From Robiginitalea aurantiaca (GTDB taxonomy: Bacteria; Bacteroidota; Bacteroidia; Flavobacteriales; Flavobacteriaceae), in contig NZ_JAUDUY010000004.1 of NCBI RefSeq assembly GCF_030380815.1, forward strand, positions 62,001 to 126,000: a stretch of 64,000 nucleotides of DNA, written 5' to 3'. Shown here piece by piece: positions 1 through 64,000 of the stretch. Within the stretch, counting starts at the first letter, position 1, and each line of letters starts with the position of its first letter. The notes under the pieces are model-generated. The model ran no database searches. It was not told the DNA's origin and was given only the letters and a program-made list of their open reading frames with translations. The position numbers and the translations under genes are program-made.

Positions 1-743
1 TCCTGAGCCCATTTTTTATTTCTGCCCAACATTTGAGTTCGACCTCCTGAACTCGACGCCTCCTTCGATCTGACACCGGGCTTTATTTTTTGGAGGGTGT
101 ACTTCCTTTGTTTTTCAAGATTCCCGTAAGCGGTTGATGCCCTGTTTGGCCTATCAAACTGCTCAGCGGACGAAAGAAAGAGCCCTCCGGCCATAGCACT
201 GAGGGCCTGATTACGCCGCCTATCCACGACAACCCAGGGATCTGAGTGAAAGCGGGATCTGCAAAACCGTGAGAGGAGTGGAAGTACATGATGTTCAGCA
301 CTTATTTCAGCAAACCAAATTCCATCATCCGTTTGTTGAAATTGCATGCGCTGTTCCAGGGTCAATTTTTCTTTCGAAACTTCCCTGGTAGCGGTTGACA
401 GCTCAGCATTCATGGCGTTTTCTGGGACAGCCGTACTGTGCAATTCAGGGTTTAACTGCCTGATGATGTAGCGATATACGTCGGAAAGCAGGTCTTTATT
501 TTTATGAAGGAAGCAGTAATAAACACGCTTCTGAACTTCAGTTCCCTTAAACCCCAGCTCATTCCAGATCCGTTTGGCTTTTGTATTATCGGTTTCAATC
601 CTTGAATCCGGTCCAAATAGCTGAAGGGTATTCTGATCTTCTGCTCCGCTAAATTTTAAATGGGCGTACCCTTCAGACTGTCCCCTGGAAACCGCAGTTA
701 AATATCCCGTGAAACTCCCGTCGAACATAAAAATTGGTTGCAT
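1..743 (-). CDS. TIGR03915-type putative DNA repair/metabolism protein (3' end beyond window)
   Basis: The frame opens at ATG 743 and stays open to the left edge (247 codons), so the C-terminus is missing. Residues 1-20 contain the MFDGSFTGYLTAV start typical of TIGR03915/DUF4130 proteins. A later block reads KEKLTLEQRMQFQ, then HVLPLLSRF and WVVVDRRRN, matching the family core. In known genomes this family is paired with a TIGR03916 radical-SAM protein and is presumed to act in DNA repair or modification; the partner would lie to the left and is not visible. After DRRRN the sequence no longer resembles the family tail (no YGxYYD), so a frameshift or divergent C-terminus is possible. It is divergent from the S24 repressor, with shared operators between them. 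Confidence 0.75.
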   Translation of the reverse strand, partial: MQPIFMFDGSFTGYLTAVSRGQSEGYAHLKFSGAEDQNTLQLFGPDSRIETDNTKAKRIWNELGFKGTEVQKRVYYCFLHKNKDLLSDVYRYIIRQLNPELHSTAVPENAMNAELSTATREVSKEKLTLEQRMQFQQTDDGIWFAEISAEHHVLPLLSRFCRSRFHSDPWVVVDRRRNQALSAMAGGLFLSSAEQFDRPNRASTAYGNLEKQRKYTLQKIKPGVRSKEASSSGGRTQMLGRNKKWAQ

Positions 744-890
744 AATAAATAGAATTGGAATATATCCAAATATATGGATATAAACCATAATATGGAAATA
801 ATCCTATATATTTAATGGATTATATCCAATTTTTAATAGTTTTGGGTATTCGGCACATGGTGTTTCACAGGATTAAAGGAAGTGGCAATT
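744..890. promoter_or_regulatory. AT-rich divergent operator region with three TGGA-N5-TCCA dyads
   Basis: The 147 bp between the divergent genes carries three related dyads: TGGAATATATCCA at 756-768, TGGAAATAATCCT at 792-804 and TGGATTATATCCA at 816-828. The first and third extend to 15-bp near-identical sites (TTGGAATATATCCAA at 755-769; ATGGATTATATCCAA at 815-829). TATATCCA at 761-768 and TGGATATA at 775-782 form a further inverted pair. I infer that these are binding sites for the adjacent S24 repressor, which would control itself and the TIGR03915 gene. AAAGGA at 875-880 is a plausible ribosome binding site for the ATG at 891. Confidence 0.6.
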
Positions 891-1646
891 ATGGAAAATG
901 AAATTGTAATCAAGCGATTTACGGAAGTCAGAAGGGACTTGGGATTCACCCAGGCCGAGTTTGCCGGCAAATTGGGGATACCCAGTACAACGGCGGATAT
1001 AGAACGCGGTCGTACCCGCCTTACAGGCAAGGTGGTAGCCGAGCTGCTGCGCCTTTATCGCATCAATCCGCTCTGGTTGTATGGGGAAAGCACCAAGCGG
1101 TATTTGGATACGGAATCCGTGAGCGTGATGCCAAAAGTGGTCAGTGTCGATTCTGCGGAAAATGAAAATATCCTTCTGGTGAACGCCAAAGCTGCAGCCG
1201 GATATCCTCAGAACATTCAGGATACCAGTTGGTACCGCAAACTTCCGGCCTTTGATTTACCCCTTCCCCAATTTCGGAATGCGTCCTATCGCGGTTTTCA
1301 GGTTGAAGGGGATAGTATGCTGCCTAACCTCAGTCCGGGTGATTGGGTTCTGGCCCGGGGGATTGAAAATTGGGATGATATTAATGGAAATCGGATCTAT
1401 GTCATCGTGCTTAAGGATGCGGTAGTCGTAAAAAAAATAGAAAAAATTCCGGGAACAGAGCGGGTACGGATGATTTCGCTCAATGGATCTTACCTGCCCT
1501 ACGAAGTGGATACGAAGGACATTCAGGAAGTATGGCTTGTGAGCAGCAAGATCACATTCGGACTGGAGGCAACTACTGAGAATGGATTGCTGAGGGAATT
1601 AAAGCAGTCCATGGAAGAACTCAAGGAGAAACTTGGGGCTTCATGA
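891..1646 (+). CDS. LexA/CI-like transcriptional repressor (XRE helix-turn-helix plus S24 peptidase domain)
   Basis: About 251 aa. Residues 5-60 form an XRE-type helix-turn-helix (FTQAEFAGKLGIPSTTADIERG). Residues 95-225 form an S24 domain with an Ala103-Gly104 candidate self-cleavage bond (AAAGYP), Ser142 in GDSMLP and Lys181 in VVVKKIEK, the Ser-Lys dyad of LexA/CI. This points to a repressor that self-cleaves on DNA damage. A GTG at 882 is in frame, but ATG 891 has the better ribosome binding site (AAAGGA). The three upstream dyads are likely its operators. The C-terminus ends in a short predicted coiled coil. Its stop overlaps the next gene's ATG (ATGA), suggesting co-expression with the channel gene. 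Confidence 0.85.
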   Translation: MENEIVIKRFTEVRRDLGFTQAEFAGKLGIPSTTADIERGRTRLTGKVVAELLRLYRINPLWLYGESTKRYLDTESVSVMPKVVSVDSAENENILLVNAKAAAGYPQNIQDTSWYRKLPAFDLPLPQFRNASYRGFQVEGDSMLPNLSPGDWVLARGIENWDDINGNRIYVIVLKDAVVVKKIEKIPGTERVRMISLNGSYLPYEVDTKDIQEVWLVSSKITFGLEATTENGLLRELKQSMEELKEKLGAS

Positions 1647-2722
1647 AAATGGCAATATGGATTTTACTGGCAGGATTGTTTTTTAACCCCTCATATGGGG
1701 CAGTGCCAACGGACACCCTTTTGGTCGGATATACCCTGGCACCTCCGTTCATTTATGAAGATGATAAAGGAGTTCTGGATGGGCTGAACTATCGGATCTG
1801 GGAGGAAATATCAAAAAGGGAAGGCTATACCAGCAGGTTTGTCCGATTGTCTTATGAACAGACGCTGACCTCCCTTGAGAGCGGCAGTATCGACATATCT
1901 ATAACACCCCTGAGCCTGACGGCGGCACGCGGAGCTAAATTCCAGTTTACAACCCCTTACTACGCCTCTCACGGGGCGGTGGCCGTCATTGCTCCATCTG
2001 CCTGGCGAAAATTTAGCGATACCTTTTGGGGCTTGCTCAACTCAAATTTTTTGAAGGGATTTTTTATCCTTCTTGCCATTATTTTTGTTTTCGGAGTGCT
2101 GGGCTGGTATTTCGAATGGAAGAACAATTCTGATCATTTCAGGGAGGGGATCCCCGGGATATGGGATGGTATATGGTGGTCAGCAGTTACCCTGACCACA
2201 GTGGGTTACGGGGACAAGACACCAAAGACGTTTTTAGGTAAAATGGCAGCCCTGCTGCTGATGTTCGGGGGTTTGCTTTTCGTGTCCGGAATAACGGCGG
2301 GTATAGCATCCAATATTGCCGTGAATGAACTCTCCAATGATATTTCAACCCTCAACCAATTTAAGAGTGTGAAAATCGGCACGCTTTCCAATTCGCAAAT
2401 ACACGACTACCTGAAAATACATTTTTTTAAGGATGTACAGGCGTACCCCGGGATTGAAGAAGGATTAAGGGCACTCTCATCAGGCGATATCAGGGCATTT
2501 ATGTACGATGAGGAAATTTTGCGATCGGAAATTGCCCTCATGTCACTGTCTGAAGAAATTCAGATTCTGCCCCTTAAATTCGATTCCAAGTTTTACGGTT
2601 TTGGGATTTCCCAGGGTCATGACAGTCTAAAGCTCAGGATATCCGAACAGATACTGGAGATACGGGATGATAACGACTGGCAAATGGTACTGCACGAATA
2701 CGGTTTATCCGACTTTAATTAA
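1643..2722 (+). CDS. Prokaryotic ionotropic glutamate receptor-like potassium channel (GluR0-type)
   Basis: 359 aa with a signal peptide (residues 1-20). Residues about 25-120 and 240-350 are the two halves of a periplasmic amino-acid-binding lobe (LAPPFIYEDDKG; YYASHGAVAVI). Between them is a membrane pore: M1 about 137-156, pore helix and filter about 173-191 with TVGYGD at 186-191, and M2 about 198-222. This lobe-pore-lobe order is the GluR0 architecture, in which an extracellular amino acid opens a K+-selective pore. The filter is the canonical potassium signature. The start overlaps the repressor stop by 4 bp. The ligand cannot be read from sequence. The 3' end overlaps the convergent ggt-like gene by 4 bp. 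Confidence 0.88.
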   Translation: MKMAIWILLAGLFFNPSYGAVPTDTLLVGYTLAPPFIYEDDKGVLDGLNYRIWEEISKREGYTSRFVRLSYEQTLTSLESGSIDISITPLSLTAARGAKFQFTTPYYASHGAVAVIAPSAWRKFSDTFWGLLNSNFLKGFFILLAIIFVFGVLGWYFEWKNNSDHFREGIPGIWDGIWWSAVTLTTVGYGDKTPKTFLGKMAALLLMFGGLLFVSGITAGIASNIAVNELSNDISTLNQFKSVKIGTLSNSQIHDYLKIHFFKDVQAYPGIEEGLRALSSGDIRAFMYDEEILRSEIALMSLSEEIQILPLKFDSKFYGFGISQGHDSLKLRISEQILEIRDDNDWQMVLHEYGLSDFN

Positions 2723-4431
2723 TACCCCGCCGCCTGGTCATCCCCCCTCGGATCGGCACCCCCTTCAAGACGTCCGTCTTCCAGAACTCTGATTGCGTCT
2801 ACTTTTCCGATAATCGGGGTACGCCCTTCATTGATCTGATACCCCCTTTTCCTTAAATCTTCTTTTAACAAATCACCAAAACCTTCATTTTCAAAAGTAA
2901 TGACGTCGGGCAGCCACTGGTGGTGGAAGCGTGGGGCATTTACAGCATCCTGCATGGAGAAACCAAATTCGTAGACGTTCAGTATAGTCTGTGTGACCGC
3001 AGTGATAATTGTGGAGCCGCCCGGAGTTCCAACCACCATAAAAAGGGATCCGTCCCGCTCGACGATCGTAGGGGTCATGCTGCTCAACATCCTCTTTTCT
3101 GGTGCGATGCTATTGGCTTCAGCACCGATCAGGCCAAACATATTCGGGGCACCCGGTTTGGAACTGAAATCATCCATTTCATTGTTCAAAAAGAATCCGA
3201 GCTCGTCACAGTATAGTTTTGAGCCATACGCACCATTGAGCGTAGTGGTTACCGAGACAGCGTTTCCTTCTGAGTCCACAATGGAATAATGGGTGGTTTC
3301 GTCGCTTTCTACAATTTCCACGGCTCCATGCGAAACAGCATCGGAAGCAGTGGCTTTTTCAAAGCTGAAATCCTCCATGCGCTGTTCCAGATAAGGTTCG
3401 CTCAGGAGAATATCCAGGGGAATATCAACATAATCAGGATCGCCGAGGAAATAATTTCGGTCGGCGTATGCGCGGCGGGCAGCCTCCGTAAACAATTGAA
3501 CCGTTTGAGTCGTATTATGCCCAAATGTTTTAAGATCATAGGGCTCCATCATTTTTAAAATCTGGTTCATGGTAACGCCCCCACTACTCGGTGGACTCAT
3601 CGAAATGATGCGCAGGTCTTTGTATGAAAACACAATAGGATCACGCCATTTAACCTCGTATCGCGCCAGGTCCTCCTCCGTGACAAAACCACCTTTGTCC
3701 TGTATAAAGCGAGCGAGAATTCGGGCCGTTTCCCCTGTGTAAAATTCATCCCTGCCATTTTGGGCTATACGTCTGAGGGTACGCCCCAAAGCGGGGTATC
3801 TTAGCGTATCACCCGGCTTACAATGATTGTAAAACAATGTGTTAGGGCCATTTACTTCTATAATTTGTTCACGATATCTTTCCAGGCGCTCGGCCTGTTT
3901 CTCCGTAACTTCAACCCCGTTTTCCACAAGATCGATTACCGGTTGTATGATCTCTGTGATCGGTAGGTTTCCAAAGCGCTTATGCACGGCAAAGATTCCG
4001 GCCACGGTACCCGGAACCCCGGTACCCGTGGCCCCCACAGTACTCATACCCGGGATCACATTACCCAGGGAGTCCAGATACATGTCCTTGTGAGCAGACA
4101 GCGGTGCTTTCTCCCTGTAATCCAAAGCGCCAATCGCTCCGTTGTTTTTTCGATATACCATAAAACCGCCACCGCCCAGGTTTCCGGCAAAGGGATATGC
4201 TACAGCCAGGGCGAGTTCTGTGCCTACCATGGCGTCAAAGGCATTGCCCCCTTTTTTCAGGATTTCGACTCCGATCTGAGACGCCTCCTTCCGTGCTGAA
4301 ACCACCATGGCTTGCTCGGTAACCAATCCGGTGGGAGGGGAAGGCGGTTCAGCTTTTTTGCAGTGATTGAGCGTTATAAGGATAAAGGTGGCAAAGAGGA
4401 GTTTAAACAGGTGGTTCAGGCGGTCAGACAT
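2719..4431 (-). CDS. ggt: Gamma-glutamyltransferase (lipoprotein)
   Basis: 570 aa. The N-terminus is a lipoprotein signal with lipobox LNHC (Cys24), so the enzyme is probably anchored facing the periplasm. The large subunit has NAFDAMVGTELAL and GGGGFMVY. The autoprocessing site is DE|TTHYSIVDSEGNAVSV with nucleophile Thr379, followed by small-subunit motifs LNNEMDDFSSKPG, MLSSMTPTI and GTPGGSTI. The length is normal for the family. It hydrolyses or transfers the gamma-glutamyl group of glutathione and related peptides. The acpH-like gene lies 6 bp upstream on the same strand, so the two probably share a transcript. Confidence 0.93.
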   Translation of the reverse strand: MSDRLNHLFKLLFATFILITLNHCKKAEPPSPPTGLVTEQAMVVSARKEASQIGVEILKKGGNAFDAMVGTELALAVAYPFAGNLGGGGFMVYRKNNGAIGALDYREKAPLSAHKDMYLDSLGNVIPGMSTVGATGTGVPGTVAGIFAVHKRFGNLPITEIIQPVIDLVENGVEVTEKQAERLERYREQIIEVNGPNTLFYNHCKPGDTLRYPALGRTLRRIAQNGRDEFYTGETARILARFIQDKGGFVTEEDLARYEVKWRDPIVFSYKDLRIISMSPPSSGGVTMNQILKMMEPYDLKTFGHNTTQTVQLFTEAARRAYADRNYFLGDPDYVDIPLDILLSEPYLEQRMEDFSFEKATASDAVSHGAVEIVESDETTHYSIVDSEGNAVSVTTTLNGAYGSKLYCDELGFFLNNEMDDFSSKPGAPNMFGLIGAEANSIAPEKRMLSSMTPTIVERDGSLFMVVGTPGGSTIITAVTQTILNVYEFGFSMQDAVNAPRFHHQWLPDVITFENEGFGDLLKEDLRKRGYQINEGRTPIIGKVDAIRVLEDGRLEGGADPRGDDQAAGY

Positions 4432-4437
4432 GTGATT

Positions 4438-5028
4438 CTAGGATTTTAAATGCACTAATTTTTCACGCGAAAAGATAACCAAATCCTCAAAGAATGTTCT
4501 AAAATCAGCCTCAAAATCACTGTAATACATTTCGAGGTCCTCTACAGCCGTATCCATACCGCTCTTGAGTTTGGTCCTTCTGTTCATGCCCTGAAAAACA
4601 CGCTGGAGTCCGTCAAATTGACTGTAATTATACAACCAGTTGTCCTGCATCATATAGTGGGACATGCGCTGGATTGGCTGAGGCATCCAGTGTAAATTTT
4701 CCCGTAACAGCCCGTAGAAATCAGTTGTGTACTCCAATAATGGGACTTCTGAATATTCTTCCCAGAGCTTTGCCAGGAAATGATCGTAATAGATGTCCAC
4801 AATGACCATGCTGTAATGGTGGTATCGGTTGTGCAGGAGTTTACTGCTGCGTCTGGGGATGGGATGGGAATCCGTGTAAGTGTCAATTTCCCGGTGTAAT
4901 AGCAGCCCGTGCTGCACCTCCTCAGGATACTCCAGGTAGTCTTTACCACGAACCACATCTGCGATAAAATTCCCAAGGGTAACCTTGGGATCACCAAAAG
5001 AGAGGTAAATGTGGGCGAGATAGTTCAC
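4438..5028 (-). CDS. acpH: Acyl carrier protein phosphodiesterase (AcpH family)
   Basis: 196 aa, starting MNYLAHIYLSF, with LGNFIADVVRGKD, GLLLHREIDTYTDSHP and the DIYYDHFLAKLW helix. These are hallmark AcpH motifs with a cluster of His/Asp residues expected to bind metal. The family removes 4'-phosphopantetheine from holo-ACP, although many Bacteroidota members are untested. The start gives the canonical N-terminus. The ggt-like gene follows 6 bp downstream. It is divergent from glmM, whose promoter lies in the 85-bp gap. Confidence 0.85.
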   Translation of the reverse strand: MNYLAHIYLSFGDPKVTLGNFIADVVRGKDYLEYPEEVQHGLLLHREIDTYTDSHPIPRRSSKLLHNRYHHYSMVIVDIYYDHFLAKLWEEYSEVPLLEYTTDFYGLLRENLHWMPQPIQRMSHYMMQDNWLYNYSQFDGLQRVFQGMNRRTKLKSGMDTAVEDLEMYYSDFEADFRTFFEDLVIFSREKLVHLKS

Positions 5029-5058
5029 GGTCGTAAAAATACGCAGATAAAAGTAGTA

Positions 5059-5092
5059 TTGTTCCGGTAACGGATTTGGGAAGTTATATTTG
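5059..5092 (+). promoter_or_regulatory. Bacteroidota-type promoter for glmM
   Basis: TTG at 5059-5061 and TATATTTG at 5085-5092, spaced 23 bp, match the flavobacterial -33 (TTG) and -7 (TAnnTTTG) elements. Transcription would begin near 5098, about 16 bases before the glmM ATG. Confidence 0.5.
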
Positions 5093-5113
5093 TGTTCTCA
5101 AAAACCGTACAGA

Positions 5114-6508
5114 ATGACTTTAATAAAATCCATTTCCGGAATCAGGGGTACCATCGGGGGCGTTCCCTCTGAAAATCTCACTCCCCTGGATGCCGTTAAA
5201 TTTGCGGCCGCATATGGTGTTTGGCTCAAAAACTATCGCAACAGGGAAGACCTCAAAGTAGTCATTGGCCGTGATGCCAGGTTATCCGGGCCCATGGTCC
5301 AACAACTCGTCGCTGCCACCCTCACGGGTCTGGGCATAGATATTATAGATCTGGACCTTTCCACAACACCGACTGTTGAGCTTGCCGTACCCCTAGAGAA
5401 TGCCGATGGAGGCATTATTCTCACTGCAAGTCATAACCCGAAGCAGTGGAACGCCTTAAAACTTCTCAATGAAAAAGGTGAATTTCTCAATGCAGCTGAG
5501 GGAAAGATGATCCTGGAGATCGCGGAAAAAGAGGATTTTGAATTTGCCGAAGTGGATGATTTGGGACAGGTCAAAAAGGATGACACGTATTTGGACCGTC
5601 ATGTGCAAGCTGTCCTGGACCTTGAATTGGTGGATGAGGAAGTTATTAGGAAAAAGGGGTTTAAAGTCGTTGTCGACGGGGTTAATTCAAGCGGCGGCAT
5701 CGCTATTCCCAAACTTCTGGAAGCCCTTGGTGTGGAGGTCATCCCACTGTTTTGCGAACCAACAGGGCATTTTCCGCATAATCCCGAACCGCTTAAAGCG
5801 CATTTAGGCGCTATATGTCAAAAAGTACAGGAAACCGGGGCTGATTTCGGGATCGTAGTTGATCCGGACGTGGATCGGCTCGCCTTTATTACGGAGAAAG
5901 GAGAAATGTTCGGGGAAGAATATACGCTGGTTGCCTGTGCGGATTACGTCCTTGGTAAAACGCCTGGGAATACGGTGTCGAACTTATCTTCCACCCGGGC
6001 ATTGCGGGATATCACTGAGAAACATGGGGGAGACTACACAGCGGCAGCTGTTGGCGAAGTCAACGTTGTGGCAGCGATGAAAGAAACAGGGGCTGTCATT
6101 GGAGGTGAGGGCAACGGAGGTATTATCTATCCCAGTAGCCACTATGGCCGGGATGCACTGGTGGGCTCGGCCTTATTTCTGATGTTGCTTTCTGAAACCA
6201 ATACTAGCGTTAGCGAACTCAAAGCGTCTTACCCACAATACTTTATGGGCAAAAAGAAAATCCAGTTAACTCCTGGGTTGGATGTAGATGGCATTTTGGA
6301 GTCAATTGCCCTGAAGTACGGGGATGAAAAGCTCACTACAGTTGACGGCGTAAAAATTGATTTTGAGACGAGTTGGGTACACATGCGTAAATCGAATACC
6401 GAGCCCATTATCCGAATTTATACAGAAGCCCCATCCGAAGTGGAAGCGGATTTACTCGCAGACCGTTTTATTTCGGAACTGGACCAGCTGGCCAAAGGGT
6501 CTAATTGA
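5114..6508 (+). CDS. glmM: Phosphoglucosamine mutase family protein
   Basis: 464 aa from ATG 5114; an earlier in-frame start at 5090 would overlap the -7 promoter element, so the later ATG (MTLIKSISGIRGTIGG) is preferred. It has the phosphoserine loop TASHNPKQWNALK, the metal loop DPDVDRLAF, the sugar-binding loop GEGNGGIIYP and the phosphate-binding C-terminus RKSNTEPIIRIY. It interconverts glucosamine-6-phosphate and glucosamine-1-phosphate for UDP-GlcNAc synthesis in the cytoplasm. A phosphomannomutase activity cannot be excluded, as the superfamily shares these motifs. The 3' end overlaps the convergent acyltransferase gene by 8 bp. Confidence 0.9.
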   Translation: MTLIKSISGIRGTIGGVPSENLTPLDAVKFAAAYGVWLKNYRNREDLKVVIGRDARLSGPMVQQLVAATLTGLGIDIIDLDLSTTPTVELAVPLENADGGIILTASHNPKQWNALKLLNEKGEFLNAAEGKMILEIAEKEDFEFAEVDDLGQVKKDDTYLDRHVQAVLDLELVDEEVIRKKGFKVVVDGVNSSGGIAIPKLLEALGVEVIPLFCEPTGHFPHNPEPLKAHLGAICQKVQETGADFGIVVDPDVDRLAFITEKGEMFGEEYTLVACADYVLGKTPGNTVSNLSSTRALRDITEKHGGDYTAAAVGEVNVVAAMKETGAVIGGEGNGGIIYPSSHYGRDALVGSALFLMLLSETNTSVSELKASYPQYFMGKKKIQLTPGLDVDGILESIALKYGDEKLTTVDGVKIDFETSWVHMRKSNTEPIIRIYTEAPSEVEADLLADRFISELDQLAKGSN

Positions 6509-7400
6509 CCTGCAATCGCGCGTTTGGCCCCCCATCTCTGTGTTTCCAGCGCTTGTGTGTCCAGAAATAGTATTCGGGAGCCTCTTTGATAGCCGTTTCC
6601 ACTTCCCGGAAGAAGGCATCCGTGATTTCGTATTCGGGTACCTCCTGTGGCTTTTCAGCCAGGACGATAAAGGTCCCCTGGTAATGCCCGCGCTTTAATT
6701 TTCTGACTTTCAGATACAGGGCGGGCAGATCAAATTTTTTGCACAGGGTTTCTGCACCCACATGCATAGGGACTTCAATCCCCATAAAAGGAGCCCAGTA
6801 CCGGGCTTTTTTTCGCGTAGGAGACTGATCGCTAAGCATGCCATAAGTAGCAAGAACCCCATCCGCTTTATTCTTGGCCATTACCTTCCAGGATTCGGCT
6901 GTTGTAATCAGGGTGGTGCCCAAGCGGGCCCTAACCCGCCGAACCCAGCGGTCAAAATACCTGTTGTTTAAACGTTGATACACCCCATAACCCTTACTCC
7001 TGATGTAGGGATCCAAAGCGATTGTCCATTCCCAGCTCGCATAGTGCGGAAAAAAGGTTACCGTACTCTTGTTGTTTGCCTCGAAATTGCGGAAGGTTTC
7101 CAGATTTGTGAACACGAATCGCTTTTGTAATTCTTCGGCGCTAATCCCAAGGGTTTTAACCATCTCAAGAAACATATCGCACATGTGCAAATAAAATGCC
7201 CTTTCAATCTTAGACCGTTCTTTTTCAGACTTCTCCGGAAAGACAAGTTGGAGGTTTTCCCGCACCACTTTTCGCCTGTATCGCACAAGGCTATAAACAA
7301 TCAAGAACAAACCGTCGGATAAGAGGTATATGAAGCGGAAAGGTAATTTTGAAATACCCCACAAAACAGGGAAGACCACCAAGTACACGAGTCTTTGCAT
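6501..7400 (-). CDS. Lipid A biosynthesis (LpxL/HtrB-type) acyltransferase
   Basis: 299 aa from the ATG at 7400 (MQRLVYLVVFPVLWGISKLPF); the upstream in-frame start at 7418 would fall inside the -7 element. A hydrophobic N-terminal anchor is followed by RRKVVRENLQLVFPEKS and the catalytic HX4E motif (FPHYASWEW), then a DQSPTRKKARYW segment and a C-terminal YYFWTHKRWKHR block typical of LpxL/LpxM enzymes. It should add a secondary acyl chain to lipid A on the inner face of the cytoplasmic membrane. It is divergent from the rhomboid gene, separated by a palindromic double promoter. Confidence 0.88.
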   Translation of the reverse strand: MQRLVYLVVFPVLWGISKLPFRFIYLLSDGLFLIVYSLVRYRRKVVRENLQLVFPEKSEKERSKIERAFYLHMCDMFLEMVKTLGISAEELQKRFVFTNLETFRNFEANNKSTVTFFPHYASWEWTIALDPYIRSKGYGVYQRLNNRYFDRWVRRVRARLGTTLITTAESWKVMAKNKADGVLATYGMLSDQSPTRKKARYWAPFMGIEVPMHVGAETLCKKFDLPALYLKVRKLKRGHYQGTFIVLAEKPQEVPEYEITDAFFREVETAIKEAPEYYFWTHKRWKHRDGGPNARLQVN

Positions 7401-7415
7401 GCAAAGTAATATGGG

Positions 7416-7433
7416 CAAATATAGCTATATTTG
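7416..7433. promoter_or_regulatory. 18-bp palindrome forming back-to-back -7 elements
   Basis: CAAATATAGCTATATTTG is a perfect palindrome whose two halves are TATATTTG -7 elements pointing in opposite directions. One faces the acyltransferase (start at 7400, minus) and the other the rhomboid gene (start at 7455, plus). A good TTG at -33 is not evident on either side. Confidence 0.45.
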
Positions 7434-7454
7434 GACCGATTTAAAGAGTGCTTC

Positions 7455-8102
7455 ATGAATTTGCATATCGCTACGATTGCCATTATTGCTGCTAATATCC
7501 TGGTGTCTCTCCGAGGCTTTAAGGATTATGGTTTTTTTGAACGATACAAGTTTAATATCGGTGCCATTCTGGGGGGACAGAAGGACCGGATGTTCACTTC
7601 CGGGTTTTTACATGTGGATGGCAGCCATTTGTTGTTAAACATGTTTACCCTTTATTTTTTTGCCAGTGTCGTTATTCAGTGGTTCGGGCCTGTAAAGTTT
7701 CTGATCGTTTACGTAATCAGCCTTCTGGCCGGCAGTCTCTTGGCACTCTCATTCCATAAAAAGGAACCTTTTTACAGTGCCGTAGGAGCAAGTGGTGCGG
7801 TGACTGGTGTGCTTTACGCGGCTATTTTGTTGCAGCCCGATATGCGTTTGGCACTGATGTTCATACCCATTCCATTACCTGCCTACATTCTGGGGATTGC
7901 CTACCTGATGTATTCGATCTACGGGATGAAGAAGCGCCTGGGCAACATCGGACACACGGCGCACTTTGGCGGTGCGGTGGGGGGATATATAACCACACTT
8001 ATCTTTATGCCTTCAATCATCACCACACATCCCGTAATGGTACTCCTGCTGGCCCTTCCGATAGTCTTGCTTTTTATTCTTGAAAAAACCGGGAAGTTAT
8101 AA
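7455..8102 (+). CDS. Rhomboid family intramembrane serine protease
   Basis: 215 aa from ATG 7455 (MNLHIATIAI); an earlier ATG at 7431 overlaps the -7 element. About six membrane segments are visible. The catalytic serine is in GASGAVTG (Ser113), and the histidine partner is in HTAHFGGA (His167/His170). The early HVDGSHLLLNM motif and the N-terminal loop MFTSGFLH are typical of bacterial rhomboids. It cuts substrates within the membrane; the substrate is unknown. Confidence 0.9.
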   Translation: MNLHIATIAIIAANILVSLRGFKDYGFFERYKFNIGAILGGQKDRMFTSGFLHVDGSHLLLNMFTLYFFASVVIQWFGPVKFLIVYVISLLAGSLLALSFHKKEPFYSAVGASGAVTGVLYAAILLQPDMRLALMFIPIPLPAYILGIAYLMYSIYGMKKRLGNIGHTAHFGGAVGGYITTLIFMPSIITTHPVMVLLLALPIVLLFILEKTGKL

Positions 8103-8235
8103 TTCACCCAAACAGGATTTACGGCTTACCGTTTGTGCCTCTGGAGTTTAATTACGTCGAAATCACCAATTTCTTTATACCAAAGCACATTTTAGATCGT
8201 TAGTGGGTTATCTATTGATAACAAACGTTCCTGAA

Positions 8236-9870
8236 ATGAAGCATTTCTACAAAGGATTAGTGTTGGCAGCCCTTCTGGTTTGGACGGGATGTAGTGATGA
8301 AACCGTGGTTTACGAAGATGGTCTGAAAACAGATTTGTATGTCGAAACCAATGCGGCAGCATTGAAATCCGCAATTTCATATGACAAGTCGGGGGTTTTA
8401 AAAGTGATTCCACCCGGTGTTGGCATGCCTGAAGGGACTATGGCCATGGCAGGTGATTATCCGTTAACGCTCATTGCCACCGTAAATCCCCCATCTTTTC
8501 CAGGAGAAGAACCCTTAACGGCAACCCATGCCGATCTGGATGGGGACTACGTCTTTGTGGGGTACAATAAAGCGGGAGATGTCTATCAGGGGGCCATTGA
8601 TGTCATCGATATTTCGGATCCGAACATACCACAGGTCAGGTCCCGACTTTTTTATTCGAACGCAGATATCAACAGTCTTGCCTTTTCAAACGGTTACATC
8701 TATGCCGTTGGGGCTATCAATGCCGAAACATCGGATATTGCAACGGGTAATTCTTTTATTGCCCGAATCCCCGTTTCTTTTGGGGTGTTCGATACTGAGA
8801 AGATTATATATGGATTTCAGCAGGGCTTTAATGCCAATGACGTTTTAGTCGATGGCAGCCGTGCTATAGTAACCAGCGGAAAGCAAGGAGTAGTCGCGGC
8901 TTACAACACCTCGGATCTGGCTATTGCAGAGGAGATGTATGTTGAAGATGCACGTTCCCTGACGACCTGGTTGGACGGTTATGCCGTCCTGGATGCCGGA
9001 TCCGGTGTTCGCCTCCTGAATGCTGCCTTGACTGAAACCAGCCTGATTCCAATTGGCACCGACCTCGGAGAAACGAGCAAGAAAACCCTCGGTATTTGGG
9101 AGAATAAAATACTCGTACCCGAAGCAGCACAGGGAGCGGGAATTTACAACGGTACTTCAGGTACGCTCCTCCAATATGTTGCCATCCCGACAATACCATC
9201 TGAGGTTTCGCCTGATCAGGCGGTAACCAATGCCGTTTCGGTAAATGACGATTTGTTGTTTATGGCCAATGGAGGTGCCGGACTGGCCCTGGCGGAGCTT
9301 CTCGCATCAACCATTACCACGGCAGGGACCATCAATCTCGACGGCTCCGTGAATTACGTGATTTCCAAAGACGATTATGCCTTCGTCGCCTCCGGCAGCG
9401 ATGGTTTGCAGATTATTCAATTAAACCGTCCGCCTAAAACCTTACTCAACGCCTGTTCGGACTTGTCGTCCTATGACGGAAGTAGCATACTCAATGTAGG
9501 ATTTGGAGAATCCCTGGCGTTTCAGGGCGGAAAGCAGCTCGATCAAATCAACGATGAGGGCTTCCTTATTTTATGTGGTTCCTGGACTGTTTCCCAACAT
9601 GTCGATATCGCGCCTGACGCCGTTCTCCGCTTATTTGGAACTTTGGCCATTGGGACCAATGCAGACAAGGGGTCACTAACGGTTTCCGCCGGCTCCCTGC
9701 TTCAGATAGAAGGGAACGTTACAATTTACGGGGATTTGATCCTTGAAGATGGGGCGCAGGTAGAATTTATCGGCAATTCAATCATCGATATTTTCGGGGA
9801 TGTTTCCGCCGGCAGAGAAGCTACCGTGAGTGGAACCTTCCGGGACGTGCGAAATAAGTTTTCTAACTAA
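8236..9870 (+). CDS. LVIVD-repeat beta-propeller lipoprotein
   Basis: About 544 aa starting MKHFYKGLVLAALLVWTGCSD, with a lipobox ending in TGC, so it is probably an exported lipoprotein. Residues about 85-400 contain repeats of the type DLDGDYVFVGYN and VIDISDPNIPQV, and YVISKDDYAFVASGSDGLQIIQL, characteristic of LVIVD propeller blades. The C-terminal 130 residues form an LTVSAGSLLQIEG-type beta-helix-like region. The role is unknown. It stands alone, followed 41 bp later by the convergent TlpA gene, with a small GGACT/AGTCC hairpin at 9883-9895 between them. Confidence 0.7.
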   Translation: MKHFYKGLVLAALLVWTGCSDETVVYEDGLKTDLYVETNAAALKSAISYDKSGVLKVIPPGVGMPEGTMAMAGDYPLTLIATVNPPSFPGEEPLTATHADLDGDYVFVGYNKAGDVYQGAIDVIDISDPNIPQVRSRLFYSNADINSLAFSNGYIYAVGAINAETSDIATGNSFIARIPVSFGVFDTEKIIYGFQQGFNANDVLVDGSRAIVTSGKQGVVAAYNTSDLAIAEEMYVEDARSLTTWLDGYAVLDAGSGVRLLNAALTETSLIPIGTDLGETSKKTLGIWENKILVPEAAQGAGIYNGTSGTLLQYVAIPTIPSEVSPDQAVTNAVSVNDDLLFMANGGAGLALAELLASTITTAGTINLDGSVNYVISKDDYAFVASGSDGLQIIQLNRPPKTLLNACSDLSSYDGSSILNVGFGESLAFQGGKQLDQINDEGFLILCGSWTVSQHVDIAPDAVLRLFGTLAIGTNADKGSLTVSAGSLLQIEGNVTIYGDLILEDGAQVEFIGNSIIDIFGDVSAGREATVSGTFRDVRNKFSN

Positions 9871-9911
9871 GATCATCCACAGCGGACTTTGAGTCCCTGC
9901 GTACGCATCCT

Positions 9912-11021
9912 TTAAGGGAGTAGTTCCGCTATTTTGGCTTCCAGGTCTTCCCCCCTGAGGTTCTTGGCGACAATGACCCCATTTTCATCCAATATAAAAC
10001 TGGCAGGGATTGCCCGAACATTGTAGAGCTCGGCAATTTCATCGAAATAACGCACATTTGACACATGGTGCCAGTCGAGCCCATCCTGCTCAATGGCATT
10101 TTTCCAATCCGTGGCTTTCCTGTCCAGGGAGACTCCAAGTACGGAAAGCCCTTTGTCCTTATACTTGTTATAGACCTTAACAATATTGGGGTTTTCAGCC
10201 CGACAGGGACGACACCACGCTGCCCAGAAATCAACCAGGGTAACTTTTCCCAAAACCTGATTCAGAGAGAGGTTTTCGCCGGTAGGGGTGGGGGCGGTAA
10301 AATTGGGCGCTTTGGAACCTATGGCAGTAACGCGCTGTGAGGCGATTTGAGCCTCTATCTGGGATCCTAAAGCGGATTGCCGCAAAGACGGGTCCAATCC
10401 TTCAAAAAGCTCCGCCACTTCAGCTACGGGTGCGGATCCGGATTGCAACATCCTATTGACGAGCATGGCTGATATCAGCGCGTCCGAATGTCCTTGAATA
10501 AAAGTCTTTTCAAAATCGACAGCGCTTTGCTGAAACTCAAAGAATTCATCCCGAAGTGCAGTCATATTTGCCGTATCGCGATTCTGCATGGCTGCCTGCA
10601 TTTCAGTATTAATGGAGTTCCGACGCGCCACCAGTTTACGCGTTCCTTCCACAAATGCCCTGTAGGCCTCATTCTGTGGTGTCCCCGTTACTTCTGCGGC
10701 ACCGAGACTGTCGCGATGTGCAATAACGCGGATGGAACCATTTTCCACAATGACCGGAATCGCTGCATTTACTCCATCGACAAAGATATACCTGAGTTCA
10801 GGAGTTGTGGCATCACCGGTAAATTGGAATGTGCCGTTGGTTACTGAAGTGGTATCCCCGGGAACCGGACGCATATTTTCGTCGCTCTTCCTGAGAAACA
10901 CCTGCGTGCCTTCTGCCACATCCCCTTCAAGGGACCCGGTAATTTCATAACCTGATTTCGTTTCTCCGGAACAACTAAAAAACACGATTAAAACGGGAAA
11001 AAACCAAAAAATACGCTTCAT
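9912..11021 (-). CDS. TlpA-like thiol:disulfide oxidoreductase with N-terminal DUF4369 domain
   Basis: 369 aa lipoprotein (signal MKRIFWFFPVLIVFFSC). Residues about 22-115 are a DUF4369 beta domain (YEITGSLEGDV; VFLRKSD), followed by a helical linker and, from about 235, a thioredoxin fold with the redox pair WCRPC (Cys270, Cys273) and the cis-proline region RAIPASFILDENG. It should reduce or isomerise disulfides in the periplasm. TACCTTTG on the minus strand (+ strand 11046-11053) is a candidate -7 element just upstream. Confidence 0.88.
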   Translation of the reverse strand: MKRIFWFFPVLIVFFSCSGETKSGYEITGSLEGDVAEGTQVFLRKSDENMRPVPGDTTSVTNGTFQFTGDATTPELRYIFVDGVNAAIPVIVENGSIRVIAHRDSLGAAEVTGTPQNEAYRAFVEGTRKLVARRNSINTEMQAAMQNRDTANMTALRDEFFEFQQSAVDFEKTFIQGHSDALISAMLVNRMLQSGSAPVAEVAELFEGLDPSLRQSALGSQIEAQIASQRVTAIGSKAPNFTAPTPTGENLSLNQVLGKVTLVDFWAAWCRPCRAENPNIVKVYNKYKDKGLSVLGVSLDRKATDWKNAIEQDGLDWHHVSNVRYFDEIAELYNVRAIPASFILDENGVIVAKNLRGEDLEAKIAELLP

Positions 11022-11117
11022 GCCAAGCTTTTACGAATTAGCAGGCAAAGGTAGGCAAGGGTAACATGAAAAAAAAGCCCTTAACAAAAGCTTATGTGAG
11101 CAGGAATTTTAAAGGGG

Positions 11118-11612
11118 TTAAAACTGATATCGGATTCCCAGGGCGATGTCGAAATTGAAGTTGTCGGTGAAGCCATCATATCCGATAATGCCAATTTCAG
11201 GGCGGAAATCAACTGAGAGGAGTAGAGGGATGTCAAAATTGTACTCAATCCCAATGTCTCCTGCAGCAAATAGAAAAAACCCTCCGTTGGAATCCGTGTC
11301 GTAATCCTCATTGAAATTCACATTACCAATGCCGCCGCCCACGCCGTAGAACCAATTGAAATTTCCGTCGAGGTTTCGCACCCACTGATGTAGCCCGACC
11401 AGCTTGAAGGCATTATAGTTTCGGGTATCCCGCCAACCCATATCAAATTCAAGGCGACTGGACCGCGTAAGGGATTTTTGGTATGAAATTTCAGCGCCAA
11501 AACCGTCGCTGTCCCCCAATCGAAGTCCGATAGCATGATTCGATATGCTCTGGGCGCTCATTTCGGTACAAGCAAAAACAAACAGGATAAAAAGCAGGGA
11601 ACTAAATCGCAT
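11118..11612 (-). CDS. Small secreted beta-rich (outer-membrane-barrel-like) protein
   Basis: 164 aa with signal peptide MRFSSLLFILFVFACTEMSA. The mature protein has alternating hydrophobic/aromatic strands (AISYQKSLTRSSRLEFDMGWR-like segments; GVGGGIGNVNF) and ends LGIRYQF. The terminal aromatic is typical of outer-membrane barrels. The function is unknown. It is a single gene between the TlpA gene and the divergent FAD dehydrogenase. Confidence 0.65.
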   Translation of the reverse strand: MRFSSLLFILFVFACTEMSAQSISNHAIGLRLGDSDGFGAEISYQKSLTRSSRLEFDMGWRDTRNYNAFKLVGLHQWVRNLDGNFNWFYGVGGGIGNVNFNEDYDTDSNGGFFLFAAGDIGIEYNFDIPLLLSVDFRPEIGIIGYDGFTDNFNFDIALGIRYQF

Positions 11613-11700
11613 AGCATTGCATTTAAAAAGGTCAAAAAAGAAAATCTATTAGGCTCTACAGTGTATAAAAACTTAATTTAGACTCCAAAATTGTGTTGAG

Positions 11701-14622
11701 GTGAACAAAGAATACATAATCGCATTGGGTGAACTTTCAGATAAGCTGTCAGGGAGTTTGCGGTCAGATTCACTGCACAAACATCTCTATGCTACGGATG
11801 CTTCCGTTTACAGAATGCTGCCCGAGGCGGTGGCGTATCCCAAAAACGAGACAGACCTCAAACACTTGATTCAATTTGCGGCCACGCACGGAACCTCCCT
11901 GATTCCCCGTGCTGCAGGGACTTCCCTCGCTGGGCAATGCGTGGGAACGGGAATTGTCGTAGACCTGTCCCGTCACTTCACTTCTATTATACACCTGGAC
12001 CGTGAAAAAAAGCAGGTACGCTTACAACCTGGGGTGATCCGGGATGAATTAAACCTCTTTCTCAAACCTTACGGCCTCTTTTTCGGACCGAATACTTCCA
12101 CGTCTAACCGGTGTATGATCGGTGGGATGGTCGGGAATAACTCCTGTGGCACCACATCTATTCGTTACGGGGTAACCCGGGACAAAGTAGTGGGGTTAAA
12201 AGCACTTCTTTCGGATGGTTCATGTGTGGAATTCACTGGCCTGAATCCCCGGGAATTAATCCAAAAAACAGAAAATCCTGATCTTGAAGGAAATATTTAT
12301 AAAAATATACTCAATGAATTAACAAACAAGCAAATAGCAGATAATATAAGAAATGAATTCCCCCGGCCTGAGATACACAGAAGAAATACGGGCTATGCCT
12401 TAGACGCCCTTTTGGAAAGCCTGCCGTCAGAGCGTGGTGAGGCAGTATTTAACCTTTCCGAATTGTTATGCGGGAGTGAGGGAACGCTGGCGCTCACCAC
12501 CGAGATTACCCTGCAACTGGATGAGCTGCCCCCGGCCGAAGCTGCCATGATCGTTTCGCATTATGAGTCATTGGAGGAATGCCTCTCCGATGTAGCTCCG
12601 GTCATGGAGCATACGCTCTATATGTGCGAGATGATGGATAGGGTTATTCTGGACTGTACAAAGAATAATATAGAGCAGCTGGAAAACAGATTCTTTGTGG
12701 AAGGGGATCCGGCAGCCTTGTTGATGCTCGAGGTGCGGGCGGATGACGCAGATACCCTTCAGGCAGAAGTTGCCTCCGTATTAGCTATCCTTGGCGCCAA
12801 CGGAAGGTCATATGCCAATCCTGTCCTCAAAGGTCCGGATATTTCAAAGGCCATTGCGCTGCGTAAGGCTGGCCTGGGCCTCCTGGGCAATATGGTTGGA
12901 GATAAGAAAGCGGTTGCCTGTATAGAGGATACGGCGGTTGCACTCCCTGACCTCAAGGATTTTATCTCGGAGTTTACCTCAATTATGGATTCATACGGGC
13001 AGAAGGCTGTGTATTATGCACATGCCGGAGCAGGTGAGTTGCATTTGAGGCCTATTCTGGATTTAAAAAAGTCTGATGACGTCCGGTTATTTCGGCAGAT
13101 AACCACCGATGTGGCCTTGCTTACCAAGAAATACAGGGGTTCCTTCAGCGGGGAACACGGAGATGGGATTGTAAGGGCAGAATTTATCCCCTTAATGCTG
13201 GGTTCGGAGAATTACGAATTACTCCGTCGTATAAAAACGTACTTCGACCCCAAAGGAATCTTTAATCCGGGTAAGATCGTAGATGCTTATCCCATGGACA
13301 AGGCACTGCGCTATATCCCTGACCGGCCAGCACCCGATGTCCGGACATTGCTCGATTTCTCGGATAGCCAGGGCATCCTCAGAGCTGCTGAAAAGTGCAA
13401 TGGGAGTGGGGATTGCAGAAAAACAGAGCATGTGCAAGGTGGAATGTGCCCCAGCTACCACGCCACAAGAAATGAAAAGGACACCACACGGGCAAGGGCG
13501 AATGCCCTCAGGGAAATGCTTTCAGATCCTTCAAATGGAAATCCCTTTAATCGGGGGGAATTAAAAGAAGTGTTTGACGTCTGCCTGAGTTGTAAAGCCT
13601 GCGCCCGTGAATGCCCCAGTAATGTGGATGTGGCAACCCTAAAAGCGGAATTCGCCTATCAGTATCAGGAAAAAAACGGGTATTCGCTCAGGAATCGCCT
13701 TTTCGCCTATAACACCTCTTTGAGCCGGCTCCAGAGCTCGGTTGCCCCCCTGTCCAACTTGATTACCCAGTCCGGGCCTACGGCAGGGCTTTTAAAAAGA
13801 ATCTTGGGTGTGGCTCCGGAGCGGTCGCTGCCTAAAGTCTATAAGGAGGATTTTGACGCCTGCCTTAAGAAGGTTCAAAAACCCGGCAATGCTCATCTTG
13901 GGAAAGTAGTCCTCTACCTGGATGAATTCACACAGTTTCTCGATACTCAGGTAGGGCTGGATGCCATTGCCTTGCTCGTTGGCCTGGGCTACCAGGTAAA
14001 ACTCTTCAAGGCTGAAAGTGGACGGGCCTTTATTTCAAAGGGATTTCTAAAACAAGCGAAGGCACTGGCCCATGACAACTCAGGTGATTTAGTCGATTTT
14101 GCGAATTCCGAAACCCCTGTAATCGGACTTGAACCATCGGCCCTCCTTACTTTTCGCGATGAATACAGGCGTTTTGGGCTGCCGGAGGATCAGGTGTCCC
14201 GAATGGCTTCCAATTGTTTTCTCATTGAAGAATTCATCTCCAGGGAACACCAGGCGGGGCGGATAACCTCGAAGCGTTTTGGACGGGATGTCCGTGAAAT
14301 TAAAATTCATGTACACTGCCACCAAAAGGCACTCTCGAATCAGAAAGTAACTTTTGACATGCTGAATATTCCCGAGGGATATTCCCCAACACTAATAACA
14401 GCGGGCTGTTGCGGGATGGCAGGCTCTTTCGGATACGAAAAGGAGCACTATGAGATAAGTATGAAGGTTGGCGGATTGCGACTGTTTCCGGCAATAAAAA
14501 AGACGTCCCCGGAAGTAATACTGGCTGCAAATGGCACGAGCTGCCGGCATCAGATATTCGATGGCACCGGACGAAAGGCCCTGCACCCCGTAAGTATCCT
14601 GAAAGCCGCACTTGCCGTCTAA
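11701..14622 (+). CDS. FAD-linked 2-hydroxyacid dehydrogenase fused to an Fe-S (GlcF/LutA-like) module
   Basis: 973 aa from GTG 11701, a start supported by the N-terminal alignment and a stop just upstream. Residues about 30-500 are a PCMH-type FAD domain (LIPRAAGTSLAGQCVG; MVGNNSCGTTSIRYG) plus FAD-oxidase C-terminal cap ending FDPKGIFNPGKI. Residues about 560-650 hold Cys clusters, including CLSCKACARECPSNVD, for 4Fe-4S centres. The C-terminal third has CCG-type motifs (HCHQKAL; AGCCGMAGSFGYEKEHY). The fusion resembles YdiJ/D-2-hydroxyglutarate or D-lactate dehydrogenases feeding electrons to quinone. The exact substrate is unresolved. Confidence 0.85.
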   Translation: MNKEYIIALGELSDKLSGSLRSDSLHKHLYATDASVYRMLPEAVAYPKNETDLKHLIQFAATHGTSLIPRAAGTSLAGQCVGTGIVVDLSRHFTSIIHLDREKKQVRLQPGVIRDELNLFLKPYGLFFGPNTSTSNRCMIGGMVGNNSCGTTSIRYGVTRDKVVGLKALLSDGSCVEFTGLNPRELIQKTENPDLEGNIYKNILNELTNKQIADNIRNEFPRPEIHRRNTGYALDALLESLPSERGEAVFNLSELLCGSEGTLALTTEITLQLDELPPAEAAMIVSHYESLEECLSDVAPVMEHTLYMCEMMDRVILDCTKNNIEQLENRFFVEGDPAALLMLEVRADDADTLQAEVASVLAILGANGRSYANPVLKGPDISKAIALRKAGLGLLGNMVGDKKAVACIEDTAVALPDLKDFISEFTSIMDSYGQKAVYYAHAGAGELHLRPILDLKKSDDVRLFRQITTDVALLTKKYRGSFSGEHGDGIVRAEFIPLMLGSENYELLRRIKTYFDPKGIFNPGKIVDAYPMDKALRYIPDRPAPDVRTLLDFSDSQGILRAAEKCNGSGDCRKTEHVQGGMCPSYHATRNEKDTTRARANALREMLSDPSNGNPFNRGELKEVFDVCLSCKACARECPSNVDVATLKAEFAYQYQEKNGYSLRNRLFAYNTSLSRLQSSVAPLSNLITQSGPTAGLLKRILGVAPERSLPKVYKEDFDACLKKVQKPGNAHLGKVVLYLDEFTQFLDTQVGLDAIALLVGLGYQVKLFKAESGRAFISKGFLKQAKALAHDNSGDLVDFANSETPVIGLEPSALLTFRDEYRRFGLPEDQVSRMASNCFLIEEFISREHQAGRITSKRFGRDVREIKIHVHCHQKALSNQKVTFDMLNIPEGYSPTLITAGCCGMAGSFGYEKEHYEISMKVGGLRLFPAIKKTSPEVILAANGTSCRHQIFDGTGRKALHPVSILKAALAV

Positions 14623-14639
14623 ATACCTCAGGGCAGGTG

Positions 14640-15461
14640 TCAGGCGATACGATTTTTGGCAAGCAAGGCTGCTAAATTCATTTCCTTCAGGCCGGCATCT
14701 GCAAAAAAGGGTGCGCGTTTGTCTTCGGTGTAACGATAGGTTTTCCAGCGCTTAAAATTGTATTCAAGGGCTGTCAGGTTTTGGGTCCAGTCCCCGGCGC
14801 ACAAATACTGGCACGGACCCTTATTGTTTTCCACCCATAGTCGGTCGGATTCCTGTGGTTTTCCGCATATGACAAATTCGCAGGCTTTTCGAAGGGCCAG
14901 TTTAGCCGCAGCCTCACCTTCTTGCGTGCGGGTTGCCATCTGGCGCTCTGCAGAACTCTCTTCCAGTAATTCCGAATTCCCGCCAGGAGGAGACTGCTTT
15001 TTCCAAAAAACCCTCATGGAAGCGGTTAGTTTGGCCAGAGCCGCATAAAGCCCATCGCTTAATTGGTTTGCCCATTTCGCCTTCACGAGAGGTGAGCTGA
15101 GAAAATCCCCGTGGGTAAACCATGCCCTTTTTCCATCGAGATCCAAAATGAGATCCCTGCTGAAGCTAAAATTACCCCTGGATCTTTCTCTTAATTGAAT
15201 AAGGGCTGGATAGGGCCTTCCATGGATACAGTATATTTTGGTTCCTGAAGTGCCCATCTGGTATATTTTCTTCAAAACCCTGAGATCTTCCTCAGGGAAT
15301 TGCGGACTTTGAGTGGGTTCCCCATCCAAAATCTGTCCATTGAGAACGAGTATCCTGGGTGAAATGCTACTGAGATAAGCCAGAAGCGGCGCGACCTGAG
15401 AGTTCAAGGACCCCAGACGCATGTTGGAAAGTACGGCAATTTCAATTCGACGCTTCTTCAA
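14640..15461 (-). CDS. Degenerate LpxH-like metallophosphoesterase (probable pseudoenzyme)
   Basis: 273 aa, apparently starting at TTG 15461. The scaffold follows the Bacteroidota UDP-2,3-diacylglucosamine diphosphatase-like family (SPRILVLNG; MGTSGTKIY; ILDLDGKRAWFTHGD; GDWTQNLTALEYN). Nearly every metal ligand is replaced: the DxH motif is N13-M-R15, the second Asp is Gln43 (NGQ), GNHD is GRPY (82-84), and GHxH is GKPQ (201-203). Only the HGD histidine (His117) survives. The frame is intact, so this is not an obvious pseudogene. It may bind a ligand or act as a scaffold rather than hydrolyse. It is convergent with the FAD dehydrogenase gene. Confidence 0.75.
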   Translation of the reverse strand: MKKRRIEIAVLSNMRLGSLNSQVAPLLAYLSSISPRILVLNGQILDGEPTQSPQFPEEDLRVLKKIYQMGTSGTKIYCIHGRPYPALIQLRERSRGNFSFSRDLILDLDGKRAWFTHGDFLSSPLVKAKWANQLSDGLYAALAKLTASMRVFWKKQSPPGGNSELLEESSAERQMATRTQEGEAAAKLALRKACEFVICGKPQESDRLWVENNKGPCQYLCAGDWTQNLTALEYNFKRWKTYRYTEDKRAPFFADAGLKEMNLAALLAKNRIA

Positions 15462-15655
15462 GACACCCTTTTTTTTGCAAAAATAGAACGATTGGTATCC
15501 CTGTAGAAATCCAGAGTGTCAAGATTAGAATACGTTAGAGTTACCAAAAGTTTAAGACCGCACCCTAATGTAAATTCAATATTACTGATCGGGTTTTTGG
15601 CAGGCATAACCGTAAGGCCTACCTTTGAAGGCACCGCGAATTCAAAACAAATTTC

Positions 15656-16720
15656 ATGGCAGGGAATAGTTTCGGCACAGCATTTAAACTGACGACTTTC
15701 GGAGAGAGCCACGGCCTGGGCCTGGGAGGGATTATCGATGGATGCCCTGCCGGTGTTACCCTGGATCTGGAGGCTGTTCAAAAAGAACTGGACCGCAGAA
15801 AGCCCGGCCAGTCTGCCATTGTAACCCAAAGGAAGGAGCCGGACGAAGTCTCTTTTTTCTCCGGTGTATTCGAAGGGATAACTACGGGCACGCCTATCGG
15901 GTTCCTTATCCAGAACGCCAACCAGAAATCCAGGGACTACGCGCATATAAAAGATACCTACCGGCCTTCACATGCCGACTTCACCTATGACAAAAAATAC
16001 GGAATCCGGGATTACAGGGGAGGGGGTCGCAGCTCGGCCCGGGAGACGGTTTGCAGAGTCGTGGCCGGGGCCATTGCCCGACAGCTGATACCAGAGATTC
16101 AATTTAACGCCTATGTGTCGCAGGTAGGGGCCATTACACTGAAGAAATCCTACGGGGAAATAGACTTTTCCTTAACAGAATCGAATCCTGTCAGGTGCCC
16201 TGACCCGGACCTTGCCGGGAAAATGGAAGCACACATCAGAGAAGTGCGCAAAGCAGGAGATACCATTGGCGGGGTTGTGAGCTGTGTCATTCAAAATGTT
16301 CCTGTGGGCCTTGGAGAACCCGTTTTTGATAAACTCCACGCCCGTCTGGGCCAGGCCATGCTATCGATTAATGCCGTAAAAGGGTTTGAATTCGGAAGCG
16401 GATTTGCGGGTGTGGAGCTGAGAGGGAGTGAGCATAATGACAGCTTTTCCTCGGATGGTACTACCCAAACAAATTTTAGTGGAGGTATTCAGGGGGGCAT
16501 TAGTAATGGCATGGATATTTACTTTCGGGTAGCCTTTAAACCGGTAGCCACCTTATTGCAGGATTACGATACGATTGATAAGGAAGGAAACTCGGTACAA
16601 CTGAAGGGCAAAGGGCGGCACGATCCCTGTGTTGTGCCTCGCGCTGTACCAATTGTAGAGGCTATGGCAGCCCTTGTAATGGCCGATTTTTTTCTTCTGA
16701 ATCGACTTTCCAAAATTTAG
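15656..16720 (+). CDS. aroC: Chorismate synthase
   Basis: 354 aa starting [20 protein letters not shown]. It contains the signatures [46 protein letters not shown] and the C-terminal [17 protein letters not shown]. Length and motifs are complete. It performs the last step of the shikimate pathway (EPSP to chorismate) with reduced FMN in the cytoplasm. It is a stand-alone gene upstream of the symporter operon, 60 bp away. The long antisense open frame at 15458-15946 is not believed. Confidence 0.97.
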
Positions 16721-16780
16721 AACCGAGGTGAGCGTTCTCCTTAAAAATAGTATCTTACCCTTTAAAATCATTATCTCTTT

Positions 16781-18118
16781 ATGAAGAAACTCGAACTGCA
16801 TTGGCAGATTCTGATTGGCATGTTATTCGGAATCCTGTTTGGTTTCGCGATGACGTACCCTGAATGGGGACCTCAATTTGTACAGGATTGGATCAGTCCG
16901 TTCGGTACAATCTTCGTAAAGCTTTTGAAATTAATTGCGATTCCGCTCATTCTGGCCTCCCTGATAAAGGGTATTTCAGATCTGCAGGATATCAGCAAAT
17001 TCAAAAACATTGGACTGAGAACCATAGCTATCTATATTGTTACTACCGTTATTGCCATTACAATTGGGTTAATTCTGGTCAATCTCATGAAGCCCGGAGA
17101 TGGCATCTCTGAGGACACGATCACCAAACTGACCGAGACATACGCCACCGATTCAGGGGTGACCTCCAAACTCGAGGAAGCCAACAGGCAAAAGGACAGC
17201 GGACCCCTGCAATTCCTGGTCGATATGGTGCCCGACAATGCGTTTCGGGCTGTAAGTGATAACAGCCTGATGCTGCAGGTGATTTTCTTCACCATCTTTT
17301 TGGGAATTTCCATGCTGCTGATCGGTGAAAAGGCTGCAAGGCCTTTAAAGGAATTTTTTGATTCCCTCAACGAGGTCGTATTGAAAATGGTTGATCTCAT
17401 TATGCTGACTGCCCCGATTGCTGTTTTTGCCCTTCTGGCCAATGTCGTGGTTTCTTCCGGAGATCCGGATCTGTTATATGCCCTCTTGAAATACAGTGGG
17501 GTAGTGGTTCTCGGCTTGATGCTCATGATTGTGTTCTACAGTTTGGTGGTCTCTGTTTTTGTAAAATATAATCCGATCAAATTCCTCAGTAAAATCAGTC
17601 CGGCACAACTGCTGGCGTTTTCGACGAGTTCTAGCGCGGCAACGCTTCCCGTTACCATGGAGCGTGTAGAGGAGCATATTGGCGTGGATAAAGAAGTCTC
17701 GAGTTTTGTCTTACCGGTAGGCGCGACCATAAATATGGACGGGACCAGCCTTTACCAGGGGGTGGCAGCTGTTTTTATTTCCCAGGCGCTTGGCTTTGAC
17801 CTTACCCTGGGCGGACAACTAACCATTATCCTGACTGCCCTTCTGGCTTCCATCGGCTCAGCGGCCGTGCCCGGGGCAGGAATGGTAATGCTCGTGATTG
17901 TTCTCGAATCCATTGGGTTCCCGCCGGATAAACTCGCCATAGGTTTGGCCCTTATTTTTGCTGTTGACCGTCCTCTGGATATGCTCAGAACCGTAGTGAA
18001 TGTTACTGGAGACGCCATGGTTTCTATGCTCGTAGCGAAATCCGTCGGCAAGCTCGGGGAACCGGTTGAAAAAAAATGGAATGATCATTTGGATGAAGTA
18101 ACACACAAAGACGACTGA
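16781..18118 (+). CDS. Dicarboxylate/amino acid:cation symporter (DAACS family)
   Basis: 445 aa membrane protein. The N-terminus LHWQILIGMLFGILFGF, the serine-rich hairpin AFSTSSSAATLPVTME (re-entrant loop 1) and NMDGTSLYQGVAAVFI (binding/TM7 motif), then SIGSAAVPGAGMVML and DRPLDMLRTVVNVTGDA identify the GltP/DctA family. It takes up glutamate, aspartate or C4 acids with Na+ or H+. Its TGA overlaps the ATG of the ATP-grasp gene, so it is probably the first gene of a four-gene operon and may feed its substrate to the ligase. Confidence 0.9.
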   Translation: MKKLELHWQILIGMLFGILFGFAMTYPEWGPQFVQDWISPFGTIFVKLLKLIAIPLILASLIKGISDLQDISKFKNIGLRTIAIYIVTTVIAITIGLILVNLMKPGDGISEDTITKLTETYATDSGVTSKLEEANRQKDSGPLQFLVDMVPDNAFRAVSDNSLMLQVIFFTIFLGISMLLIGEKAARPLKEFFDSLNEVVLKMVDLIMLTAPIAVFALLANVVVSSGDPDLLYALLKYSGVVVLGLMLMIVFYSLVVSVFVKYNPIKFLSKISPAQLLAFSTSSSAATLPVTMERVEEHIGVDKEVSSFVLPVGATINMDGTSLYQGVAAVFISQALGFDLTLGGQLTIILTALLASIGSAAVPGAGMVMLVIVLESIGFPPDKLAIGLALIFAVDRPLDMLRTVVNVTGDAMVSMLVAKSVGKLGEPVEKKWNDHLDEVTHKDD

Positions 18119-19149
18119 TGAATATTTGTTTCTTAATGTATCCCTGGGAGGAAATCGACCCTCTGAACGATACCAGCCTCGCACTGATTCACGAATGCGT
18201 CAAAAGAGATCACGGGGTCGCCCTTTGTACCCCTGCAAACCTGACAATTCGAAATAGTGTAACGAGTGCTTTCTGTACAGTGATCAACAGGATGGAAAAA
18301 GTGCCTGCCAATCTTAAGGCATTTTACAACAAAGCAAAGATTAGAGAGGAAATGCTGCCCCTGGCGGGATTTGACGTGCTCTTTATGCGGGCAAACCCAC
18401 CCCTGGATCCCTTGATGCTCAATTTTCTGGATTCCGTAAAAGATGATGTCTTTATCATCAATTCGCTACAGGGCATGCGCGAAGCAAACAATAAACTCTA
18501 TACGGCAGCCTTCGGGGACAGCCATTCCAATATTATCCCCGTTACCCATGTATCCAAAAACAAGAAATATCTTATTCAGCAAATCAGGGAGAGCAAATCG
18601 GATAAGATGATCCTTAAACCTTTAAATGGATTTGGAGGATCCGGGGTGATTTTAATCGAAAAATCGGCCATGTCCAATATCAATTCTCTTTTGGACTTTT
18701 ACATCACCAATGGAGATGGAACCTCGAGTTATGTGATACTTCAGGAGTATATTGAAGGCGCAGACAAAGGAGATATCCGCATTCTGCTGCTCAACGGAGA
18801 ACCTATTGGAGCAATGCGGCGTATTCCGGGTGAAGAAGATCACCGGTCTAATGTCTCTGCCGGAGGCTCCGTTGCAAAGCATAGCCTGACCAAAGAGGAA
18901 AAAGCACTTTGCAAGCAAATAGGGCCTAAATTGGTCAATGACGGACTCTATTTTGTGGGTATCGATGTGATCGGGGGGAAGTTAGTCGAGGTGAATGTGA
19001 TGTCCCCGGGAGGGATTACCTATATGAACAAGGTGTATAAAACCAAGATTCAGTCCCGGGTCATCGATTTTATTGAAAGCAGAGTCCTGGACCAGTTACA
19101 GGCTTTTGACCGGAGATCCCGACTTCGAAAAGAGGTAGACGATGCGTAG
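18118..19149 (+). CDS. Glutathione-synthetase-like ATP-grasp ligase
   Basis: 343 aa. The N-terminal pre-ATP-grasp region (FDVLFMRANPPLDP; NSLQGMREANNKLY) is GshB-like. The ATP-grasp core has KPLNGFGGSGVILIE, YVILQEYIEGADKGDIRILLLNGE, the glycine-rich MRRIPGEEDHRSNVSAGGS and the metal site VEVNVMSPGGI. It should ligate a carboxylate to an amine using ATP. True glutathione synthesis is uncertain because no gamma-glutamylcysteine ligase is nearby and the partners are two hydrolases. Its 3' end overlaps the amidohydrolase start by 8 bp. Confidence 0.85.
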   Translation: MNICFLMYPWEEIDPLNDTSLALIHECVKRDHGVALCTPANLTIRNSVTSAFCTVINRMEKVPANLKAFYNKAKIREEMLPLAGFDVLFMRANPPLDPLMLNFLDSVKDDVFIINSLQGMREANNKLYTAAFGDSHSNIIPVTHVSKNKKYLIQQIRESKSDKMILKPLNGFGGSGVILIEKSAMSNINSLLDFYITNGDGTSSYVILQEYIEGADKGDIRILLLNGEPIGAMRRIPGEEDHRSNVSAGGSVAKHSLTKEEKALCKQIGPKLVNDGLYFVGIDVIGGKLVEVNVMSPGGITYMNKVYKTKIQSRVIDFIESRVLDQLQAFDRRSRLRKEVDDA

Positions 19150-19966
19150 GTTGCTTCCTGAGGAGATGGTAGGGTTAATCCGGTCGGAAACACCCTTTGA
19201 GGCTGTGGCTGCGGACTACTCCTTCACCTTAAAAGTAGATTCGTATGCCCCGTATATCTGCGCAGCCGTTCACGACGGAGGCCAGTTCCGTAAATCCTTA
19301 TGGGATATTTGCACCCATAGCACCTATGAACGATGGTATGAGGAAGATCCCTGTACCCGTGAAATGGTGGCTTCACACCCTATAGTTATATCGGGATCCG
19401 ATAGTCGTTTTGAGTACGATTTGAACCGGCCTCCTGAAGAATGTATATTCGAAGATGCCTGGGGCAAACCGCTTTGGAAGTCCAGGCTGCCCGATTCCGA
19501 GCGAAAGCTAAGTCTGGAAAAGCACAACGCCTTCTACCGGGTGGCCCACGCTTTGGTTGCCCAGATTGAGTCCAAATATGGGGCTGCATTGGTTTTTGAC
19601 ATGCACAGCTACAATTGGAAACGCTGGGAACGGCCGGTTCCTACCTGGAACCTGGGAACAACCAATATCGATACTGACCGGTACGGTGTACAGGTGGAGT
19701 CCTGGAGATCTCGCCTGGGGGAAATCCAATTCCCAAACGACATTCCCTCCTCGGCCCTTGTCAACGATGTGTTTTACGGGAAGGGATATTTTCTGAAATC
19801 CATTACGGAGCGTTTTGACAATACCCTGGTCCTGGCCACTGAAATTGCCAAAGTTTATTGCGATGAATTAACCGGGATTATCTATCCGGAAGTAGTGAAT
19901 GCAGCTGCCCGGCAATTAAAAGAATTGATACCTTTGCAGTTAAATGATTTTCAGGAATCTCTATGA
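19142..19966 (+). CDS. N-formylglutamate amidohydrolase family protein
   Basis: 274 aa. Motifs include YAPYICAAVHDGGQF near the N-terminus (metal-site His), DPCTREMV, FEYDLNRPPEECIFEDAWG and the conserved VFDMHSYNWKR (Asp-His-Ser). The family are zinc amidohydrolases that release small amines from N-blocked glutamate. It is sandwiched by overlapping reading frames between an ATP-grasp ligase and a metallopeptidase (8-bp and 4-bp overlaps), a strong sign that the three act together. Confidence 0.85.
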   Translation: MRRLLPEEMVGLIRSETPFEAVAADYSFTLKVDSYAPYICAAVHDGGQFRKSLWDICTHSTYERWYEEDPCTREMVASHPIVISGSDSRFEYDLNRPPEECIFEDAWGKPLWKSRLPDSERKLSLEKHNAFYRVAHALVAQIESKYGAALVFDMHSYNWKRWERPVPTWNLGTTNIDTDRYGVQVESWRSRLGEIQFPNDIPSSALVNDVFYGKGYFLKSITERFDNTLVLATEIAKVYCDELTGIIYPEVVNAAARQLKELIPLQLNDFQESL

Positions 19967-21135
19967 CTGAAATAGCCTTACTCCCTCAGCTTAAGGAGGA
20001 TTATAAAACGATCTTCGAAATTGATGCCCATCTGGACCGTTTGGTGCAGCGGATTGAGCTGCTCAGTTATATCAATCCCCTGAACGCCGAAAAGGAAAAA
20101 CACCGGTTTTTTACCTCAAAGTATACCGTAGAGCCCCATTTTAAATACCCTAAACTAAAATTTGATCCCTACAGGCTCCATCGGTTGTTCTTCTCGCACC
20201 GCATTGACCGGATTGAAGATGAGGTGATCCGGAACTTGTATAAAGACATAATCTACTTCTATTCCAATATGGTGCAGTGCATCGAAACGATTGGAGAGGG
20301 CAAGGATTTTTATTACAACTCCCTGCGAGTCTATGGCACACCGACAGACCGGGATGTTCAGAACGCCAGGTTTATCCTTCACTTCGAAGAAGATCCTCCC
20401 TCGAAGGCAATGGAAAAAAACAAAAGCGCCGAACACGCCCGATCGTATTTCACAGAATTTTCCAAAGCGTATAATTTTCCCCTGAACATCAGGCTTACGC
20501 CTCATATTTCAGCAGACGCCATGGTGAGCAATACGACCCGGAGTTTACTTTTAAAGCGCAATACCCGTTTTAGTGACAACCAACTTCTCACCCTTGCACA
20601 TCATGAAATAGGGGTGCATTTGGTTACCACTTTTAACGGCCTCCAACAGCCGTTGCGCATATTCTCAAATGGATTACCCAATAACGTAGAGACGCAGGAA
20701 GGATTGGCTGTTTTTAGTGAATACATGGGCGGCGCTTTAACAGTAAAAAGACTCAAAGAATTAGCATACAGGGTATTGGCTACACATACCTTAAGTAAAG
20801 GTTATACATTTTCAGATACCTTTGATCTGATCCATAATCAGTATAAACTCAACCGGGATGATGCTTTTAACATCACCCTGAGGGCGCATCGGGGAGGGGG
20901 CTTCACCAAAGACCGCCTGTACCTCAGTGGCCTGAGAAAGATCTATAAACGCTACCTCAAAGGGAAAGCACTGGAACCCCTCTTATTGGGTAAGGTCTCC
21001 ATGGAATACGAAAGTGAAATCCTCCATCTGCAAAGCCTCGGATTAAGTCAGCACAGTGCGCATGAGTCCCATAGCTTCCTCGAAAAGCGTATCGACAACC
21101 CCACCCTTGATTTTATCCTCAATAACCTGAAGTGA
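19963..21135 (+). CDS. QEGLA-motif (DUF1704) metallopeptidase, homologous to MATCAP-type tyrosine carboxypeptidases
   Basis: 390 aa. It has the HExxxH zinc motif HEIGVH (His214, Glu215, His219) and the family-defining TQEGLAVFSEYMGG (Glu246). In bacteria the family is called flavohemoglobin-expression-modulating QEGLA protein (TIGR02421). Eukaryotic relatives (MATCAP) remove C-terminal tyrosine from tubulin. The start overlaps the amidohydrolase stop (ATGA). It is the last gene of the symporter-ligase-amidohydrolase-peptidase operon. The bacterial substrate is unknown; a C-terminal residue trimmer is my inference from family and context. Confidence 0.88.
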   Translation: MTEIALLPQLKEDYKTIFEIDAHLDRLVQRIELLSYINPLNAEKEKHRFFTSKYTVEPHFKYPKLKFDPYRLHRLFFSHRIDRIEDEVIRNLYKDIIYFYSNMVQCIETIGEGKDFYYNSLRVYGTPTDRDVQNARFILHFEEDPPSKAMEKNKSAEHARSYFTEFSKAYNFPLNIRLTPHISADAMVSNTTRSLLLKRNTRFSDNQLLTLAHHEIGVHLVTTFNGLQQPLRIFSNGLPNNVETQEGLAVFSEYMGGALTVKRLKELAYRVLATHTLSKGYTFSDTFDLIHNQYKLNRDDAFNITLRAHRGGGFTKDRLYLSGLRKIYKRYLKGKALEPLLLGKVSMEYESEILHLQSLGLSQHSAHESHSFLEKRIDNPTLDFILNNLK

Positions 21136-21555
21136 TCAGGAAGTCGTTAGGAATTTAGCTTTCAGCTCTGGCGTGGGAATCATGCATTCCTGCTTTTTAC
21201 CAAAGAGACGGTACCTGTTTTTTGCTATGAAATCGTAGATGACATCCCGAAATGCCTTCGGGATCCAGGAGGTAATGGCCGGAAGAAAACCATAACCTTT
21301 TAAGTTCCGTGCGATCTCCAGGGCGGCGTCAGATTTGATATAATAGGCCACTCCCGGATCTATAAGGATAATGGAATCAATCCGTGAAGTATCGATGTTG
21401 CGCTCTTCTAAAAGTTTGCCGGAGGCCGCGCTCTGTAAGGGCGCAAAGCGAAAAACATCTTCCTTATCCCGCTGGATGATCCACTGCACGGCCCCATTGC
21501 AGAGGTTGCAGACCCCATCGAATAATATGATCTTTTTGCCAGTGGCTTCCTGCAT
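21136..21555 (-). CDS. DCC-family thiol-disulfide oxidoreductase-like protein
   Basis: About 139 aa from ATG 21555 (MQEATGKKIILFDGVCNLCN). The DGVCNLCN motif carries the CxxC pair defining the DUF393/DCC family, followed by FRFAPLQSAASGKLL and a C-terminal RDVIYDFIAKNRYRLFG. It is a small cytoplasmic protein presumed to have redox activity. The stop abuts the convergent QEGLA gene directly. Confidence 0.85.
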   Translation of the reverse strand: MQEATGKKIILFDGVCNLCNGAVQWIIQRDKEDVFRFAPLQSAASGKLLEERNIDTSRIDSIILIDPGVAYYIKSDAALEIARNLKGYGFLPAITSWIPKAFRDVIYDFIAKNRYRLFGKKQECMIPTPELKAKFLTTS

Positions 21556-21754
21556 AGTGCAAAGGTATGCATAAGGACCTAAATGCAACGTTTGATTTTA
21601 TTTTGAATCAGGGCATGAAGCAAGCGCGAGACGTTTTGATGGCTTTGTGATTTTGTTTTGCAGGGTGGAGTCCTACCTTGTAAGTGGGAGGGAGGGGGCG
21701 CCCAATATAGGGGGTACACCTACTTACGACCACCACCCCCGAATTAAGCAAATA

Positions 21755-21796
21755 AAAGAGCTACGGCAGCCTATGGCTTCGAATTATAAGGCTCTA
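21755..21796 (-). terminator. Possible intrinsic terminator after mutS2
   Basis: Read on the minus strand, AGAGC (+ strand 21791-21795) pairs with GCTCT (21757-21761), with an inner AGCC/GGCT pair, followed by TTTTATTT. The stem begins in the mutS2 stop codon. The stem is weak and interrupted. Confidence 0.35.
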
Positions 21797-23968
21797 ACCC
21801 TTTGAGGATTCCACGAGTTCAAGCTGCTCCACGGAAACCTCCGTGGTAAATAACCCGTAATTCACAAATGCTTTTTGCTTTTCAATGCGGTCAATACTTC
21901 CCACGGATTTGCTGTCCTGAAGGCGTACCCGGTCACCAACTTTAAGGATGGGTTTCGGCTTTTTGTCTTCCGCTTTTTCGGCCGATTTCTTCTCAGCCTT
22001 CTTCTTTTTCCGAATGGTTTTTACTTCCTTTTCAAGTTCGAGCCTGGCGGCTTTGTCATCAACTGCTTTAACGGTTTTAACCTTTGAGGGCTTCGGTTTG
22101 CGCTTGCTGTTTTCCGTTTCCACGATTCTGAGCAAATCCGAGATAAGAGGCCGTTTCTTTTTGTTCTTATAGTATTTTTCAGCTGCCTTATCGATCCGGG
22201 TACCCAGGTGAATCATGCGTTGATTGTAGTCATAAAGCTCCTGATAGCTGCTTAGTTTTGCCTGTATTTTCTCATTGAGTGCTTCAAGTTTAAGTGCTTC
22301 GCTTCGCGCTTTGGATTCTTCTTCGTGCAAGCGGTCTTCGGTTCGGGCCATTTTGTTGCGTTCCTTTTGCAATTTGGCAATGGTTTGGTCGAAGCGCAGT
22401 TTTCCCCTGGCCACCTTTTTGCGGGCCTTGTTGATTAAACTATACGGAATGCCATTTTTTTGCGCGACTTCAAAGGTGAATGAACTCCCCGGTTGCCCCA
22501 TTTCCAGTTGAAAGGTAGGTTCAAGGGTCGTGCTATTGAACAACATATTGGCATTTGAAGCCTCCGGCAACTCATCGGCCAGAGCTTTCAGATTGGCGTA
22601 ATGCGTCGTGATTACGCCATATGCACCACATTCATAAAAGGTTTCCAGGAAGGTTTCAGCCAGTGCCCCTCCGAGTTCAGGATCGCTTCCGGTGCCGAAC
22701 TCATCAATAAGAAACAAAGTATGCCGATCGCACTTACGCAGAAATCGATTCATGTTTTTTAGTCGATACGAGTACGTGCTCAAATGGTTCTCGATGGACT
22801 GGTGATCCCCTATATCTGTAAGGATTTGATTAAAAAAACAACAGGTACTGCCTTCCTTAACCGGTATGAGCATCCCGCTTTGCAGCATCAATTGCAGCAG
22901 TCCGATCGTCTTAAGGGTGATGCTCTTTCCTCCTGCATTGGGCCCTGAAATTACGATTATCCTGTTTTCAGGACTAAGCTCAAGGGTTTGAGGCCATGTT
23001 TTTTCGCCCCTCTTCTTGTTATTGAGCAACAGCAGGGGGTGATATGCCTCAAGGAGTAAGAGGGTGTCAGATTTGTTGATCTCGGGCAGCGTAGCGTCCA
23101 TTTGTTTGGCCAGAAGGGCTTTTCCGGAACAAAAGTCAATTTCTGCCAGAACGTCCTGATACCCCTCTAAATCCGGAATAAAAGGGCGCAGTTCCCTCCC
23201 GAGTTCACGTAAGATCCGTTGGATTTCTTCCTTTTCTTCCAACAGATAGAGTTGCAATTCGCGCGATATAGCCACCGCCGCCTCAGGCGCAATAAAGACG
23301 ATACTGCCTGTTTTCGATGTGCCCAGGGCACTTCCTTTGACCTTTCGGCGATACATTGCCTTAACCGCAAGCACTCTCTGGTTTTCCAGCGTGGATTCGC
23401 GAATCTCGTCCAGATAATCCAGTTTTGCATAACGCGAAAGAGCGGCATTGAAACTTTGATTGACCTTTCCCTGAAGCCTTCGAATACTGCTCCTGATGAC
23501 CGAAAGCTCCGGGGACGCTGAATCCTTGATTTCTCCATGCCGGTCAATCACTACATCGATACAATCTGAAATTTCTTTTTTGTAAGGCGCCTGGCTTACC
23601 CATTTCTCGAGGGTTGGAAAATAGTCCTGGAACTTTTTCAGGAAACGCTGGTGATTCTTTATCAATGCTGTAATCGCCGAGAATTTTCGAAAAGCCTCTA
23701 CAGGCAGAAGGCTATTTTCAATACGAAGGGCGTGCAGTTCATCATCTATAGCTTCAAACCCGTGATTGGGTAATTTGTTTTCACTTTCCAATGAACTCAG
23801 GTATTCCCTTGTCCGCTCCAGGGCTTCCAATAGGGTTGCCTCATCCTGAATGGGACTCATATTCTCTGCCAGGAATCTTCCGGGTCCGGTTACACAGTGG
23901 GATTTTATGAGTGTACAGATCTCGGGGAATTCAAGGTCTTCAAGGGTCTTTTTCGAGACTTTTTTCAT
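21794..23968 (-). CDS. MutS2-like DNA-binding ATPase lacking the Smr nuclease domain
   Basis: 724 aa from ATG 23968 (MKKVSKKTLEDLEFPEI). The core and clamp regions are followed by Walker A GPNAGGKS, the signal TDIGDHQSIENHLSTYS, Walker B TLFLIDEFGTGSDP and TTHYANLKAL. A Lys/Glu-rich coiled linker leads to a C-terminal KVGDRVRLQDSKSVGSIDRI beta domain and then the stop. The usual MutS2 Smr domain is absent. MutS2 proteins act on branched DNA or stalled ribosomes; which role this shorter version has is not known. TAACTTTG (+ strand 23987-23994, minus orientation) is a candidate -7 element. Confidence 0.87.
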   Translation of the reverse strand: MKKVSKKTLEDLEFPEICTLIKSHCVTGPGRFLAENMSPIQDEATLLEALERTREYLSSLESENKLPNHGFEAIDDELHALRIENSLLPVEAFRKFSAITALIKNHQRFLKKFQDYFPTLEKWVSQAPYKKEISDCIDVVIDRHGEIKDSASPELSVIRSSIRRLQGKVNQSFNAALSRYAKLDYLDEIRESTLENQRVLAVKAMYRRKVKGSALGTSKTGSIVFIAPEAAVAISRELQLYLLEEKEEIQRILRELGRELRPFIPDLEGYQDVLAEIDFCSGKALLAKQMDATLPEINKSDTLLLLEAYHPLLLLNNKKRGEKTWPQTLELSPENRIIVISGPNAGGKSITLKTIGLLQLMLQSGMLIPVKEGSTCCFFNQILTDIGDHQSIENHLSTYSYRLKNMNRFLRKCDRHTLFLIDEFGTGSDPELGGALAETFLETFYECGAYGVITTHYANLKALADELPEASNANMLFNSTTLEPTFQLEMGQPGSSFTFEVAQKNGIPYSLINKARKKVARGKLRFDQTIAKLQKERNKMARTEDRLHEEESKARSEALKLEALNEKIQAKLSSYQELYDYNQRMIHLGTRIDKAAEKYYKNKKKRPLISDLLRIVETENSKRKPKPSKVKTVKAVDDKAARLELEKEVKTIRKKKKAEKKSAEKAEDKKPKPILKVGDRVRLQDSKSVGSIDRIEKQKAFVNYGLFTTEVSVEQLELVESSKG

Positions 23969-24104
23969 AGGGTATGGAAAACACCCCAAAGTTACACATT
24001 GAAATTCATACCATCTACAGAAGTAGGATGGCGCTTTGTTTGACATTTCGCATTTTAAAAAGACAGGTCTTTTGCGTATCTTTAAGATAGCGTAAAATCA
24101 AGTC

Positions 24105-24620
24105 ATGAGCCTCGAATCAAATTATGAATCAGCCGCCTGGACGCGCATCTACCGACTGCCGTATATGGTTGCTATGGCCATGGAAGGCGCAGGCAGGAGT
24201 GGGGTGACCGGTTCCGCCAATGAACGCATGGCGATGGTTCGAGGCCTGGCATCAGGGGTCAAAGACTTCCCGGAGAACCCCTTGATACGCAGCATTGTTC
24301 AGGCTTCCGGGGAAGAGAATCAGTTATTGAATGTTACTTCCAGGACGCATGACGAAATTCTCGACTGTCTTGCAGATATAGGAATTGAAGACCATTCGGG
24401 CCTTTTAAAGCATTTATATGCTATGGTCCCCACAGTTTTAACGGATCTCGGATCCCGGGAAACCTCCGATACCATTGAAGGCTATAAAACCTGGGTGCTC
24501 AATATTGCAAAAGGAGTCGCCAAGGCAGGCAAAGAAGGGGATTTTCTAGGTTTTGGGGGAGAGTGGTTTAGTGCAGAAGAACGTGAGATTTATAAGGAAT
24601 TGATGACGCTTTTGTTTTGA
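24105..24620 (+). CDS. Hypothetical alpha-helical protein
   Basis: 171 aa, not recognised. It starts MSLESNYESAAWTRIYRLPYMVAMAMEGAGRSG, is largely helical with no signal peptide or membrane span, and ends EEREIYKELMTLLF. Codon use matches its neighbours and it lies 27 bp before ung on the same strand, so co-transcription is likely. No catalytic motif was found. Confidence 0.65.
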   Translation: MSLESNYESAAWTRIYRLPYMVAMAMEGAGRSGVTGSANERMAMVRGLASGVKDFPENPLIRSIVQASGEENQLLNVTSRTHDEILDCLADIGIEDHSGLLKHLYAMVPTVLTDLGSRETSDTIEGYKTWVLNIAKGVAKAGKEGDFLGFGGEWFSAEEREIYKELMTLLF

Positions 24621-24647
24621 TTTCAAGCCAATGAACGCGCACGCAAT

Positions 24648-25313
24648 ATGAAGGTGTCTATCCACGGCGGTTGGGAGCCGGTTTTGGAACCGGAATTCAA
24701 TAAGCCCTACTTCACCGACCTCGCCTCCTTCGTGCGGGGTGAATATCAAAACCATCAATGTTACCCCGGGGCAAGTGAAATCTTCGCTGCCTTTGAAGCC
24801 TGCCCCTGGAAGTCCGTACGGGTTGTCATACTCGGCCAGGACCCTTATCATGGCCCAAACCAGGCAAACGGGCTTTGTTTTTCGGTGCGGGACGGGGTGC
24901 GTCATCCACCTTCGCTAATCAATATTTTTCGTGAAATTCAAACAGATACCGGAACTGCTTATCCCGAAAGCGGGGATTTAACCCGTTGGGCGCAACAGGG
25001 TGTACTCCTGCTTAATGCAGTACTTACGGTGCGGGCCTCTGAGGCTGGAAGTCACCAGAAACAGGGATGGGAAACGTTCACAGATACCGTGATTCGAACC
25101 CTCTCAGAGCAAAAAAAGGGTTTGGTATTCCTGCTATGGGGTGGATATGCCAAAAAGAAAATATCCCTTATCAGCGGAGCGAAACACCATATTCTGACTT
25201 CAGGCCATCCTTCCCCCTTAAGTGCCAACAGGGGGCTGTGGTTTGGGAATCGACATTTCAGCAAAACAAATGCGCTTTTGCGCAGTCAAGATGACACCCC
25301 TGTCACCTGGTAA
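24648..25313 (+). CDS. ung: Uracil-DNA glycosylase
   Basis: 221 aa family 1 UDG. The water-activating loop is VILGQDPYHGP (Asp65, His68). The uracil pocket has LCFSV and LLLNAVLTVR, and the Leu/His loop is TSGHPSPLSANRG (His187). It removes uracil from DNA to start base excision repair. The length is normal. It follows the hypothetical helical gene on the same strand. Confidence 0.97.
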   Translation: MKVSIHGGWEPVLEPEFNKPYFTDLASFVRGEYQNHQCYPGASEIFAAFEACPWKSVRVVILGQDPYHGPNQANGLCFSVRDGVRHPPSLINIFREIQTDTGTAYPESGDLTRWAQQGVLLLNAVLTVRASEAGSHQKQGWETFTDTVIRTLSEQKKGLVFLLWGGYAKKKISLISGAKHHILTSGHPSPLSANRGLWFGNRHFSKTNALLRSQDDTPVTW

Positions 25314-25411
25314 TGCGCTCGTCCTTGTTCCATAATTCGCCTTATTCCCAATAGGGTGTCAGCGTTCTTGTGCCCATGAAATTTTAGTTCCCTGGTCGAT
25401 CAAATCATAAA

Positions 25412-26269
25412 TCAATGGGTTTGGAAAAGCAATGCATCTGGGGTTAAAAGATTGGATAAAAGGTTCAAATTATCAAGCGTTTTAATCACATTATCAATGT
25501 CTTGAATATCAATTTGATCCTGACTCCACTGCGTTAAGGAAAGCCATTCCTGCACGTCGCTTAACTTCAGGCCATAGTAATTTGAAAGCGTTCGGTCAAT
25601 GCTAGGGATTTGCCTGAATTCAACTGTGTAACTATTGATTACTTCAAGAAGATCCGACAACAGTCCGGAATGCGCTGATGCAAATTCCGTTCTTACGGCA
25701 ATGACAAAACAGGGCCAGGGGGTAGGACATACTCCGATTCGCCTGAAAACCTTTTGATCCACCAAGGGCTGGGTGGTGAACTTTTCCCACATAAAATAAT
25801 CGGCCCGGGATGCTCTGAGGGCTTCAACAGCCCCGTCCAGGGTGTTAACCACTTCAAAATCCAGCGCATTTTCCGGCCACCTGAGGTTTTTGGCATTTAC
25901 AAATGCCATGAGATGGCTTCCACTACCGTATCTGCTGATGGCTGCTTTTTTAAATGGCAGTTCTGCCACGGAGGTATAGGGGCTATGAAAGTCCACATGA
26001 ATCCCCCAAAGCAGCGGAGAAGCGATGTACTCCTGAGCAATGACAGCCGGCAGCCCATCAGAAATTGCCCTTACAAGGCCTTCTGTGAGAATCACAGCGA
26101 GATCAGCTTTCCCCGTTTTGAGTAACTCTACCATCCGACCTGTTCCTTCAGGAACATCGGTCCATTCCAGGTCTATGCCGCGATCCTGAAAAGCGTTGTC
26201 ATCCATGGCCAGATGCCACGGAAGATTAAAATGTTCCGGAACACCGACAATCTGTACTTTCTGATCCAT
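25412..26269 (-). CDS. Cytoplasmic substrate-binding-domain protein (NMT1/SsuA-like fold)
   Basis: 285 aa with no signal peptide. VGVPEHFNLPWHLAMDDNAFQDRGIDLEW and the GRMVELLKTGKADLAVILTEG block resemble the ligand-binding lobe of ABC transporter periplasmic proteins for sulfonates, nitrate or thiamine precursors. No permease or ATPase lies nearby, so it probably does not serve transport. It is the last gene of a minus-strand run with nucleoside phosphorylase and DUF1835, 12 bp after the phosphorylase gene. The function is unknown; a ligand sensor is possible. Confidence 0.7.
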   Translation of the reverse strand: MDQKVQIVGVPEHFNLPWHLAMDDNAFQDRGIDLEWTDVPEGTGRMVELLKTGKADLAVILTEGLVRAISDGLPAVIAQEYIASPLLWGIHVDFHSPYTSVAELPFKKAAISRYGSGSHLMAFVNAKNLRWPENALDFEVVNTLDGAVEALRASRADYFMWEKFTTQPLVDQKVFRRIGVCPTPWPCFVIAVRTEFASAHSGLLSDLLEVINSYTVEFRQIPSIDRTLSNYYGLKLSDVQEWLSLTQWSQDQIDIQDIDNVIKTLDNLNLLSNLLTPDALLFQTH

Positions 26270-26281
26270 ACTTGTGTGATT

Positions 26282-27160
26282 TTATGTGCCCTGTGCAGCC
26301 AGGCGCTCGAGGGTATATCGTATCATATGGTCTACAGCAGCACTTGGGTCTGGGCTAAAGGTTCCATCAGAGCGGTTGGCCAGGATACAGTTTACAGATG
26401 CCGCCTTGTGCCCCAGAAGACGGGCAAGGCCAAAGATCGCTGCCGTCTCCATTTCCATATTGGTAATCCTCAGGTTTTTAAACCGGAATGAAGCTAGAGT
26501 CTGATTACTGTCCGCATCCGTGGCCATTAAACGCAGCGACCTGCCCTGAGGCCCATAAAAGCCAGGGTGGGTAGCCGTGAAGCCCCGCACCATATTTTCG
26601 GAATACAACAGCTCATTTAGCTCCGGATCGGCTTGGACGACATAAGGCACAGCCTTCAGGACTGACCAGTCTGCGTATTGGAGAAAAGCGTATTGAATGT
26701 CTGCCCTTTGAACGGCTTCACTCTCGTAAAAATGGAGCAATCCATCAAAACCAATCGCCAGATCACTCAAGACCAAGGTGTCTGCCGGTATGTCGGCCTG
26801 TATTGCGCCTGAGGTGCCCAAGCGGATCAGGTTAAGGATGGTAAGGGATTTACGTACCGCCCGTCCCTCAAAATCAATATTGACCAGGGCATCGAGCTCA
26901 TTGAGTACGATATCGATATTATCCGTGCCGATACCTGTGGAAACCACACTAAGGCGACGTCCTTTGAAGGTGCCCGTATGGGTAGAAAATTCCCTCTTTG
27001 ATTTTTTAAGTTCTATATGGTCAAAATACCGGGATACTTTGGGAACCCGGTCCGGGTCTCCAACTAAAATAACGGTTTGGGCTATGTCTTCAGGACGTAA
27101 ATTGAGGTGGTAAACAGACCCATCCGGGTTGAGGATCAGTTCAGAGGCCTTAAGGGACAT
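26282..27160 (-). CDS. Nucleoside phosphorylase (uridine phosphorylase-like)
   Basis: 292 aa. VILVGDPDRVPKVSRYF is the N-terminal phosphate/nucleoside loop, STGIGTDNIDIVLNEL the middle loop, RLGTSGAIQADIPADTLVLSD the core sheet, and NMEMETAAIFGLARLLGHKA the ribose/base-binding Met-Glu site of the PNP/UDP superfamily. It splits a nucleoside with phosphate. Uridine preference is inferred from overall similarity only. It is one base downstream of the DUF1835 gene. Confidence 0.87.
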   Translation of the reverse strand: MSLKASELILNPDGSVYHLNLRPEDIAQTVILVGDPDRVPKVSRYFDHIELKKSKREFSTHTGTFKGRRLSVVSTGIGTDNIDIVLNELDALVNIDFEGRAVRKSLTILNLIRLGTSGAIQADIPADTLVLSDLAIGFDGLLHFYESEAVQRADIQYAFLQYADWSVLKAVPYVVQADPELNELLYSENMVRGFTATHPGFYGPQGRSLRLMATDADSNQTLASFRFKNLRITNMEMETAAIFGLARLLGHKAASVNCILANRSDGTFSPDPSAAVDHMIRYTLERLAAQGT

Positions 27161-27161
27161 G

Positions 27162-28094
27162 TTAGAGCTTTAAAATCCGTCCCGCGTCGGTATTGTAGAG
27201 GTAGTTGTATTTAAGCGCGCCACCCAGGTAGGCATCGGTATCGCGAAGGGATGCGTAGTAATTGTCCTTATTTTGAAGGATTTCCCTTCCCTTTTTGCTT
27301 AAACGCACTGGGTTAAAGGAGTGGAATAGCGGTCTGATATTTTTGAGTATCCGCTCATACTGCGTATCTCCGAAACCATACCATCCCTGGTCGGCTAGTA
27401 AACTACCCATTAGGGCCTTCTTGGAACGCGGCTTCGTCGTCGCTGCGACCTGCAGAACCCTGTTCTCTATCTCGTTAAGTCCGTTCTTGATGGTCGGGAA
27501 CCGATGGAGGTGCGTTTTAATGGCTTCTTCGAGGTAGTCAAACTGATACAGGTCAAAATCTGAGAGATTCTCCAGGCGTATAGGGTTGTCACTGCAATAC
27601 AATTGCCAAACGTAATCGGCGTACTCAATATCGTTCTGACTCAGGGCCACCCTGGTTTCGAAGAGTTCCCTGATCCGTTCATCGCTCAATTCGTTTAAAC
27701 CGTACAAATGATCCGAATCATCTTCATAACCCGAGCAGATAAGGGAAATCTGAACATGTCGGCGATGGGTTTTCAACCAGCTGATGACGGCCAGCATATT
27801 GATCTGGCAAAAAAGGTCATATTCAAACCAAAGAATAATCTCGTCCTGCTGTTTGTGATTGCACAGGCTCCGATATTCTTTTAGTGTTTTTTCAACAAAC
27901 CAGGATTTGCTGACATTGTAGTTCTTGTGAAGGAAATCAAAACGCGTTTTCCAAAAGGCTTCGCTACCCACTGAGGTCTCCGTTTTACCCTCGCACAGCA
28001 TTTCCCTCCAGGTAATAATCTCCCCCTTAAACTTCAGCTCTTTGAGCTTTGAGGTGAAATTATCTCCGTTGGTAATATGCAGTTGGGAACTCAT
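27162..28094 (-). CDS. DUF1835-domain protein
   Basis: 310 aa. The N-terminus LHITNGDNFTSKL...GEIITWREMLCEGKT and the segment IILWFEYDLFCQINMLAVISWL match DUF1835; the C-terminal half is helical and ends NTDAGRILKL. It is cytoplasmic. The function is unknown in the literature that I can recall. It is the first gene of the DUF1835/phosphorylase/substrate-binding run. Confidence 0.8.
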   Translation of the reverse strand: MSSQLHITNGDNFTSKLKELKFKGEIITWREMLCEGKTETSVGSEAFWKTRFDFLHKNYNVSKSWFVEKTLKEYRSLCNHKQQDEIILWFEYDLFCQINMLAVISWLKTHRRHVQISLICSGYEDDSDHLYGLNELSDERIRELFETRVALSQNDIEYADYVWQLYCSDNPIRLENLSDFDLYQFDYLEEAIKTHLHRFPTIKNGLNEIENRVLQVAATTKPRSKKALMGSLLADQGWYGFGDTQYERILKNIRPLFHSFNPVRLSKKGREILQNKDNYYASLRDTDAYLGGALKYNYLYNTDAGRILKL

Positions 28095-28188
28095 GACGGC
28101 ATAATTGTTAGGCTTCTAATCTTTAAATGTAGCATTTAATCGAAAAAAAAGAAAATAATTAACAGAATGACGCAACCTCTTGGGAAAT

Positions 28189-28521
28189 TTATCCTCCCAC
28201 GCGCTTCACTTTAAAGCCAAGATCCCTGAGGAATTCCATAATCTGATCCCGATAGTCTCCCTGGATAAGGATTGTTTCATTTTTAGAGGAACCTCCAACA
28301 CCGAGGTGCTGTTTGAGTTGTCGTGCCAATTTCTTGAAGTCTTCCGCAGCCCCGGTATAGCCTTCCAGGACAGTAACAGGTTTTCCTTTGCGTTTTTCGT
28401 ACTTGCACAGGATGGGTTCCTGTTGAATCCATAAGTCGGTATGCGGGTCAGCACTTAGGGCTTCCTGATCGGATTCCTCGTGATCCGGAAACAGATTTTT
28501 GAGTTGATCTTTTAAATCCAT
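28189..28521 (-). CDS. yciH: SUI1/YciH-type translation initiation factor
   Basis: 110 aa. The C-terminal 75 residues contain the eIF1/SUI1 fold motifs GKPVTVLEGYTG, KKLARQLKQHLGVGGS and ILIQGDYRDQIMEFLRDLGF. The N-terminus is a short acidic leader. It probably binds the small ribosomal subunit and affects start-codon choice. It sits 30 bp downstream of the 2OG oxygenase gene on the same strand. Confidence 0.9.
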   Translation of the reverse strand: MDLKDQLKNLFPDHEESDQEALSADPHTDLWIQQEPILCKYEKRKGKPVTVLEGYTGAAEDFKKLARQLKQHLGVGGSSKNETILIQGDYRDQIMEFLRDLGFKVKRVGG

Positions 28522-28551
28522 TCAGTCGGTTATTTGGGTGGTGATCGGTTT

Positions 28552-29508
28552 TTATTCCTGGTTTTTAACGAGACCCAGTTCCACCAGGCGTTCGTGCAGA
28601 TACGCTCCTGCTGTTATATCTTCAAACGCTTTTGGATGAGCTGCATCAATACAGTTTGGGAGGCAGTTCAACGGCATTGAGCTCACCGGGTGCATAAAAA
28701 AGGGGATCGAATACCTCGAGCTTCCCCAGGCTTCCCTTGGCGGGTTTACCACCCTGTGGATGGTTGACTTTAATCGATTGTTGGAAAGACGCGAAAGCAT
28801 GTCACCTACATTTATCATGAGTTGATCCGGACGCGCAATGGCATCGATCCATTCTCCTTCGTGATTTTGGACCTGAAGTCCTTTCCCGTGCGCTCCCATC
28901 AGGAGCGTAATTAAATTGATGTCACCATGAGCGGCTGCCCGGACGGCATTTTTGGGTTCTTCCGTAATTGGGGGATAGTGAATCGGCCTGAGGATGGAAT
29001 TTCCATTTATGACAAAGTCGTCAAAATACGACTCCTCAAGGTCGAGGTGGAGGGCGAGGGCTCTAAGCACATAAATCGCCGTCTTCTCAAGCATCTGGTA
29101 GGCTTGTTTACCCACGGAGTTGAACTCCGGCAATTCGGCTACCTGAACATTGTCAGGATATTCTGAGGCCAGTTCTGAATCCCCTGTCACGTACTGCCCA
29201 AAGTGCCAGAATTCCTTCAGGTCCCCTTCCTTTCTGCCTTTGGCGTGCTCTTTCCCAAAAGACGTGTACCCTCTTTGTCCACCGATCCCGGGGATTTCGT
29301 ATTGGGCCTTCACTTCCGACGGGAGGTCGAAAAAGCGTTTGATTTCTGTGTAGAGTTGGTTGACGAGCGACTCAGGCAGGAAATGACCGCTCAGGGCCAC
29401 AAAGCCTATTTCCTCAAAGGCACCCCCAAGTTGGGCAACAAAAGCCGCTTTCTGTTCCGGGTCGTCCGAGATAAACTCACGTAAATCAACGCTGGGTATG
29501 GTATTCAT
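28552..29508 (-). CDS. Isopenicillin N synthase-like 2-oxoglutarate/Fe(II) oxygenase
   Basis: 318 aa. The N-terminal DIOX_N segment is IPSVDLREFISDD. The double-stranded beta helix has iron ligands His194 and Asp196 (HGDINLITLL) and His251 (STIHRVVNP), with the 2OG-binding RYSIPF (Arg265, Ser267). It should oxidise a small molecule; the substrate is unknown. It is divergent from the branched-chain E1 gene, with paired promoters in the gap. Confidence 0.85.
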   Translation of the reverse strand: MNTIPSVDLREFISDDPEQKAAFVAQLGGAFEEIGFVALSGHFLPESLVNQLYTEIKRFFDLPSEVKAQYEIPGIGGQRGYTSFGKEHAKGRKEGDLKEFWHFGQYVTGDSELASEYPDNVQVAELPEFNSVGKQAYQMLEKTAIYVLRALALHLDLEESYFDDFVINGNSILRPIHYPPITEEPKNAVRAAAHGDINLITLLMGAHGKGLQVQNHEGEWIDAIARPDQLMINVGDMLSRLSNNRLKSTIHRVVNPPREAWGSSRYSIPFFMHPVSSMPLNCLPNCIDAAHPKAFEDITAGAYLHERLVELGLVKNQE

Positions 29509-29531
29509 GGGACACGGTTTTAGGTGAAACT

Positions 29532-29579
29532 CAAAGTTACTAATTATTGTTCCTTCTCAACTTCGATTCCTTAGATTTG
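29532..29579. promoter_or_regulatory. Divergent flavobacterial promoters (oxygenase and E1)
   Basis: Plus strand: TTG at 29547-29549 and TAGATTTG at 29572-29579, spaced 22 bp, reading toward the E1 gene. Minus strand: TTG (+ strand CAA 29558-29560) and TAACTTTG (+ strand 29532-29539), spaced 18 bp, reading toward the oxygenase. The two promoters interleave, so the genes may compete for polymerase. Confidence 0.5.
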
Positions 29580-29615
29580 TCTTTCAATGCGAATGACACA
29601 AAACAATAGTGTTTT

Positions 29616-31592
29616 ATGAACTTCAAAACTCATAAGGTTTCAGAAACAACCCAGTTGCGCTTGTTTAAAGACATGCTCCTGTCGCGGTTGATAGAGGAAA
29701 AAATGCTGATTTTATTGCGGCAGGGGAAAATTTCCAAATGGTTTAGCGGGATAGGGCAGGAGGCTGTAGCTGTCGGTGTAACGGCAAGTCTTGAGGAGGA
29801 TGAATTCATCCTTCCCATGCACAGGAATTTAGGGGTTTTTACAGGGAGGAACATTCCCCTGTACCGGCTATTTTCCCAATGGCAGGGAAAGATGAGCGGT
29901 TTTACCAAAGGACGGGATCGCAGTTTTCACTTTGGCTCCAAAGAACATCATATCGTCGGGATGATTTCGCATCTGGGCCCCCAATTGGGAGTGGCCAACG
30001 GGATTGCGTTAGGGCATTTGCTGAAGGGTGAAAACAAGGTCACGGCTGTTTTTACCGGCGAAGGTGCTACGAGTGAAGGCGATTTTCACGAGGCTCTCAA
30101 CATCGCGGCTGTTTGGGACCTACCGGTCATCTTTTGTATTGAAAACAACGGATATGGACTTTCAACCCCCACCCGCGAACAGTTTCGTTGTGAAAACCTG
30201 GCAGATAAAGGTATAGGATACGGTATGGAGGCCCATATTGTGGATGGTAATAATGTACTGGAGGTATATACCAAGGTTAGTGAGCTCGCCGCCGACCTCA
30301 GGGATAACCCGCGTCCCGTGATGCTCGAATTTAAAACCTTTAGAATGCGCGGGCATGAAGAGGCAAGCGGCACCAAATACGTTCCAAAAAACCTGATGGA
30401 TCAATGGGCTGCCCGTGACCCCCTGGAAAACTACACAGAACACCTCAGGAACTCGGGAATCCTGAGCGAAGCCCTGGAGGTTTCCTATAAGACTGAAATT
30501 GCACACCGAATCAATGATCACCTCGATAAAGCCTTCGGTGAAGACCCTGTTTCATTCGATGAAATAAATGAGTTAAATGATTTGTATTATCCTTTTGAAT
30601 ATAAGGCTTTTGAAAAAGATAGCACCATCAGGAATATTCGCCTTGTAGATGCTATTTCAGAGGGGCTGAACCTCTCGATGAAACAGCATCCCAATTTGAT
30701 CCTGATGGGACAGGATATTGCGGAATACGGTGGGGTTTTCAAAGTGACCGAAGGGTTCCTGGAAACCTATGGGAAAGCCCGTGTCCGGAATACCCCCATC
30801 TGTGAATCAGCCATCGTATCCACGGCCATGGGCCTGGCCATTAATGGCATGAAGGCTGTGGTTGAAATGCAATTCGGGGACTTCGTGAGCTCAGGCTTTA
30901 ACCCCATTGTGAACTATCTGGCCAAAGTACATTATCGCTGGGGACAACCCGCCGATGTAGTGATTCGAATGCCATGCGGTGCAGGTGTGGGTGCAGGTCC
31001 CTTTCATTCACAGACCAATGAGGCCTGGTTTACGAAAGTCCCGGGCCTTAAAGTGGTTTACCCGGCTTTCCCGGCGGATGCCAAAGGACTTCTGGCGACT
31101 TCGATAAACGATCCGAATCCGGTACTCTTTTTTGAGCATAAGGGCTTATACAGGAGTATTTACGGAGATGTGCCTGACGGTTATTACACCCTTCCCCTTG
31201 GGGAGGCTGCCCTTTTGAAAGAGGGGAGTGCCCTGTCGTTGATCACCTACGGGGCCGGCGTGCACTGGGCCTTGGAAGCGCTGGAGGAAATGGGGATAAC
31301 GGATATAGATCTTTTGGATTTACGAACCCTTTGCCCTCTGGACATGGCAAGCGTTTTTAAATCGGTACGCAAAACAGGTAAAGTCCTGCTCCTGCAGGAA
31401 GATACTTTGTTCGGTGGGGTGATGGCCGATATTGCTGCCCAAATCGGAGAACACTGCTTTGAAAACCTGGATGCGCCCGTAAAACGCGTCGGGAGCCTTG
31501 AGATTCCGGTTCCTTTCGCAAAAACCCTGGAGTCCGGTTACCTTCCCCAAAATCGTTTGCGCAAAGCACTTACCGAACTCCTTGCCTATTGA
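29616..31592 (+). CDS. Branched-chain 2-oxoacid dehydrogenase E1, fused alpha and beta subunits
   Basis: 658 aa. The alpha half (about 1-310) has the thiamine diphosphate motif AVFTGEGATSEGDFHEALN...PVIFCIENNGYG and the loop RMRGHEEASGTKY. The beta half (about 335-658) has LMGQDIAEYGGVFKVTEGF, ESAIVSTAMGLAINGMKAVVEMQF and GGVMADIAAQI. It decarboxylates branched-chain 2-oxoacids (or related acids) and passes acyl groups to E2. It ends 40 bp before the type III PKS cluster on the same strand, so it might supply branched acyl-CoA starters; this is an inference. Confidence 0.9.
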   Translation: MNFKTHKVSETTQLRLFKDMLLSRLIEEKMLILLRQGKISKWFSGIGQEAVAVGVTASLEEDEFILPMHRNLGVFTGRNIPLYRLFSQWQGKMSGFTKGRDRSFHFGSKEHHIVGMISHLGPQLGVANGIALGHLLKGENKVTAVFTGEGATSEGDFHEALNIAAVWDLPVIFCIENNGYGLSTPTREQFRCENLADKGIGYGMEAHIVDGNNVLEVYTKVSELAADLRDNPRPVMLEFKTFRMRGHEEASGTKYVPKNLMDQWAARDPLENYTEHLRNSGILSEALEVSYKTEIAHRINDHLDKAFGEDPVSFDEINELNDLYYPFEYKAFEKDSTIRNIRLVDAISEGLNLSMKQHPNLILMGQDIAEYGGVFKVTEGFLETYGKARVRNTPICESAIVSTAMGLAINGMKAVVEMQFGDFVSSGFNPIVNYLAKVHYRWGQPADVVIRMPCGAGVGAGPFHSQTNEAWFTKVPGLKVVYPAFPADAKGLLATSINDPNPVLFFEHKGLYRSIYGDVPDGYYTLPLGEAALLKEGSALSLITYGAGVHWALEALEEMGITDIDLLDLRTLCPLDMASVFKSVRKTGKVLLLQEDTLFGGVMADIAAQIGEHCFENLDAPVKRVGSLEIPVPFAKTLESGYLPQNRLRKALTELLAY

Positions 31593-31632
31593 AGACCATC
31601 CTGCCGATTCATAAAACCCGAAATGCGATCCG

Positions 31633-32739
31633 ATGAAAACAACAGAAATTATCATTGTCGGTGGTGGATTGGCCGGGTTAACAGCCGCGCGAGAACTGGC
31701 GACCAGTGGTCGGGAGGTTGTTGTTTTTGAAAAACAGAAACTGCCACATCACAAGGTCTGTGGTGAATACCTGAGTAGAGAGGTCGTGCCCTACCTCGCA
31801 CAAATAGGGGTTCCCCTGGAGGACGCCCCCTCAATAGATCGATTGGTACTCAGCAGCCCGGGAGGCAGGAGCCTTACCTGCCAGCTTCCCCTCGGGGGTA
31901 TCGGCATCAGTAGGTTTGCACTCGATTATCGCTTGTTTCAGGCTGCCCAAAAAGCCGGCGTCAGCTTTGTGTGGGAAGCTGTAGACTCCGTAGTTCATAA
32001 AGAATCCGGGTTCAGGGTAATTACAAGGGGAGGCGAGTGGCAGGCAGAACAGGTTCTTGGAAACTGGGGGAAGCGCAGTGTCCTGGACCGCGTTCAAAAT
32101 CGCAGTTTCTTTACGAAATCGAGTCCCTGGTTGGGCATAAAAATGCATTATCGGGCAACATACCCTTCAGACCAGGTAGGTTTATACGGATTTAAAGGGG
32201 GCTATGGTGGCCTTTCCGTAACCGAATCGGGGGCTGTAAATTTCTGTTATCTGATTCACAAAAATCGGTTTAAAGAAACCCCGGATCTGGAAGGCTGTAC
32301 AAAAGGATTGTTAAGGGAACATCCGGCCCTGCACGAAGTCCTGGATGCCGCAGAGCCACTTTTTGATAAGCCATTGGGAATCTCAAACATCTATTTTGGG
32401 CACAAAGGCCTGAGCGCAAATCGCGTTTTAATGTCCGGAGACGCGGCCGGGCTTATTCACCCGCTCTGCGGAAATGGCATGGCCATGGCGATTCAGGGGG
32501 GTCGGTTGCAGGCAGAAGTGCTACAGGAATACCTGAATGGAGACTTGGCTGACCGGGAGCTCTTGGAAGCGAATTACAGCAACGCCTGGCAAAAGGAATT
32601 CAGGACACGCCTTTGGATTGGGGAACGACTCCAGAATGTTCTTGTTAGTCCTAGTGGTTTAAATCTGGGTATCCGACTCGGAGCCCGGGTTCCGTTTCTG
32701 CCTCGGGCGGTTATTCGTAAAACCCACGGAACCCTATGA
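31633..32739 (+). CDS. FAD-dependent oxidoreductase/monooxygenase-like (geranylgeranyl reductase family fold)
   Basis: 368 aa. The dinucleotide-binding start is IIVGGGLAGLTAARELA, followed by HHKVCGEYLSREVVPYL and the FAD site SGDAAGLIHPLCGNGMAMAIQGG. It is soluble. Its stop overlaps the methyltransferase start (ATGA). In the S. griseus srs phenolic-lipid operon a flavin hydroxylase accompanies a type III PKS and a methyltransferase; this gene holds the same position. Whether it hydroxylates or reduces the polyketide cannot be read from sequence. Confidence 0.85.
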   Translation: MKTTEIIIVGGGLAGLTAARELATSGREVVVFEKQKLPHHKVCGEYLSREVVPYLAQIGVPLEDAPSIDRLVLSSPGGRSLTCQLPLGGIGISRFALDYRLFQAAQKAGVSFVWEAVDSVVHKESGFRVITRGGEWQAEQVLGNWGKRSVLDRVQNRSFFTKSSPWLGIKMHYRATYPSDQVGLYGFKGGYGGLSVTESGAVNFCYLIHKNRFKETPDLEGCTKGLLREHPALHEVLDAAEPLFDKPLGISNIYFGHKGLSANRVLMSGDAAGLIHPLCGNGMAMAIQGGRLQAEVLQEYLNGDLADRELLEANYSNAWQKEFRTRLWIGERLQNVLVSPSGLNLGIRLGARVPFLPRAVIRKTHGTL

Positions 32740-33458
32740 GTTTAAAGGCTTTTAAAACGCGCAGCAATGCCCCTGAACTGATGGATGACCTGGATTTACC
32801 GGAATCCGAACTCAGGGCAGCCCTTGCAGACCTGAGAAAAGTCAACACGCTTTTAGGAGGGCATGCCGTGGGTATTGCCGGGCTGAAACCCTACCTATCC
32901 GAAGCTTCGGAAACGCCCTGCCATATCCTGGACATCGGCTGTGGAGACGGAGAATTCCTCAGGCATCTCGCATCCTACTGCCAAAAAAAAGACCTTAAGG
33001 TGAAGCTCACGGGCTGGGATCGGAATGCAGAAAGCCTTGAGGCTGGCCGGAAGAAAAACGGAAAGCAAATCCAGATATCCTATGAACTCAGGGATGTGTT
33101 GGAATACCCGGAGTTACCCGAAGGCCCGTTTATTATCATCTGCAACCTGTTTATGCATCATTTCAGGGATGGAGAAATCCTGAAAATGATCGGACACTGG
33201 AAACTTTCAGGGTGCAAAGCCATTGTTATCAATGATTTAGACAGAAACCCTTTGGCTTATTACTTATTTCGGCTATTTGGGGTTATTTTTATGAAATCAA
33301 AAGTTGCTATACACGATGGGTTAGTTTCCATCCAAAGAGGTTTCCGCAGTTCAGATTTAATCCATTACAGCCAGGCCCTGGGGTTCAAGGCCTTCCAAAT
33401 TCGCTGGAAATGGGCCTTTCGCTATCTCTGGGTCCTTAACATGAATGAAAAAGAATGA
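32736..33458 (+). CDS. SAM-dependent class I methyltransferase
   Basis: 240 aa. The SAM-binding motif I is CHILDIGCGDGEFLRHL, followed by an acidic LTGWDRNAESLEAG loop and FIIICNLFMHHF. The likely role is O- or C-methylation of the polyketide made by the adjacent synthase. Both ends overlap neighbours by the tetranucleotide ATGA, so translation with the FAD oxidoreductase and type III PKS is probably coupled. Confidence 0.87.
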   Translation: MSLKAFKTRSNAPELMDDLDLPESELRAALADLRKVNTLLGGHAVGIAGLKPYLSEASETPCHILDIGCGDGEFLRHLASYCQKKDLKVKLTGWDRNAESLEAGRKKNGKQIQISYELRDVLEYPELPEGPFIIICNLFMHHFRDGEILKMIGHWKLSGCKAIVINDLDRNPLAYYLFRLFGVIFMKSKVAIHDGLVSIQRGFRSSDLIHYSQALGFKAFQIRWKWAFRYLWVLNMNEKE

Positions 33459-34510
33459 CTGATGTTCGTATAACAGGAGCTTCAAAAGCCCTGCCGGAGT
33501 ATGCCCGTTCCACTGCTGAGATTCTGCCCTTTGTTCCCTTGTGGCTTGAGGGGGAATCGGATCGGTTAATTCGGAAGGCTGTAAAAATCTTCGAAGGGGC
33601 CGGAGTTGATCATCGCTATGGAATCATGGACGCAGGGGTGGTTTTTACGCCGCTTTCCTTTGAAGATCGCAACCGTATCTATGCCCGGGAAGTTCGAAAA
33701 CTGGGGGAGGAAGTGCTTTCAAAAGCCTTGCAAAAAGCCGCATGGGAAGCACAAAGTATCGATTACCTGATCACTGTGAGCTGCACGGGGATAATGATTC
33801 CATCCCTGGATGCCTACCTGGTCAATGCGCTTTCCCTCAGGGGGGATGTCTGCCGGCTTCCGGTCACGGAAATGGGGTGCGCTGCCGGAATTTCGGGGTT
33901 GATTTACGCCTATAATTTCCTCAAAGCCAATCCTGGGAAACGGGCTGCCGTCATTGCGGTGGAAAGCCCCGCAGCAACTTTTCAGCACTCGGACCACTCC
34001 ATGGCGAATATAATCAGTGCCGCGATTTTTGGAGATGGGGCTTCCTGTGTACTCATGACCTCTGAGCCCGAATCCACGGGGCCCAGAATCCTCGGTGAAG
34101 GAATGTACCATTTCCCAAATACAACGCATTTAATGGGGTTTGACCTGACCAACTCAGGGTTGAAGATGATCCTGGACCCTGCCGTTCCCTCGACTATTGC
34201 AGACCATTTTAACCCTATGCTGGCTCCCTTTCTGAAAGACCATGGAAAACAGCTTTCGGACCTGAACCATCTTATTTTTCATCCCGGGGGTCGGAAAATC
34301 GTTCAGACCGTCTCTGAACTCTTTAAGGACCAGCAGGCAAACCTGGACGATACCCGTGAGGTTCTTCGGTGCTACGGGAATATGAGTAGCGCTACCGTAC
34401 TCTATGTGCTCGAGTGTTTTCTCGAGAGGAATATCGAAGCAGGGGAGCTGGGGCTTATGTTGAGTTTTGGGCCCGGATTTACCGCCCAGCGGATATTGTT
34501 GGAGTTTTAA
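33455..34510 (+). CDS. Type III polyketide synthase (chalcone/stilbene synthase-like)
   Basis: 351 aa. The catalytic triad is present: Cys142 (TEMGCAAGISGL), His276 (IFHPGGRKI) and Asn309 (CYGNMSSATVLYVLE). The C-terminal GFGPGF-type loop reads SFGPGFTAQRILL. The length and Cys-His-Asn set fit CHS-like enzymes rather than FabH. It extends an acyl starter with malonyl-CoA and cyclises it to a resorcinol, pyrone or phloroglucinol. The neighbouring ACP, ketosynthase and dehydratase suggest an ACP-bound or specially built starter. Confidence 0.92.
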   Translation: MTDVRITGASKALPEYARSTAEILPFVPLWLEGESDRLIRKAVKIFEGAGVDHRYGIMDAGVVFTPLSFEDRNRIYAREVRKLGEEVLSKALQKAAWEAQSIDYLITVSCTGIMIPSLDAYLVNALSLRGDVCRLPVTEMGCAAGISGLIYAYNFLKANPGKRAAVIAVESPAATFQHSDHSMANIISAAIFGDGASCVLMTSEPESTGPRILGEGMYHFPNTTHLMGFDLTNSGLKMILDPAVPSTIADHFNPMLAPFLKDHGKQLSDLNHLIFHPGGRKIVQTVSELFKDQQANLDDTREVLRCYGNMSSATVLYVLECFLERNIEAGELGLMLSFGPGFTAQRILLEF

Positions 34511-34515
34511 TTAAG

Positions 34516-35316
34516 ATGAAGGAATTCAAAGAAAATACAGCGGATTTTGCACTGGTCATAGGCGGCAGCCAGGGCCTGGGCCTGGCAACGGTCCACAAAT
34601 TGCTCCAGGAGGGCATTCCGGTCATTGCGGTGCATCGGGATATGCGGAAGGATCTGGCAGGGATACAGGTCCATTTCGACCGGTTTACAGGTATGGAAGT
34701 GCCTTTTTATTCCATTCACAAAGACGCAATACAGGAGAAAGGGCAGGAGGAAATCCTCAATGAAATTAAAGGGATTCTCAAACCCGATCAAAAAATCAGG
34801 TTGCTGGTTCACAGCATAGCCAAAGGGAATTTGAAACCTATGGATCCCGGTGAGGGAGTTGCTGCCCTGTCAGATGTTGATTTCAAACTCACCGGGGAGG
34901 CCATGGCTTATTCTATTTACAAATGGGTACAACTGCTCTTTCGGGAAAATCTTTTCTCGGGAGATAGCAGACTGGTTGCTTTTACCAGTGAAGGAAGCAA
35001 CAGGGTCATTCCGGGTTACGGGGCGGTCGCGGCGGCAAAAGCGGCTATGGAGGCGATCATCAGGCAGATCGCTGTTGAGTATGCACCCAGAGGCCTTCGT
35101 GCCAATTGCGTTCAAGCCGGGGTAACCCCAACGGCGTCCATGAAACGAATCCCCGGGAGCGCTGAGCTATTGGCCCACAGTACTGATCGAAATCCTTTGG
35201 GCAGGCTTACCCGGCCCGAAGACGTGGCCAATGCCGTCTACCTTTTAAGTCGTTCGGAAGCCGCCTGGATAACCGGCACAGTAATTAAAGTAGATGGAGG
35301 GGAAAGCCTTTGCTGA
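34516..35316 (+). CDS. Enoyl-ACP reductase-like short-chain dehydrogenase
   Basis: 266 aa from ATG 34516. It has a glycine-rich VIGGSQGLGLATVHKLL, the FabI-like LLVHSIAKGNLKPM, and Tyr-X6-Lys (YGAVAAAK) as in FabI/FabL enoyl reductases rather than the Tyr-X3-Lys of ketoreductases. The C-terminus is GTVIKVDGGESL. I therefore favour enoyl-ACP reduction of a growing starter chain. An earlier in-frame start inside the PKS gene is not used. No separate FabG-type ketoreductase is in the cluster, so that step may be borrowed from primary metabolism. Confidence 0.8.
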   Translation: MKEFKENTADFALVIGGSQGLGLATVHKLLQEGIPVIAVHRDMRKDLAGIQVHFDRFTGMEVPFYSIHKDAIQEKGQEEILNEIKGILKPDQKIRLLVHSIAKGNLKPMDPGEGVAALSDVDFKLTGEAMAYSIYKWVQLLFRENLFSGDSRLVAFTSEGSNRVIPGYGAVAAAKAAMEAIIRQIAVEYAPRGLRANCVQAGVTPTASMKRIPGSAELLAHSTDRNPLGRLTRPEDVANAVYLLSRSEAAWITGTVIKVDGGESLC

Positions 35317-35318
35317 GC

Positions 35319-35768
35319 ATGGAAAACGCCTTTGACCATATCATCGCACAATTGCCCTACAGTTCTCCATTCCTTTTTGTGGATGGGTTGACGGGCCTTA
35401 CTTCCGAATATGTAGAGGGGTATTACCAGTTTCGACCTGAGAGTGATTTTTACAGGGGCCATTTTAAGGATGCACCGGTTACGCCGGGGGTGATCCTCAC
35501 AGAATGTTGTGCACAAATCGGCCTGGTCTGTCTTGGCCTGCATCTTATCGAAAATCATATTCATGCCGCCAAAGGTGTGATTGCCATGACGGAGTCCCAA
35601 ATGGAATTCCTAAAACCGGTGTATCCCGGGGAGAAGGTTAGGGTGCGGGGCGAAAAAATTTATTTTCGATTTAATAAGCTCAAAGCAAAGGTGCGGCTGT
35701 ACACCGCTGATGGCACCCTCGCCTGTAAAGGCCAGATTGCAGGCATTTTAAATTCCACAGAGGGATGA
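35319..35768 (+). CDS. FabZ-like 3-hydroxyacyl-ACP dehydratase (hot-dog fold)
   Basis: 149 aa from ATG 35319, or 152 aa from TTG 35310, which is better spaced from GGAGG at 35297-35301. The motif RGHFKDAPVTPGVILTE gives the FabZ catalytic His and Glu, followed by CAQIGLVCLG. It should dehydrate a 3-hydroxyacyl chain on the cluster's ACP. It overlaps the ketosynthase start by 4 bp (ATGA). Confidence 0.85.
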   Translation: MENAFDHIIAQLPYSSPFLFVDGLTGLTSEYVEGYYQFRPESDFYRGHFKDAPVTPGVILTECCAQIGLVCLGLHLIENHIHAAKGVIAMTESQMEFLKPVYPGEKVRVRGEKIYFRFNKLKAKVRLYTADGTLACKGQIAGILNSTEG

Positions 35769-37057
35769 AGCGACGCGTAGTGATTACGGGAATGGGAATT
35801 TGCGCCCCGAATGGCATTGGACTCTCCGCGTTTCGCAGGGCCATGTTTCAAGGGGTTTCCGGCCTGAGGCACCTTCCGGAACTCGAGGCCCTGGGGTTCC
35901 GGTGCCAGGTAGGTGGCCTACCCCAGGTCTCAGAAGAACATCTGAATAAATACTTCACAAAAATAGATTTAAGAGGCTTACTGTCAACAGGTTTGATTTA
36001 CGGAACGCTAGCAGGCATGGAAGCCTGGGCGGATGCCGAATTACCCCTGGCCGATCCGGAAAACCCCGACTGGGATTCCGGGATTATTTTTGGGACGAGT
36101 ATTCTGGGGGTAGATAAATTCAGGGAATCGATGTTAAAAATCGATGCCGGAAATGTACGCCGCCTGGGCAGTACGGCTGTACCCCAGACCATGTCCAGTG
36201 GGATCAGTGCATTCCTCGGAGGTAAAATTGGGTGCGGGAATCAGGTGAGCAGCAATTCTTCTGCCTGTAGTACGGGAACGGAGGCGATATTGATGGGGAT
36301 GGATCGGATCCAAAGCGGAAAGGCCGAAAGGATGTTGGCAGGAAGTTGCGGGGACAGCGGGCCCTATGTATGGGGTGGTTTTGATGCCATGCGCGTCGTT
36401 CCTTCCACTTTTAATCAAACCCCGGAACGTGCGAGCAGGCCGCTATCTGCCACGGCGTCCGGGTTTGTCCCGTCGAGTGGGGCAGGGGCGCTGGTCCTGG
36501 AGTCCCTGGATAGTGCTTTAAAGCGAAATGCACCCATATATGCTGAAGTCCTTGGCGGGGCGACGAATTGCGGGGGGCAACGCAGCGGGGGTTCCATGAC
36601 GGCATCCAATGGGAAGGCTGTACAGCGCTGTATTTCAGATGCCCTTAAGATCGCCGGGGTGGCGTCCGGAGAGGTAGATGTTATCAACGGGCATCTCACG
36701 GCTACTTCGAGGGATTCCGAAGAAGTACTCAACTGGACGGAGGCCCTGGGTCTGAAAGGTGCTGAATTCCCTTATCTGAATTCCTTTAAAGACGTATTGG
36801 GTCATGGTTTGTCAGCCTCCGGAAGCATGGAATGCGTAGCTGCTGTATTGCAATTCGCGGAAAATAAAATTATTGGAAACAGGAACGCCAAAGACCTCCA
36901 TCGAGAAATAAGCCGACTTATCGATCCTGAAAAAGTCCCGACAGAAAACGTACAGGTAGCCCCGAACGTGATCGCAAAAGCCAGTTTAGGTTTCGGGGAT
37001 GTCAACGCTTGTGTTATCTTTAAGCGCTTTGATCGCGACAGCCATGAAAAACACTGA
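35765..37057 (+). CDS. Beta-ketoacyl-ACP synthase (KAS II-like)
   Basis: 430 aa. The thiolase-fold active site is SSNSSACSTGTEAIL (Cys168). The two histidines are His310 in VINGHLTAT and His347 in DVLGHGLSASG, with Lys342 (SFKD). Both loops are atypical: canonical enzymes read NAHGTST and GHTLGAAG. This points to a divergent, pathway-specific KAS. It elongates the acyl starter by malonyl-ACP condensation. Its 3' end overlaps the acyl carrier protein gene by 14 bp. Confidence 0.87.
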   Translation: MKRRVVITGMGICAPNGIGLSAFRRAMFQGVSGLRHLPELEALGFRCQVGGLPQVSEEHLNKYFTKIDLRGLLSTGLIYGTLAGMEAWADAELPLADPENPDWDSGIIFGTSILGVDKFRESMLKIDAGNVRRLGSTAVPQTMSSGISAFLGGKIGCGNQVSSNSSACSTGTEAILMGMDRIQSGKAERMLAGSCGDSGPYVWGGFDAMRVVPSTFNQTPERASRPLSATASGFVPSSGAGALVLESLDSALKRNAPIYAEVLGGATNCGGQRSGGSMTASNGKAVQRCISDALKIAGVASGEVDVINGHLTATSRDSEEVLNWTEALGLKGAEFPYLNSFKDVLGHGLSASGSMECVAAVLQFAENKIIGNRNAKDLHREISRLIDPEKVPTENVQVAPNVIAKASLGFGDVNACVIFKRFDRDSHEKH

Positions 37058-37295
37058 ATCCTATAAGGAGGTTTTGGAAATTATCAGCCCGTATCTGCCT
37101 GAGGATATCGATCCCAAATCCGTTACCCTCAACAGTCACCTAATCGATGAGTTAAATATCAACTCCGCCCATTTGGTGGATATTGTCCTCGACCTTGAGG
37201 ATCGGTATGACATTCAGCTGGAAGATGACGATATGCAGCAAATGCAAACCGTTGGGGATGCCCTTTCCATTATCGCTGCCAAAAAAGAAAAGTAA
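37044..37295 (+). CDS. Acyl carrier protein, cluster-specific
   Basis: 83 aa from ATG 37044, starting inside the end of the ketosynthase gene. The attachment motif is ELNINSAHLVDIVLDLED with Ser41 as the phosphopantetheine site, replacing the usual DSL with NSA. The charge pattern (acidic helix II, EDDDMQQM) is ACP-like. It should carry intermediates of the dedicated acyl-building enzymes to the type III PKS. It is the last gene of the cluster. Confidence 0.88.
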   Translation: MKNTESYKEVLEIISPYLPEDIDPKSVTLNSHLIDELNINSAHLVDIVLDLEDRYDIQLEDDDMQQMQTVGDALSIIAAKKEK

Positions 37296-37378
37296 AATCC
37301 CAGGTTCCCGAAAATAGGCGCAACAAGGAATGCCCGTACAGAATACACTGGGCTACATCACATATTCACCGGGAAAAA

Positions 37379-37684
37379 TCAGGCGCGGCTTTTCATTTTA
37401 TCCTTTCGCTTCCTCAATTGGCGTTCGAGGTCGCTAATGGTCTCAGAAATGGAAACTTCAAAAGTGCCGTGGCTCGATTCGGCAAAAATCAAGGGACCCG
37501 GTACGCTTAACCGAATCTTACAGATCATTCCCGTTTCAGGACTTGTGGTGTTCTCTTTCTTAAAAAAGACTTCGGCTCGAATGACGAAGTCGAATTTATC
37601 AAAAAGCTTCTGGAGTTTTTTCGCGGTAAGTATTTCCAGGCGTTCGCTGGCTTTGACTGCATCGTACTGAAAGTTGATATCCAT
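37379..37684 (-). CDS. HPF/RaiA-like ribosome hibernation protein
   Basis: 101 aa from ATG 37684; a longer start at 37723 would lie at or before the likely transcription start implied by TAAATTTG (minus strand, + 37728-37735). Features are DINFQYDAVKASERLEIL, AEVFFKKENTTSPETGMICKIRLSVPG, and a C-terminal ISDLERQLRKRKDKMKSR basic helix, the S30AE pattern. It should bind 30S subunits and promote inactive ribosomes in stress. It is convergent with the acyl carrier protein gene. Confidence 0.8.
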   Translation of the reverse strand: MDINFQYDAVKASERLEILTAKKLQKLFDKFDFVIRAEVFFKKENTTSPETGMICKIRLSVPGPLIFAESSHGTFEVSISETISDLERQLRKRKDKMKSRA

Positions 37685-37867
37685 GCACTTCGTTTTTGTG
37701 AAATTTACATTTAGTTCCTTCAATTTCCAAATTTAAAAGGGGTAGAAAAATGACTTATATCATTATGGGATATCATATTCCCGACAATTGTACGTTAGCC
37801 CATGGGACACTGGTGTAAAGCCCTGTTAAAAAACGCGCCAGGGAGAACCAATTAAATACCAAATCTT

Positions 37868-38182
37868 ATGATTACGACACAGTTAAAAAACGTTCCAGCC
37901 GCAATTCCCTTACGGTTTCAATTAGACCGGCTCAGGGTCCTTGGAACTCAGTTAAAAGGCTCATTGGGTCGGTATCGCCAGGAACCCCGGACCCGTGACC
38001 AGTTCGTCCGGAGAGAAATGCTAAGGTCCAGGCTTCAGACCCTTGAGAAACGCTGTAACGAATTTCGCGTCAGGGCCGAGAATGATGCCGCCCTTAAGGA
38101 TCGATCCCTGGAGGAATTGGACCTGCTTAGACGGGAATTCAGGAATTTGGAAATGCAGGTAAAAGGATTTACTCAGCGGTAA
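37868..38182 (+). CDS. Small coiled-coil hypothetical protein
   Basis: 104 aa. It is mainly helical, with heptad-like leucines and many Arg/Glu residues (LEKRCNEFRVRAENDAALKDRSLEEL). It has no signal or membrane segment. A good ATG follows an A/T-rich leader at 37740-37867. The function is unknown. It is convergent with the TerC gene 6 bp away. Confidence 0.6.
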   Translation: MITTQLKNVPAAIPLRFQLDRLRVLGTQLKGSLGRYRQEPRTRDQFVRREMLRSRLQTLEKRCNEFRVRAENDAALKDRSLEELDLLRREFRNLEMQVKGFTQR

Positions 38183-38188
38183 GTACGC

Positions 38189-39157
38189 CTATTGGATCTC
38201 CGGTTCTTCTCCTTTATCCGGTTTTTTTTCCGGGAAATAAAGCGAAGCAAGGATACCCCCTGCCAGCGAAAGGACAATTACAGACAGTGAAATCCACTCA
38301 GGTATGTGGATATAGTGGGAGAGGAGCATCTTCATCCCTACAAATCCAAGGATTACCACGAGGCTGAAATTGATAAACCGGAATTTCGATAACATTCTGG
38401 ATATCAAAAAGTACATGGATCTCAAGCCCAGGATGGCCAGGATATTCGAGCTGAAGACTATAAACGGATTTGCTGTAATGGCCAGAATCGCCGGGATGCT
38501 GTCGAGGGCAAAGAGTATATCAGTAAGTTCAATAATAATAAGGGCGACAAAGAGGGGAGTGGCGGCCCGGATCCCGAGGCGCCGGATAAAAAAGTGATTC
38601 CCGTCCATACTTGAAGTAATGGGGAAAACCTTAGAAATTTGCCGGAAAACCGTTGATTCTTTTGGATTAAAGTCGTGGGAATCCGCCTTGAGCATTTTAA
38701 AGGCCGTATAAAGCAGGAATACTCCAAAAACATAGATAATCCAGTCGATCTTATTGATCAGTGCCACGCCAAACAAAATCATCAGGGCCCTGAATACGAT
38801 GGCCCCGAGAATCCCCCAGAAGAGTACCCTGTGCTGATAGATGGGAGGGATGGCAAAAGCGGAAAAAATCACGGCAATAACAAATACATTGTCAATACTC
38901 AGTGACAATTCGATCAGGTAGCCCGTAATGTATTTTAAAACAGCTGTTCCCGGGGTCAATCCAGTAGGGTTATCAACGAGATTTGCCGAAAAAAGCCAGT
39001 AAATCACCCCGCTGAAAGAAAGGGCAACCGTAACCCATATCGCTGTCCACATACCCGCTTCCTTGGAGCGGATCACATGGTCATTTTTATTGAAAACACC
39101 CAGATCCAGTGCCAGAAAGACAATAATACAAGCAATAAAGGCGATCCAGATCAGCAT
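38189..39157 (-). CDS. TerC/Alx family membrane protein
   Basis: 322 aa with about nine membrane segments. SKEAGMWTAIWVTVALSFSGVIYW, LSIDNVFVIAVIF, HRVLFWGILGAIVFRALMI and LTDILFALDSIPAILAIT with acidic residues inside the membrane identify TerC/Alx. The family handles Mn2+ or tellurite resistance and metal loading of exported proteins. No Mn riboswitch (yybP-ykoY) pattern was seen in the 90 bp upstream. Confidence 0.9.
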   Translation of the reverse strand: MLIWIAFIACIIVFLALDLGVFNKNDHVIRSKEAGMWTAIWVTVALSFSGVIYWLFSANLVDNPTGLTPGTAVLKYITGYLIELSLSIDNVFVIAVIFSAFAIPPIYQHRVLFWGILGAIVFRALMILFGVALINKIDWIIYVFGVFLLYTAFKMLKADSHDFNPKESTVFRQISKVFPITSSMDGNHFFIRRLGIRAATPLFVALIIIELTDILFALDSIPAILAITANPFIVFSSNILAILGLRSMYFLISRMLSKFRFINFSLVVILGFVGMKMLLSHYIHIPEWISLSVIVLSLAGGILASLYFPEKKPDKGEEPEIQ

Positions 39158-39248
39158 GGACTCAATATAGTTTTAGGTAAATATAAGAATCGAAAGCGCT
39201 CATTCCATACTTGTAACGATCTAAATGCATAGCAGGACTCAGGGTCAT

Positions 39249-40454
39249 TCAGGTGAATATTCTTTTGAAACTATTTTGACTGGCCCCCAGAAGCAAAAGT
39301 GACACCAGGCCACAAATGAGGAAACCTGAAAATAAGGGAATAACTGTCTGGTCGAGGAAGCTGCCAATCCAGGAACTCAGGCTCACTGAGATCACGGTTG
39401 CCAGAAATCCCGTTATGGCGGCTCCAAGGCCAGCAATATGTCCGAGAGGCTCCATTGCCATGGCCCGCAGGTTACCAAAAAGAAAGCCTATGGCAAAAAA
39501 CTGAAGGCACAAAAAGACCATTAGCACCGCTAATGGCGGGTTTGTCCCTCCATAATATAGCAGGATATAGAGCAAAGGTATTGCAGTAAAGGTCAGGAGG
39601 GAGGCCCCAATCAACCGCTGCATGCCGTATTTCAAAACAAGGGAGCCATTCACCAGGGTTGCACCGCCGATAGTTACGGCAAGTGCTGCAAATAAATAAG
39701 GAAACAAATCCACGACCCCATATTGTATTTCAAAAATTACCTGGGTAGTGCTCAGGTATACCAGAAAGGAACCGGTAATCAATCCCCAAATCAGGGTGAA
39801 AATTACGGTCTTCCGGTATTGCAGGACTTCCCTGAAACCGGTCCATAGAATGATGGGGCGGAAGGTTTTGCGATTTCTTACGGGCAGGGTTTCAGGTTGG
39901 CGTAGCCAAAACCAAAGCGCTACAGCGATCCCAAAGACTACCTGGAAATGAAAAATGGCCTCCCAGCCGAAGGCATCCAGAATGGCTTTACCCAGGGCAG
40001 GAGCAACGACGGGGATCAGGATAAAAATCGCGGTGACGAAAGACATAATCCGCGCCATAAAGTCTCCGCTGAATTTATCCCGGATCATGGCGATGCTCAC
40101 CGTGCGCGGGGCTGAAAGGGCTACCCCCTGGAGAAATCTTCCGAAAACCATCCAGCCAAAATTTTCAGCGCTTACACAAATAAAACTGGCCACAATAAAC
40201 AGGGCAAAGCCTATATAGACAACCGGTTTTCGGCCGATGCTATCCGAAACCGGCCCAAAAACCAGCGGACCGCTTCCCACGCCGAGAAAGAAAATGATAA
40301 CCAGCCACTGATTGGTTACCGGATTCGTGTTGCCTACTGCTTTTCCAATCAAATCCAGGGCAGGCAAAAGCGCATCCAGCGAAAGGGCCACAGAGGCCAT
40401 CAATGCGGCCATGAGCGTAATAAACTCAAGTTGCTTCTGTGGCTGTTTTTCCAT
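39249..40454 (-). CDS. Bcr/CflA-type multidrug efflux MFS transporter
   Basis: 401 aa from ATG 40454 (MEKQPQKQLEFITLMAALMA). It has twelve predicted spans. GPVSDSIGRKPVVYIGFALF is the loop 2-3 major-facilitator motif and GRFLQGVALSAPRTVSIAMIRD marks TM4 of Bcr/CflA drug pumps. It exports drugs or metabolites by proton antiport. The upstream in-frame start (40505) is rejected because the alignment begins at the Met used here. Confidence 0.9.
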   Translation of the reverse strand: MEKQPQKQLEFITLMAALMASVALSLDALLPALDLIGKAVGNTNPVTNQWLVIIFFLGVGSGPLVFGPVSDSIGRKPVVYIGFALFIVASFICVSAENFGWMVFGRFLQGVALSAPRTVSIAMIRDKFSGDFMARIMSFVTAIFILIPVVAPALGKAILDAFGWEAIFHFQVVFGIAVALWFWLRQPETLPVRNRKTFRPIILWTGFREVLQYRKTVIFTLIWGLITGSFLVYLSTTQVIFEIQYGVVDLFPYLFAALAVTIGGATLVNGSLVLKYGMQRLIGASLLTFTAIPLLYILLYYGGTNPPLAVLMVFLCLQFFAIGFLFGNLRAMAMEPLGHIAGLGAAITGFLATVISVSLSSWIGSFLDQTVIPLFSGFLICGLVSLLLLGASQNSFKRIFT

Positions 40455-40537
40455 CGGGCAAAGGTACGTTGTTTCTAACGAAGCCCGTGGATCTGGAAAT
40501 AACATTAGTTGTATCTTTATGGGGATTAATAAGTATT

Positions 40538-40897
40538 ATGAAAATCAGAATTGAAGATAATTCAGTGCGCTATCGCTTACGTCGGTCAGAAGTCGATTCG
40601 CTGGCTGAAAAAGGGAGTATATGGGCAACCACCCAATTTCCGGAAGGCAATTTTACCTATGGCCTTCGCACCGTCGAGGGGTTATCCGATCTCCGGGCAT
40701 CCCTGGAGGGCAGCAGCATCGTCCTTGAGATCCCGGCGGACTGGACTGCCGACTGGCCGGAATCCTCACGTGTTGGATTTGAAACCGAGATACGCGTAGA
40801 CGGGAAGGCCCTGCATTTGCTCATTGAAAAGGACTTTGTGTGCCTGGACAGGGACATTGCCAGCCAGACGGATCAGTTTCCGAATCCCAAAATCTGA
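40538..40897 (+). CDS. Conserved hypothetical protein (DUF7009-like)
   Basis: 119 aa from ATG 40538. It starts MKIRIEDNSVRYRLRRSEVDSLAEKG and contains a run of antiparallel beta-like segments ending in LLIEKDFVCLDRD. The opening resembles DUF7009. It has no signal peptide. The function is unknown. It sits between the MFS gene (divergent) and the outer-membrane protein gene (convergent). Confidence 0.65.
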   Translation: MKIRIEDNSVRYRLRRSEVDSLAEKGSIWATTQFPEGNFTYGLRTVEGLSDLRASLEGSSIVLEIPADWTADWPESSRVGFETEIRVDGKALHLLIEKDFVCLDRDIASQTDQFPNPKI

Positions 40898-40903
40898 TCG
40901 GCC

Positions 40904-41809
40904 TCAGTCCGAAAAATTGTAGCGATAAATAAATCGGACTCCAAAAAGGAATCCATCCCCAACAGTCTGGTTTAAAGGGGTTCGGTTGTCATTGAAAAAG
41001 AAATTCGCAATCGAAACGCCCGCCGTATCCCGGGAATCATATACCCTGTAACTTCTGAAAAACGCGTATCCCGCCCTTACGGCCAATAGCAGGGAAGGCG
41101 TCAGGTCAAAGCGCAGGTAGGCCTGCAAATCATTGGAAATCCGTTGTACATATGATGACCCGAACTGTGGTGACTGCAAATCGTGGGTGGAGCCCAGGCT
41201 ATCGAAATAAAGGCCGAGGCGCAGCTGATCGGAAAGCCGATAATTGACGTCTCCCCGGGACGGAAAAAAGATCCGTAATTCGTATCGATCCTCCGGGTCC
41301 TTCAGGTAAAAACTGGCCAAAGGTACCAGCATCCACCCATAGGATTCTTCACTGGCATAGATTCCAAAACCATAGGTAGCAGTAGGGGATTTCTGTTTTT
41401 CGAAGAGTTGGATGGTTGCAATTTGAAATCCACTTCGGTATTCATTCAGGGCAGAGGAAATCCGGGGTATCAGGTAGTGTAACCCGGACCAGTTATTCGC
41501 ATAGGGAATACGCACCCCCAGTTGAAGTCCTACTTTAAAGACCCCTGTGGATCCGTTGCTATCAGGGTCCAGGCTAAGTTGGTTTACCGTTGTGCTGAGG
41601 CCCGGAAGTAATACCACATCCTTCTTTAAGGGAACCGGGAGGGTAAGGCTGATATCCGCATTGTGTATGTTGGTTTTCTGGTCGGAAAATTCAAATGAAG
41701 CAGGGGGGCTATAGTTGTACGAGGCGGTAACCAGGTCTATATATGTCTGGGACAAGGTTACAGGGCCACTGAGGATTATAAGAAACACTATAAGCCCTCT
41801 TTTTATCAT
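40904..41809 (-). CDS. Outer-membrane beta-barrel protein (DUF6268-like)
   Basis: 301 aa with signal peptide MIKRGLIVFLIILSGPVTLS. The mature part has alternating beta strands with aromatic girdle residues (YELRIFFPSRGDVNYRLS; YAFFRSYRVYDS) and ends FRFIYRYNF with a terminal aromatic, typical of barrel proteins; the family resembles DUF6268. The function is unknown. Confidence 0.7.
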   Translation of the reverse strand: MIKRGLIVFLIILSGPVTLSQTYIDLVTASYNYSPPASFEFSDQKTNIHNADISLTLPVPLKKDVVLLPGLSTTVNQLSLDPDSNGSTGVFKVGLQLGVRIPYANNWSGLHYLIPRISSALNEYRSGFQIATIQLFEKQKSPTATYGFGIYASEESYGWMLVPLASFYLKDPEDRYELRIFFPSRGDVNYRLSDQLRLGLYFDSLGSTHDLQSPQFGSSYVQRISNDLQAYLRFDLTPSLLLAVRAGYAFFRSYRVYDSRDTAGVSIANFFFNDNRTPLNQTVGDGFLFGVRFIYRYNFSD

Positions 41810-41966
41810 TTAATTGATTTTCAGTAAGATACATATTTTTTTGAAGTGAAGACAGGGATATGCGATTTTTCCAAACCGTTAATTTAACAGGGGCTATGCC
41901 CAGGCAGAAGAAAAAGATAATCCGCAATTCTTCGTATCTTTTACCTAATAATCATGCTTTTGTAAA

Positions 41967-42530
41967 ATGAAATTATCGGGACGAATTGGGAGTGTTTTCT
42001 CATGCTTTTTAGTGTTGGTCAGCCTGAATACGGCCTGTAAATCTGCTACAACTCCTATGTCTGAAGCAGAACAACAGCGACTGGACCGGATTATAACGGA
42101 CCGCAATTTTACGATGATTGCCCAGTGGGCTGAACCCACTCCTGATGCGGGGATCAATGCTGCCGCGAATGCCGGGCTTTTTCCGCCGGGAAGCAGTCCA
42201 AACCGGATAAATCTCGGGGAGAATTCCAATTACCTTAAAATGAAGGGGGATTCCGTGTTTATCCAATTGCCGTACTACGGGGAGCGGCAGGTTGTTAAAA
42301 CATACGGCCAGGCCGAGGGAATTAACTACGAGGGCCTGGCAAATGACCTGAAAATCAATCGAGATTCAGATCGCAATTATTACGATATTGATTTCAAAGC
42401 CAAAGACCGGGGAGAAAGCTTTATCTGCAACCTCAGGTTATATGGGGGTACACGGGGTTTGCTGACCATTCAGAGCAATCAGCGAAATCAAATCAGGTAT
42501 GATGGAACGATAACGATAGCAAAAGAATGA
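41967..42530 (+). CDS. DUF4251 lipoprotein, copy 1
   Basis: 187 aa lipoprotein (MKLSGRIGSVFSCFLVLVSLNTAC). DUF4251 motifs NYLKMKGDSVFIQLPYYGERQ and YGQAEGINYEG lead to a C-terminal beta strand repeat. DUF4251 proteins are Bacteroidota cell-envelope proteins of unknown function. A homologue follows 88 bp downstream, with matching motifs, so this is a tandem duplication. Confidence 0.8.
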   Translation: MKLSGRIGSVFSCFLVLVSLNTACKSATTPMSEAEQQRLDRIITDRNFTMIAQWAEPTPDAGINAAANAGLFPPGSSPNRINLGENSNYLKMKGDSVFIQLPYYGERQVVKTYGQAEGINYEGLANDLKINRDSDRNYYDIDFKAKDRGESFICNLRLYGGTRGLLTIQSNQRNQIRYDGTITIAKE

Positions 42531-42618
42531 ACCGCCACCGGATTTGTCCATTTATCTGGAGCGTTTAAAAATCCCTAAAGCGTCAAACATTATTTAGTTT
42601 TCAAGCAAATCAGTCATC

Positions 42619-43113
42619 ATGAACAATACAGGTAAAATCATCTATAGTTTATTCCTCTCTGTGAATCTCTTGTTGCTTATGGGATGTGGTGCCTCAAAGG
42701 AGCCCATAACGGAAGCGACCTGGGAGCAGATGGAAAATATGGTGGAAGGACAAAATTTCACCTTTGTCGCCAAGACCATTGAAACCATGCGAACCGGTTC
42801 CGCCAATCGGATTGACAATCCGGGTTATCTGAAATTCGAAGGGGATCAGGTGGATATGGATCTCCGGTATTTTGGGTCGAGCCAAATGAGCCGGAGTTAT
42901 GGTACTGCAGAAGGATTGCGCGTGGTAGGTACGGCCAAAGATCTGAGCAGCAGTCGCAATACAGCTACGGAATCCGTAGACCTCAAATTCAGCGTGGTCA
43001 ATAAATCAGAAACCCTGCAATGCAACCTGAGGATTTATTCCGGCAAACGAGCAGTTCTTGATGTCAACAGCAACCTGCGCAGTTCCATTCGCTACGATGG
43101 AATCATCCAATAA
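42619..43113 (+). CDS. DUF4251 lipoprotein, copy 2 (tandem paralogue)
   Basis: 164 aa lipoprotein (LLLLMGCGAS). Shared with its neighbour: NYLKFEGDQVDMDLRYFG and YGTAEGLRVVGTA align with YLKMKGDSVFIQLPYYG and YGQAEGINYEGLA. The proteins have diverged considerably, so the duplication is not recent. The same unknown envelope role is expected. An AT-rich patch starts after it. Confidence 0.8.
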   Translation: MNNTGKIIYSLFLSVNLLLLMGCGASKEPITEATWEQMENMVEGQNFTFVAKTIETMRTGSANRIDNPGYLKFEGDQVDMDLRYFGSSQMSRSYGTAEGLRVVGTAKDLSSSRNTATESVDLKFSVVNKSETLQCNLRIYSGKRAVLDVNSNLRSSIRYDGIIQ

Positions 43114-43208
43114 TTTCTATTTCGGCTTTTCTTTAAAACAAAATCACAAAACCCAAACAGGGAAGACCACACCCATATCCTGATATTTTCTATTTGACAT
43201 AATATAAA

Positions 43209-43312
43209 TTATGGTTCAAATACGTCAAATCCCGTAATACGAAGTATTCAACATAAAATGAGTTATAACCCGCATGGAATATAACGTCCAGGATTTTATG
43301 TTGAGGGATTTG
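43209..43312 (+). repeat. Structured 104-bp repeat, copy 1
   Basis: Starts TTATGGTTCA. The outer stem is CAAATCCC (43226-43233) with GGGATTTG (43305-43312). A small hairpin AATACGAAGTATT is at 43236-43248. A perfect 12-bp arm pair TCAACATAAAAT (43248-43259) and ATTTTATGTTGA (43293-43304) encloses an inner GTTATA/TATAAC pair. All positions recur at the same offset 112 bp later. The best reading is a folded nucleic-acid element; mobile or RNA origin is undecided. Confidence 0.75.
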
Positions 43313-43320
43313 CACGTTCC

Positions 43321-43424
43321 TTATGGTTCAATTCCACCAATTCCCGCAATACGAAGTATTTGGCATAAAATCAGTGATGACCTGATAAGGACATAACGTT
43401 ACCGATTTTATGTCAAGGGAATTG
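43321..43424 (+). repeat. Structured 104-bp repeat, copy 2 with compensatory changes
   Basis: Also starts TTATGGTTCA, with identical internal offsets to copy 1. The outer stem becomes CAATTCCC/GGGAATTG (an A-T to T-A swap, pairing kept). The inner arms become TTGGCATAAAAT/ATTTTATGTCAA (C-G to T-A, A-T to G-C, and one A-T to G-T). On a plus-strand RNA the G-T would be a G-U pair. The hairpin AATACGAAGTATT (43348-43360) is unchanged. The pattern suggests selection on pairing. Confidence 0.75.
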
Positions 43425-43522
43425 TTTTATTACAGTTATTGTAAGGTTGTAAAAATGATTGATATCAGGTTTGATAACAGGGATATGGTTCTGGACAAAC
43501 TGTTGTTGTAACTTCTGGAATT

Positions 43523-43675
43523 GTGAGATTAGTTATTGAATTAGCAATATTTGTATTGGCGACAATAGCAATATTCAACTCTGGACGACAAAAAATTAGC
43601 TATGCTTTTGCTCTTATTGTTATTATTCATTATTTAACCTCTTATGATAGAATTCTTTGGCTTTTGGAAAATTAG
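43523..43675 (+). pseudogene. YrdB-family (DUF2568) C-terminal remnant
   Basis: From an in-frame GTG at 43523 the frame encodes VRLVIELAIFVLATIAIFNS and then a hydrophobic stretch ending in LWLLEN before TAG at 43675. This matches the C-terminal half of small YrdB membrane proteins (normally near 110-120 aa, while about 50 codons remain). No ATG or N-terminal half precedes it; an in-frame stop lies just before 43488. It is a truncated gene at the left end of the AT-rich patch. An alternative is a tiny membrane peptide starting at GTG. Confidence 0.6.
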
Positions 43676-43707
43676 AATCACTTAAATGTTTTAAAAAATA
43701 ATTGTTT

Positions 43708-44133
43708 ATGGCAAATAAAGAAATAAAAACATCGATTGAAATTTCAGCTTCTCCGGAGTCAATATGGAAAATTTTAACCGATTTTGAAGATTATGAAAAT
43801 TGGAATCCATTTATAACTAAAATAAGTGGAGAACAAAGAAAAGGAGGAAAATTGAAAGCATTAATAGGTGGCATGAAATTTAAACCATTGGTTTTGAAAT
43901 ATGACGATAATAAGGAATTAAGGTGGTTAGGAACTCTATTTTTAAAAGGTCTATTTGATGGCGAACATAGCTTCCAAATCATTGATAATATGAATGGAAC
44001 TTGCACTTTTTTACAAGAAGAAAAGTTTAACGGAATCTTAGTTGGCCTTTTCGCTAAAAAATTAGAAACTGATACAAAATCTGGCTTTGAGCAAATGAAT
44101 CTTAAACTAAAAGAATTGGCTGAACAAAAGTGA
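43708..44133 (+). CDS. SRPBCC-fold lipid/small-molecule-binding protein
   Basis: 141 aa from ATG 43708 (MANKEIKTSIEISASPESIW). The START-like signature SPESIWKILTDFEDYENWNPFI is at the N-terminus, with alternating beta strands and a C-terminal helix (FEQMNLKLKELAEQ). The GC content is visibly lower than in the genes to either side, as in the rest of this patch, which suggests recent acquisition. The ligand is unknown. An ACAACAATG element follows the stop. Confidence 0.82.
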   Translation: MANKEIKTSIEISASPESIWKILTDFEDYENWNPFITKISGEQRKGGKLKALIGGMKFKPLVLKYDDNKELRWLGTLFLKGLFDGEHSFQIIDNMNGTCTFLQEEKFNGILVGLFAKKLETDTKSGFEQMNLKLKELAEQK

Positions 44134-44139
44134 CTACTG

Positions 44140-44206
44140 ACAACAATGTATATGAAATCATAGCGGCCTATCATCGGCAGGCTAAGAGTCATATACCAAC
44201 CGTTGT
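44140..44206. repeat. Imperfect dyad element after the SRPBCC gene
   Basis: ACAACAATG (44140-44148) at one end and GTTGT (44202-44206) at the other flank an 8-bp perfect inverted pair GTATATGA (44148-44155) / TCATATAC (44189-44196) and an inner TAGC/GCTA pair. The shape resembles an integron attC site, but the core does not match the attC consensus (GTTGTGC instead of GTTRRRY). Confidence 0.5.
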
Positions 44207-44232
44207 GCGTCATTTAAGAATAATGAATGATA

Positions 44233-44940
44233 ATGAAAAAAATAACAATAGATAATTATTTGGATAGCCACTACATTCACCGAAGCAATTGGTTAAGAGC
44301 TGCAGTTTTAGGAGCAAATGATGGGATTATTTCTATTTCAAGCCTTGCCATAGGTATTGCCGCAGCTAGTTCAACAAGAGAACCTGTTGTTTTAGCAACA
44401 GTCGCTGGACTCGTGGCAGGTGCATTATCTATGGCGGCAGGAGAATATGTATCTGTAAGTTCACAAACCGATACTGAAAAAGCGGACATAGAAAGAGAAA
44501 TTAAGGAACTTGAAGAAATGCCAGATGAAGAGTTAAATATATTGGCTCAAATCTATGAAAAAAGAGGGCTAAAAAGTGAAACAGCACGTCAGGTGGCAAA
44601 GGAACTAACTGAAGCAGATGCCTTAGGAGCTCACATTAGGGATGAACTGGGAATTAATGAAATAAGCAAGGCAAACCCTATTCAAGCTGCACTAGCATCT
44701 GGCGCAGCCTTTTTGATTGGTGGTGTTTTACCACTATTAATGATTCTTTTCGCCCCAATAAAAGAAATGGAATATTGGCTGTATGGGTCCACCATCATTT
44801 TCCTAATGATTTTAGGAGCAATGGCTGCAAAAACTGGAGGCTCAGATATTAAGAAAGCAATTGTCAGAATTACTGTTTTGGGAACCATTGCCATGGGACT
44901 TTCTGCATTGGTGGGTTATCTTTTTGGTGTAAATGTTTAA
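44233..44940 (+). CDS. VIT1/CCC1 family metal transporter
   Basis: 235 aa (MKKITIDNYLDSHYIHRSNW; an ATG at 44227 adds two residues). The motif LGANDGIISISSLAIGIAAAS (TM1), GALSMAAGEYVSVSSQTDTEKADIEREIKEL and EMPDEELNILAQIYEKRG are the VIT1/CCC1 iron-manganese transporter signature, followed by three C-terminal spans. It probably exports Fe2+/Mn2+ across the cytoplasmic membrane. It is AT-rich like the preceding gene. A second ACAACAATG element begins 37 bp after the stop. Confidence 0.9.
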   Translation: MKKITIDNYLDSHYIHRSNWLRAAVLGANDGIISISSLAIGIAAASSTREPVVLATVAGLVAGALSMAAGEYVSVSSQTDTEKADIEREIKELEEMPDEELNILAQIYEKRGLKSETARQVAKELTEADALGAHIRDELGINEISKANPIQAALASGAAFLIGGVLPLLMILFAPIKEMEYWLYGSTIIFLMILGAMAAKTGGSDIKKAIVRITVLGTIAMGLSALVGYLFGVNV

Positions 44941-44977
44941 AAATTAAAAAATAGAAAAGCATTTAAAAAACGAAAGC

Positions 44978-45041
44978 ACAACAATGGCCATAAGTAATTG
45001 CTTGTTCTCACCTACTTCTGAAAATTCAAAAGGATTTTCAG
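44978..45041. repeat. ACAACAATGG element with stem-loop after the VIT1 gene
   Basis: ACAACAATGG at 44978-44987 repeats the core seen after the SRPBCC gene. It is followed by a perfect 8-bp hairpin CTGAAAAT (45018-45025) / ATTTTCAG (45034-45041). No clear GTTGT partner was found. About 195 bp separates the VIT1 gene from the next convergent gene; the remainder to 45135 shows nothing else. Confidence 0.4.
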
Positions 45042-45135
45042 TTCCGTGCATACTGGAATAGTTAAGTCCTTACCCAAACAACTAATAATAACCTTGGCAG
45101 TTAGCAAGAACCCACACTAGACATTCCTATTCCCC

Positions 45136-45513
45136 TCAACCCACCCGCCAAGGCGGATTAACCCGGTTCTCCCCCGCATAATACAAAATGAGCTGATTCC
45201 CATCGGGATCTTTAAGCCTGGCCTCTTTCCATAAATAAGGCTGCTCCGTGGGCTCCTGCTCAAAAACAATCCCTTTTTCCTGTAACAAACGAACCTGATC
45301 CTCAAGATTTTCACATTCAAAATACACGTAGATCCCATCACCCGTGGGCAATGCTTCGGTACGGTGAATGGAAAAGGTTGAAGCCCCATTCGGGCATTGA
45401 AATCGGGCATAATGTGGTAATGCCTTTACAATTAATTGTAACCCCAGTGTTTCATAAAATGGGATCGCTTTTTCCAAATCTAACGAAGGAATAGTGATTT
45501 GATTTAAATCCAT
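45136..45513 (-). CDS. VOC (glyoxalase/bleomycin-resistance) superfamily protein
   Basis: 125 aa. The N-terminal LEKAIPFYETLGLQLIVKA and the metal-site region YVYFECENLEDQV, RLKDPDGNQLILYYAG (conserved Asp-Pro-Asp-Gly and Glu/Asp) fit the VOC fold. Activity is unspecified (lyase, dioxygenase or binding). GC rises again here, marking the right end of the AT-rich patch. Confidence 0.85.
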   Translation of the reverse strand: MDLNQITIPSLDLEKAIPFYETLGLQLIVKALPHYARFQCPNGASTFSIHRTEALPTGDGIYVYFECENLEDQVRLLQEKGIVFEQEPTEQPYLWKEARLKDPDGNQLILYYAGENRVNPPWRVG

Positions 45514-45636
45514 GGATTTAGATTTTATGTAATTTCATAGGCCAAACAGGATTCCGGTATCTCAACCCTTTAAAAGTTGAATGCTATAAAAATATCCTTT
45601 TTACACCAGGGAACACGAAATGAATACCCGCATCTT

Positions 45637-46137
45637 ATGAGAACATTCACCCTCCTTGCCCTGACCCTATTACTCTGCTCCTGTAAGCAGGCCCCAAAAG
45701 ATCAGTCCATTGAAATCGAAAGCGCCACTACCCTGTCGACTTCTGAGGTCTCCTTTAAGTGGCTCATGGGCTGCTGGGAGCGCACCAATGAAGCAGAAGG
45801 AAAAGCCACCTTTGAGTTTTGGGAGCCGGTAGATGAAACGGAATATTCCGGTTTTGGATTTACCCTCCAAAATGGAGATACCATCTGGCAGGAGCGCATG
45901 CAGCTTAAAAAGGACCAAGGTATCTGGGCACTGCATATAAAAGCGCCCGAAGACCCGGAACCGGTCGTTTTCAGGATGACCCACTCCGATAGTCTGGGCT
46001 TTACCTGTGAAAACCCTGAAATTGCATTTCCACAAAAAATCAAATACTGGAAGAGCGAAAATGGCATTCAGGCTGCAGTATCTGATAGTACAGCTGTAAT
46101 CCCTTTTGAATTTAGCCCATGGAAAGACCAAAATTGA
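45637..46137 (+). CDS. Lipoprotein (DUF6265-like)
   Basis: 166 aa from ATG 45637 (MRTFTLLALTLLLCSC), a classic lipobox. FKWLMGCWERTNEAEGKATFEFW and EYSGFGFTLQNGDTIWQERMQLKK resemble the DUF6265 family. It is exported; the function is unknown. It overlaps the start of the DUF1648 gene by 19 bp, so the two are probably translated together. Confidence 0.72.
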   Translation: MRTFTLLALTLLLCSCKQAPKDQSIEIESATTLSTSEVSFKWLMGCWERTNEAEGKATFEFWEPVDETEYSGFGFTLQNGDTIWQERMQLKKDQGIWALHIKAPEDPEPVVFRMTHSDSLGFTCENPEIAFPQKIKYWKSENGIQAAVSDSTAVIPFEFSPWKDQN

Positions 46138-46634
46138 AAATTAAGTTGCAGCCTATAGATAATGTGATCGAATGGATTGGAATTTTAGGGCTCGTGATTC
46201 TGATAGGCCTGCCAATCTATTTTTATGACCAACTGCCTGATATTATTCCAACACACTTTGGGGCCAACGGAGAAGCTGATGCCTTCAGTGGAAAAGGAAT
46301 GATTTGGACCCTTCCAATAATCGGATTCGTAATGTTTATGGGATTATTTTGGCTCAACAAGCACCCCCATAATTTCAATTTCCCTCAAAAAGTAACAAAG
46401 GAAAACGCCAAAAGATTATATACCACTGGAACCAGGATGATTCGGACTTTGAATGCTTTGATTACCTGGCTATTTACCTATATCACCTATTCCACCATAC
46501 AAGTGGCCATGGGAAATCAGTCAGGTTTAGGCAAATGGTTTTTGCCGGTTTTTATGATCTCGACTTTAGGAACTACTGCATATTTCTTATACAGGTCCAT
46601 GAAAAAAGATCCGCAAACCGCTGGGAACAAATAA
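46119..46634 (+). CDS. DUF1648 integral membrane protein
   Basis: 171 aa with four spans. LPIYFYDQLPDIIPTHFGANGEADAFSGKG is the DUF1648 signature. It is followed by IWTLPIIGFVMFMGLFWLNKHP and TRMIRTLNALITWLFTYITY. DUF1648 proteins resemble SdpI immunity proteins, so an envelope-stress or immunity role is possible. Confidence 0.8.
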   Translation: MERPKLKIKLQPIDNVIEWIGILGLVILIGLPIYFYDQLPDIIPTHFGANGEADAFSGKGMIWTLPIIGFVMFMGLFWLNKHPHNFNFPQKVTKENAKRLYTTGTRMIRTLNALITWLFTYITYSTIQVAMGNQSGLGKWFLPVFMISTLGTTAYFLYRSMKKDPQTAGNK

Positions 46635-46663
46635 AAGGACTATAAGGCAACTTCAAAAAGGCA

Positions 46664-47929
46664 TTATAAGGCCAAACGCCCCCTTAACCCTACTACGAAT
46701 GCACTATTCAAATTGGGGTCCAGGGCCGGGTTTTTAAAGTACTGCACGCTTGGGGTTATCGCAAAATTCTGGGAGAATTGAAATCTGTAAAACAGTTCCG
46801 AGGAGAACTGCCAAATATCACTTTGGGTTTGGCCCCAATTAACACCCAGGCCAAACAGGTCTTTATTTAAATTCGGTTTAAGGATAAACCCGCCTGTATA
46901 GGATTGCGAATAAATAGGTGCACTGCCCTGGGACCATCCTGCTTTAAAAAAAGGCATAAGGGTTTCGTGAAAAGTCCAGTTCCCCCCTATCGCAATCCCC
47001 TGGCTTTCTTCAAGCTCGGCCCTATCTCTTGCATCCGCATGCCAGTAGGTTACATGAAAATTTTTAAAAAACCTCATATCCCTAGAAGGGGACCATGATA
47101 GCTCAACGGACTTGTATAGTTCATCAAAATCGTTAAAAAACTTAACTTCCGTGCCCAATCCGTTAGCATCATTGACTGTGGCACTTATTAGGACTTGATC
47201 TGTGATCCAATGACTTGCTCCTATCCCTGTGCTTAGATCAGGAAAAGCAATACTGGGATTTAGGAGGATTGCAAGGTTTTGAAATGTAGTAAAGGGATTT
47301 ACGTATCCTAAGACATCAAAATAATCATTGGGGTCATATCGTCCGATTATCACACCAGTTCGACCGTTATTGAATTTCTGTTGCCAGTTCAAATCAATAA
47401 GCATCCACTTAGCATCTGTAAATAGTAGGGCTGGTATTCCATTATAGCCAAGTTCAAAGCCTAGTGATCCTGGAGGAAAAGGAGAATAACTGTGACGATG
47501 GTCAACACCAACTGCTAAAACACCCGTATTCAATTTGTTTCTATTTACCAATGTCCACCTGGAGTAGAACTTTAAAAAACCACTACCGGAATAGTCCCAA
47601 ACCTTTTCAGGCGATGATCTTCCCCACATATTGGTACTAGAGTACGTCAAGCTGTATATAAATCCGGTCCTTTCGTTTAGCTGTCGTTTCCAGTCATAAT
47701 AGGGCTGAGATAAAGAGTCTATCAAAGGTAATCTCAATAGCGTATTTTTTTCCTTATCATCTTCAAGCATGAAAAAAGTAGTGATTGAATTAATTCCTTT
47801 TTGAAGGTCACTTGTGTATCCTGATTTCTCTGGAATTGTATCTAATTGCATTTTATCCTCCTGAGCAACAACCGATAATAAAGGTAGAAGCATCACAACC
47901 TCTAATAAGAATAGTTTTCTATAATTCAT
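46664..47929 (-). CDS. OprB-like carbohydrate-selective porin
   Basis: 421 aa with signal peptide. A region at residues 30-75 (SGYTSDLQKGINSITTFFML; SLSQPYYDWKRQL) precedes a barrel with strands such as FYSRWTLVNRNKLNTGVL and GASHWITDQVLIS, ending GLRGRLAL. OprB porins let sugars or other solutes through the outer membrane. It is the last gene of the exported-protein locus. A shorter homologous fragment lies at 48992-49234. Confidence 0.82.
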   Translation of the reverse strand: MNYRKLFLLEVVMLLPLLSVVAQEDKMQLDTIPEKSGYTSDLQKGINSITTFFMLEDDKEKNTLLRLPLIDSLSQPYYDWKRQLNERTGFIYSLTYSSTNMWGRSSPEKVWDYSGSGFLKFYSRWTLVNRNKLNTGVLAVGVDHRHSYSPFPPGSLGFELGYNGIPALLFTDAKWMLIDLNWQQKFNNGRTGVIIGRYDPNDYFDVLGYVNPFTTFQNLAILLNPSIAFPDLSTGIGASHWITDQVLISATVNDANGLGTEVKFFNDFDELYKSVELSWSPSRDMRFFKNFHVTYWHADARDRAELEESQGIAIGGNWTFHETLMPFFKAGWSQGSAPIYSQSYTGGFILKPNLNKDLFGLGVNWGQTQSDIWQFSSELFYRFQFSQNFAITPSVQYFKNPALDPNLNSAFVVGLRGRLAL

Positions 47930-48031
47930 ATGGCCTTAAACTCATTCCTTATTTTGAAGTAAGTCAGATTATTAATTATTCTTTAGTAGACCATCTACAG
48001 GCTATTCGTTACTCATTTATTTTGGATGATT

Positions 48032-48958
48032 TTATCTTGACCCATGCCTTTCAAAAGCTAACTTAGTCATATCTACTGCATCAAACACCTCTAAGCCGGT
48101 CACTTCTTCTACAGCACTTTTATACTGACACATATCGGTGCATTCCAAGATAATCTTTCCCACTTCTGGATTGTCCTTTACAAATTGAGCAGCTACTTTA
48201 ACTAATGAGCGTTCCACAATTTTAGGATCATATTCATCACCTACTATCTTCATAAAATCAGCCCCGTCAGGTGATTCAGTCATCCCTTGAACGATCAGCA
48301 TGTCATCGGTAATTCCCAGTTGCTTATATAATTGATCATCGTAGGCTCTAAGTACTCTGGAACTCACCGTTAAAACCCCTACTTTTTGCCCTTCTGGCAG
48401 ATCACCATAAAGCTCTGGCACAAACACCATGGTTGAGGAGTACACAGGTATATTTACCGCATCCTGAAGGTCTTTTTGAATATTTCCAGTCAAACCACAA
48501 CCACCAACAATTGCCTTGACTCCTTCTTGTTCCAATTCTTTAGCAGCCTGCACCCAAGATGGCAGGTTCCATCCACCCCATCCATCAGGACCTCCGCTGA
48601 ATCCTTCAGGACCCTGATAGTTTGGAACGAATTTCAGATTTACAGGAAAATCGTATGTCTTTAAATTCACATGGTGCCCTGGGTAACTAATCGGTGGATA
48701 CCATACATCAAAAAACAATATTCCTACATCCTGACCGAATGAGAATCTGGCTTTTTCTTCGCTATTCATGTTTCGCTTATAAACGTCATTAATAGCAGGG
48801 TCAAAGGCCAGAGTTGTTATTCGTTCCAGGTTGTTTGTACTGGTGTGTTCCTCAATATTTGATATTTCTTTACTGACTAAATCATTGTTACTTTTTTGAC
48901 CTTCATTTTGGCATGTAGCAAGTAATAGCATCAGTATTATTTTAATTACATTTTTCAT
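48032..48958 (-). CDS. Exported aspartate/glutamate/hydantoin racemase-like lipoprotein
   Basis: 308 aa with lipobox LATC (Cys16). The racemase superfamily motifs are VGGCGLTGNIQ (Cys154) and ILECTDMCQYKSAVEEVTGL (Cys273), the two catalytic thiol positions, and IPVYSSTMVF. Members invert the alpha carbon of Asp, Glu or hydantoins, or are decarboxylases. Cellular members are normally cytoplasmic, so an envelope location is unusual. Its start codon lies in a 22-bp tandem duplication (48942-48985). It sits among amidohydrolases and porins. Confidence 0.78.
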   Translation of the reverse strand: MKNVIKIILMLLLATCQNEGQKSNNDLVSKEISNIEEHTSTNNLERITTLAFDPAINDVYKRNMNSEEKARFSFGQDVGILFFDVWYPPISYPGHHVNLKTYDFPVNLKFVPNYQGPEGFSGGPDGWGGWNLPSWVQAAKELEQEGVKAIVGGCGLTGNIQKDLQDAVNIPVYSSTMVFVPELYGDLPEGQKVGVLTVSSRVLRAYDDQLYKQLGITDDMLIVQGMTESPDGADFMKIVGDEYDPKIVERSLVKVAAQFVKDNPEVGKIILECTDMCQYKSAVEEVTGLEVFDAVDMTKLAFERHGSR

Positions 48959-48985
48959 TTTGGTTAATTACATTTTTCATTTTGG
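48942..48985. repeat. Perfect 22-bp tandem duplication of the racemase start region
   Basis: The 22 bases at 48942-48963 are repeated exactly at 48964-48985. On the minus strand each copy contains ATGAAAAATG, so the initiation region is duplicated: the second ATG (from the distal copy) opens a 12-codon frame that stops at TAA. This looks like a scar next to the truncated porin. Confidence 0.8.
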
Positions 48986-48991
48986 ATTAAA

Positions 48992-49234
48992 CTATTTCCT
49001 TTTCCAGTCAAACCAGGAGACAGTAAGTGAATCCAATCCTGGAAATCTTAATAGCGTTTCTGCCACTGCATCGTCCTGCAATGCTAAGAAGGAGGTTAAA
49101 GAAGCGATTCCCTGTTCAAGTTCACTTGTATATCCCGCTTTGTCCTTCCTGGAAACCTGGAGTGAATCTTCCGATTGAGACCATCCGATTTGAGGCAATA
49201 GGATAAGGAGAAAGACAAAGAGGTATTTCATCAT
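48992..49234 (-). pseudogene. Truncated OprB-like porin (N-terminal fragment)
   Basis: 80 aa: signal peptide (MMKYLFVFLLILLPQIGWS) then AGYTSELEQGIASLTSFLAL...LRFPGLDSLTVSWFDWKRK, then TAG. It aligns with the N-terminal 75 residues of the porin at 46664-47929 (SGYTSDLQKGINSITTFFML...LPLIDSLSQPYYDWKRQ) and stops where the barrel begins. No barrel remains. It is a paralogue fragment, likely non-functional unless used as a short secreted peptide. The tandem repeat lies immediately 3' of it. Confidence 0.75.
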
Positions 49235-49246
49235 AAATAAAGGAAC

Positions 49247-49663
49247 TTAATTCCCTTTGGGTACTCCCCCTCCGGTCTGTTTCTCTATTTCCAACAGTTC
49301 CTTACTTTTTACAAGGGCCTTGCTCATTTGGTCACTGGGCATCAGTTCGATGATATGATACGAAGCCAGAAGCCCCGTTGGAAGGCGCATTACATATACG
49401 GCCTGGATCAATTCGTTGTCGTTTGGCAATTCACAGATGATGTAATTTTTACCATCCCCCAGGCCAAAATAGTAACTGATGATCTTACCTCCTATTTTCT
49501 CGAATGCAGCCGAAACCGCTTCCTTGCGGTCGCCGGGATCATCCATCATCACTTTCCAGGCAGCCGCATTTGGTTCGCCTATAAACATAAAAGTACGGTT
49601 CTCTTGAGCTTGAATACCATAACTCATTATCACGATGAAAAAAATTAGAATAAAACGATTCAT
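49247..49663 (-). CDS. Exported GYD-domain-like protein
   Basis: 138 aa with signal peptide MNRFILIFFIVIMSYGIQA. RKEAVSAAFEKIGGKIISYYFGLGDGKNYIICELPN is the GYD-type dimeric alpha/beta barrel segment. GYD domains are normally cytosolic; this one is exported. It is translated in the same direction as the amidohydrolase genes, 2 bp after the 49666 gene ends. The role is unknown. Confidence 0.75.
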   Translation of the reverse strand: MNRFILIFFIVIMSYGIQAQENRTFMFIGEPNAAAWKVMMDDPGDRKEAVSAAFEKIGGKIISYYFGLGDGKNYIICELPNDNELIQAVYVMRLPTGLLASYHIIELMPSDQMSKALVKSKELLEIEKQTGGGVPKGN

Positions 49664-49665
49664 GA

Positions 49666-50997
49666 TTAGTTTTTTAGAGTATTCTTATAAATCGTACCAT
49701 CCTTCATGATGATTTTAAAATTGTTCTCATAGTCTTCCAGTACTTTGATGTTCTCAAGAGGATCGCCTTCTACCAACAATAGATCGGCATAAGCCCCTTC
49801 TTTTAGTACCCCGAGAGCTCCTTCCGTATATGGATTTAATTCTCCGCTTAGCTTTAATAGTTCAGCATTAGTAGAGGTTGCTTGTTTTAGAATTTCAAAA
49901 GAAGTCCAAGCCTCAAGCCTGTATCCAAATTCGTTATTTTGTTTCTTCAGGGCTTTAGAATCACCAATAATATCTGTTGAGAATCCGACCTTTTCGATGC
50001 CGTACTCCTTTAACAATTTCATTTGATTCCTGGCCCCATTTTGGACAATTAAAAACTTCTCAACAGCTTGTGCGCCAAGAACTTTTGTTACTACCTCCTC
50101 ATCCAATCCCAAGATGGAGAAATAGGGCACTACAAAGACGTCTTTTTCTTTGATCAACTTTGCAGACTTTTCCGTCATGAGTGTAGCGTGGTCTAAACTC
50201 AATACACCCGCGTTTATTGACCTGATGATCGATTCATCATTGTAAACATGGACCAGTACGTAGGTATCGTAATCCTTCGCTGCCTTAACTGCTGCTTCCA
50301 GTTCCTCGGGCAAGTATTGTACTGTATGCAAGGGGTCTACAGCCGAAGATACACCTCCACCGGCCATTACCTTAACCTGCGAAGCCCCTAACCTCAAAAC
50401 CTCGCGAGTTGCACGCAACACCTCCGGAACTCCGTCGGCCAAAAACTCCAGGTGTTGGTTCCAGAAATGTGGGGTATTACCTGGCATGTTGGGATGGGGT
50501 TCGGTATAATGACGGTGTTCTCCATGTCCGGAAGTTTGAGAAATCACGGGGCCTGAAGGGTAAACCCTAGGTCCAGGTAGCTTACCTTGGTCTATGGCTC
50601 TGGCCAAACCGATTGCAGGTCCGCCTGCGTCTCTCACAGTGGTAAACCCCCTCAATAACATAAATTCGGCTTCTTTTCCTGATACAGCACCCCAGTACAT
50701 CCAATCTTGTTCATCTCTGAGTACATTAATGGGTTCTGTAATGGCCAGGTGAACGTGGGCATCTATCAAACCCGGCATCAGGGTCTTTCCTTGTCCGTCG
50801 ATGACTGTGGTGCCTTCTGGCTTCTTCAGGTTGCTGCCGGTTTTGGATATGAGATTGTTCTCGACCAATACCTCCTGGCCAGTTGTCAATTTATCGGAGG
50901 TTCCGTCAAAGATGCTGACGTTGGTAAACAGGGTTTGTGCAAAAGTGGTACTGACTGTCAGCGCCATAGCGGCGATAAGTGTCAATATGTTTTTCAT
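49666..50997 (-). CDS. Exported amidohydrolase (imidazolonepropionase/Xaa-Pro-dipeptidase-like)
   Basis: 443 aa with signal peptide. Metal motifs are LIDAHVHLAI (HxH), the Lys/Asp region SQVKVMAGGG, VHVYNDESI and LDHATLMTE with the conserved Asp in STDIIGD. The C-terminal strand ALGVLKEGAYADLLLVEGDPLENI is typical. The enzyme is periplasmic or secreted and probably cleaves a peptide-like or cyclic amide. It resembles the amidohydrolase at 52734 and is in the same operon. Confidence 0.85.
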   Translation of the reverse strand: MKNILTLIAAMALTVSTTFAQTLFTNVSIFDGTSDKLTTGQEVLVENNLISKTGSNLKKPEGTTVIDGQGKTLMPGLIDAHVHLAITEPINVLRDEQDWMYWGAVSGKEAEFMLLRGFTTVRDAGGPAIGLARAIDQGKLPGPRVYPSGPVISQTSGHGEHRHYTEPHPNMPGNTPHFWNQHLEFLADGVPEVLRATREVLRLGASQVKVMAGGGVSSAVDPLHTVQYLPEELEAAVKAAKDYDTYVLVHVYNDESIIRSINAGVLSLDHATLMTEKSAKLIKEKDVFVVPYFSILGLDEEVVTKVLGAQAVEKFLIVQNGARNQMKLLKEYGIEKVGFSTDIIGDSKALKKQNNEFGYRLEAWTSFEILKQATSTNAELLKLSGELNPYTEGALGVLKEGAYADLLLVEGDPLENIKVLEDYENNFKIIMKDGTIYKNTLKN

Positions 50998-51013
50998 TTT
51001 TTCATTTTTTTGA

Positions 51014-52717
51014 TTAGTCCGTTAACTTCCTATACTTCAATTGTCCATCTACCCAGGTTTCCAGCACATGGATTTGGTCAATTTGATTGGAAGAAACTTT
51101 CATTGGGTTGGCATCCAAAACCACAAAATCAGCGAGCTTACCTACTTCAAGTGAGCCCACTTCATACTCTGACATAAGCTGCCAGGCTGCAGTTGAAGTA
51201 ATACCTCTCAGAGCCATTTCCCTTGAAGCGCGCTCTTGCGGAGCCAACACATAGCCCGGCTCAGCATACGTTTCGCGCATCACTGCAATCTGGACCATTT
51301 CTAATGGTGAGAATGTTGTAACGGCAGCATCTGAATGCAGAGAGTACGGTATGCCTGCTCGTTCAAAACTTCCGGTGCGATCCAGCTTTTCAGCCTTCTC
51401 TAACCCGAACACTGAGTTTTTGTACGCGGTACCCCAAAGTCTCACATGCCCGATAAGGAAGGATCCACTGACACCCAGCTGTTTGAATTTTTCGAATTGG
51501 TCATCTTGTACAAAAGAGCAGTGTTCGATTCGCGGGCGTATGAGGGTGGCACCATCTGCCTGTGCCCTATCCAGAGCAGATAGTATGTTGTCAATAGCGG
51601 CATCACCATTGCCATGCATCGCCATTTGAAATCCTTTGTTGGATTTATCTAAAATATACTCGTACAAGGCGTCTTCAGACATATAAGCCAACCCATAGTC
51701 GTTGGTACCCATGTATGGTTCACGTTGCAGACCTGTTCTTGCCTGGTTAGACCCATCTGCGGATAGTTTGTACCCAACGATCCTAACTTTCTCGTCACCG
51801 GTATTTACCCGATAGCCCCTTCGGTTCCATTCATTATCATACGAGGAACTCAGATATCCCCTTATCCGGACATTAAGACTTTCGGTTTTGGCGTAGTTCG
51901 AGAGTTTCTCAAATTCTTCAAAATCACCCGTATTCCCAATACCTGCATCTCCCATGGTTCCTATACCCGTTGACAACCAATGATTCGAAACTTTTTTGAT
52001 GCCCTGATCCAGATCAAACTGGTTCCATGGATCCAAAACTTCCAGGGCCGACATAACAGCAAACCCATAAAGCACACCGTCTGGCTGGCCATCGGTTTTT
52101 CGACCAAACTTACCACCACTTTCAGGATCAGGCGTCTCTTTAGTGATCTTCATCAAATCGATCATTTTGCTATTGACAGATGCGATATGTCCCCCGGCAT
52201 GAAACACAAATACCGGTAGCTCTGAAGATACTTGGTCTAACATCTCGGCAGTTAATTTATCATAGCTACTGGGTTGTGTTCCAAAATCAAGATTGACAAA
52301 TAGCAGCCAATCTCCCTTCTTAGCCTTTTCTCCAATTTGAATCATATGATTCAACGCCTGCTCTATAGAATCAAATTTGGTTAACCCAACGTCCTCAAAA
52401 ATATCATTCTGTGCAGCAGAAATTGTATGGACGTGAGGATCAATAAATGCAGGCATCACTGTCTTACCTGTTAAATCCACAATCGTAGCCTGACCACCAA
52501 ATTTTGTTTCCACTTCTTGTTGAATACCGATCGCTACAATTTTATTTTCGGCAATGGCAAATGCCTCCACCTCTGAAAATGTGCTATCCATGGTCAATAC
52601 TTCAGCACCCACAAAAATTTGGGTCTGAGATTTCTGGTTCTCACCTGATCGGTCATCGCAGGCCAGTAGGGATACCATTGCTATTGCAAGGGTTAAAACA
52701 TGGTAAAGCTTATTCAT
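51014..52717 (-). CDS. YtcJ-like amidohydrolase lipoprotein
   Basis: 567 aa from ATG 52717 (MNKLYHVLTLAIAMVSLLAC; lipobox LLAC). The metal motif is FIDPHVHTISA; later motifs are MAMHGNGDAAIDNILSA and RIEHCSFVQ with SLHSDAAVTTF, the YtcJ/NfdA family set. It should hydrolyse amide or formamide substrates outside the cytoplasm. It lies 17 bp from the next amidohydrolase gene. Confidence 0.85.
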   Translation of the reverse strand: MNKLYHVLTLAIAMVSLLACDDRSGENQKSQTQIFVGAEVLTMDSTFSEVEAFAIAENKIVAIGIQQEVETKFGGQATIVDLTGKTVMPAFIDPHVHTISAAQNDIFEDVGLTKFDSIEQALNHMIQIGEKAKKGDWLLFVNLDFGTQPSSYDKLTAEMLDQVSSELPVFVFHAGGHIASVNSKMIDLMKITKETPDPESGGKFGRKTDGQPDGVLYGFAVMSALEVLDPWNQFDLDQGIKKVSNHWLSTGIGTMGDAGIGNTGDFEEFEKLSNYAKTESLNVRIRGYLSSSYDNEWNRRGYRVNTGDEKVRIVGYKLSADGSNQARTGLQREPYMGTNDYGLAYMSEDALYEYILDKSNKGFQMAMHGNGDAAIDNILSALDRAQADGATLIRPRIEHCSFVQDDQFEKFKQLGVSGSFLIGHVRLWGTAYKNSVFGLEKAEKLDRTGSFERAGIPYSLHSDAAVTTFSPLEMVQIAVMRETYAEPGYVLAPQERASREMALRGITSTAAWQLMSEYEVGSLEVGKLADFVVLDANPMKVSSNQIDQIHVLETWVDGQLKYRKLTD

Positions 52718-52733
52718 AATCAATAATTTGAGC

Positions 52734-54119
52734 CTATTCCAATGTGTTTTTATAAATCTTTCCATCCTTCATGATAAGCTTTATTGAGGGTACATCCTGC
52801 TCCCTTGGCTCTGCGCCAAACCATTTATCACTTGCGCCAATTACTTTGATATCCTCCAGCGGATTGCCTTCTACAATCAGGATATCGGCATAGGCTCCTT
52901 CTTTAATAACACCCAGATCCCCTTCGGCATAAGGATTGCCCGGCCCTGTAAGTTTGGCCAACTCACCCCCATTCACAGTCAGGGTCTGCAAAGCCCAGAA
53001 ATTCCCGAACTCCCGTGCCATATGGAATTTGGTAAAATCCATGCATTGCCTGTAGGGAACTCCGGTTAGCAAAACATAATCGGAATTAAAGACCATTTTG
53101 GGCTTATACTTTTTCACATAAGCCGTCAGGTTGGTACTTTGTTCTCTCAGCGTCATGAATTTTTTGGTCGAAGGAAAGTCAGGATCCTGATGTGCCGGAT
53201 GCAGTAGTGCCTCAGGAGCCAATGCCGTTAGATTCGGAGAGAAGAAAGCGCCTTTCTCTACCAGTAATTTCATGTTTTCTTCTGAAATATTAAGTCCGTG
53301 ATCGATCACTTTGACACCTAGTTCTAATGACCTTTTGAGATCGGGATTTTGAAAGACATGAACGGCCACATAAGATCCCCAATCTTCTGCTGTTTCCACC
53401 GCAGCACTTAACTCATCATCACTAAACTGCGAGGCATAAATCGGATCTTTTAAGGAAGTTACACCGCCACTTACCATGACTTTGGTATACACTGCACCCA
53501 GGGCATAATTGCGCCGAACCCCTTCCAGTACTTCATCTCTTCCATCAACCACCCGGGCTATTTCCAAACGCTCCATGTTCGTTTCCCCCTTGCGCTGGGT
53601 TAACATCCCAAAATCACCATGACCTGATGTCTGCGACACAAACCCACCTGCAGCATAAATTCTGGGACCATCTAATAATCCTTCATCAATTACATTCTTC
53701 AGGCCCACATGAGCGCCACCCATATCACGTATTGTAGTAAATCCCATGGCCAACATTTCCTGCGCAAAGGCGGCGGCTCGTGCACCTATTTCTTCCCAGG
53801 TAGTACCTTCAAACTCATGAAGTGAGCCCGTTTTATACATATTGAGATGCGTGTGACTATCGATAAGACCGGGCATCAGGGTCATCCCCTGGCCATCAAT
53901 GATGGTCACATTATCAGTTTGAATAACCGCGAGTGGCTCCTCTGAAACCGCTTTAATCAGGTTGCCTTCCACTAAAACATCGCGATTTAAAAGCCTATCT
54001 GTAGTGCCGTCAAATACCTGTACATTGGTGAATAGTGTGATTTTTTTTGGAGTCCCAGATTGAGCCCCTAGCCAGGAGGCGGAGCCGATAAAACAGATAA
54101 TAAGCAGGAGTTTTCTCAT
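52734..54119 (-). CDS. Exported amidohydrolase, paralogue of the one at 49666
   Basis: 461 aa with signal peptide MRKLLLIICFIGSASWLGA. It has LIDSHTHLNMYKTG, FTTIRDMGGAHVGLKN, TKVMVSGGVTSL, VIDHGLNISEEN and NSDYVLLTGVP metal and substrate regions, and the C-terminal DLGVIKEGAYADILIVEGNPLEDI. About half the motifs match the amidohydrolase at 49666, so duplication is likely. First enzyme gene after the AraC regulator. Confidence 0.86.
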   Translation of the reverse strand: MRKLLLIICFIGSASWLGAQSGTPKKITLFTNVQVFDGTTDRLLNRDVLVEGNLIKAVSEEPLAVIQTDNVTIIDGQGMTLMPGLIDSHTHLNMYKTGSLHEFEGTTWEEIGARAAAFAQEMLAMGFTTIRDMGGAHVGLKNVIDEGLLDGPRIYAAGGFVSQTSGHGDFGMLTQRKGETNMERLEIARVVDGRDEVLEGVRRNYALGAVYTKVMVSGGVTSLKDPIYASQFSDDELSAAVETAEDWGSYVAVHVFQNPDLKRSLELGVKVIDHGLNISEENMKLLVEKGAFFSPNLTALAPEALLHPAHQDPDFPSTKKFMTLREQSTNLTAYVKKYKPKMVFNSDYVLLTGVPYRQCMDFTKFHMAREFGNFWALQTLTVNGGELAKLTGPGNPYAEGDLGVIKEGAYADILIVEGNPLEDIKVIGASDKWFGAEPREQDVPSIKLIMKDGKIYKNTLE

Positions 54120-54179
54120 CGTAAATTCATTTTTCGAAAATTAGGAATAAATGAACTTACAAAAAGGTAAATATGATAA

Positions 54180-55082
54180 TTATTGCGGTAAATTATGAAC
54201 TAGCTTTTTCCTGAATTCCTTTGGCTTATGGCCGGTGCGTTTTTTGAAGTATTTACTGAAGTTACCTACCTCGGGGAACCCCAGATCAAAGGCAATTTCA
54301 GAAATGGTACCCGTACTGTTGTCCAGTGCAATTTTTGCTCGTGTAATTATATGATTATCAATATATTGCTTTAATGTCTGTCCTGATATTGATTTACATA
54401 TATGATTGAGTTGACTGAAGTTCACGTTAAGCCTTTCTGCATAATAGCGGCCGTTTCTTGAGGATTTAAGGTCCTTTTGCAATAAAGATTGAAATTCCTG
54501 AAACAGCATTAGTTTTTCGGAAAACCTCAGGGAAGGATAATAGTTTAAATAATCTTCCTCCAGTTTCACCATAAATCCGGTAAGCAAAAAAGGTAAAATT
54601 TGTCGCTCAGACCTATTAAATCCTCTTTGAACTAAATCTAACAGATCGAAATAAATCTGCTGCCCAGGTAGTTGCCCGATCGTAAAATTGGGCTTGGGTA
54701 GTTTTAAATTTCGATTGGAGAATACCAAACTGGTATATCCTTCTGTAAAATTACTTTCGAACCCCTCGGAGAAAAACAGTAGAAATCCATTTTTATCGGG
54801 ATTGGGGTACCAGTGATGGTATTGCTCATTTTTAATGATAAAGACACTCCCGGGTTCATATTCATAATCGATAAAATCTACATTGTGTATCCCGGAGCCA
54901 TGGGTAAAAACAATAATCAGATCGAAATACAATTGATGCGGATTGTAACGGATGGAGTTGGGGATATTCGGGTTGTCGTTGAATTCCCGGATCGAAATAA
55001 TTTGAAATCCATTAACGGGATTGGAACCGGTTAAGGGTCCCCTTGGCGTTTCTGAAATATGTTTTGATGTGGTTTTGGCCAT
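54180..55082 (-). CDS. AraC-family transcriptional regulator
   Basis: 300 aa from ATG 55082 (MAKTTSKHISETPRG; a further ATG lies at 55094). An N-terminal cupin-like sensing region (VDFIDYEYEPGSVFIIKNEQYHHWYPNP) precedes a C-terminal AraC helix-turn-helix pair, with QLNHICKSISGQTLKQYI and TISEIAFDLGFPEVGNFSKYFKKRTGHKPKEFRK. It probably activates the downstream amidohydrolase operon; its inducer is unknown. Confidence 0.88.
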   Translation of the reverse strand: MAKTTSKHISETPRGPLTGSNPVNGFQIISIREFNDNPNIPNSIRYNPHQLYFDLIIVFTHGSGIHNVDFIDYEYEPGSVFIIKNEQYHHWYPNPDKNGFLLFFSEGFESNFTEGYTSLVFSNRNLKLPKPNFTIGQLPGQQIYFDLLDLVQRGFNRSERQILPFLLTGFMVKLEEDYLNYYPSLRFSEKLMLFQEFQSLLQKDLKSSRNGRYYAERLNVNFSQLNHICKSISGQTLKQYIDNHIITRAKIALDNSTGTISEIAFDLGFPEVGNFSKYFKKRTGHKPKEFRKKLVHNLPQ

Positions 55083-55192
55083 CTGAAAATGCAATGTTAC
55101 CTAAAATACACAATAAAACCGTCGGAGGTCCAGAATGCCTCCCCATCCATAAATTATTGTACCTTTTAGTCGCCAACCAGACTGAATTACCC

Positions 55193-57385
55193 ATGGAGAA
55201 TCCATCCGGTACACCAAAAAAATTCGGAACCTTCGGAGGGGTGTTTACCCCCACCCTACTGACCATACTCGGGGTCATCATGTACTTGCGTCTGGGCTGG
55301 GTCGTCGGGAATGCCGGGCTGTTAGGCGCCTGGTTGATTATCATCATTTCGTTTCTGATCACCTTGTGTACGGCCCTTTCCATGTCTGCGATTACCACGA
55401 ATATTCGCATCGGCGCCGGGGGCGCCTATGCCATTGTTTCCCAGGCCCTGGGATTGGAAGTTGGCGGTAGTTTGGGCATCCCAAGATACATCTCACAGGG
55501 ACTGGCCGTAACCATGTATATTTTTGGTTTCAGGGAAGGTTGGCTGGGTATTTTTCCGGACCATAACCCCTTTTTGGTGGATGTTATCGTTTTCGCCCTC
55601 CTGGTTACCATTGCTTATATAAGTGCCAACCTGGCGATCAAGACGCAATTCATCATTATGGGGATCATTGTCTTATCCCTGATTTCTATCGTTATCGCCG
55701 CCTATGAGGGTTCTATGACCATTCCCACGAGCGATGCCCTTAGCTGGGGTTCTTTTAAGGGCTCCATCGAAAATGGATTCAGCGGCAGTAACTTCTGGAT
55801 CGTTTTTGCGGTCTTCTTCCCAGCAGCAACCGGGATTATGGCAGGGGCCAATATGTCCGGTGAGCTCAAAGAACCCAAACGCAGTATCCCCATTGGCACC
55901 TTATGGGCCATAGGCGTCAGTTTTGCGATTTATATGGGGCTGGCCTTCTGGATTTCCCGCAGTGCTACGGAAACCGAATTAGTAAGCAATTATTACGTCA
56001 TGGTGGATAAGGCCTATTTCGGCCCCTTAATCATCGCGGGGATCCTTGGGGCCACCTTCTCCTCTGCCCTGGCCTCCATAGTGGGTTCTTCCCGTATACT
56101 CTTTGCCATGGGCGAACACCGGGTCCTCCCCTTCTCGGATTTCCTGGCCGGCAAAAGCGCCAATGGCCAACCCAGGAATGCGATGCTTGTTACGGGCATC
56201 CTTATTTTTGCCACCCTCTTACTGCGTAACTTAAATGCGGTTGCCCCCCTGGTAACCCTGTTCTTTCTGATAACCTATGCGATGATCAATATCGTGGTAA
56301 TCATCGAACAGAACCTCGGGCTGATCAGCTACCGGCCCGTATTTAAAATTCACCGGTGGGTACCCTGGTTCGGCCTGATTTCATCGATTTTTGCGATGTT
56401 CATTATCAATCCGGCCATCAGCCTTGTATCCATCATGATTGTATTGATGGTGTATTGGTATTTGTCCCGCCAGAATCTGGAAACGCCCTTTGAAGATGTC
56501 CGATCCGGACTGTTTGTTTCTTTTGCCGAGTGGGCTGCCAAACATACCTGGGGCATGAAGAAGATGCAGCAGCGCGCCTGGAAGGCCAATCTAATGGTAC
56601 CGGTCCGGGACCTGAACGGACTTAAGGGAACCTTCGAATTTTTAAGGAATATTGCCCGGCCTAAAGGTTCGATAAAGCTGTTGGGAATTGAGCCCTATTC
56701 CGAGGAAAGTTCGCTTGCCCAGGAATTGGAGGACATTTCTGAGTCTTTCCGGAAAAAAGGCGTCTTTTCATCCTCCGCGGTCATTCATACCGATGAATTT
56801 GCCAAAGGCATCAATTATGGAAGTCAGGCGCTTCAGGGGGCTTTTTTCAGACCTAATATCGTCTTTCTGAATTTGCAGGACCACGACGATTACGAAACGG
56901 AACTAAGACCGGTGATCAGAGAATCCATTCGTTTGGAAATCGGGGTGCTCCTGTACTTTTCGCATCCCGTTGCCCTGCTGGGCCGGCGCAATACGATCAA
57001 TGTCTGGGTGAGTGACCGTAAAACCAAATGGGACCTCGGCTGGGATATCGGCAATCTGGACCTCTCCATTCTGGTTGCCTACAAGCTTAAAATGAATTGG
57101 GGGGCACGAATACGCCTGGTAACGGTCATTAATGACCCTGAGGAAGCTGAGAAAGCCCAGGACTTCCTCCAATTACTCATCAACCTGGCACGGCTTCCCG
57201 AAACGCTTACCGAGGTCATCGTAGGAGATTTTAACGCGGTTATCCTCAACGCCCCTTCAGCCGACCTGAATGTTTTCGGGATGGACGATGATTTAAAATT
57301 TGAGTTTGTACAGGATATGTCAAATAAGACAAAAAGTACCTGCCTGTTTGTGAAAGATTCCGGACATGAAAGCATTCTCGCCTGA
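55193..57385 (+). CDS. SLC12-type cation-chloride cotransporter/amino acid permease
   Basis: 730 aa from ATG 55193 (MENPSGTPKKFGTFGGVFTP). Residues about 15-430 hold about 12 spans with TPTLLTILGVIMYLRLGWVVGNAGLLGAW and AIVSQALGLEVGGSLGIPRYISQGLAVTMY, the APC/SLC12 core. The C-terminal ~270 residues are soluble (VFLNLQDHDDYETELRPVI) as in cation-chloride cotransporters. The transported ion is not resolved. It is divergent from the AraC regulator. Confidence 0.88.
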   Translation: MENPSGTPKKFGTFGGVFTPTLLTILGVIMYLRLGWVVGNAGLLGAWLIIIISFLITLCTALSMSAITTNIRIGAGGAYAIVSQALGLEVGGSLGIPRYISQGLAVTMYIFGFREGWLGIFPDHNPFLVDVIVFALLVTIAYISANLAIKTQFIIMGIIVLSLISIVIAAYEGSMTIPTSDALSWGSFKGSIENGFSGSNFWIVFAVFFPAATGIMAGANMSGELKEPKRSIPIGTLWAIGVSFAIYMGLAFWISRSATETELVSNYYVMVDKAYFGPLIIAGILGATFSSALASIVGSSRILFAMGEHRVLPFSDFLAGKSANGQPRNAMLVTGILIFATLLLRNLNAVAPLVTLFFLITYAMINIVVIIEQNLGLISYRPVFKIHRWVPWFGLISSIFAMFIINPAISLVSIMIVLMVYWYLSRQNLETPFEDVRSGLFVSFAEWAAKHTWGMKKMQQRAWKANLMVPVRDLNGLKGTFEFLRNIARPKGSIKLLGIEPYSEESSLAQELEDISESFRKKGVFSSSAVIHTDEFAKGINYGSQALQGAFFRPNIVFLNLQDHDDYETELRPVIRESIRLEIGVLLYFSHPVALLGRRNTINVWVSDRKTKWDLGWDIGNLDLSILVAYKLKMNWGARIRLVTVINDPEEAEKAQDFLQLLINLARLPETLTEVIVGDFNAVILNAPSADLNVFGMDDDLKFEFVQDMSNKTKSTCLFVKDSGHESILA

Positions 57386-57443
57386 AAAGGCGCCCATGGC
57401 AACAGAGAAAATAGTATTGGAATTCCGTAATTAGGCCCCTGCC

Positions 57444-57902
57444 CTATTCGACTACCGTTACATTGACGGCATTCATACCTTTCATACCCTTCCGAAGTTC
57501 AAAAGTGACTTTGTCATTTTCGGCGATTTCATCAACCAGACCACTGACGTGACAGAAATGTTTTTCCTGTGTGTCTGAGTCGATAATAAATCCAAAGCCC
57601 TTGGAGTAATCAAAAAAGGATACTTTTCCTTTTCGGATTGGATCAAAAGGATCTTCGTCCGTCTCCTCTTTCTTAGGTATGCCAAGTTCGATACTGGACG
57701 CATCGACCTTAATTTTTTCAGACGGATCCTGCGGCGTATCGGTTAAATTCCCGTCCTGATCCACATAGGCAAAAGGGATTCCGCCGCCACTTTCTTTGGC
57801 TTCAGCCCGTCTGGCATCTTTTTTCTTTTGTTTTTCTTCTCGTTTTTTTAAACGCTTTTTTTCCTTCTCGCGCTTACTGAAGGTTTGTTGTGATTTAGCC
57901 AT
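57444..57902 (-). CDS. Cold-shock-domain protein with Lys-rich N-terminal extension
   Basis: 152 aa. Residues 1-35 are highly basic (KREKEKKRLKKREEKQKKKD). The C-terminal ~65 residues are a cold-shock domain: KGKVSFFDYSKGFGFIIDSDTQEKHFCHVSGL with RNP-like aromatics and NAVNVTVVE. It should bind single-stranded RNA/DNA; the basic tail resembles those of RNA-binding chaperones. It is downstream of the small CspA gene, with a terminator between. Confidence 0.85.
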   Translation of the reverse strand: MAKSQQTFSKREKEKKRLKKREEKQKKKDARRAEAKESGGGIPFAYVDQDGNLTDTPQDPSEKIKVDASSIELGIPKKEETDEDPFDPIRKGKVSFFDYSKGFGFIIDSDTQEKHFCHVSGLVDEIAENDKVTFELRKGMKGMNAVNVTVVE

Positions 57903-57963
57903 AAATGTGTTTGAGCTGTAAAAGTTAGGATTTTATAGGCAACTACGGAAGGAATTGGGAATA

Positions 57964-57992
57964 AAAAAGCCCATCCAAGGGACGGGCTTTTC
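57964..57992 (-). terminator. Intrinsic terminator for cspA-like gene
   Basis: Read on the minus strand, AAAAGCCCGTCCC pairs with GGGATGGGCTTTTTT around a short loop; the T-run follows the stem, 21 bp after the cspA stop. This separates cspA from the downstream cold-shock-domain gene. Confidence 0.8.
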
Positions 57993-58013
57993 AGAAACTT
58001 AAAATATAGTGTC

Positions 58014-58205
58014 TTAGATGACTCTTACATTCAAGGCATTCAATCCTTTACGGCCTTCTTCTAAATCGAATTCAACCTGGTCACCTTCGCGAATTTCATC
58101 AATCAAACCGGTAACGTGTACAAAATGATCTTTTTCAACGCCTTCTTCAGTGATAAAACCAAAACCTTTGGCATTGTTGAAGAACTTAACTGTTCCTTTA
58201 CTCAT
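58014..58205 (-). CDS. cspA: Cold-shock protein
   Basis: 63 aa. MSKGTVKFFNNAKGFGFITEEG and KDHFVHVTGLIDEIREGDQVEF are RNP1 and RNP2 of CspA-type RNA chaperones; it ends GLNALNVRVI. It probably melts mRNA structure at low temperature. A candidate -7 element (CATCTTTG, minus strand, + 58239-58246) lies 34 bp upstream. An intrinsic terminator follows. Confidence 0.95.
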   Translation of the reverse strand: MSKGTVKFFNNAKGFGFITEEGVEKDHFVHVTGLIDEIREGDQVEFDLEEGRKGLNALNVRVI

Positions 58206-58575
58206 AATTACTCTACTTTAAAAATTAAATTAGCTGCAAAGATGGGGCTAATAATTTAATTATCAGTTTTTTATTTGGATTATTTTAACTCATTGTTTTT
58301 CAAACCTGAGTTTTCGCTACCGATACGGCCCATCCAGAGGCCTGAAAATTTACCTTCTGCTTTACGTGCCGCTGGGGTAATTTGATTAATTTGACGTCGC
58401 GAGTTGGCCAATGAATCCTAAAACCATACATTTTTGTATTCGTTCTATCTATTGAAGGGGTTATGCTGCTTGGGTCGTAACAGCAACGAATCTGCATTTA
58501 GAAACACCTATCCCAGGGTTGCATCGTCCGGATCTCTCTAATTAGCTGGAGGTATAATAATATGAGCACTTACAA
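58206..58575. other. Intergenic region between cspA and the nucleotide cyclase
   Basis: 370 bp. The part next to cspA (58206-58300) is AT-rich and holds its likely promoter. The rest to 58575 has GC near average; a short minus-strand open frame at 58300-58497 lacks family features. No tRNA, riboswitch or repeat was recognised. GGAGG at 58553-58557 may serve the cyclase gene, but it is 18 bp from the ATG. Confidence 0.4.
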
Positions 58576-59670
58576 ATGATATTCCGTCTGTCCCCTAAAT
58601 CTCGCAGGAATCTCTCGCGAATCATTCCCTACGGAGTGATCTGGCTGTTCTTGGGATGGTTTATCCTTACCCTTGAATTCTTGGCAACAGGGAATGAAAA
58701 TCAGCGTCCCGAAACGGAGATCACGCTCTCCTTTGGAGTTTTGGTTTTTGCGTCGCTCGCTGTCTTTATTGCGGGCTTACTGATGGGTGTGCTCGAGGTT
58801 TTTGTATTTAAGAACCTGTTCAGATCGAAGGGTCTGGGGGCAAAAATCGCGCTCAAAATGGGGATTTATCTGCTCTTTATGTTAATCCTCAATGCCCTGA
58901 CCTTCCCGCTGGCTGCAAGTCTGGAACTTGGAACTACCCTAACAGACGAGAAAGTCTGGGAAAAATTCTGGAGGTACCTCGGGAGCGTCACCTTCTGGAG
59001 TACGCTGATATCACTCTCCTTCCACATACTGCTTTCACTGATTTATTCAGGCTTTAGCGATCATTTGGGTCATGGTGTTTTGCTGAATCTTTTTACGGGC
59101 CGTTATCACCGACCGCTTGGCGAATCGCGGATCTTTATGTTCCTCGATATGCAGTCCTCAACTTCCCTTGCTGAAAAATTGGGCCATCAGCGTTATTTTG
59201 ATTTTCTCAGTTCCTACTACAACGAACTCTCAGATGCCATAGTAGAACACGAAGGGTCCGTTTACCAGTATATTGGTGATGAAATTGTTATTACATGGGA
59301 AACGGAAAAAGGGTTGAGAAATGGGCAGTGCGTGGCCTGCTTTTTCGCCATGCGCAAACAGCTGGAATCCAAAGCCCGCTACTTTCAGGAAGTTTATGGG
59401 GTCATTCCCGCCTTCAGGGCCGGACTGCATTGCGGACAGGTTACCACGGGTGAAATTGGCGCCCTCAAAAAGGAGATCTTTTTTACAGGCGACGTCCTCA
59501 ATGTCACATCCCGGATCCAGAAGCTCTGCAAAATTTACGGCAAAGAGCTCATCACAACGCAGGTCCTGAAAGATCAATTACCGCAAGCCATGGCAGATCA
59601 GGCGCAATCCCTGGGCGATTTGGAACTCGAAGGACGGGCTGAAAAAATAGAGCTGTTTTCACTGGCTTAA
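58576..59670 (+). CDS. Membrane-anchored class III adenylate/guanylate cyclase
   Basis: 364 aa. Residues 1-165 hold four predicted spans (LSRIIPYGVIWLFLGWF; GVLVFASLAVFIAGLLMGVLEVF). The cyclase domain starts at about 185 with Asp191 (FLDMQSSTSLAE), Asp235 (YIGDEIVITWE), and Asn309/Arg313 (FTGDVLNVTSRIQ). Metal and catalytic residues are present. It makes cAMP or cGMP; the base-specifying pair is not clear. The N-terminal domain has no recognised sensor. Confidence 0.85.
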   Translation: MIFRLSPKSRRNLSRIIPYGVIWLFLGWFILTLEFLATGNENQRPETEITLSFGVLVFASLAVFIAGLLMGVLEVFVFKNLFRSKGLGAKIALKMGIYLLFMLILNALTFPLAASLELGTTLTDEKVWEKFWRYLGSVTFWSTLISLSFHILLSLIYSGFSDHLGHGVLLNLFTGRYHRPLGESRIFMFLDMQSSTSLAEKLGHQRYFDFLSSYYNELSDAIVEHEGSVYQYIGDEIVITWETEKGLRNGQCVACFFAMRKQLESKARYFQEVYGVIPAFRAGLHCGQVTTGEIGALKKEIFFTGDVLNVTSRIQKLCKIYGKELITTQVLKDQLPQAMADQAQSLGDLELEGRAEKIELFSLA

Positions 59671-59684
59671 CCCGGGCAGCAGGC

Positions 59685-61805
59685 TTAGTGTTCTACCGGC
59701 TCCAGGGTTTTAGTCAGTTTTTTCTGTACATGCTCCGGTACGGCTTCATAGGAGGAAAATTCCCAGTGAAAATTACCCTTCCCCTGTGTAAGTGACCTTA
59801 AATCCGCAGAGTATCCAAATAGTTCCGCTTCCGGGGCTGCACTTTTCAGGACCTGGTATTTATCCAGGCTTTCGATCCCTTGTATTACGGCGCGTCTCGA
59901 TTGCAGGTCTGTCATGATACTTCCGACCATTTCCCCCGGCACTTTAACGGTAAGGCTTAGAATAGGCTCCAGGAGCTGGGGTTTGGCATTGAGGAAAGCG
60001 TCCCTGAATGCATGGGCCCCGGCGATCTTAAACGAGATATCGTTGGAATCAACAGTGTGCATTTTACCATCGTAGACCATAACCCTGACATCCCGTATAT
60101 ACGATCCGGTAAGTGGTCCTGATTCCATGACCTCAAGGATCCCTTTTCTAATTGAAGGAAGATACCGCAGGTCGATTACCCCACCGACAATGCAATTGTA
60201 GAAGACGAGCTTGCCTCCCCAGGGTAGCTCTACCTCCTCCTTACCTCGAATATTGAAGCCCTCGGGTTCCGGCATGCCTTCGTACCAGGGTTCAATTTTT
60301 AACTGAACCTGTGCGAATTGACCTGCTCCCCCGGACTGCTTTTTATGTCGATAATTCGCAGTGGAAGAACGTTTTATTGTTTCCCGGTACGCTATTTTAG
60401 GGGTTTCAAACACCGCCTTAACCCCATAGACGTGTTCCAGCATCCATTCGATTGTACTTAAATGCAATTCGCCCTGGCAGCCCAGGATCTGTTGTTTCAA
60501 TTCATTTGAAAAGGATATAGAAACCGTAGGGTCCTGGCTGTGAACTTTCCGCAGTGCTTCATTGAGTTTTTCTTCCTCATGTTTATTCTCGGCATAGATA
60601 GCCCTTTTTGTCCGCGGCTCGGGATAGGCAGTGGGTTTGATCGTGATTTTTTCACCCTCGGCATGGAGTGTATCCGTAGTTTCGGTAAACTTCAATTTAA
60701 GGGTGGCACCAATGTCCCCTACTACAAGCTTGTTCACCCCTGATCGCTTCTTACCGTCCATGATAAAGAGTTGATTAAAGGTCTCCGTTTCCCCGTTCCG
60801 CGCATTGACCAACTTATCACCCACCCGGATCTCCCCGGACTTAACCTTGAAAAAGGTGACTTTCCCCACGTTGGGCATCTGCACCGTTTTAAAAGCATAA
60901 AGTGTTGTTGGGGCCTCCACAGTGGGTTGCACGACCTTACCTTCCACACTTTGTTCGGGTTTTAATTCTGAGGCCGCGGGGGCCACATTATCAATAAAAC
61001 CCATCAACCGGCCACTACCCATATCCCGGAGGGCAGATACACAGAAAACAGGAAATAATTCATGATGCAACATCCCTGCTTTGATCCCCTGTCGCATTTC
61101 ATTCTCCGATAAGGTGCCTTTTTCAAAAAACAATTCCATCAGGGCTTCGTCGTTTTCGGCTGCTTTTTCTACCAGTTCGTTGTGCAGGTGGTCGGCGAGC
61201 TCTTGCTGATCCTCAGGTATTGGGAATTTTTCGGGTTTCCCTCCCTCGGATGAGAACTTGTACATCTTCATCTTCAGCACATCGATAATACACTGTGCTC
61301 CGTCAACTTTAATCGGGTATTGCACTTTCACCGCATGATTCCCAACCAGGTTCCGGATTTCGTTAAAACTTTCCTCAAAATCTGCGTTTTCGTGATCGAT
61401 CTGATTTACCACAAACAAGGAAGGCTTATTGTATTTATCGATATAATTCCAAATGATCTCGGTGCCGATCTCCACACCGTGCTGCCCATTCACTACCGTT
61501 ACCAATGTATCGGCTACGCGTATGGACGATAGGATCTCGCCAATAAAGTCATCCAGACCAGGGGTGTCAATAATATTGATTTTGTAATTACGCCACTCCG
61601 TATGCAGGGGGGTTGCAAAAACGGAACTACCCCGCTCCTGTTCAATATCGTGGTAGTCAGACACGGTGTTCTGCTGCTCGACAGATCCCCGTCGGTTAAT
61701 GAGGCCCGCTTCGAATAACATGGTTTCCGCCAGGGTTGTTTTTCCGCTGCTGTGCGCACCTACAAATACTACGTTCTTAATGTGTTTATCGTCAAATACC
61801 TTCAT
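59685..61805 (-). CDS. Elongation factor G-like GTPase (FusA2/EF-G-2 type)
   Basis: 706 aa. G1 is GAHSSGKTT (17-24), G3 is IDTPGLDDF, with Leu84 where EF-G has His, and G4 is NQID. Domains II-V follow with EF-G-like RGKEEVELPWGGKLVFYNCIVGGVIDLRY. The His to Leu change removes the canonical catalytic residue, as in EF-G-2-like paralogues that hydrolyse GTP poorly. It is cytoplasmic; the likely role is translocation-related or ribosome-stress GTPase rather than the main EF-G. Confidence 0.88.
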   Translation of the reverse strand: MKVFDDKHIKNVVFVGAHSSGKTTLAETMLFEAGLINRRGSVEQQNTVSDYHDIEQERGSSVFATPLHTEWRNYKINIIDTPGLDDFIGEILSSIRVADTLVTVVNGQHGVEIGTEIIWNYIDKYNKPSLFVVNQIDHENADFEESFNEIRNLVGNHAVKVQYPIKVDGAQCIIDVLKMKMYKFSSEGGKPEKFPIPEDQQELADHLHNELVEKAAENDEALMELFFEKGTLSENEMRQGIKAGMLHHELFPVFCVSALRDMGSGRLMGFIDNVAPAASELKPEQSVEGKVVQPTVEAPTTLYAFKTVQMPNVGKVTFFKVKSGEIRVGDKLVNARNGETETFNQLFIMDGKKRSGVNKLVVGDIGATLKLKFTETTDTLHAEGEKITIKPTAYPEPRTKRAIYAENKHEEEKLNEALRKVHSQDPTVSISFSNELKQQILGCQGELHLSTIEWMLEHVYGVKAVFETPKIAYRETIKRSSTANYRHKKQSGGAGQFAQVQLKIEPWYEGMPEPEGFNIRGKEEVELPWGGKLVFYNCIVGGVIDLRYLPSIRKGILEVMESGPLTGSYIRDVRVMVYDGKMHTVDSNDISFKIAGAHAFRDAFLNAKPQLLEPILSLTVKVPGEMVGSIMTDLQSRRAVIQGIESLDKYQVLKSAAPEAELFGYSADLRSLTQGKGNFHWEFSSYEAVPEHVQKKLTKTLEPVEH

Positions 61806-62069
61806 GTATATGGAACTTAGAATTGAAAATAATAGTAAAAATCAAGCCTAAATATACATTCGCCCAAGTCGGAAAAACATGACATTTACCCATGTTACAG
61901 CTAAATTTCCAGTTTTGAGCAGGGCGGTCTTCACCGGTTTTTCAAAGGCTGTGAATTTATCCATAGGACTTAAAAATAGGCTGGGTCCATTAAGGGGCTG
62001 GAGCAAGCTATTTATTGATTAGGAAGCCTTAGAGATAAACAAATAGATAAACAAAGATCCTGCAAGTGC

Positions 62070-64000
62070 TTAATACCGAACCTCCAGAGTATACCCAAGG
62101 CCAAGGCCTTTGAGTACCTTTTTCATTTCCACCTCCTTGGAGACCCGCTCAAAGGTGCCCCCGGTGAGCATACCCAGGGAAACGGCCAGGGCCTCCGTGG
62201 ATCCAACCTCCGCTTCGGCATCGATCCATTCCAGGGTTACCAGGACATCTTCGGTCAGCACGATATCGTAAGGCCTTAAGTCGACGCCTATCCGCCCCGT
62301 CTCTTTGGACTCCACAGCAATAATGATGTTTTCCTTTAAGATGTTCTCAGTGGGTTTTCCCCTATCTAAACGATACATATTGAGCCTGAAATAGACTTTG
62401 CCACTAAACCGGTTATAGGAAACATGAAAGCTGAAATTATCCACAAGAAGCGGCTGCCGACCCACTTTCATGCGAATGCCCATCTCTTTTCCAAATTGCG
62501 AATAATGAAAAAGGTGGCCGATAAACTTAGATTCGGTATTATTCCCAAGGGTCTTGCGTTTCCATTCCCGGGCTGTTAGGACGATTTCGTCTAATTCTGA
62601 AATCGCCTCCTTCATCTGGATGGCTACAGGTTCGGAATTTGCCTGTAGCTCGCTAACAGGGAATTCCTGACTTTCATAGCCCACCATCGAAATTCTGAGT
62701 GTATCTAAGTAGTTTGCTTCTGTAAGCTCAAAACGAAAAACCCCCTGGGAATTGCTCACGGTTCCAATGGGTTTGCCGATTAGCCCGATATTCACGTAGG
62801 CCAGACCCTCCCCTGAGTTCTTATCAGTAATGTTTCCGGAAATCGTAAAGGAATCCAAAACCTCGGTTACGTATTCCAGCGGCTTATCCGTTTTGTCCGC
62901 CTCTTGAAGCAGTTCCCGGTAATAGGCCTCAAAGCCGCTCCTACCAGTTAACTCCTGCTGAAAAAAGCGCAGGGAAGCCGTCATAATTTCTTCGTAAACC
63001 TGCACTTCCGTAGGGCTGGTCTCTAAAACCCAGGCCAGGCTGGCAAAGTCTTCATGCCTGGCGTTTACAAGCCGTATATAATGAACCGGGCTTTGTATTT
63101 TTTTATAGTAGCAGTATTCCGAGGTGGGTGCGAATTCTGCAATCCGATCCCCGGCTTCCATATGGAGGAAAGCCGCCCGGGTCTTCTCCGGGTGCAGAAC
63201 CCCGGCCTCGTAAATTTCAGAGAGATAGGCGTCATCTGCATCGGTGTCCCCGTAATAAAACGTATCCGAACCGTCCAGGGAAACCATGGCCTTAAAATCC
63301 GGGTGGCGGTCTAACAATAAAATGCCACTCATCCCGCCCCAACTAAGCCCGAGTATCCCCTTCCGGGACATATCCACAGCAAATTCGCCTGATCTTTTCA
63401 GGTATTCCATGGCGTGTTCGGCATCGTAAACCTGCTCCATGGTATTCTCAAGACCATTGGTCATGTCTCCCGGATAGGCACCGATTGAGGATATGGAAAC
63501 AACCACAAATCCTTGTTCTGCCAATTGCTCCAGGAGTCGGAAACTCTCCCAGCCCATCCCGTTATACCCAGCCATATAAACAATTAAAGGAAAAGACCCG
63601 CTTGCCGCAGGGGCTCCCCGAAAACTGCTTGTTTGCTTCTTTAAAAGGCGTTTGCCTTCTTCTGCCTCCAGGCCAAAGCCCGCTGCCAGGTACATGATAA
63701 GTTCATCGGAATAACCCGCGTAATCGGTTTCATCCTGATAGGCGATCGCACGCTGTTCATGAAGCCGGAATAAGTCCTCAAAAAGCATGGCATCTCCAGA
63801 TGCGCCCGCAGGGGCCGGATACCAGATATCCAAATCTAAAGGGCGGTAATGCAAGCGGTCACCCTCAGCCGTTCCGGGTTTATAGATGCGGGAAGAATCC
63901 ACAAGGTGAACTGTCCTGAACCCCGCCGCATATTCCGGGGGTTCCTGAGAACATAAAGGGAGTACACCCCCGATCAGCAAGCAGAAAAAAAGACGGTTCA
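62070..64000 (-). CDS. Exported alpha/beta hydrolase with carboxypeptidase-like regulatory domain (5' end just outside)
   Basis: The frame reads through 63980 up to the window end; the last visible bases give (A)TG AAC CGT CTT, so the start codon is probably at 64001, giving about 643 aa with signal peptide NRLFFCLLIGGVLPLCSQ. Residues about 40-340 form a hydrolase with GLSWGG nucleophile serine. A later ISGNITDKNSGEGLAYVNIGL (about 390-470) is a CarboxypepD_reg-like fold, then ELDEIVLTAREW. The substrate is unknown (acetylhydrolase-like). Confidence 0.78.
   Translation of the reverse strand, partial: NRLFFCLLIGGVLPLCSQEPPEYAAGFRTVHLVDSSRIYKPGTAEGDRLHYRPLDLDIWYPAPAGASGDAMLFEDLFRLHEQRAIAYQDETDYAGYSDELIMYLAAGFGLEAEEGKRLLKKQTSSFRGAPAASGSFPLIVYMAGYNGMGWESFRLLEQLAEQGFVVVSISSIGAYPGDMTNGLENTMEQVYDAEHAMEYLKRSGEFAVDMSRKGILGLSWGGMSGILLLDRHPDFKAMVSLDGSDTFYYGDTDADDAYLSEIYEAGVLHPEKTRAAFLHMEAGDRIAEFAPTSEYCYYKKIQSPVHYIRLVNARHEDFASLAWVLETSPTEVQVYEEIMTASLRFFQQELTGRSGFEAYYRELLQEADKTDKPLEYVTEVLDSFTISGNITDKNSGEGLAYVNIGLIGKPIGTVSNSQGVFRFELTEANYLDTLRISMVGYESQEFPVSELQANSEPVAIQMKEAISELDEIVLTAREWKRKTLGNNTESKFIGHLFHYSQFGKEMGIRMKVGRQPLLVDNFSFHVSYNRFSGKVYFRLNMYRLDRGKPTENILKENIIIAVESKETGRIGVDLRPYDIVLTEDVLVTLEWIDAEAEVGSTEALAVSLGMLTGGTFERVSKEVEMKKVLKGLGLGYTLEVRY

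Follow-up and report, generated by a model that had tools for sequence, protein, structure and literature searches.

The window, that is, the whole stretch of 64,000 nucleotides from Robiginitalea aurantiaca that was analyzed, contained four genes in a single overlapping run (Table 1). The overlaps measured 1 bp between symporter and ligase, 8 bp between the ligase and the N-formylglutamate-amidohydrolase-like hydrolase (FGase), and 4 bp between FGase and the MATCAP homologue, as the first-pass annotation had described (1-8 bp). Pfam matches to SDF, GSH-S_ATP/GSH-S_N, FGase, and MATCAP upheld the families it had named for the four genes, and the HExxxH and QEGLA motifs it had read in the metallopeptidase were located at residues 214-219 (HEIGVH) and 245-249. 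The symporter is predicted to carry dicarboxylates or acidic amino acids.

Table 1. Open reading frames of the four-gene run, in window positions.
Feature	Position	Strand	Pfam match
DAACS/SDF symporter, 445 aa	16781..18118	+	PF00375 3.7e-126
GshB-like ATP-grasp ligase, 343 aa, core gene	18118..19149	+	PF02955 GSH-S_ATP 2.3e-54, PF02951 GSH-S_N 5.5e-23
N-formylglutamate-amidohydrolase-like hydrolase (FGase), 274 aa, core gene	19142..19966	+	PF05013 2e-10
MATCAP/DUF1704 (QEGLA) metallocarboxypeptidase homologue, 390 aa, core gene	19963..21135	+	PF08014 6e-102

The Bacteroidota-type promoter pattern had one match across the window, fewer than the 2.4 expected on average by chance. Sigma-70-like sites numbered 13 (8.8 expected) and terminator-like sites 12 (7.9 expected) in the window; these sites were set aside. 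A role as a defense system was considered and rejected, as the four proteins had no PADLOC matches at E up to 0.01.

Conservation of the three enzyme genes

Among flavobacteria, for which we used the best 80 of 177 confirmed MATCAP loci, tblastn placed ligase, FGase, and MATCAP together in 76/80, and a whole-ORF recount gave 75 complete three-gene sets, the difference arising because the contig of L036 stops inside MATCAP. Using the longest possible ORFs in these best 80 of 177, FGase and MATCAP overlapped in 60 of the 74 loci that had both in one run, ligase and FGase in 33/35 loci with the two genes adjoining, and symporter and ligase in just 3/67, all of which are upper limits because the farthest start codon was used. 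Additionally, in a survey of 395 Bacteroidota genomes, where a ligase was counted as being of this type at a score >250 bits, one lay near MATCAP in 18/19 MATCAP genomes and was present in 0/376 genomes without MATCAP (p 3e-30); the corresponding counts for FGase were 15/19 and 1/376 (p 1e-22). Spacing between MATCAP and ligase in the Bacteroidota sample ranged from 36 to 2,495 bp. The clustering of the three enzyme genes exceeds chance.

Co-occurrence of the three enzymes in loci that lack the symporter had been set beforehand as a test, and was found, for example, in rhizobia (Sinorhizobium meliloti 1021 has its module on pSymB) and Photobacterium. Specifically, probe searches detected a symporter gene of the same kind in 79/80 flavobacterial loci (best 80 of 177), in 8/17 phylum-sample loci with a module, and in 0/6 complete modules from rhizobia and Photobacterium. 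The symporter is a flavobacterial companion gene outside the conserved core.

Four proteins (L083, L084, L112, and L140) were FGase-MATCAP fusions. An apparent ligase fusion in L123 (a 914 aa ORF) was rejected as read-through, with PF08014 in another frame. In a fusion from Vibrio HDW18, Tyr replaced the histidine at H155 of the FGase domain and no ligase was nearby. MATCAP stood alone, with ligase and FGase both lost, in 4/80 flavobacterial loci (best 80 of 177), and no full-length ligase was found elsewhere in those four genomes; divergent MATCAPs were also found standing alone. These MATCAP-only loci and solitary MATCAPs argue against a strict unit and, with the Vibrio HDW18 fusion, count against the N-acyl peptide reading set out below. 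The MATCAP-only loci and solitary MATCAPs would suit a salvage or detoxification role, in which hydrolases attack N-acyl or gamma-linked peptides and the ligase performs editing or re-capping, as would the presence of two hydrolases per ligase. However, the ligase was the best conserved of the three among the aligned flavobacterial rows (identity to the window proteins was 70-90% for the ligase, 52-71% for FGase, and 55-75% for MATCAP), unlike an accessory enzyme, and we regard salvage as distinctly unlikely. Ligase, FGase, and MATCAP form a real conserved unit that is at times partly fused.

Relationship of the ligase to glutathione synthetase

Description of the ligase as a GSH-synthetase-like ATP-grasp enzyme held up, given its PF02955 and PF02951 matches. 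It passed the cut-offs of NF009110 (PRK12458; named glutathione synthetase; 465 bits, cut-off 408) and of the glutathione synthetase equivalog NF003573 (282.6, cut-off 272), and failed that of the GshB equivalog TIGR01380 (238.2, cut-off 299.05). Its best solved relative was E. coli GshB (8e-40). The RimK model TIGR00768 was failed (93.4, cut-off 143.4), and PF08443 was passed (72.3, cut-off 21) with a score below that of PF02955 over the same stretch. The likeness to tubulin tyrosine ligase (TTL) drawn in the first-pass annotation was not supported, the ligase being GshB-like and matching no TTL family in Pfam or NCBIfam up to E 1.

In a phylogenetic reconstruction from 30 hand-chosen rows, which left out G130, G231, G234, G312, most of the 76 flavobacterial ligases, and Shinella L138, and for which the program warned of long branches, groups A (12 sequences), B (13), and GshB (5, of which G194 and G076 were called GshB from a GCS2 neighbor) each fell on one side of a branch, with support of 99/99, 100/99, and 98/94, respectively. 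The window ligase belonged to clade A. Module ligases share with GshB the N-terminal and ATP-grasp domains and ten listed positions kept in 30/30 rows, and differ at two others: the position of E. coli T288 was G in 25/25 module ligases and T in 5/5 GshB, and that of G234 was S in 25/25 module ligases. T288 and E292 presumably lie at the acceptor site of GshB. By sequence, the module ligases are related to GshB but branch apart from it in their own clades, and their diagnostic positions are changed.

The gene neighbors also differ from those of GshB, and glutamate-cysteine ligase families were often absent from module genomes. A GCS2-like gene lay beside 2/2 GshB-like genes (the probe being the protein from one of the two) and, by probe search, at 0/97 flavobacterial or phylum-sample loci (the flavobacterial ones being the best 80 of 177). 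The own genome of the window had 0 matches to the glutamate-cysteine ligase families PF04107 and PF04262, and 0 to PF08886 in a search that carries no weight, as no control matched. Across 27 module-bearing genomes, PF04107 was absent from 17, strong in 8, and marginal in 2, and PF04262 was found in 0/27; in the 7 of the 10 PF04107-matching genomes that were mapped, the match sat on a different contig or at a large distance from the module. The 10/27 genomes with some PF04107 match are a point against the N-acyl peptide reading set out below.

With PF04107 and PF04262 both unmatched in its own genome, ordinary glutathione synthesis by the window ligase is unlikely. The first-pass annotation had named this activity as counting against its proposal; so far as the question could be run, the PF04107 and PF04262 counts and the separate clades pointed away from it. 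That the ligase makes ordinary glutathione beside unrelated neighbors agrees with the NF003573 and NF009110 scores, but is scarcely credible to us in light of the missed TIGR01380 cut-off, the missing families, the separate clades, and the co-occurrence with MATCAP.

We also considered a low-molecular-weight thiol system, in which the ligase would make a glutathione-like tripeptide, MATCAP and FGase would recycle it, and a rhodanese would move sulfur. Besides the kinship to GshB, a rhodanese did lie between ligase and FGase in 32/80 flavobacterial loci (best 80 of 177) and 3/17 phylum-sample loci, with a CGSGxTA motif in those inspected. Yet it was missing from 43/75 complete flavobacterial loci (among the best 80 of 177), from 14/17 phylum-sample loci, and from the rhizobial and Photobacterium loci, and the absence or remoteness of glutamate-cysteine ligase genes likewise makes a thiol system unlikely. 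A rhodanese in this position would fit a thiol better than an N-acyl peptide.

The two hydrolases

MATCAP was reportedly the subject of a 2022 paper in Science. The peptidase passed the PF08014 cut-off (341.8 bits, cut-off 27) and failed that of the QEGLA equivalog TIGR02421 (309, cut-off 338.65). H214, E215, H219, and Q245-A249 were invariant in a 15-row alignment (A3), so that HExxxH and the third ligand Glu, E246 in an xEG motif, were both present; the same type of motif is known from human TMCP1 (excerpts of PMC10499314). The predicted model matched human MATCAP 7z6s with Z 22.8 (rmsd 3.3 over 290 residues) and 7z5g with Z 22.7 (3.4 over 291), the next entry having Z 14.0. Further matches to DUF885-type proteins (Z 13-14) and to M32, oligoendopeptidase, and ACE (approximately 9-12) we read as a shared zincin-like fold only. 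By sequence and predicted fold the peptidase is a MATCAP homologue, which bears out the homology in the first-pass annotation. Human TMCP/MATCAP requires a penultimate Glu and trims polyglutamate, according to the same excerpts.

FGase passed the PF05013 cut-off (41.6 bits, cut-off 28.9). A PDB sequence search with the protein returned no match, and its fold was therefore predicted; the model matched the solved FGase 2q7s (TM-score 0.68, E 2e-10). The call of N-formylglutamate amidohydrolase thus stands for the family, and activity on that substrate is a prediction. FGase was absent from 3/17 phylum-sample module loci, and in 3/3 of these an AstE/AspA acylase gene (PF24827) adjoined the ligase. 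A search with the protein of one of these three loci found that gene in 0/14 FGase-bearing phylum-sample loci and 0/80 flavobacterial loci (best 80 of 177). Additionally, the N-terminal extension of long MATCAPs was remotely homologous to FGase (hhalign 94%, E 1.4e-7), and in our reading of the alignment it appears to lack the FGase histidines.

Homology and fold of the peptidase could point to a cycle on protein or peptide C-termini, as hypothesized in the first-pass annotation, the ligase adding an amino acid and MATCAP taking it off. In tubulin tyrosination the removing enzyme is homologous to the module peptidase, but the adding enzyme of the module is not a TTL, no tubulin is involved, and excerpts of PMC10499314 mention no FGase partner. 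A bacterial precedent is RimK/RimB, which acts on RpsF (S6 polyglutamylation) and links an ATP-grasp ligase to a removing enzyme, also as a hybrid protein; in contrast to the module, RimB is an aspartic protease, RimK comes from a different ATP-grasp family and modifies a protein, and no FGase partner is mentioned (excerpts of PMC11957791). Moreover, the module ligase is GshB-like, retaining the N-terminal domain and conserved arginines, and has no TTL match; no conserved small precursor gene was noticed among ORFs of 60-90 aa or more; and the FGase or its AstE/AspA stand-in is left unexplained, so that a C-terminal tag cycle seems unlikely. FGase and its stand-in favor a small N-acyl amino acid compound over a protein C-terminus.

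A proposed make-and-break cycle

We tentatively favor, short of confidence, a dedicated metabolic module in which a small N-acylated peptide with glutamate in it would be built and broken down, in the manner of N-acetylaspartylglutamate (NAAG). The ligase probably attaches an amino acid to a small acidic compound, and the FGase- and MATCAP-type enzymes probably degrade compounds of this kind. Specifically, the ligase would use ATP to activate a carboxylate of an N-acylated acidic amino acid or dipeptide, probably acyl-Glu, and would then join an amino acid to it; MATCAP would take the C-terminal amino acid off again after the penultimate Glu, and the FGase-like or AstE/AspA-like enzyme would cut away the acyl group, freeing Glu. 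In flavobacteria, the adjoining symporter may import the acidic amino acid. The N-acyl group is predicted solely from enzyme families of wide specificity, and, in the absence of regulation, a ligase and two hydrolases that share a compound and a compartment would run a futile cycle. Both points count against the proposal. Its product may serve as an osmolyte or a nitrogen store.

The mammalian NAAG cycle likewise combines an ATP-grasp amide ligase (RIMKL, namely RIMKLA/B), a carboxypeptidase (glutamate carboxypeptidase II, GCPII), and an N-acyl-amino-acid hydrolase (aspartoacylase), according to excerpts of PMC3872778, and aspartoacylase gives its name to the AstE/AspA family that replaces FGase here. 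In contrast, the module ligase is GshB-like rather than RimK-like, its peptidase is MATCAP rather than GCPII, the genes form one operon with fusions, and the substrate is predicted. A long shot would be a bacterial ligase/MATCAP C-terminal cycle after Glu, with the FGase or dead domain presenting the substrate, from whose peptidase the tubulin-tail carboxypeptidases of animals and alveolates would descend.

This neighborhood may be listed in a comparative-genomics survey of ATP-grasp amidoligases that Iyer, Aravind, and colleagues reportedly published in 2009. We found no description of the module in the open literature, much of the subscription literature lying outside the search, and no mention of formylglutamate in the ATP-grasp surveys PMC4431377 and PMC8939145.

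The module provides a working context for a bacterial family named MATCAP or 'flavohemoglobin expression-modulating QEGLA protein', and suggests that 'glutathione synthetases' annotated next to QEGLA/MATCAP genes are something else. Readings of expression data for such 'GshB' genes could be corrected: in Photobacterium damselae at low salt, a 'GshB' was induced 38-fold and a QEGLA gene 27.5-fold, with consecutive locus tags (excerpts of PMC10308900). Finally, what the tubulin-tail carboxypeptidase fold natively acts on becomes testable in a three-gene bacterial system.

The operon and its conserved core

The four overlapping ORFs reported by the first-pass annotation were confirmed, with overlaps of 1, 8, and 4 bp, as were the families it had named. 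The first gene encodes a symporter of the SDF/DAACS family and the second an ATP-grasp ligase resembling GshB; an amidohydrolase like FGase (N-formylglutamate amidohydrolase) and a MATCAP peptidase of PF08014 (formerly DUF1704) follow. The R. aurantiaca genome, given as 100% complete, contained one match each to PF08014 and PF02955 (GSH-S_ATP), both inside the operon, and the nearest relatives of its MATCAP among the best 80 of 177 loci were five Robiginitalea proteins (73-75% identity). By eye, DCC1-like ORFs recurred around the module in a number of flavobacterial loci, perhaps as synteny only. Elsewhere in the window, a region with a G+C of about 0.40-0.41, versus mostly 0.43-0.50 in the remainder, is possibly acquired DNA, and the racemase and amidohydrolase genes look like a catabolic set.

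Features of the window
Feature	Position	Strand	Remark
SDF/DAACS symporter	16781-18118	+	outside the conserved core
ATP-grasp ligase	18118-19149	+	module
FGase	19142-19966	+	module
MATCAP	19963-21135	+	module
DCC1-like thiol-disulfide oxidoreductase	21136-21588	-	convergent on operon
Low-G+C region	42000-50000		small membrane and lipoprotein-like ORFs, OprB-type porin
Asp/Glu racemase-like gene and three amidohydrolase genes (two overlapping)	48035-54119	-	adjoin OprB porin

The expectation that the three enzymes co-occur elsewhere held both in flavobacterial loci and in a sample of the phylum. Among the best-scoring 80 of 177 confirmed MATCAP loci, a set biased to flavobacteria, 76 carried ligase, FGase, and MATCAP by tblastn; a whole-ORF recount gave 75, because the L036 contig ends within MATCAP. 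The other four (L004, L034, L035, and L037) kept symporter and MATCAP and had lost ligase and FGase together, and a full-length ligase was not detected at any other site in their genomes. FGase overlapped MATCAP in 60 of 74 loci having both in one run and, among 35 loci with ligase and FGase adjacent, these two overlapped in 33; both counts are upper limits since the farthest start codon was taken. Additionally, a small protein resembling that of locus L049 was present in 27 of these 80 loci, and its relative in L116 was TerB-like with a score below the cut-off.

In 395 Bacteroidota genomes selected independently of the module, MATCAP was present in 19. The ligase exceeded 250 bits in 18 genomes, every one MATCAP-positive, and the FGase exceeded 150 bits in 16, of which 15 were MATCAP-positive (Fisher p = 3e-30 and 1e-22, respectively); both profiles were built solely from module members, such that co-occurrence holds for these subtypes and not for GshB or FGase generally. 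The thresholds were chosen post hoc from gaps in the scores, which fell from 254 to 217 and 205 for the ligase, the latter two from MATCAP-negative genomes with GshB-like genes, and from 190 to 41 for the FGase. The sole MATCAP without ligase (G186) was divergent, scoring 133 bits against the module profile versus 361.8 against PF08014; neither ligase nor MATCAP was found in the 16 kb around the sole FGase above 150 bits in a MATCAP-negative genome (G128; L144, 7252-8058).

The module ligase and GshB

Judged by its sequence, the module ligase is not a plain GshB. The window protein passed NF009110 and NF003573 and failed TIGR01380. In a tree of 30 hand-chosen sequences, module types A (12) and B (13) and GshB (5; E. 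coli, Legionella, Gordonia, and two Bacteroidota) formed one group each, the order among which is not trustworthy given the program's warning of long branches. E. coli T288 and G234 were replaced by glycine and serine, respectively, in all 25 module ligases and E292 was lost in 24; these positions presumably lie near the acceptor. Ten residues (R86, K125, K160, D208, R210, R225, R233, N235, E281, and N283) were kept in all 30 rows. In two flavobacterial genomes (G103 and G118; loci L113 and L114), a single gene row carried ligases of both types, A and B, flanking a single FGase and a single long MATCAP.

The best argument for a thiol system is a rhodanese between ligase and FGase in 32 of the best 80 of 177 loci, with CGSGxTA in the rhodaneses read. 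Glutamate-cysteine ligases were searched in 34 genomes, with that of L049 left out; among the 27 bearing the module (18 from the sample and nine via loci), PF04107 was missing in 17, strong in eight, and marginal in two, and PF04262 was found in none. With the G194 protein as probe, a GCS2-like gene stood next to the GshB-like gene in G194 and in G076 alike and was found in none of 97 flavobacterial (best 80 of 177) and phylum-sample module loci. We consider a thiol system unlikely. In two Bacteroidota loci, L125 and L126, GshB-like and GCS2 genes neighbored an ORF of ~1,800 aa, with a DNase II-like gene between the two in L126.

FGase, its probable replacement, and its link to MATCAP

Judging by fusions and an FGase-related extension of long MATCAPs, FGase and MATCAP belong together. 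Long MATCAPs have ~230 additional N-terminal residues related to FGase (profile-profile comparison, 94%, E 1.4e-7), in which the FGase histidines were not conserved in the alignments as read, and a Pfam scan of two long MATCAPs gave no match within the extension. Beyond Bacteroidota, covered through plasmid and chromid records, Sinorhizobium, Rhizobium, Aminobacter, and Shinella had the order FGase, long MATCAP, ligase. The L142 record (Roseateles sp. XES5, NZ_CP084753.1) is flagged UNVERIFIED_ORG, and its gene row resembles Shinella L087, making its betaproteobacterial label doubtful. In two Photobacterium records the ligase lay upstream of a single FGase-MATCAP fusion, which was also present in one Bacteroidota genome (G045, ligase adjoining) and in Vibrio sp. 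HDW18, where the ligase was absent from the neighborhood and a tyrosine occupied the FGase histidine equivalent to H155. Lone divergent MATCAPs occurred in Pseudoalteromonas and Legionella.

FGase was missing, by its own profile, from three of 18 module genomes (G053, G367, and G273), in each of which an AstE/AspA gene adjoined the ligase (PF24827, E 1e-18 to 2e-20), on the opposite strand in G273. With the G367 protein as probe, which distant members could escape, this gene was found in none of the 14 other fetched phylum-sample module loci or the best 80 of 177 flavobacterial loci, and we read the three cases as replacement of FGase by an enzyme of similar chemistry. The predicted window FGase (pLDDT 87.2) best matched the solved FGase 2q7s, then 2odf (Agrobacterium Atu2144), two bacterial metallo-carboxypeptidases, and, weakly, succinylglutamate desuccinylase (E 7e-3).

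MATCAP specificity and a candidate cycle

In a fold comparison, the AlphaFold model of the window MATCAP (mean pLDDT 81.7; 73.1 to 50.4 for the other four models) aligned with human MATCAP over 290 residues (Z 22.8, versus 14.0 for the best other entry), and HExxxH and the QEGLA glutamate were invariant across 15 aligned MATCAPs. According to the available portion of PMC10499314, which surveys eukaryotic TMCPs across 22 organisms and in which no mention of bacterial homologues was found, human TMCP1 and TMCP2 remove the C-terminal residue after glutamate and both shorten polyglutamate chains; TMCP1 refuses Asp or Gln before that residue, and a comparable sensitivity is described for TMCP2.

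All three module enzymes have relatives acting on glutamate or N-acyl glutamate derivatives. The ligase would extend an N-acyl glutamyl compound, the MATCAP carboxypeptidase would cleave where Glu precedes the scissile bond, and the FGase-type hydrolase would deacylate the acyl-Glu. Tentatively, the three activities may fit a single compound and a single cycle, the same ligase, carboxypeptidase, and deacylase logic as in mammalian NAAG metabolism (PMC3872778). The addition and removal cycle on peptide or protein C-termini that the first-pass annotation proposed has a precedent in RimK/RimB (PMC11957791), and seems unlikely here.

Low salt (1% NaCl) raised A0J47_RS17020 ('GshB') 38.42-fold and A0J47_RS17025 ('QEGLA') 27.51-fold in Photobacterium damselae (PMC10308900). 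The two tags are consecutive, which, together with the arrangement in two other Photobacterium, points to RS17020 as the module ligase. This induction argues for joint regulation and a link to salinity, not for any particular substrate. The module is real and, within the literature searched, apparently undescribed, and its chemistry is fairly constrained at the level of class, not of substrate.
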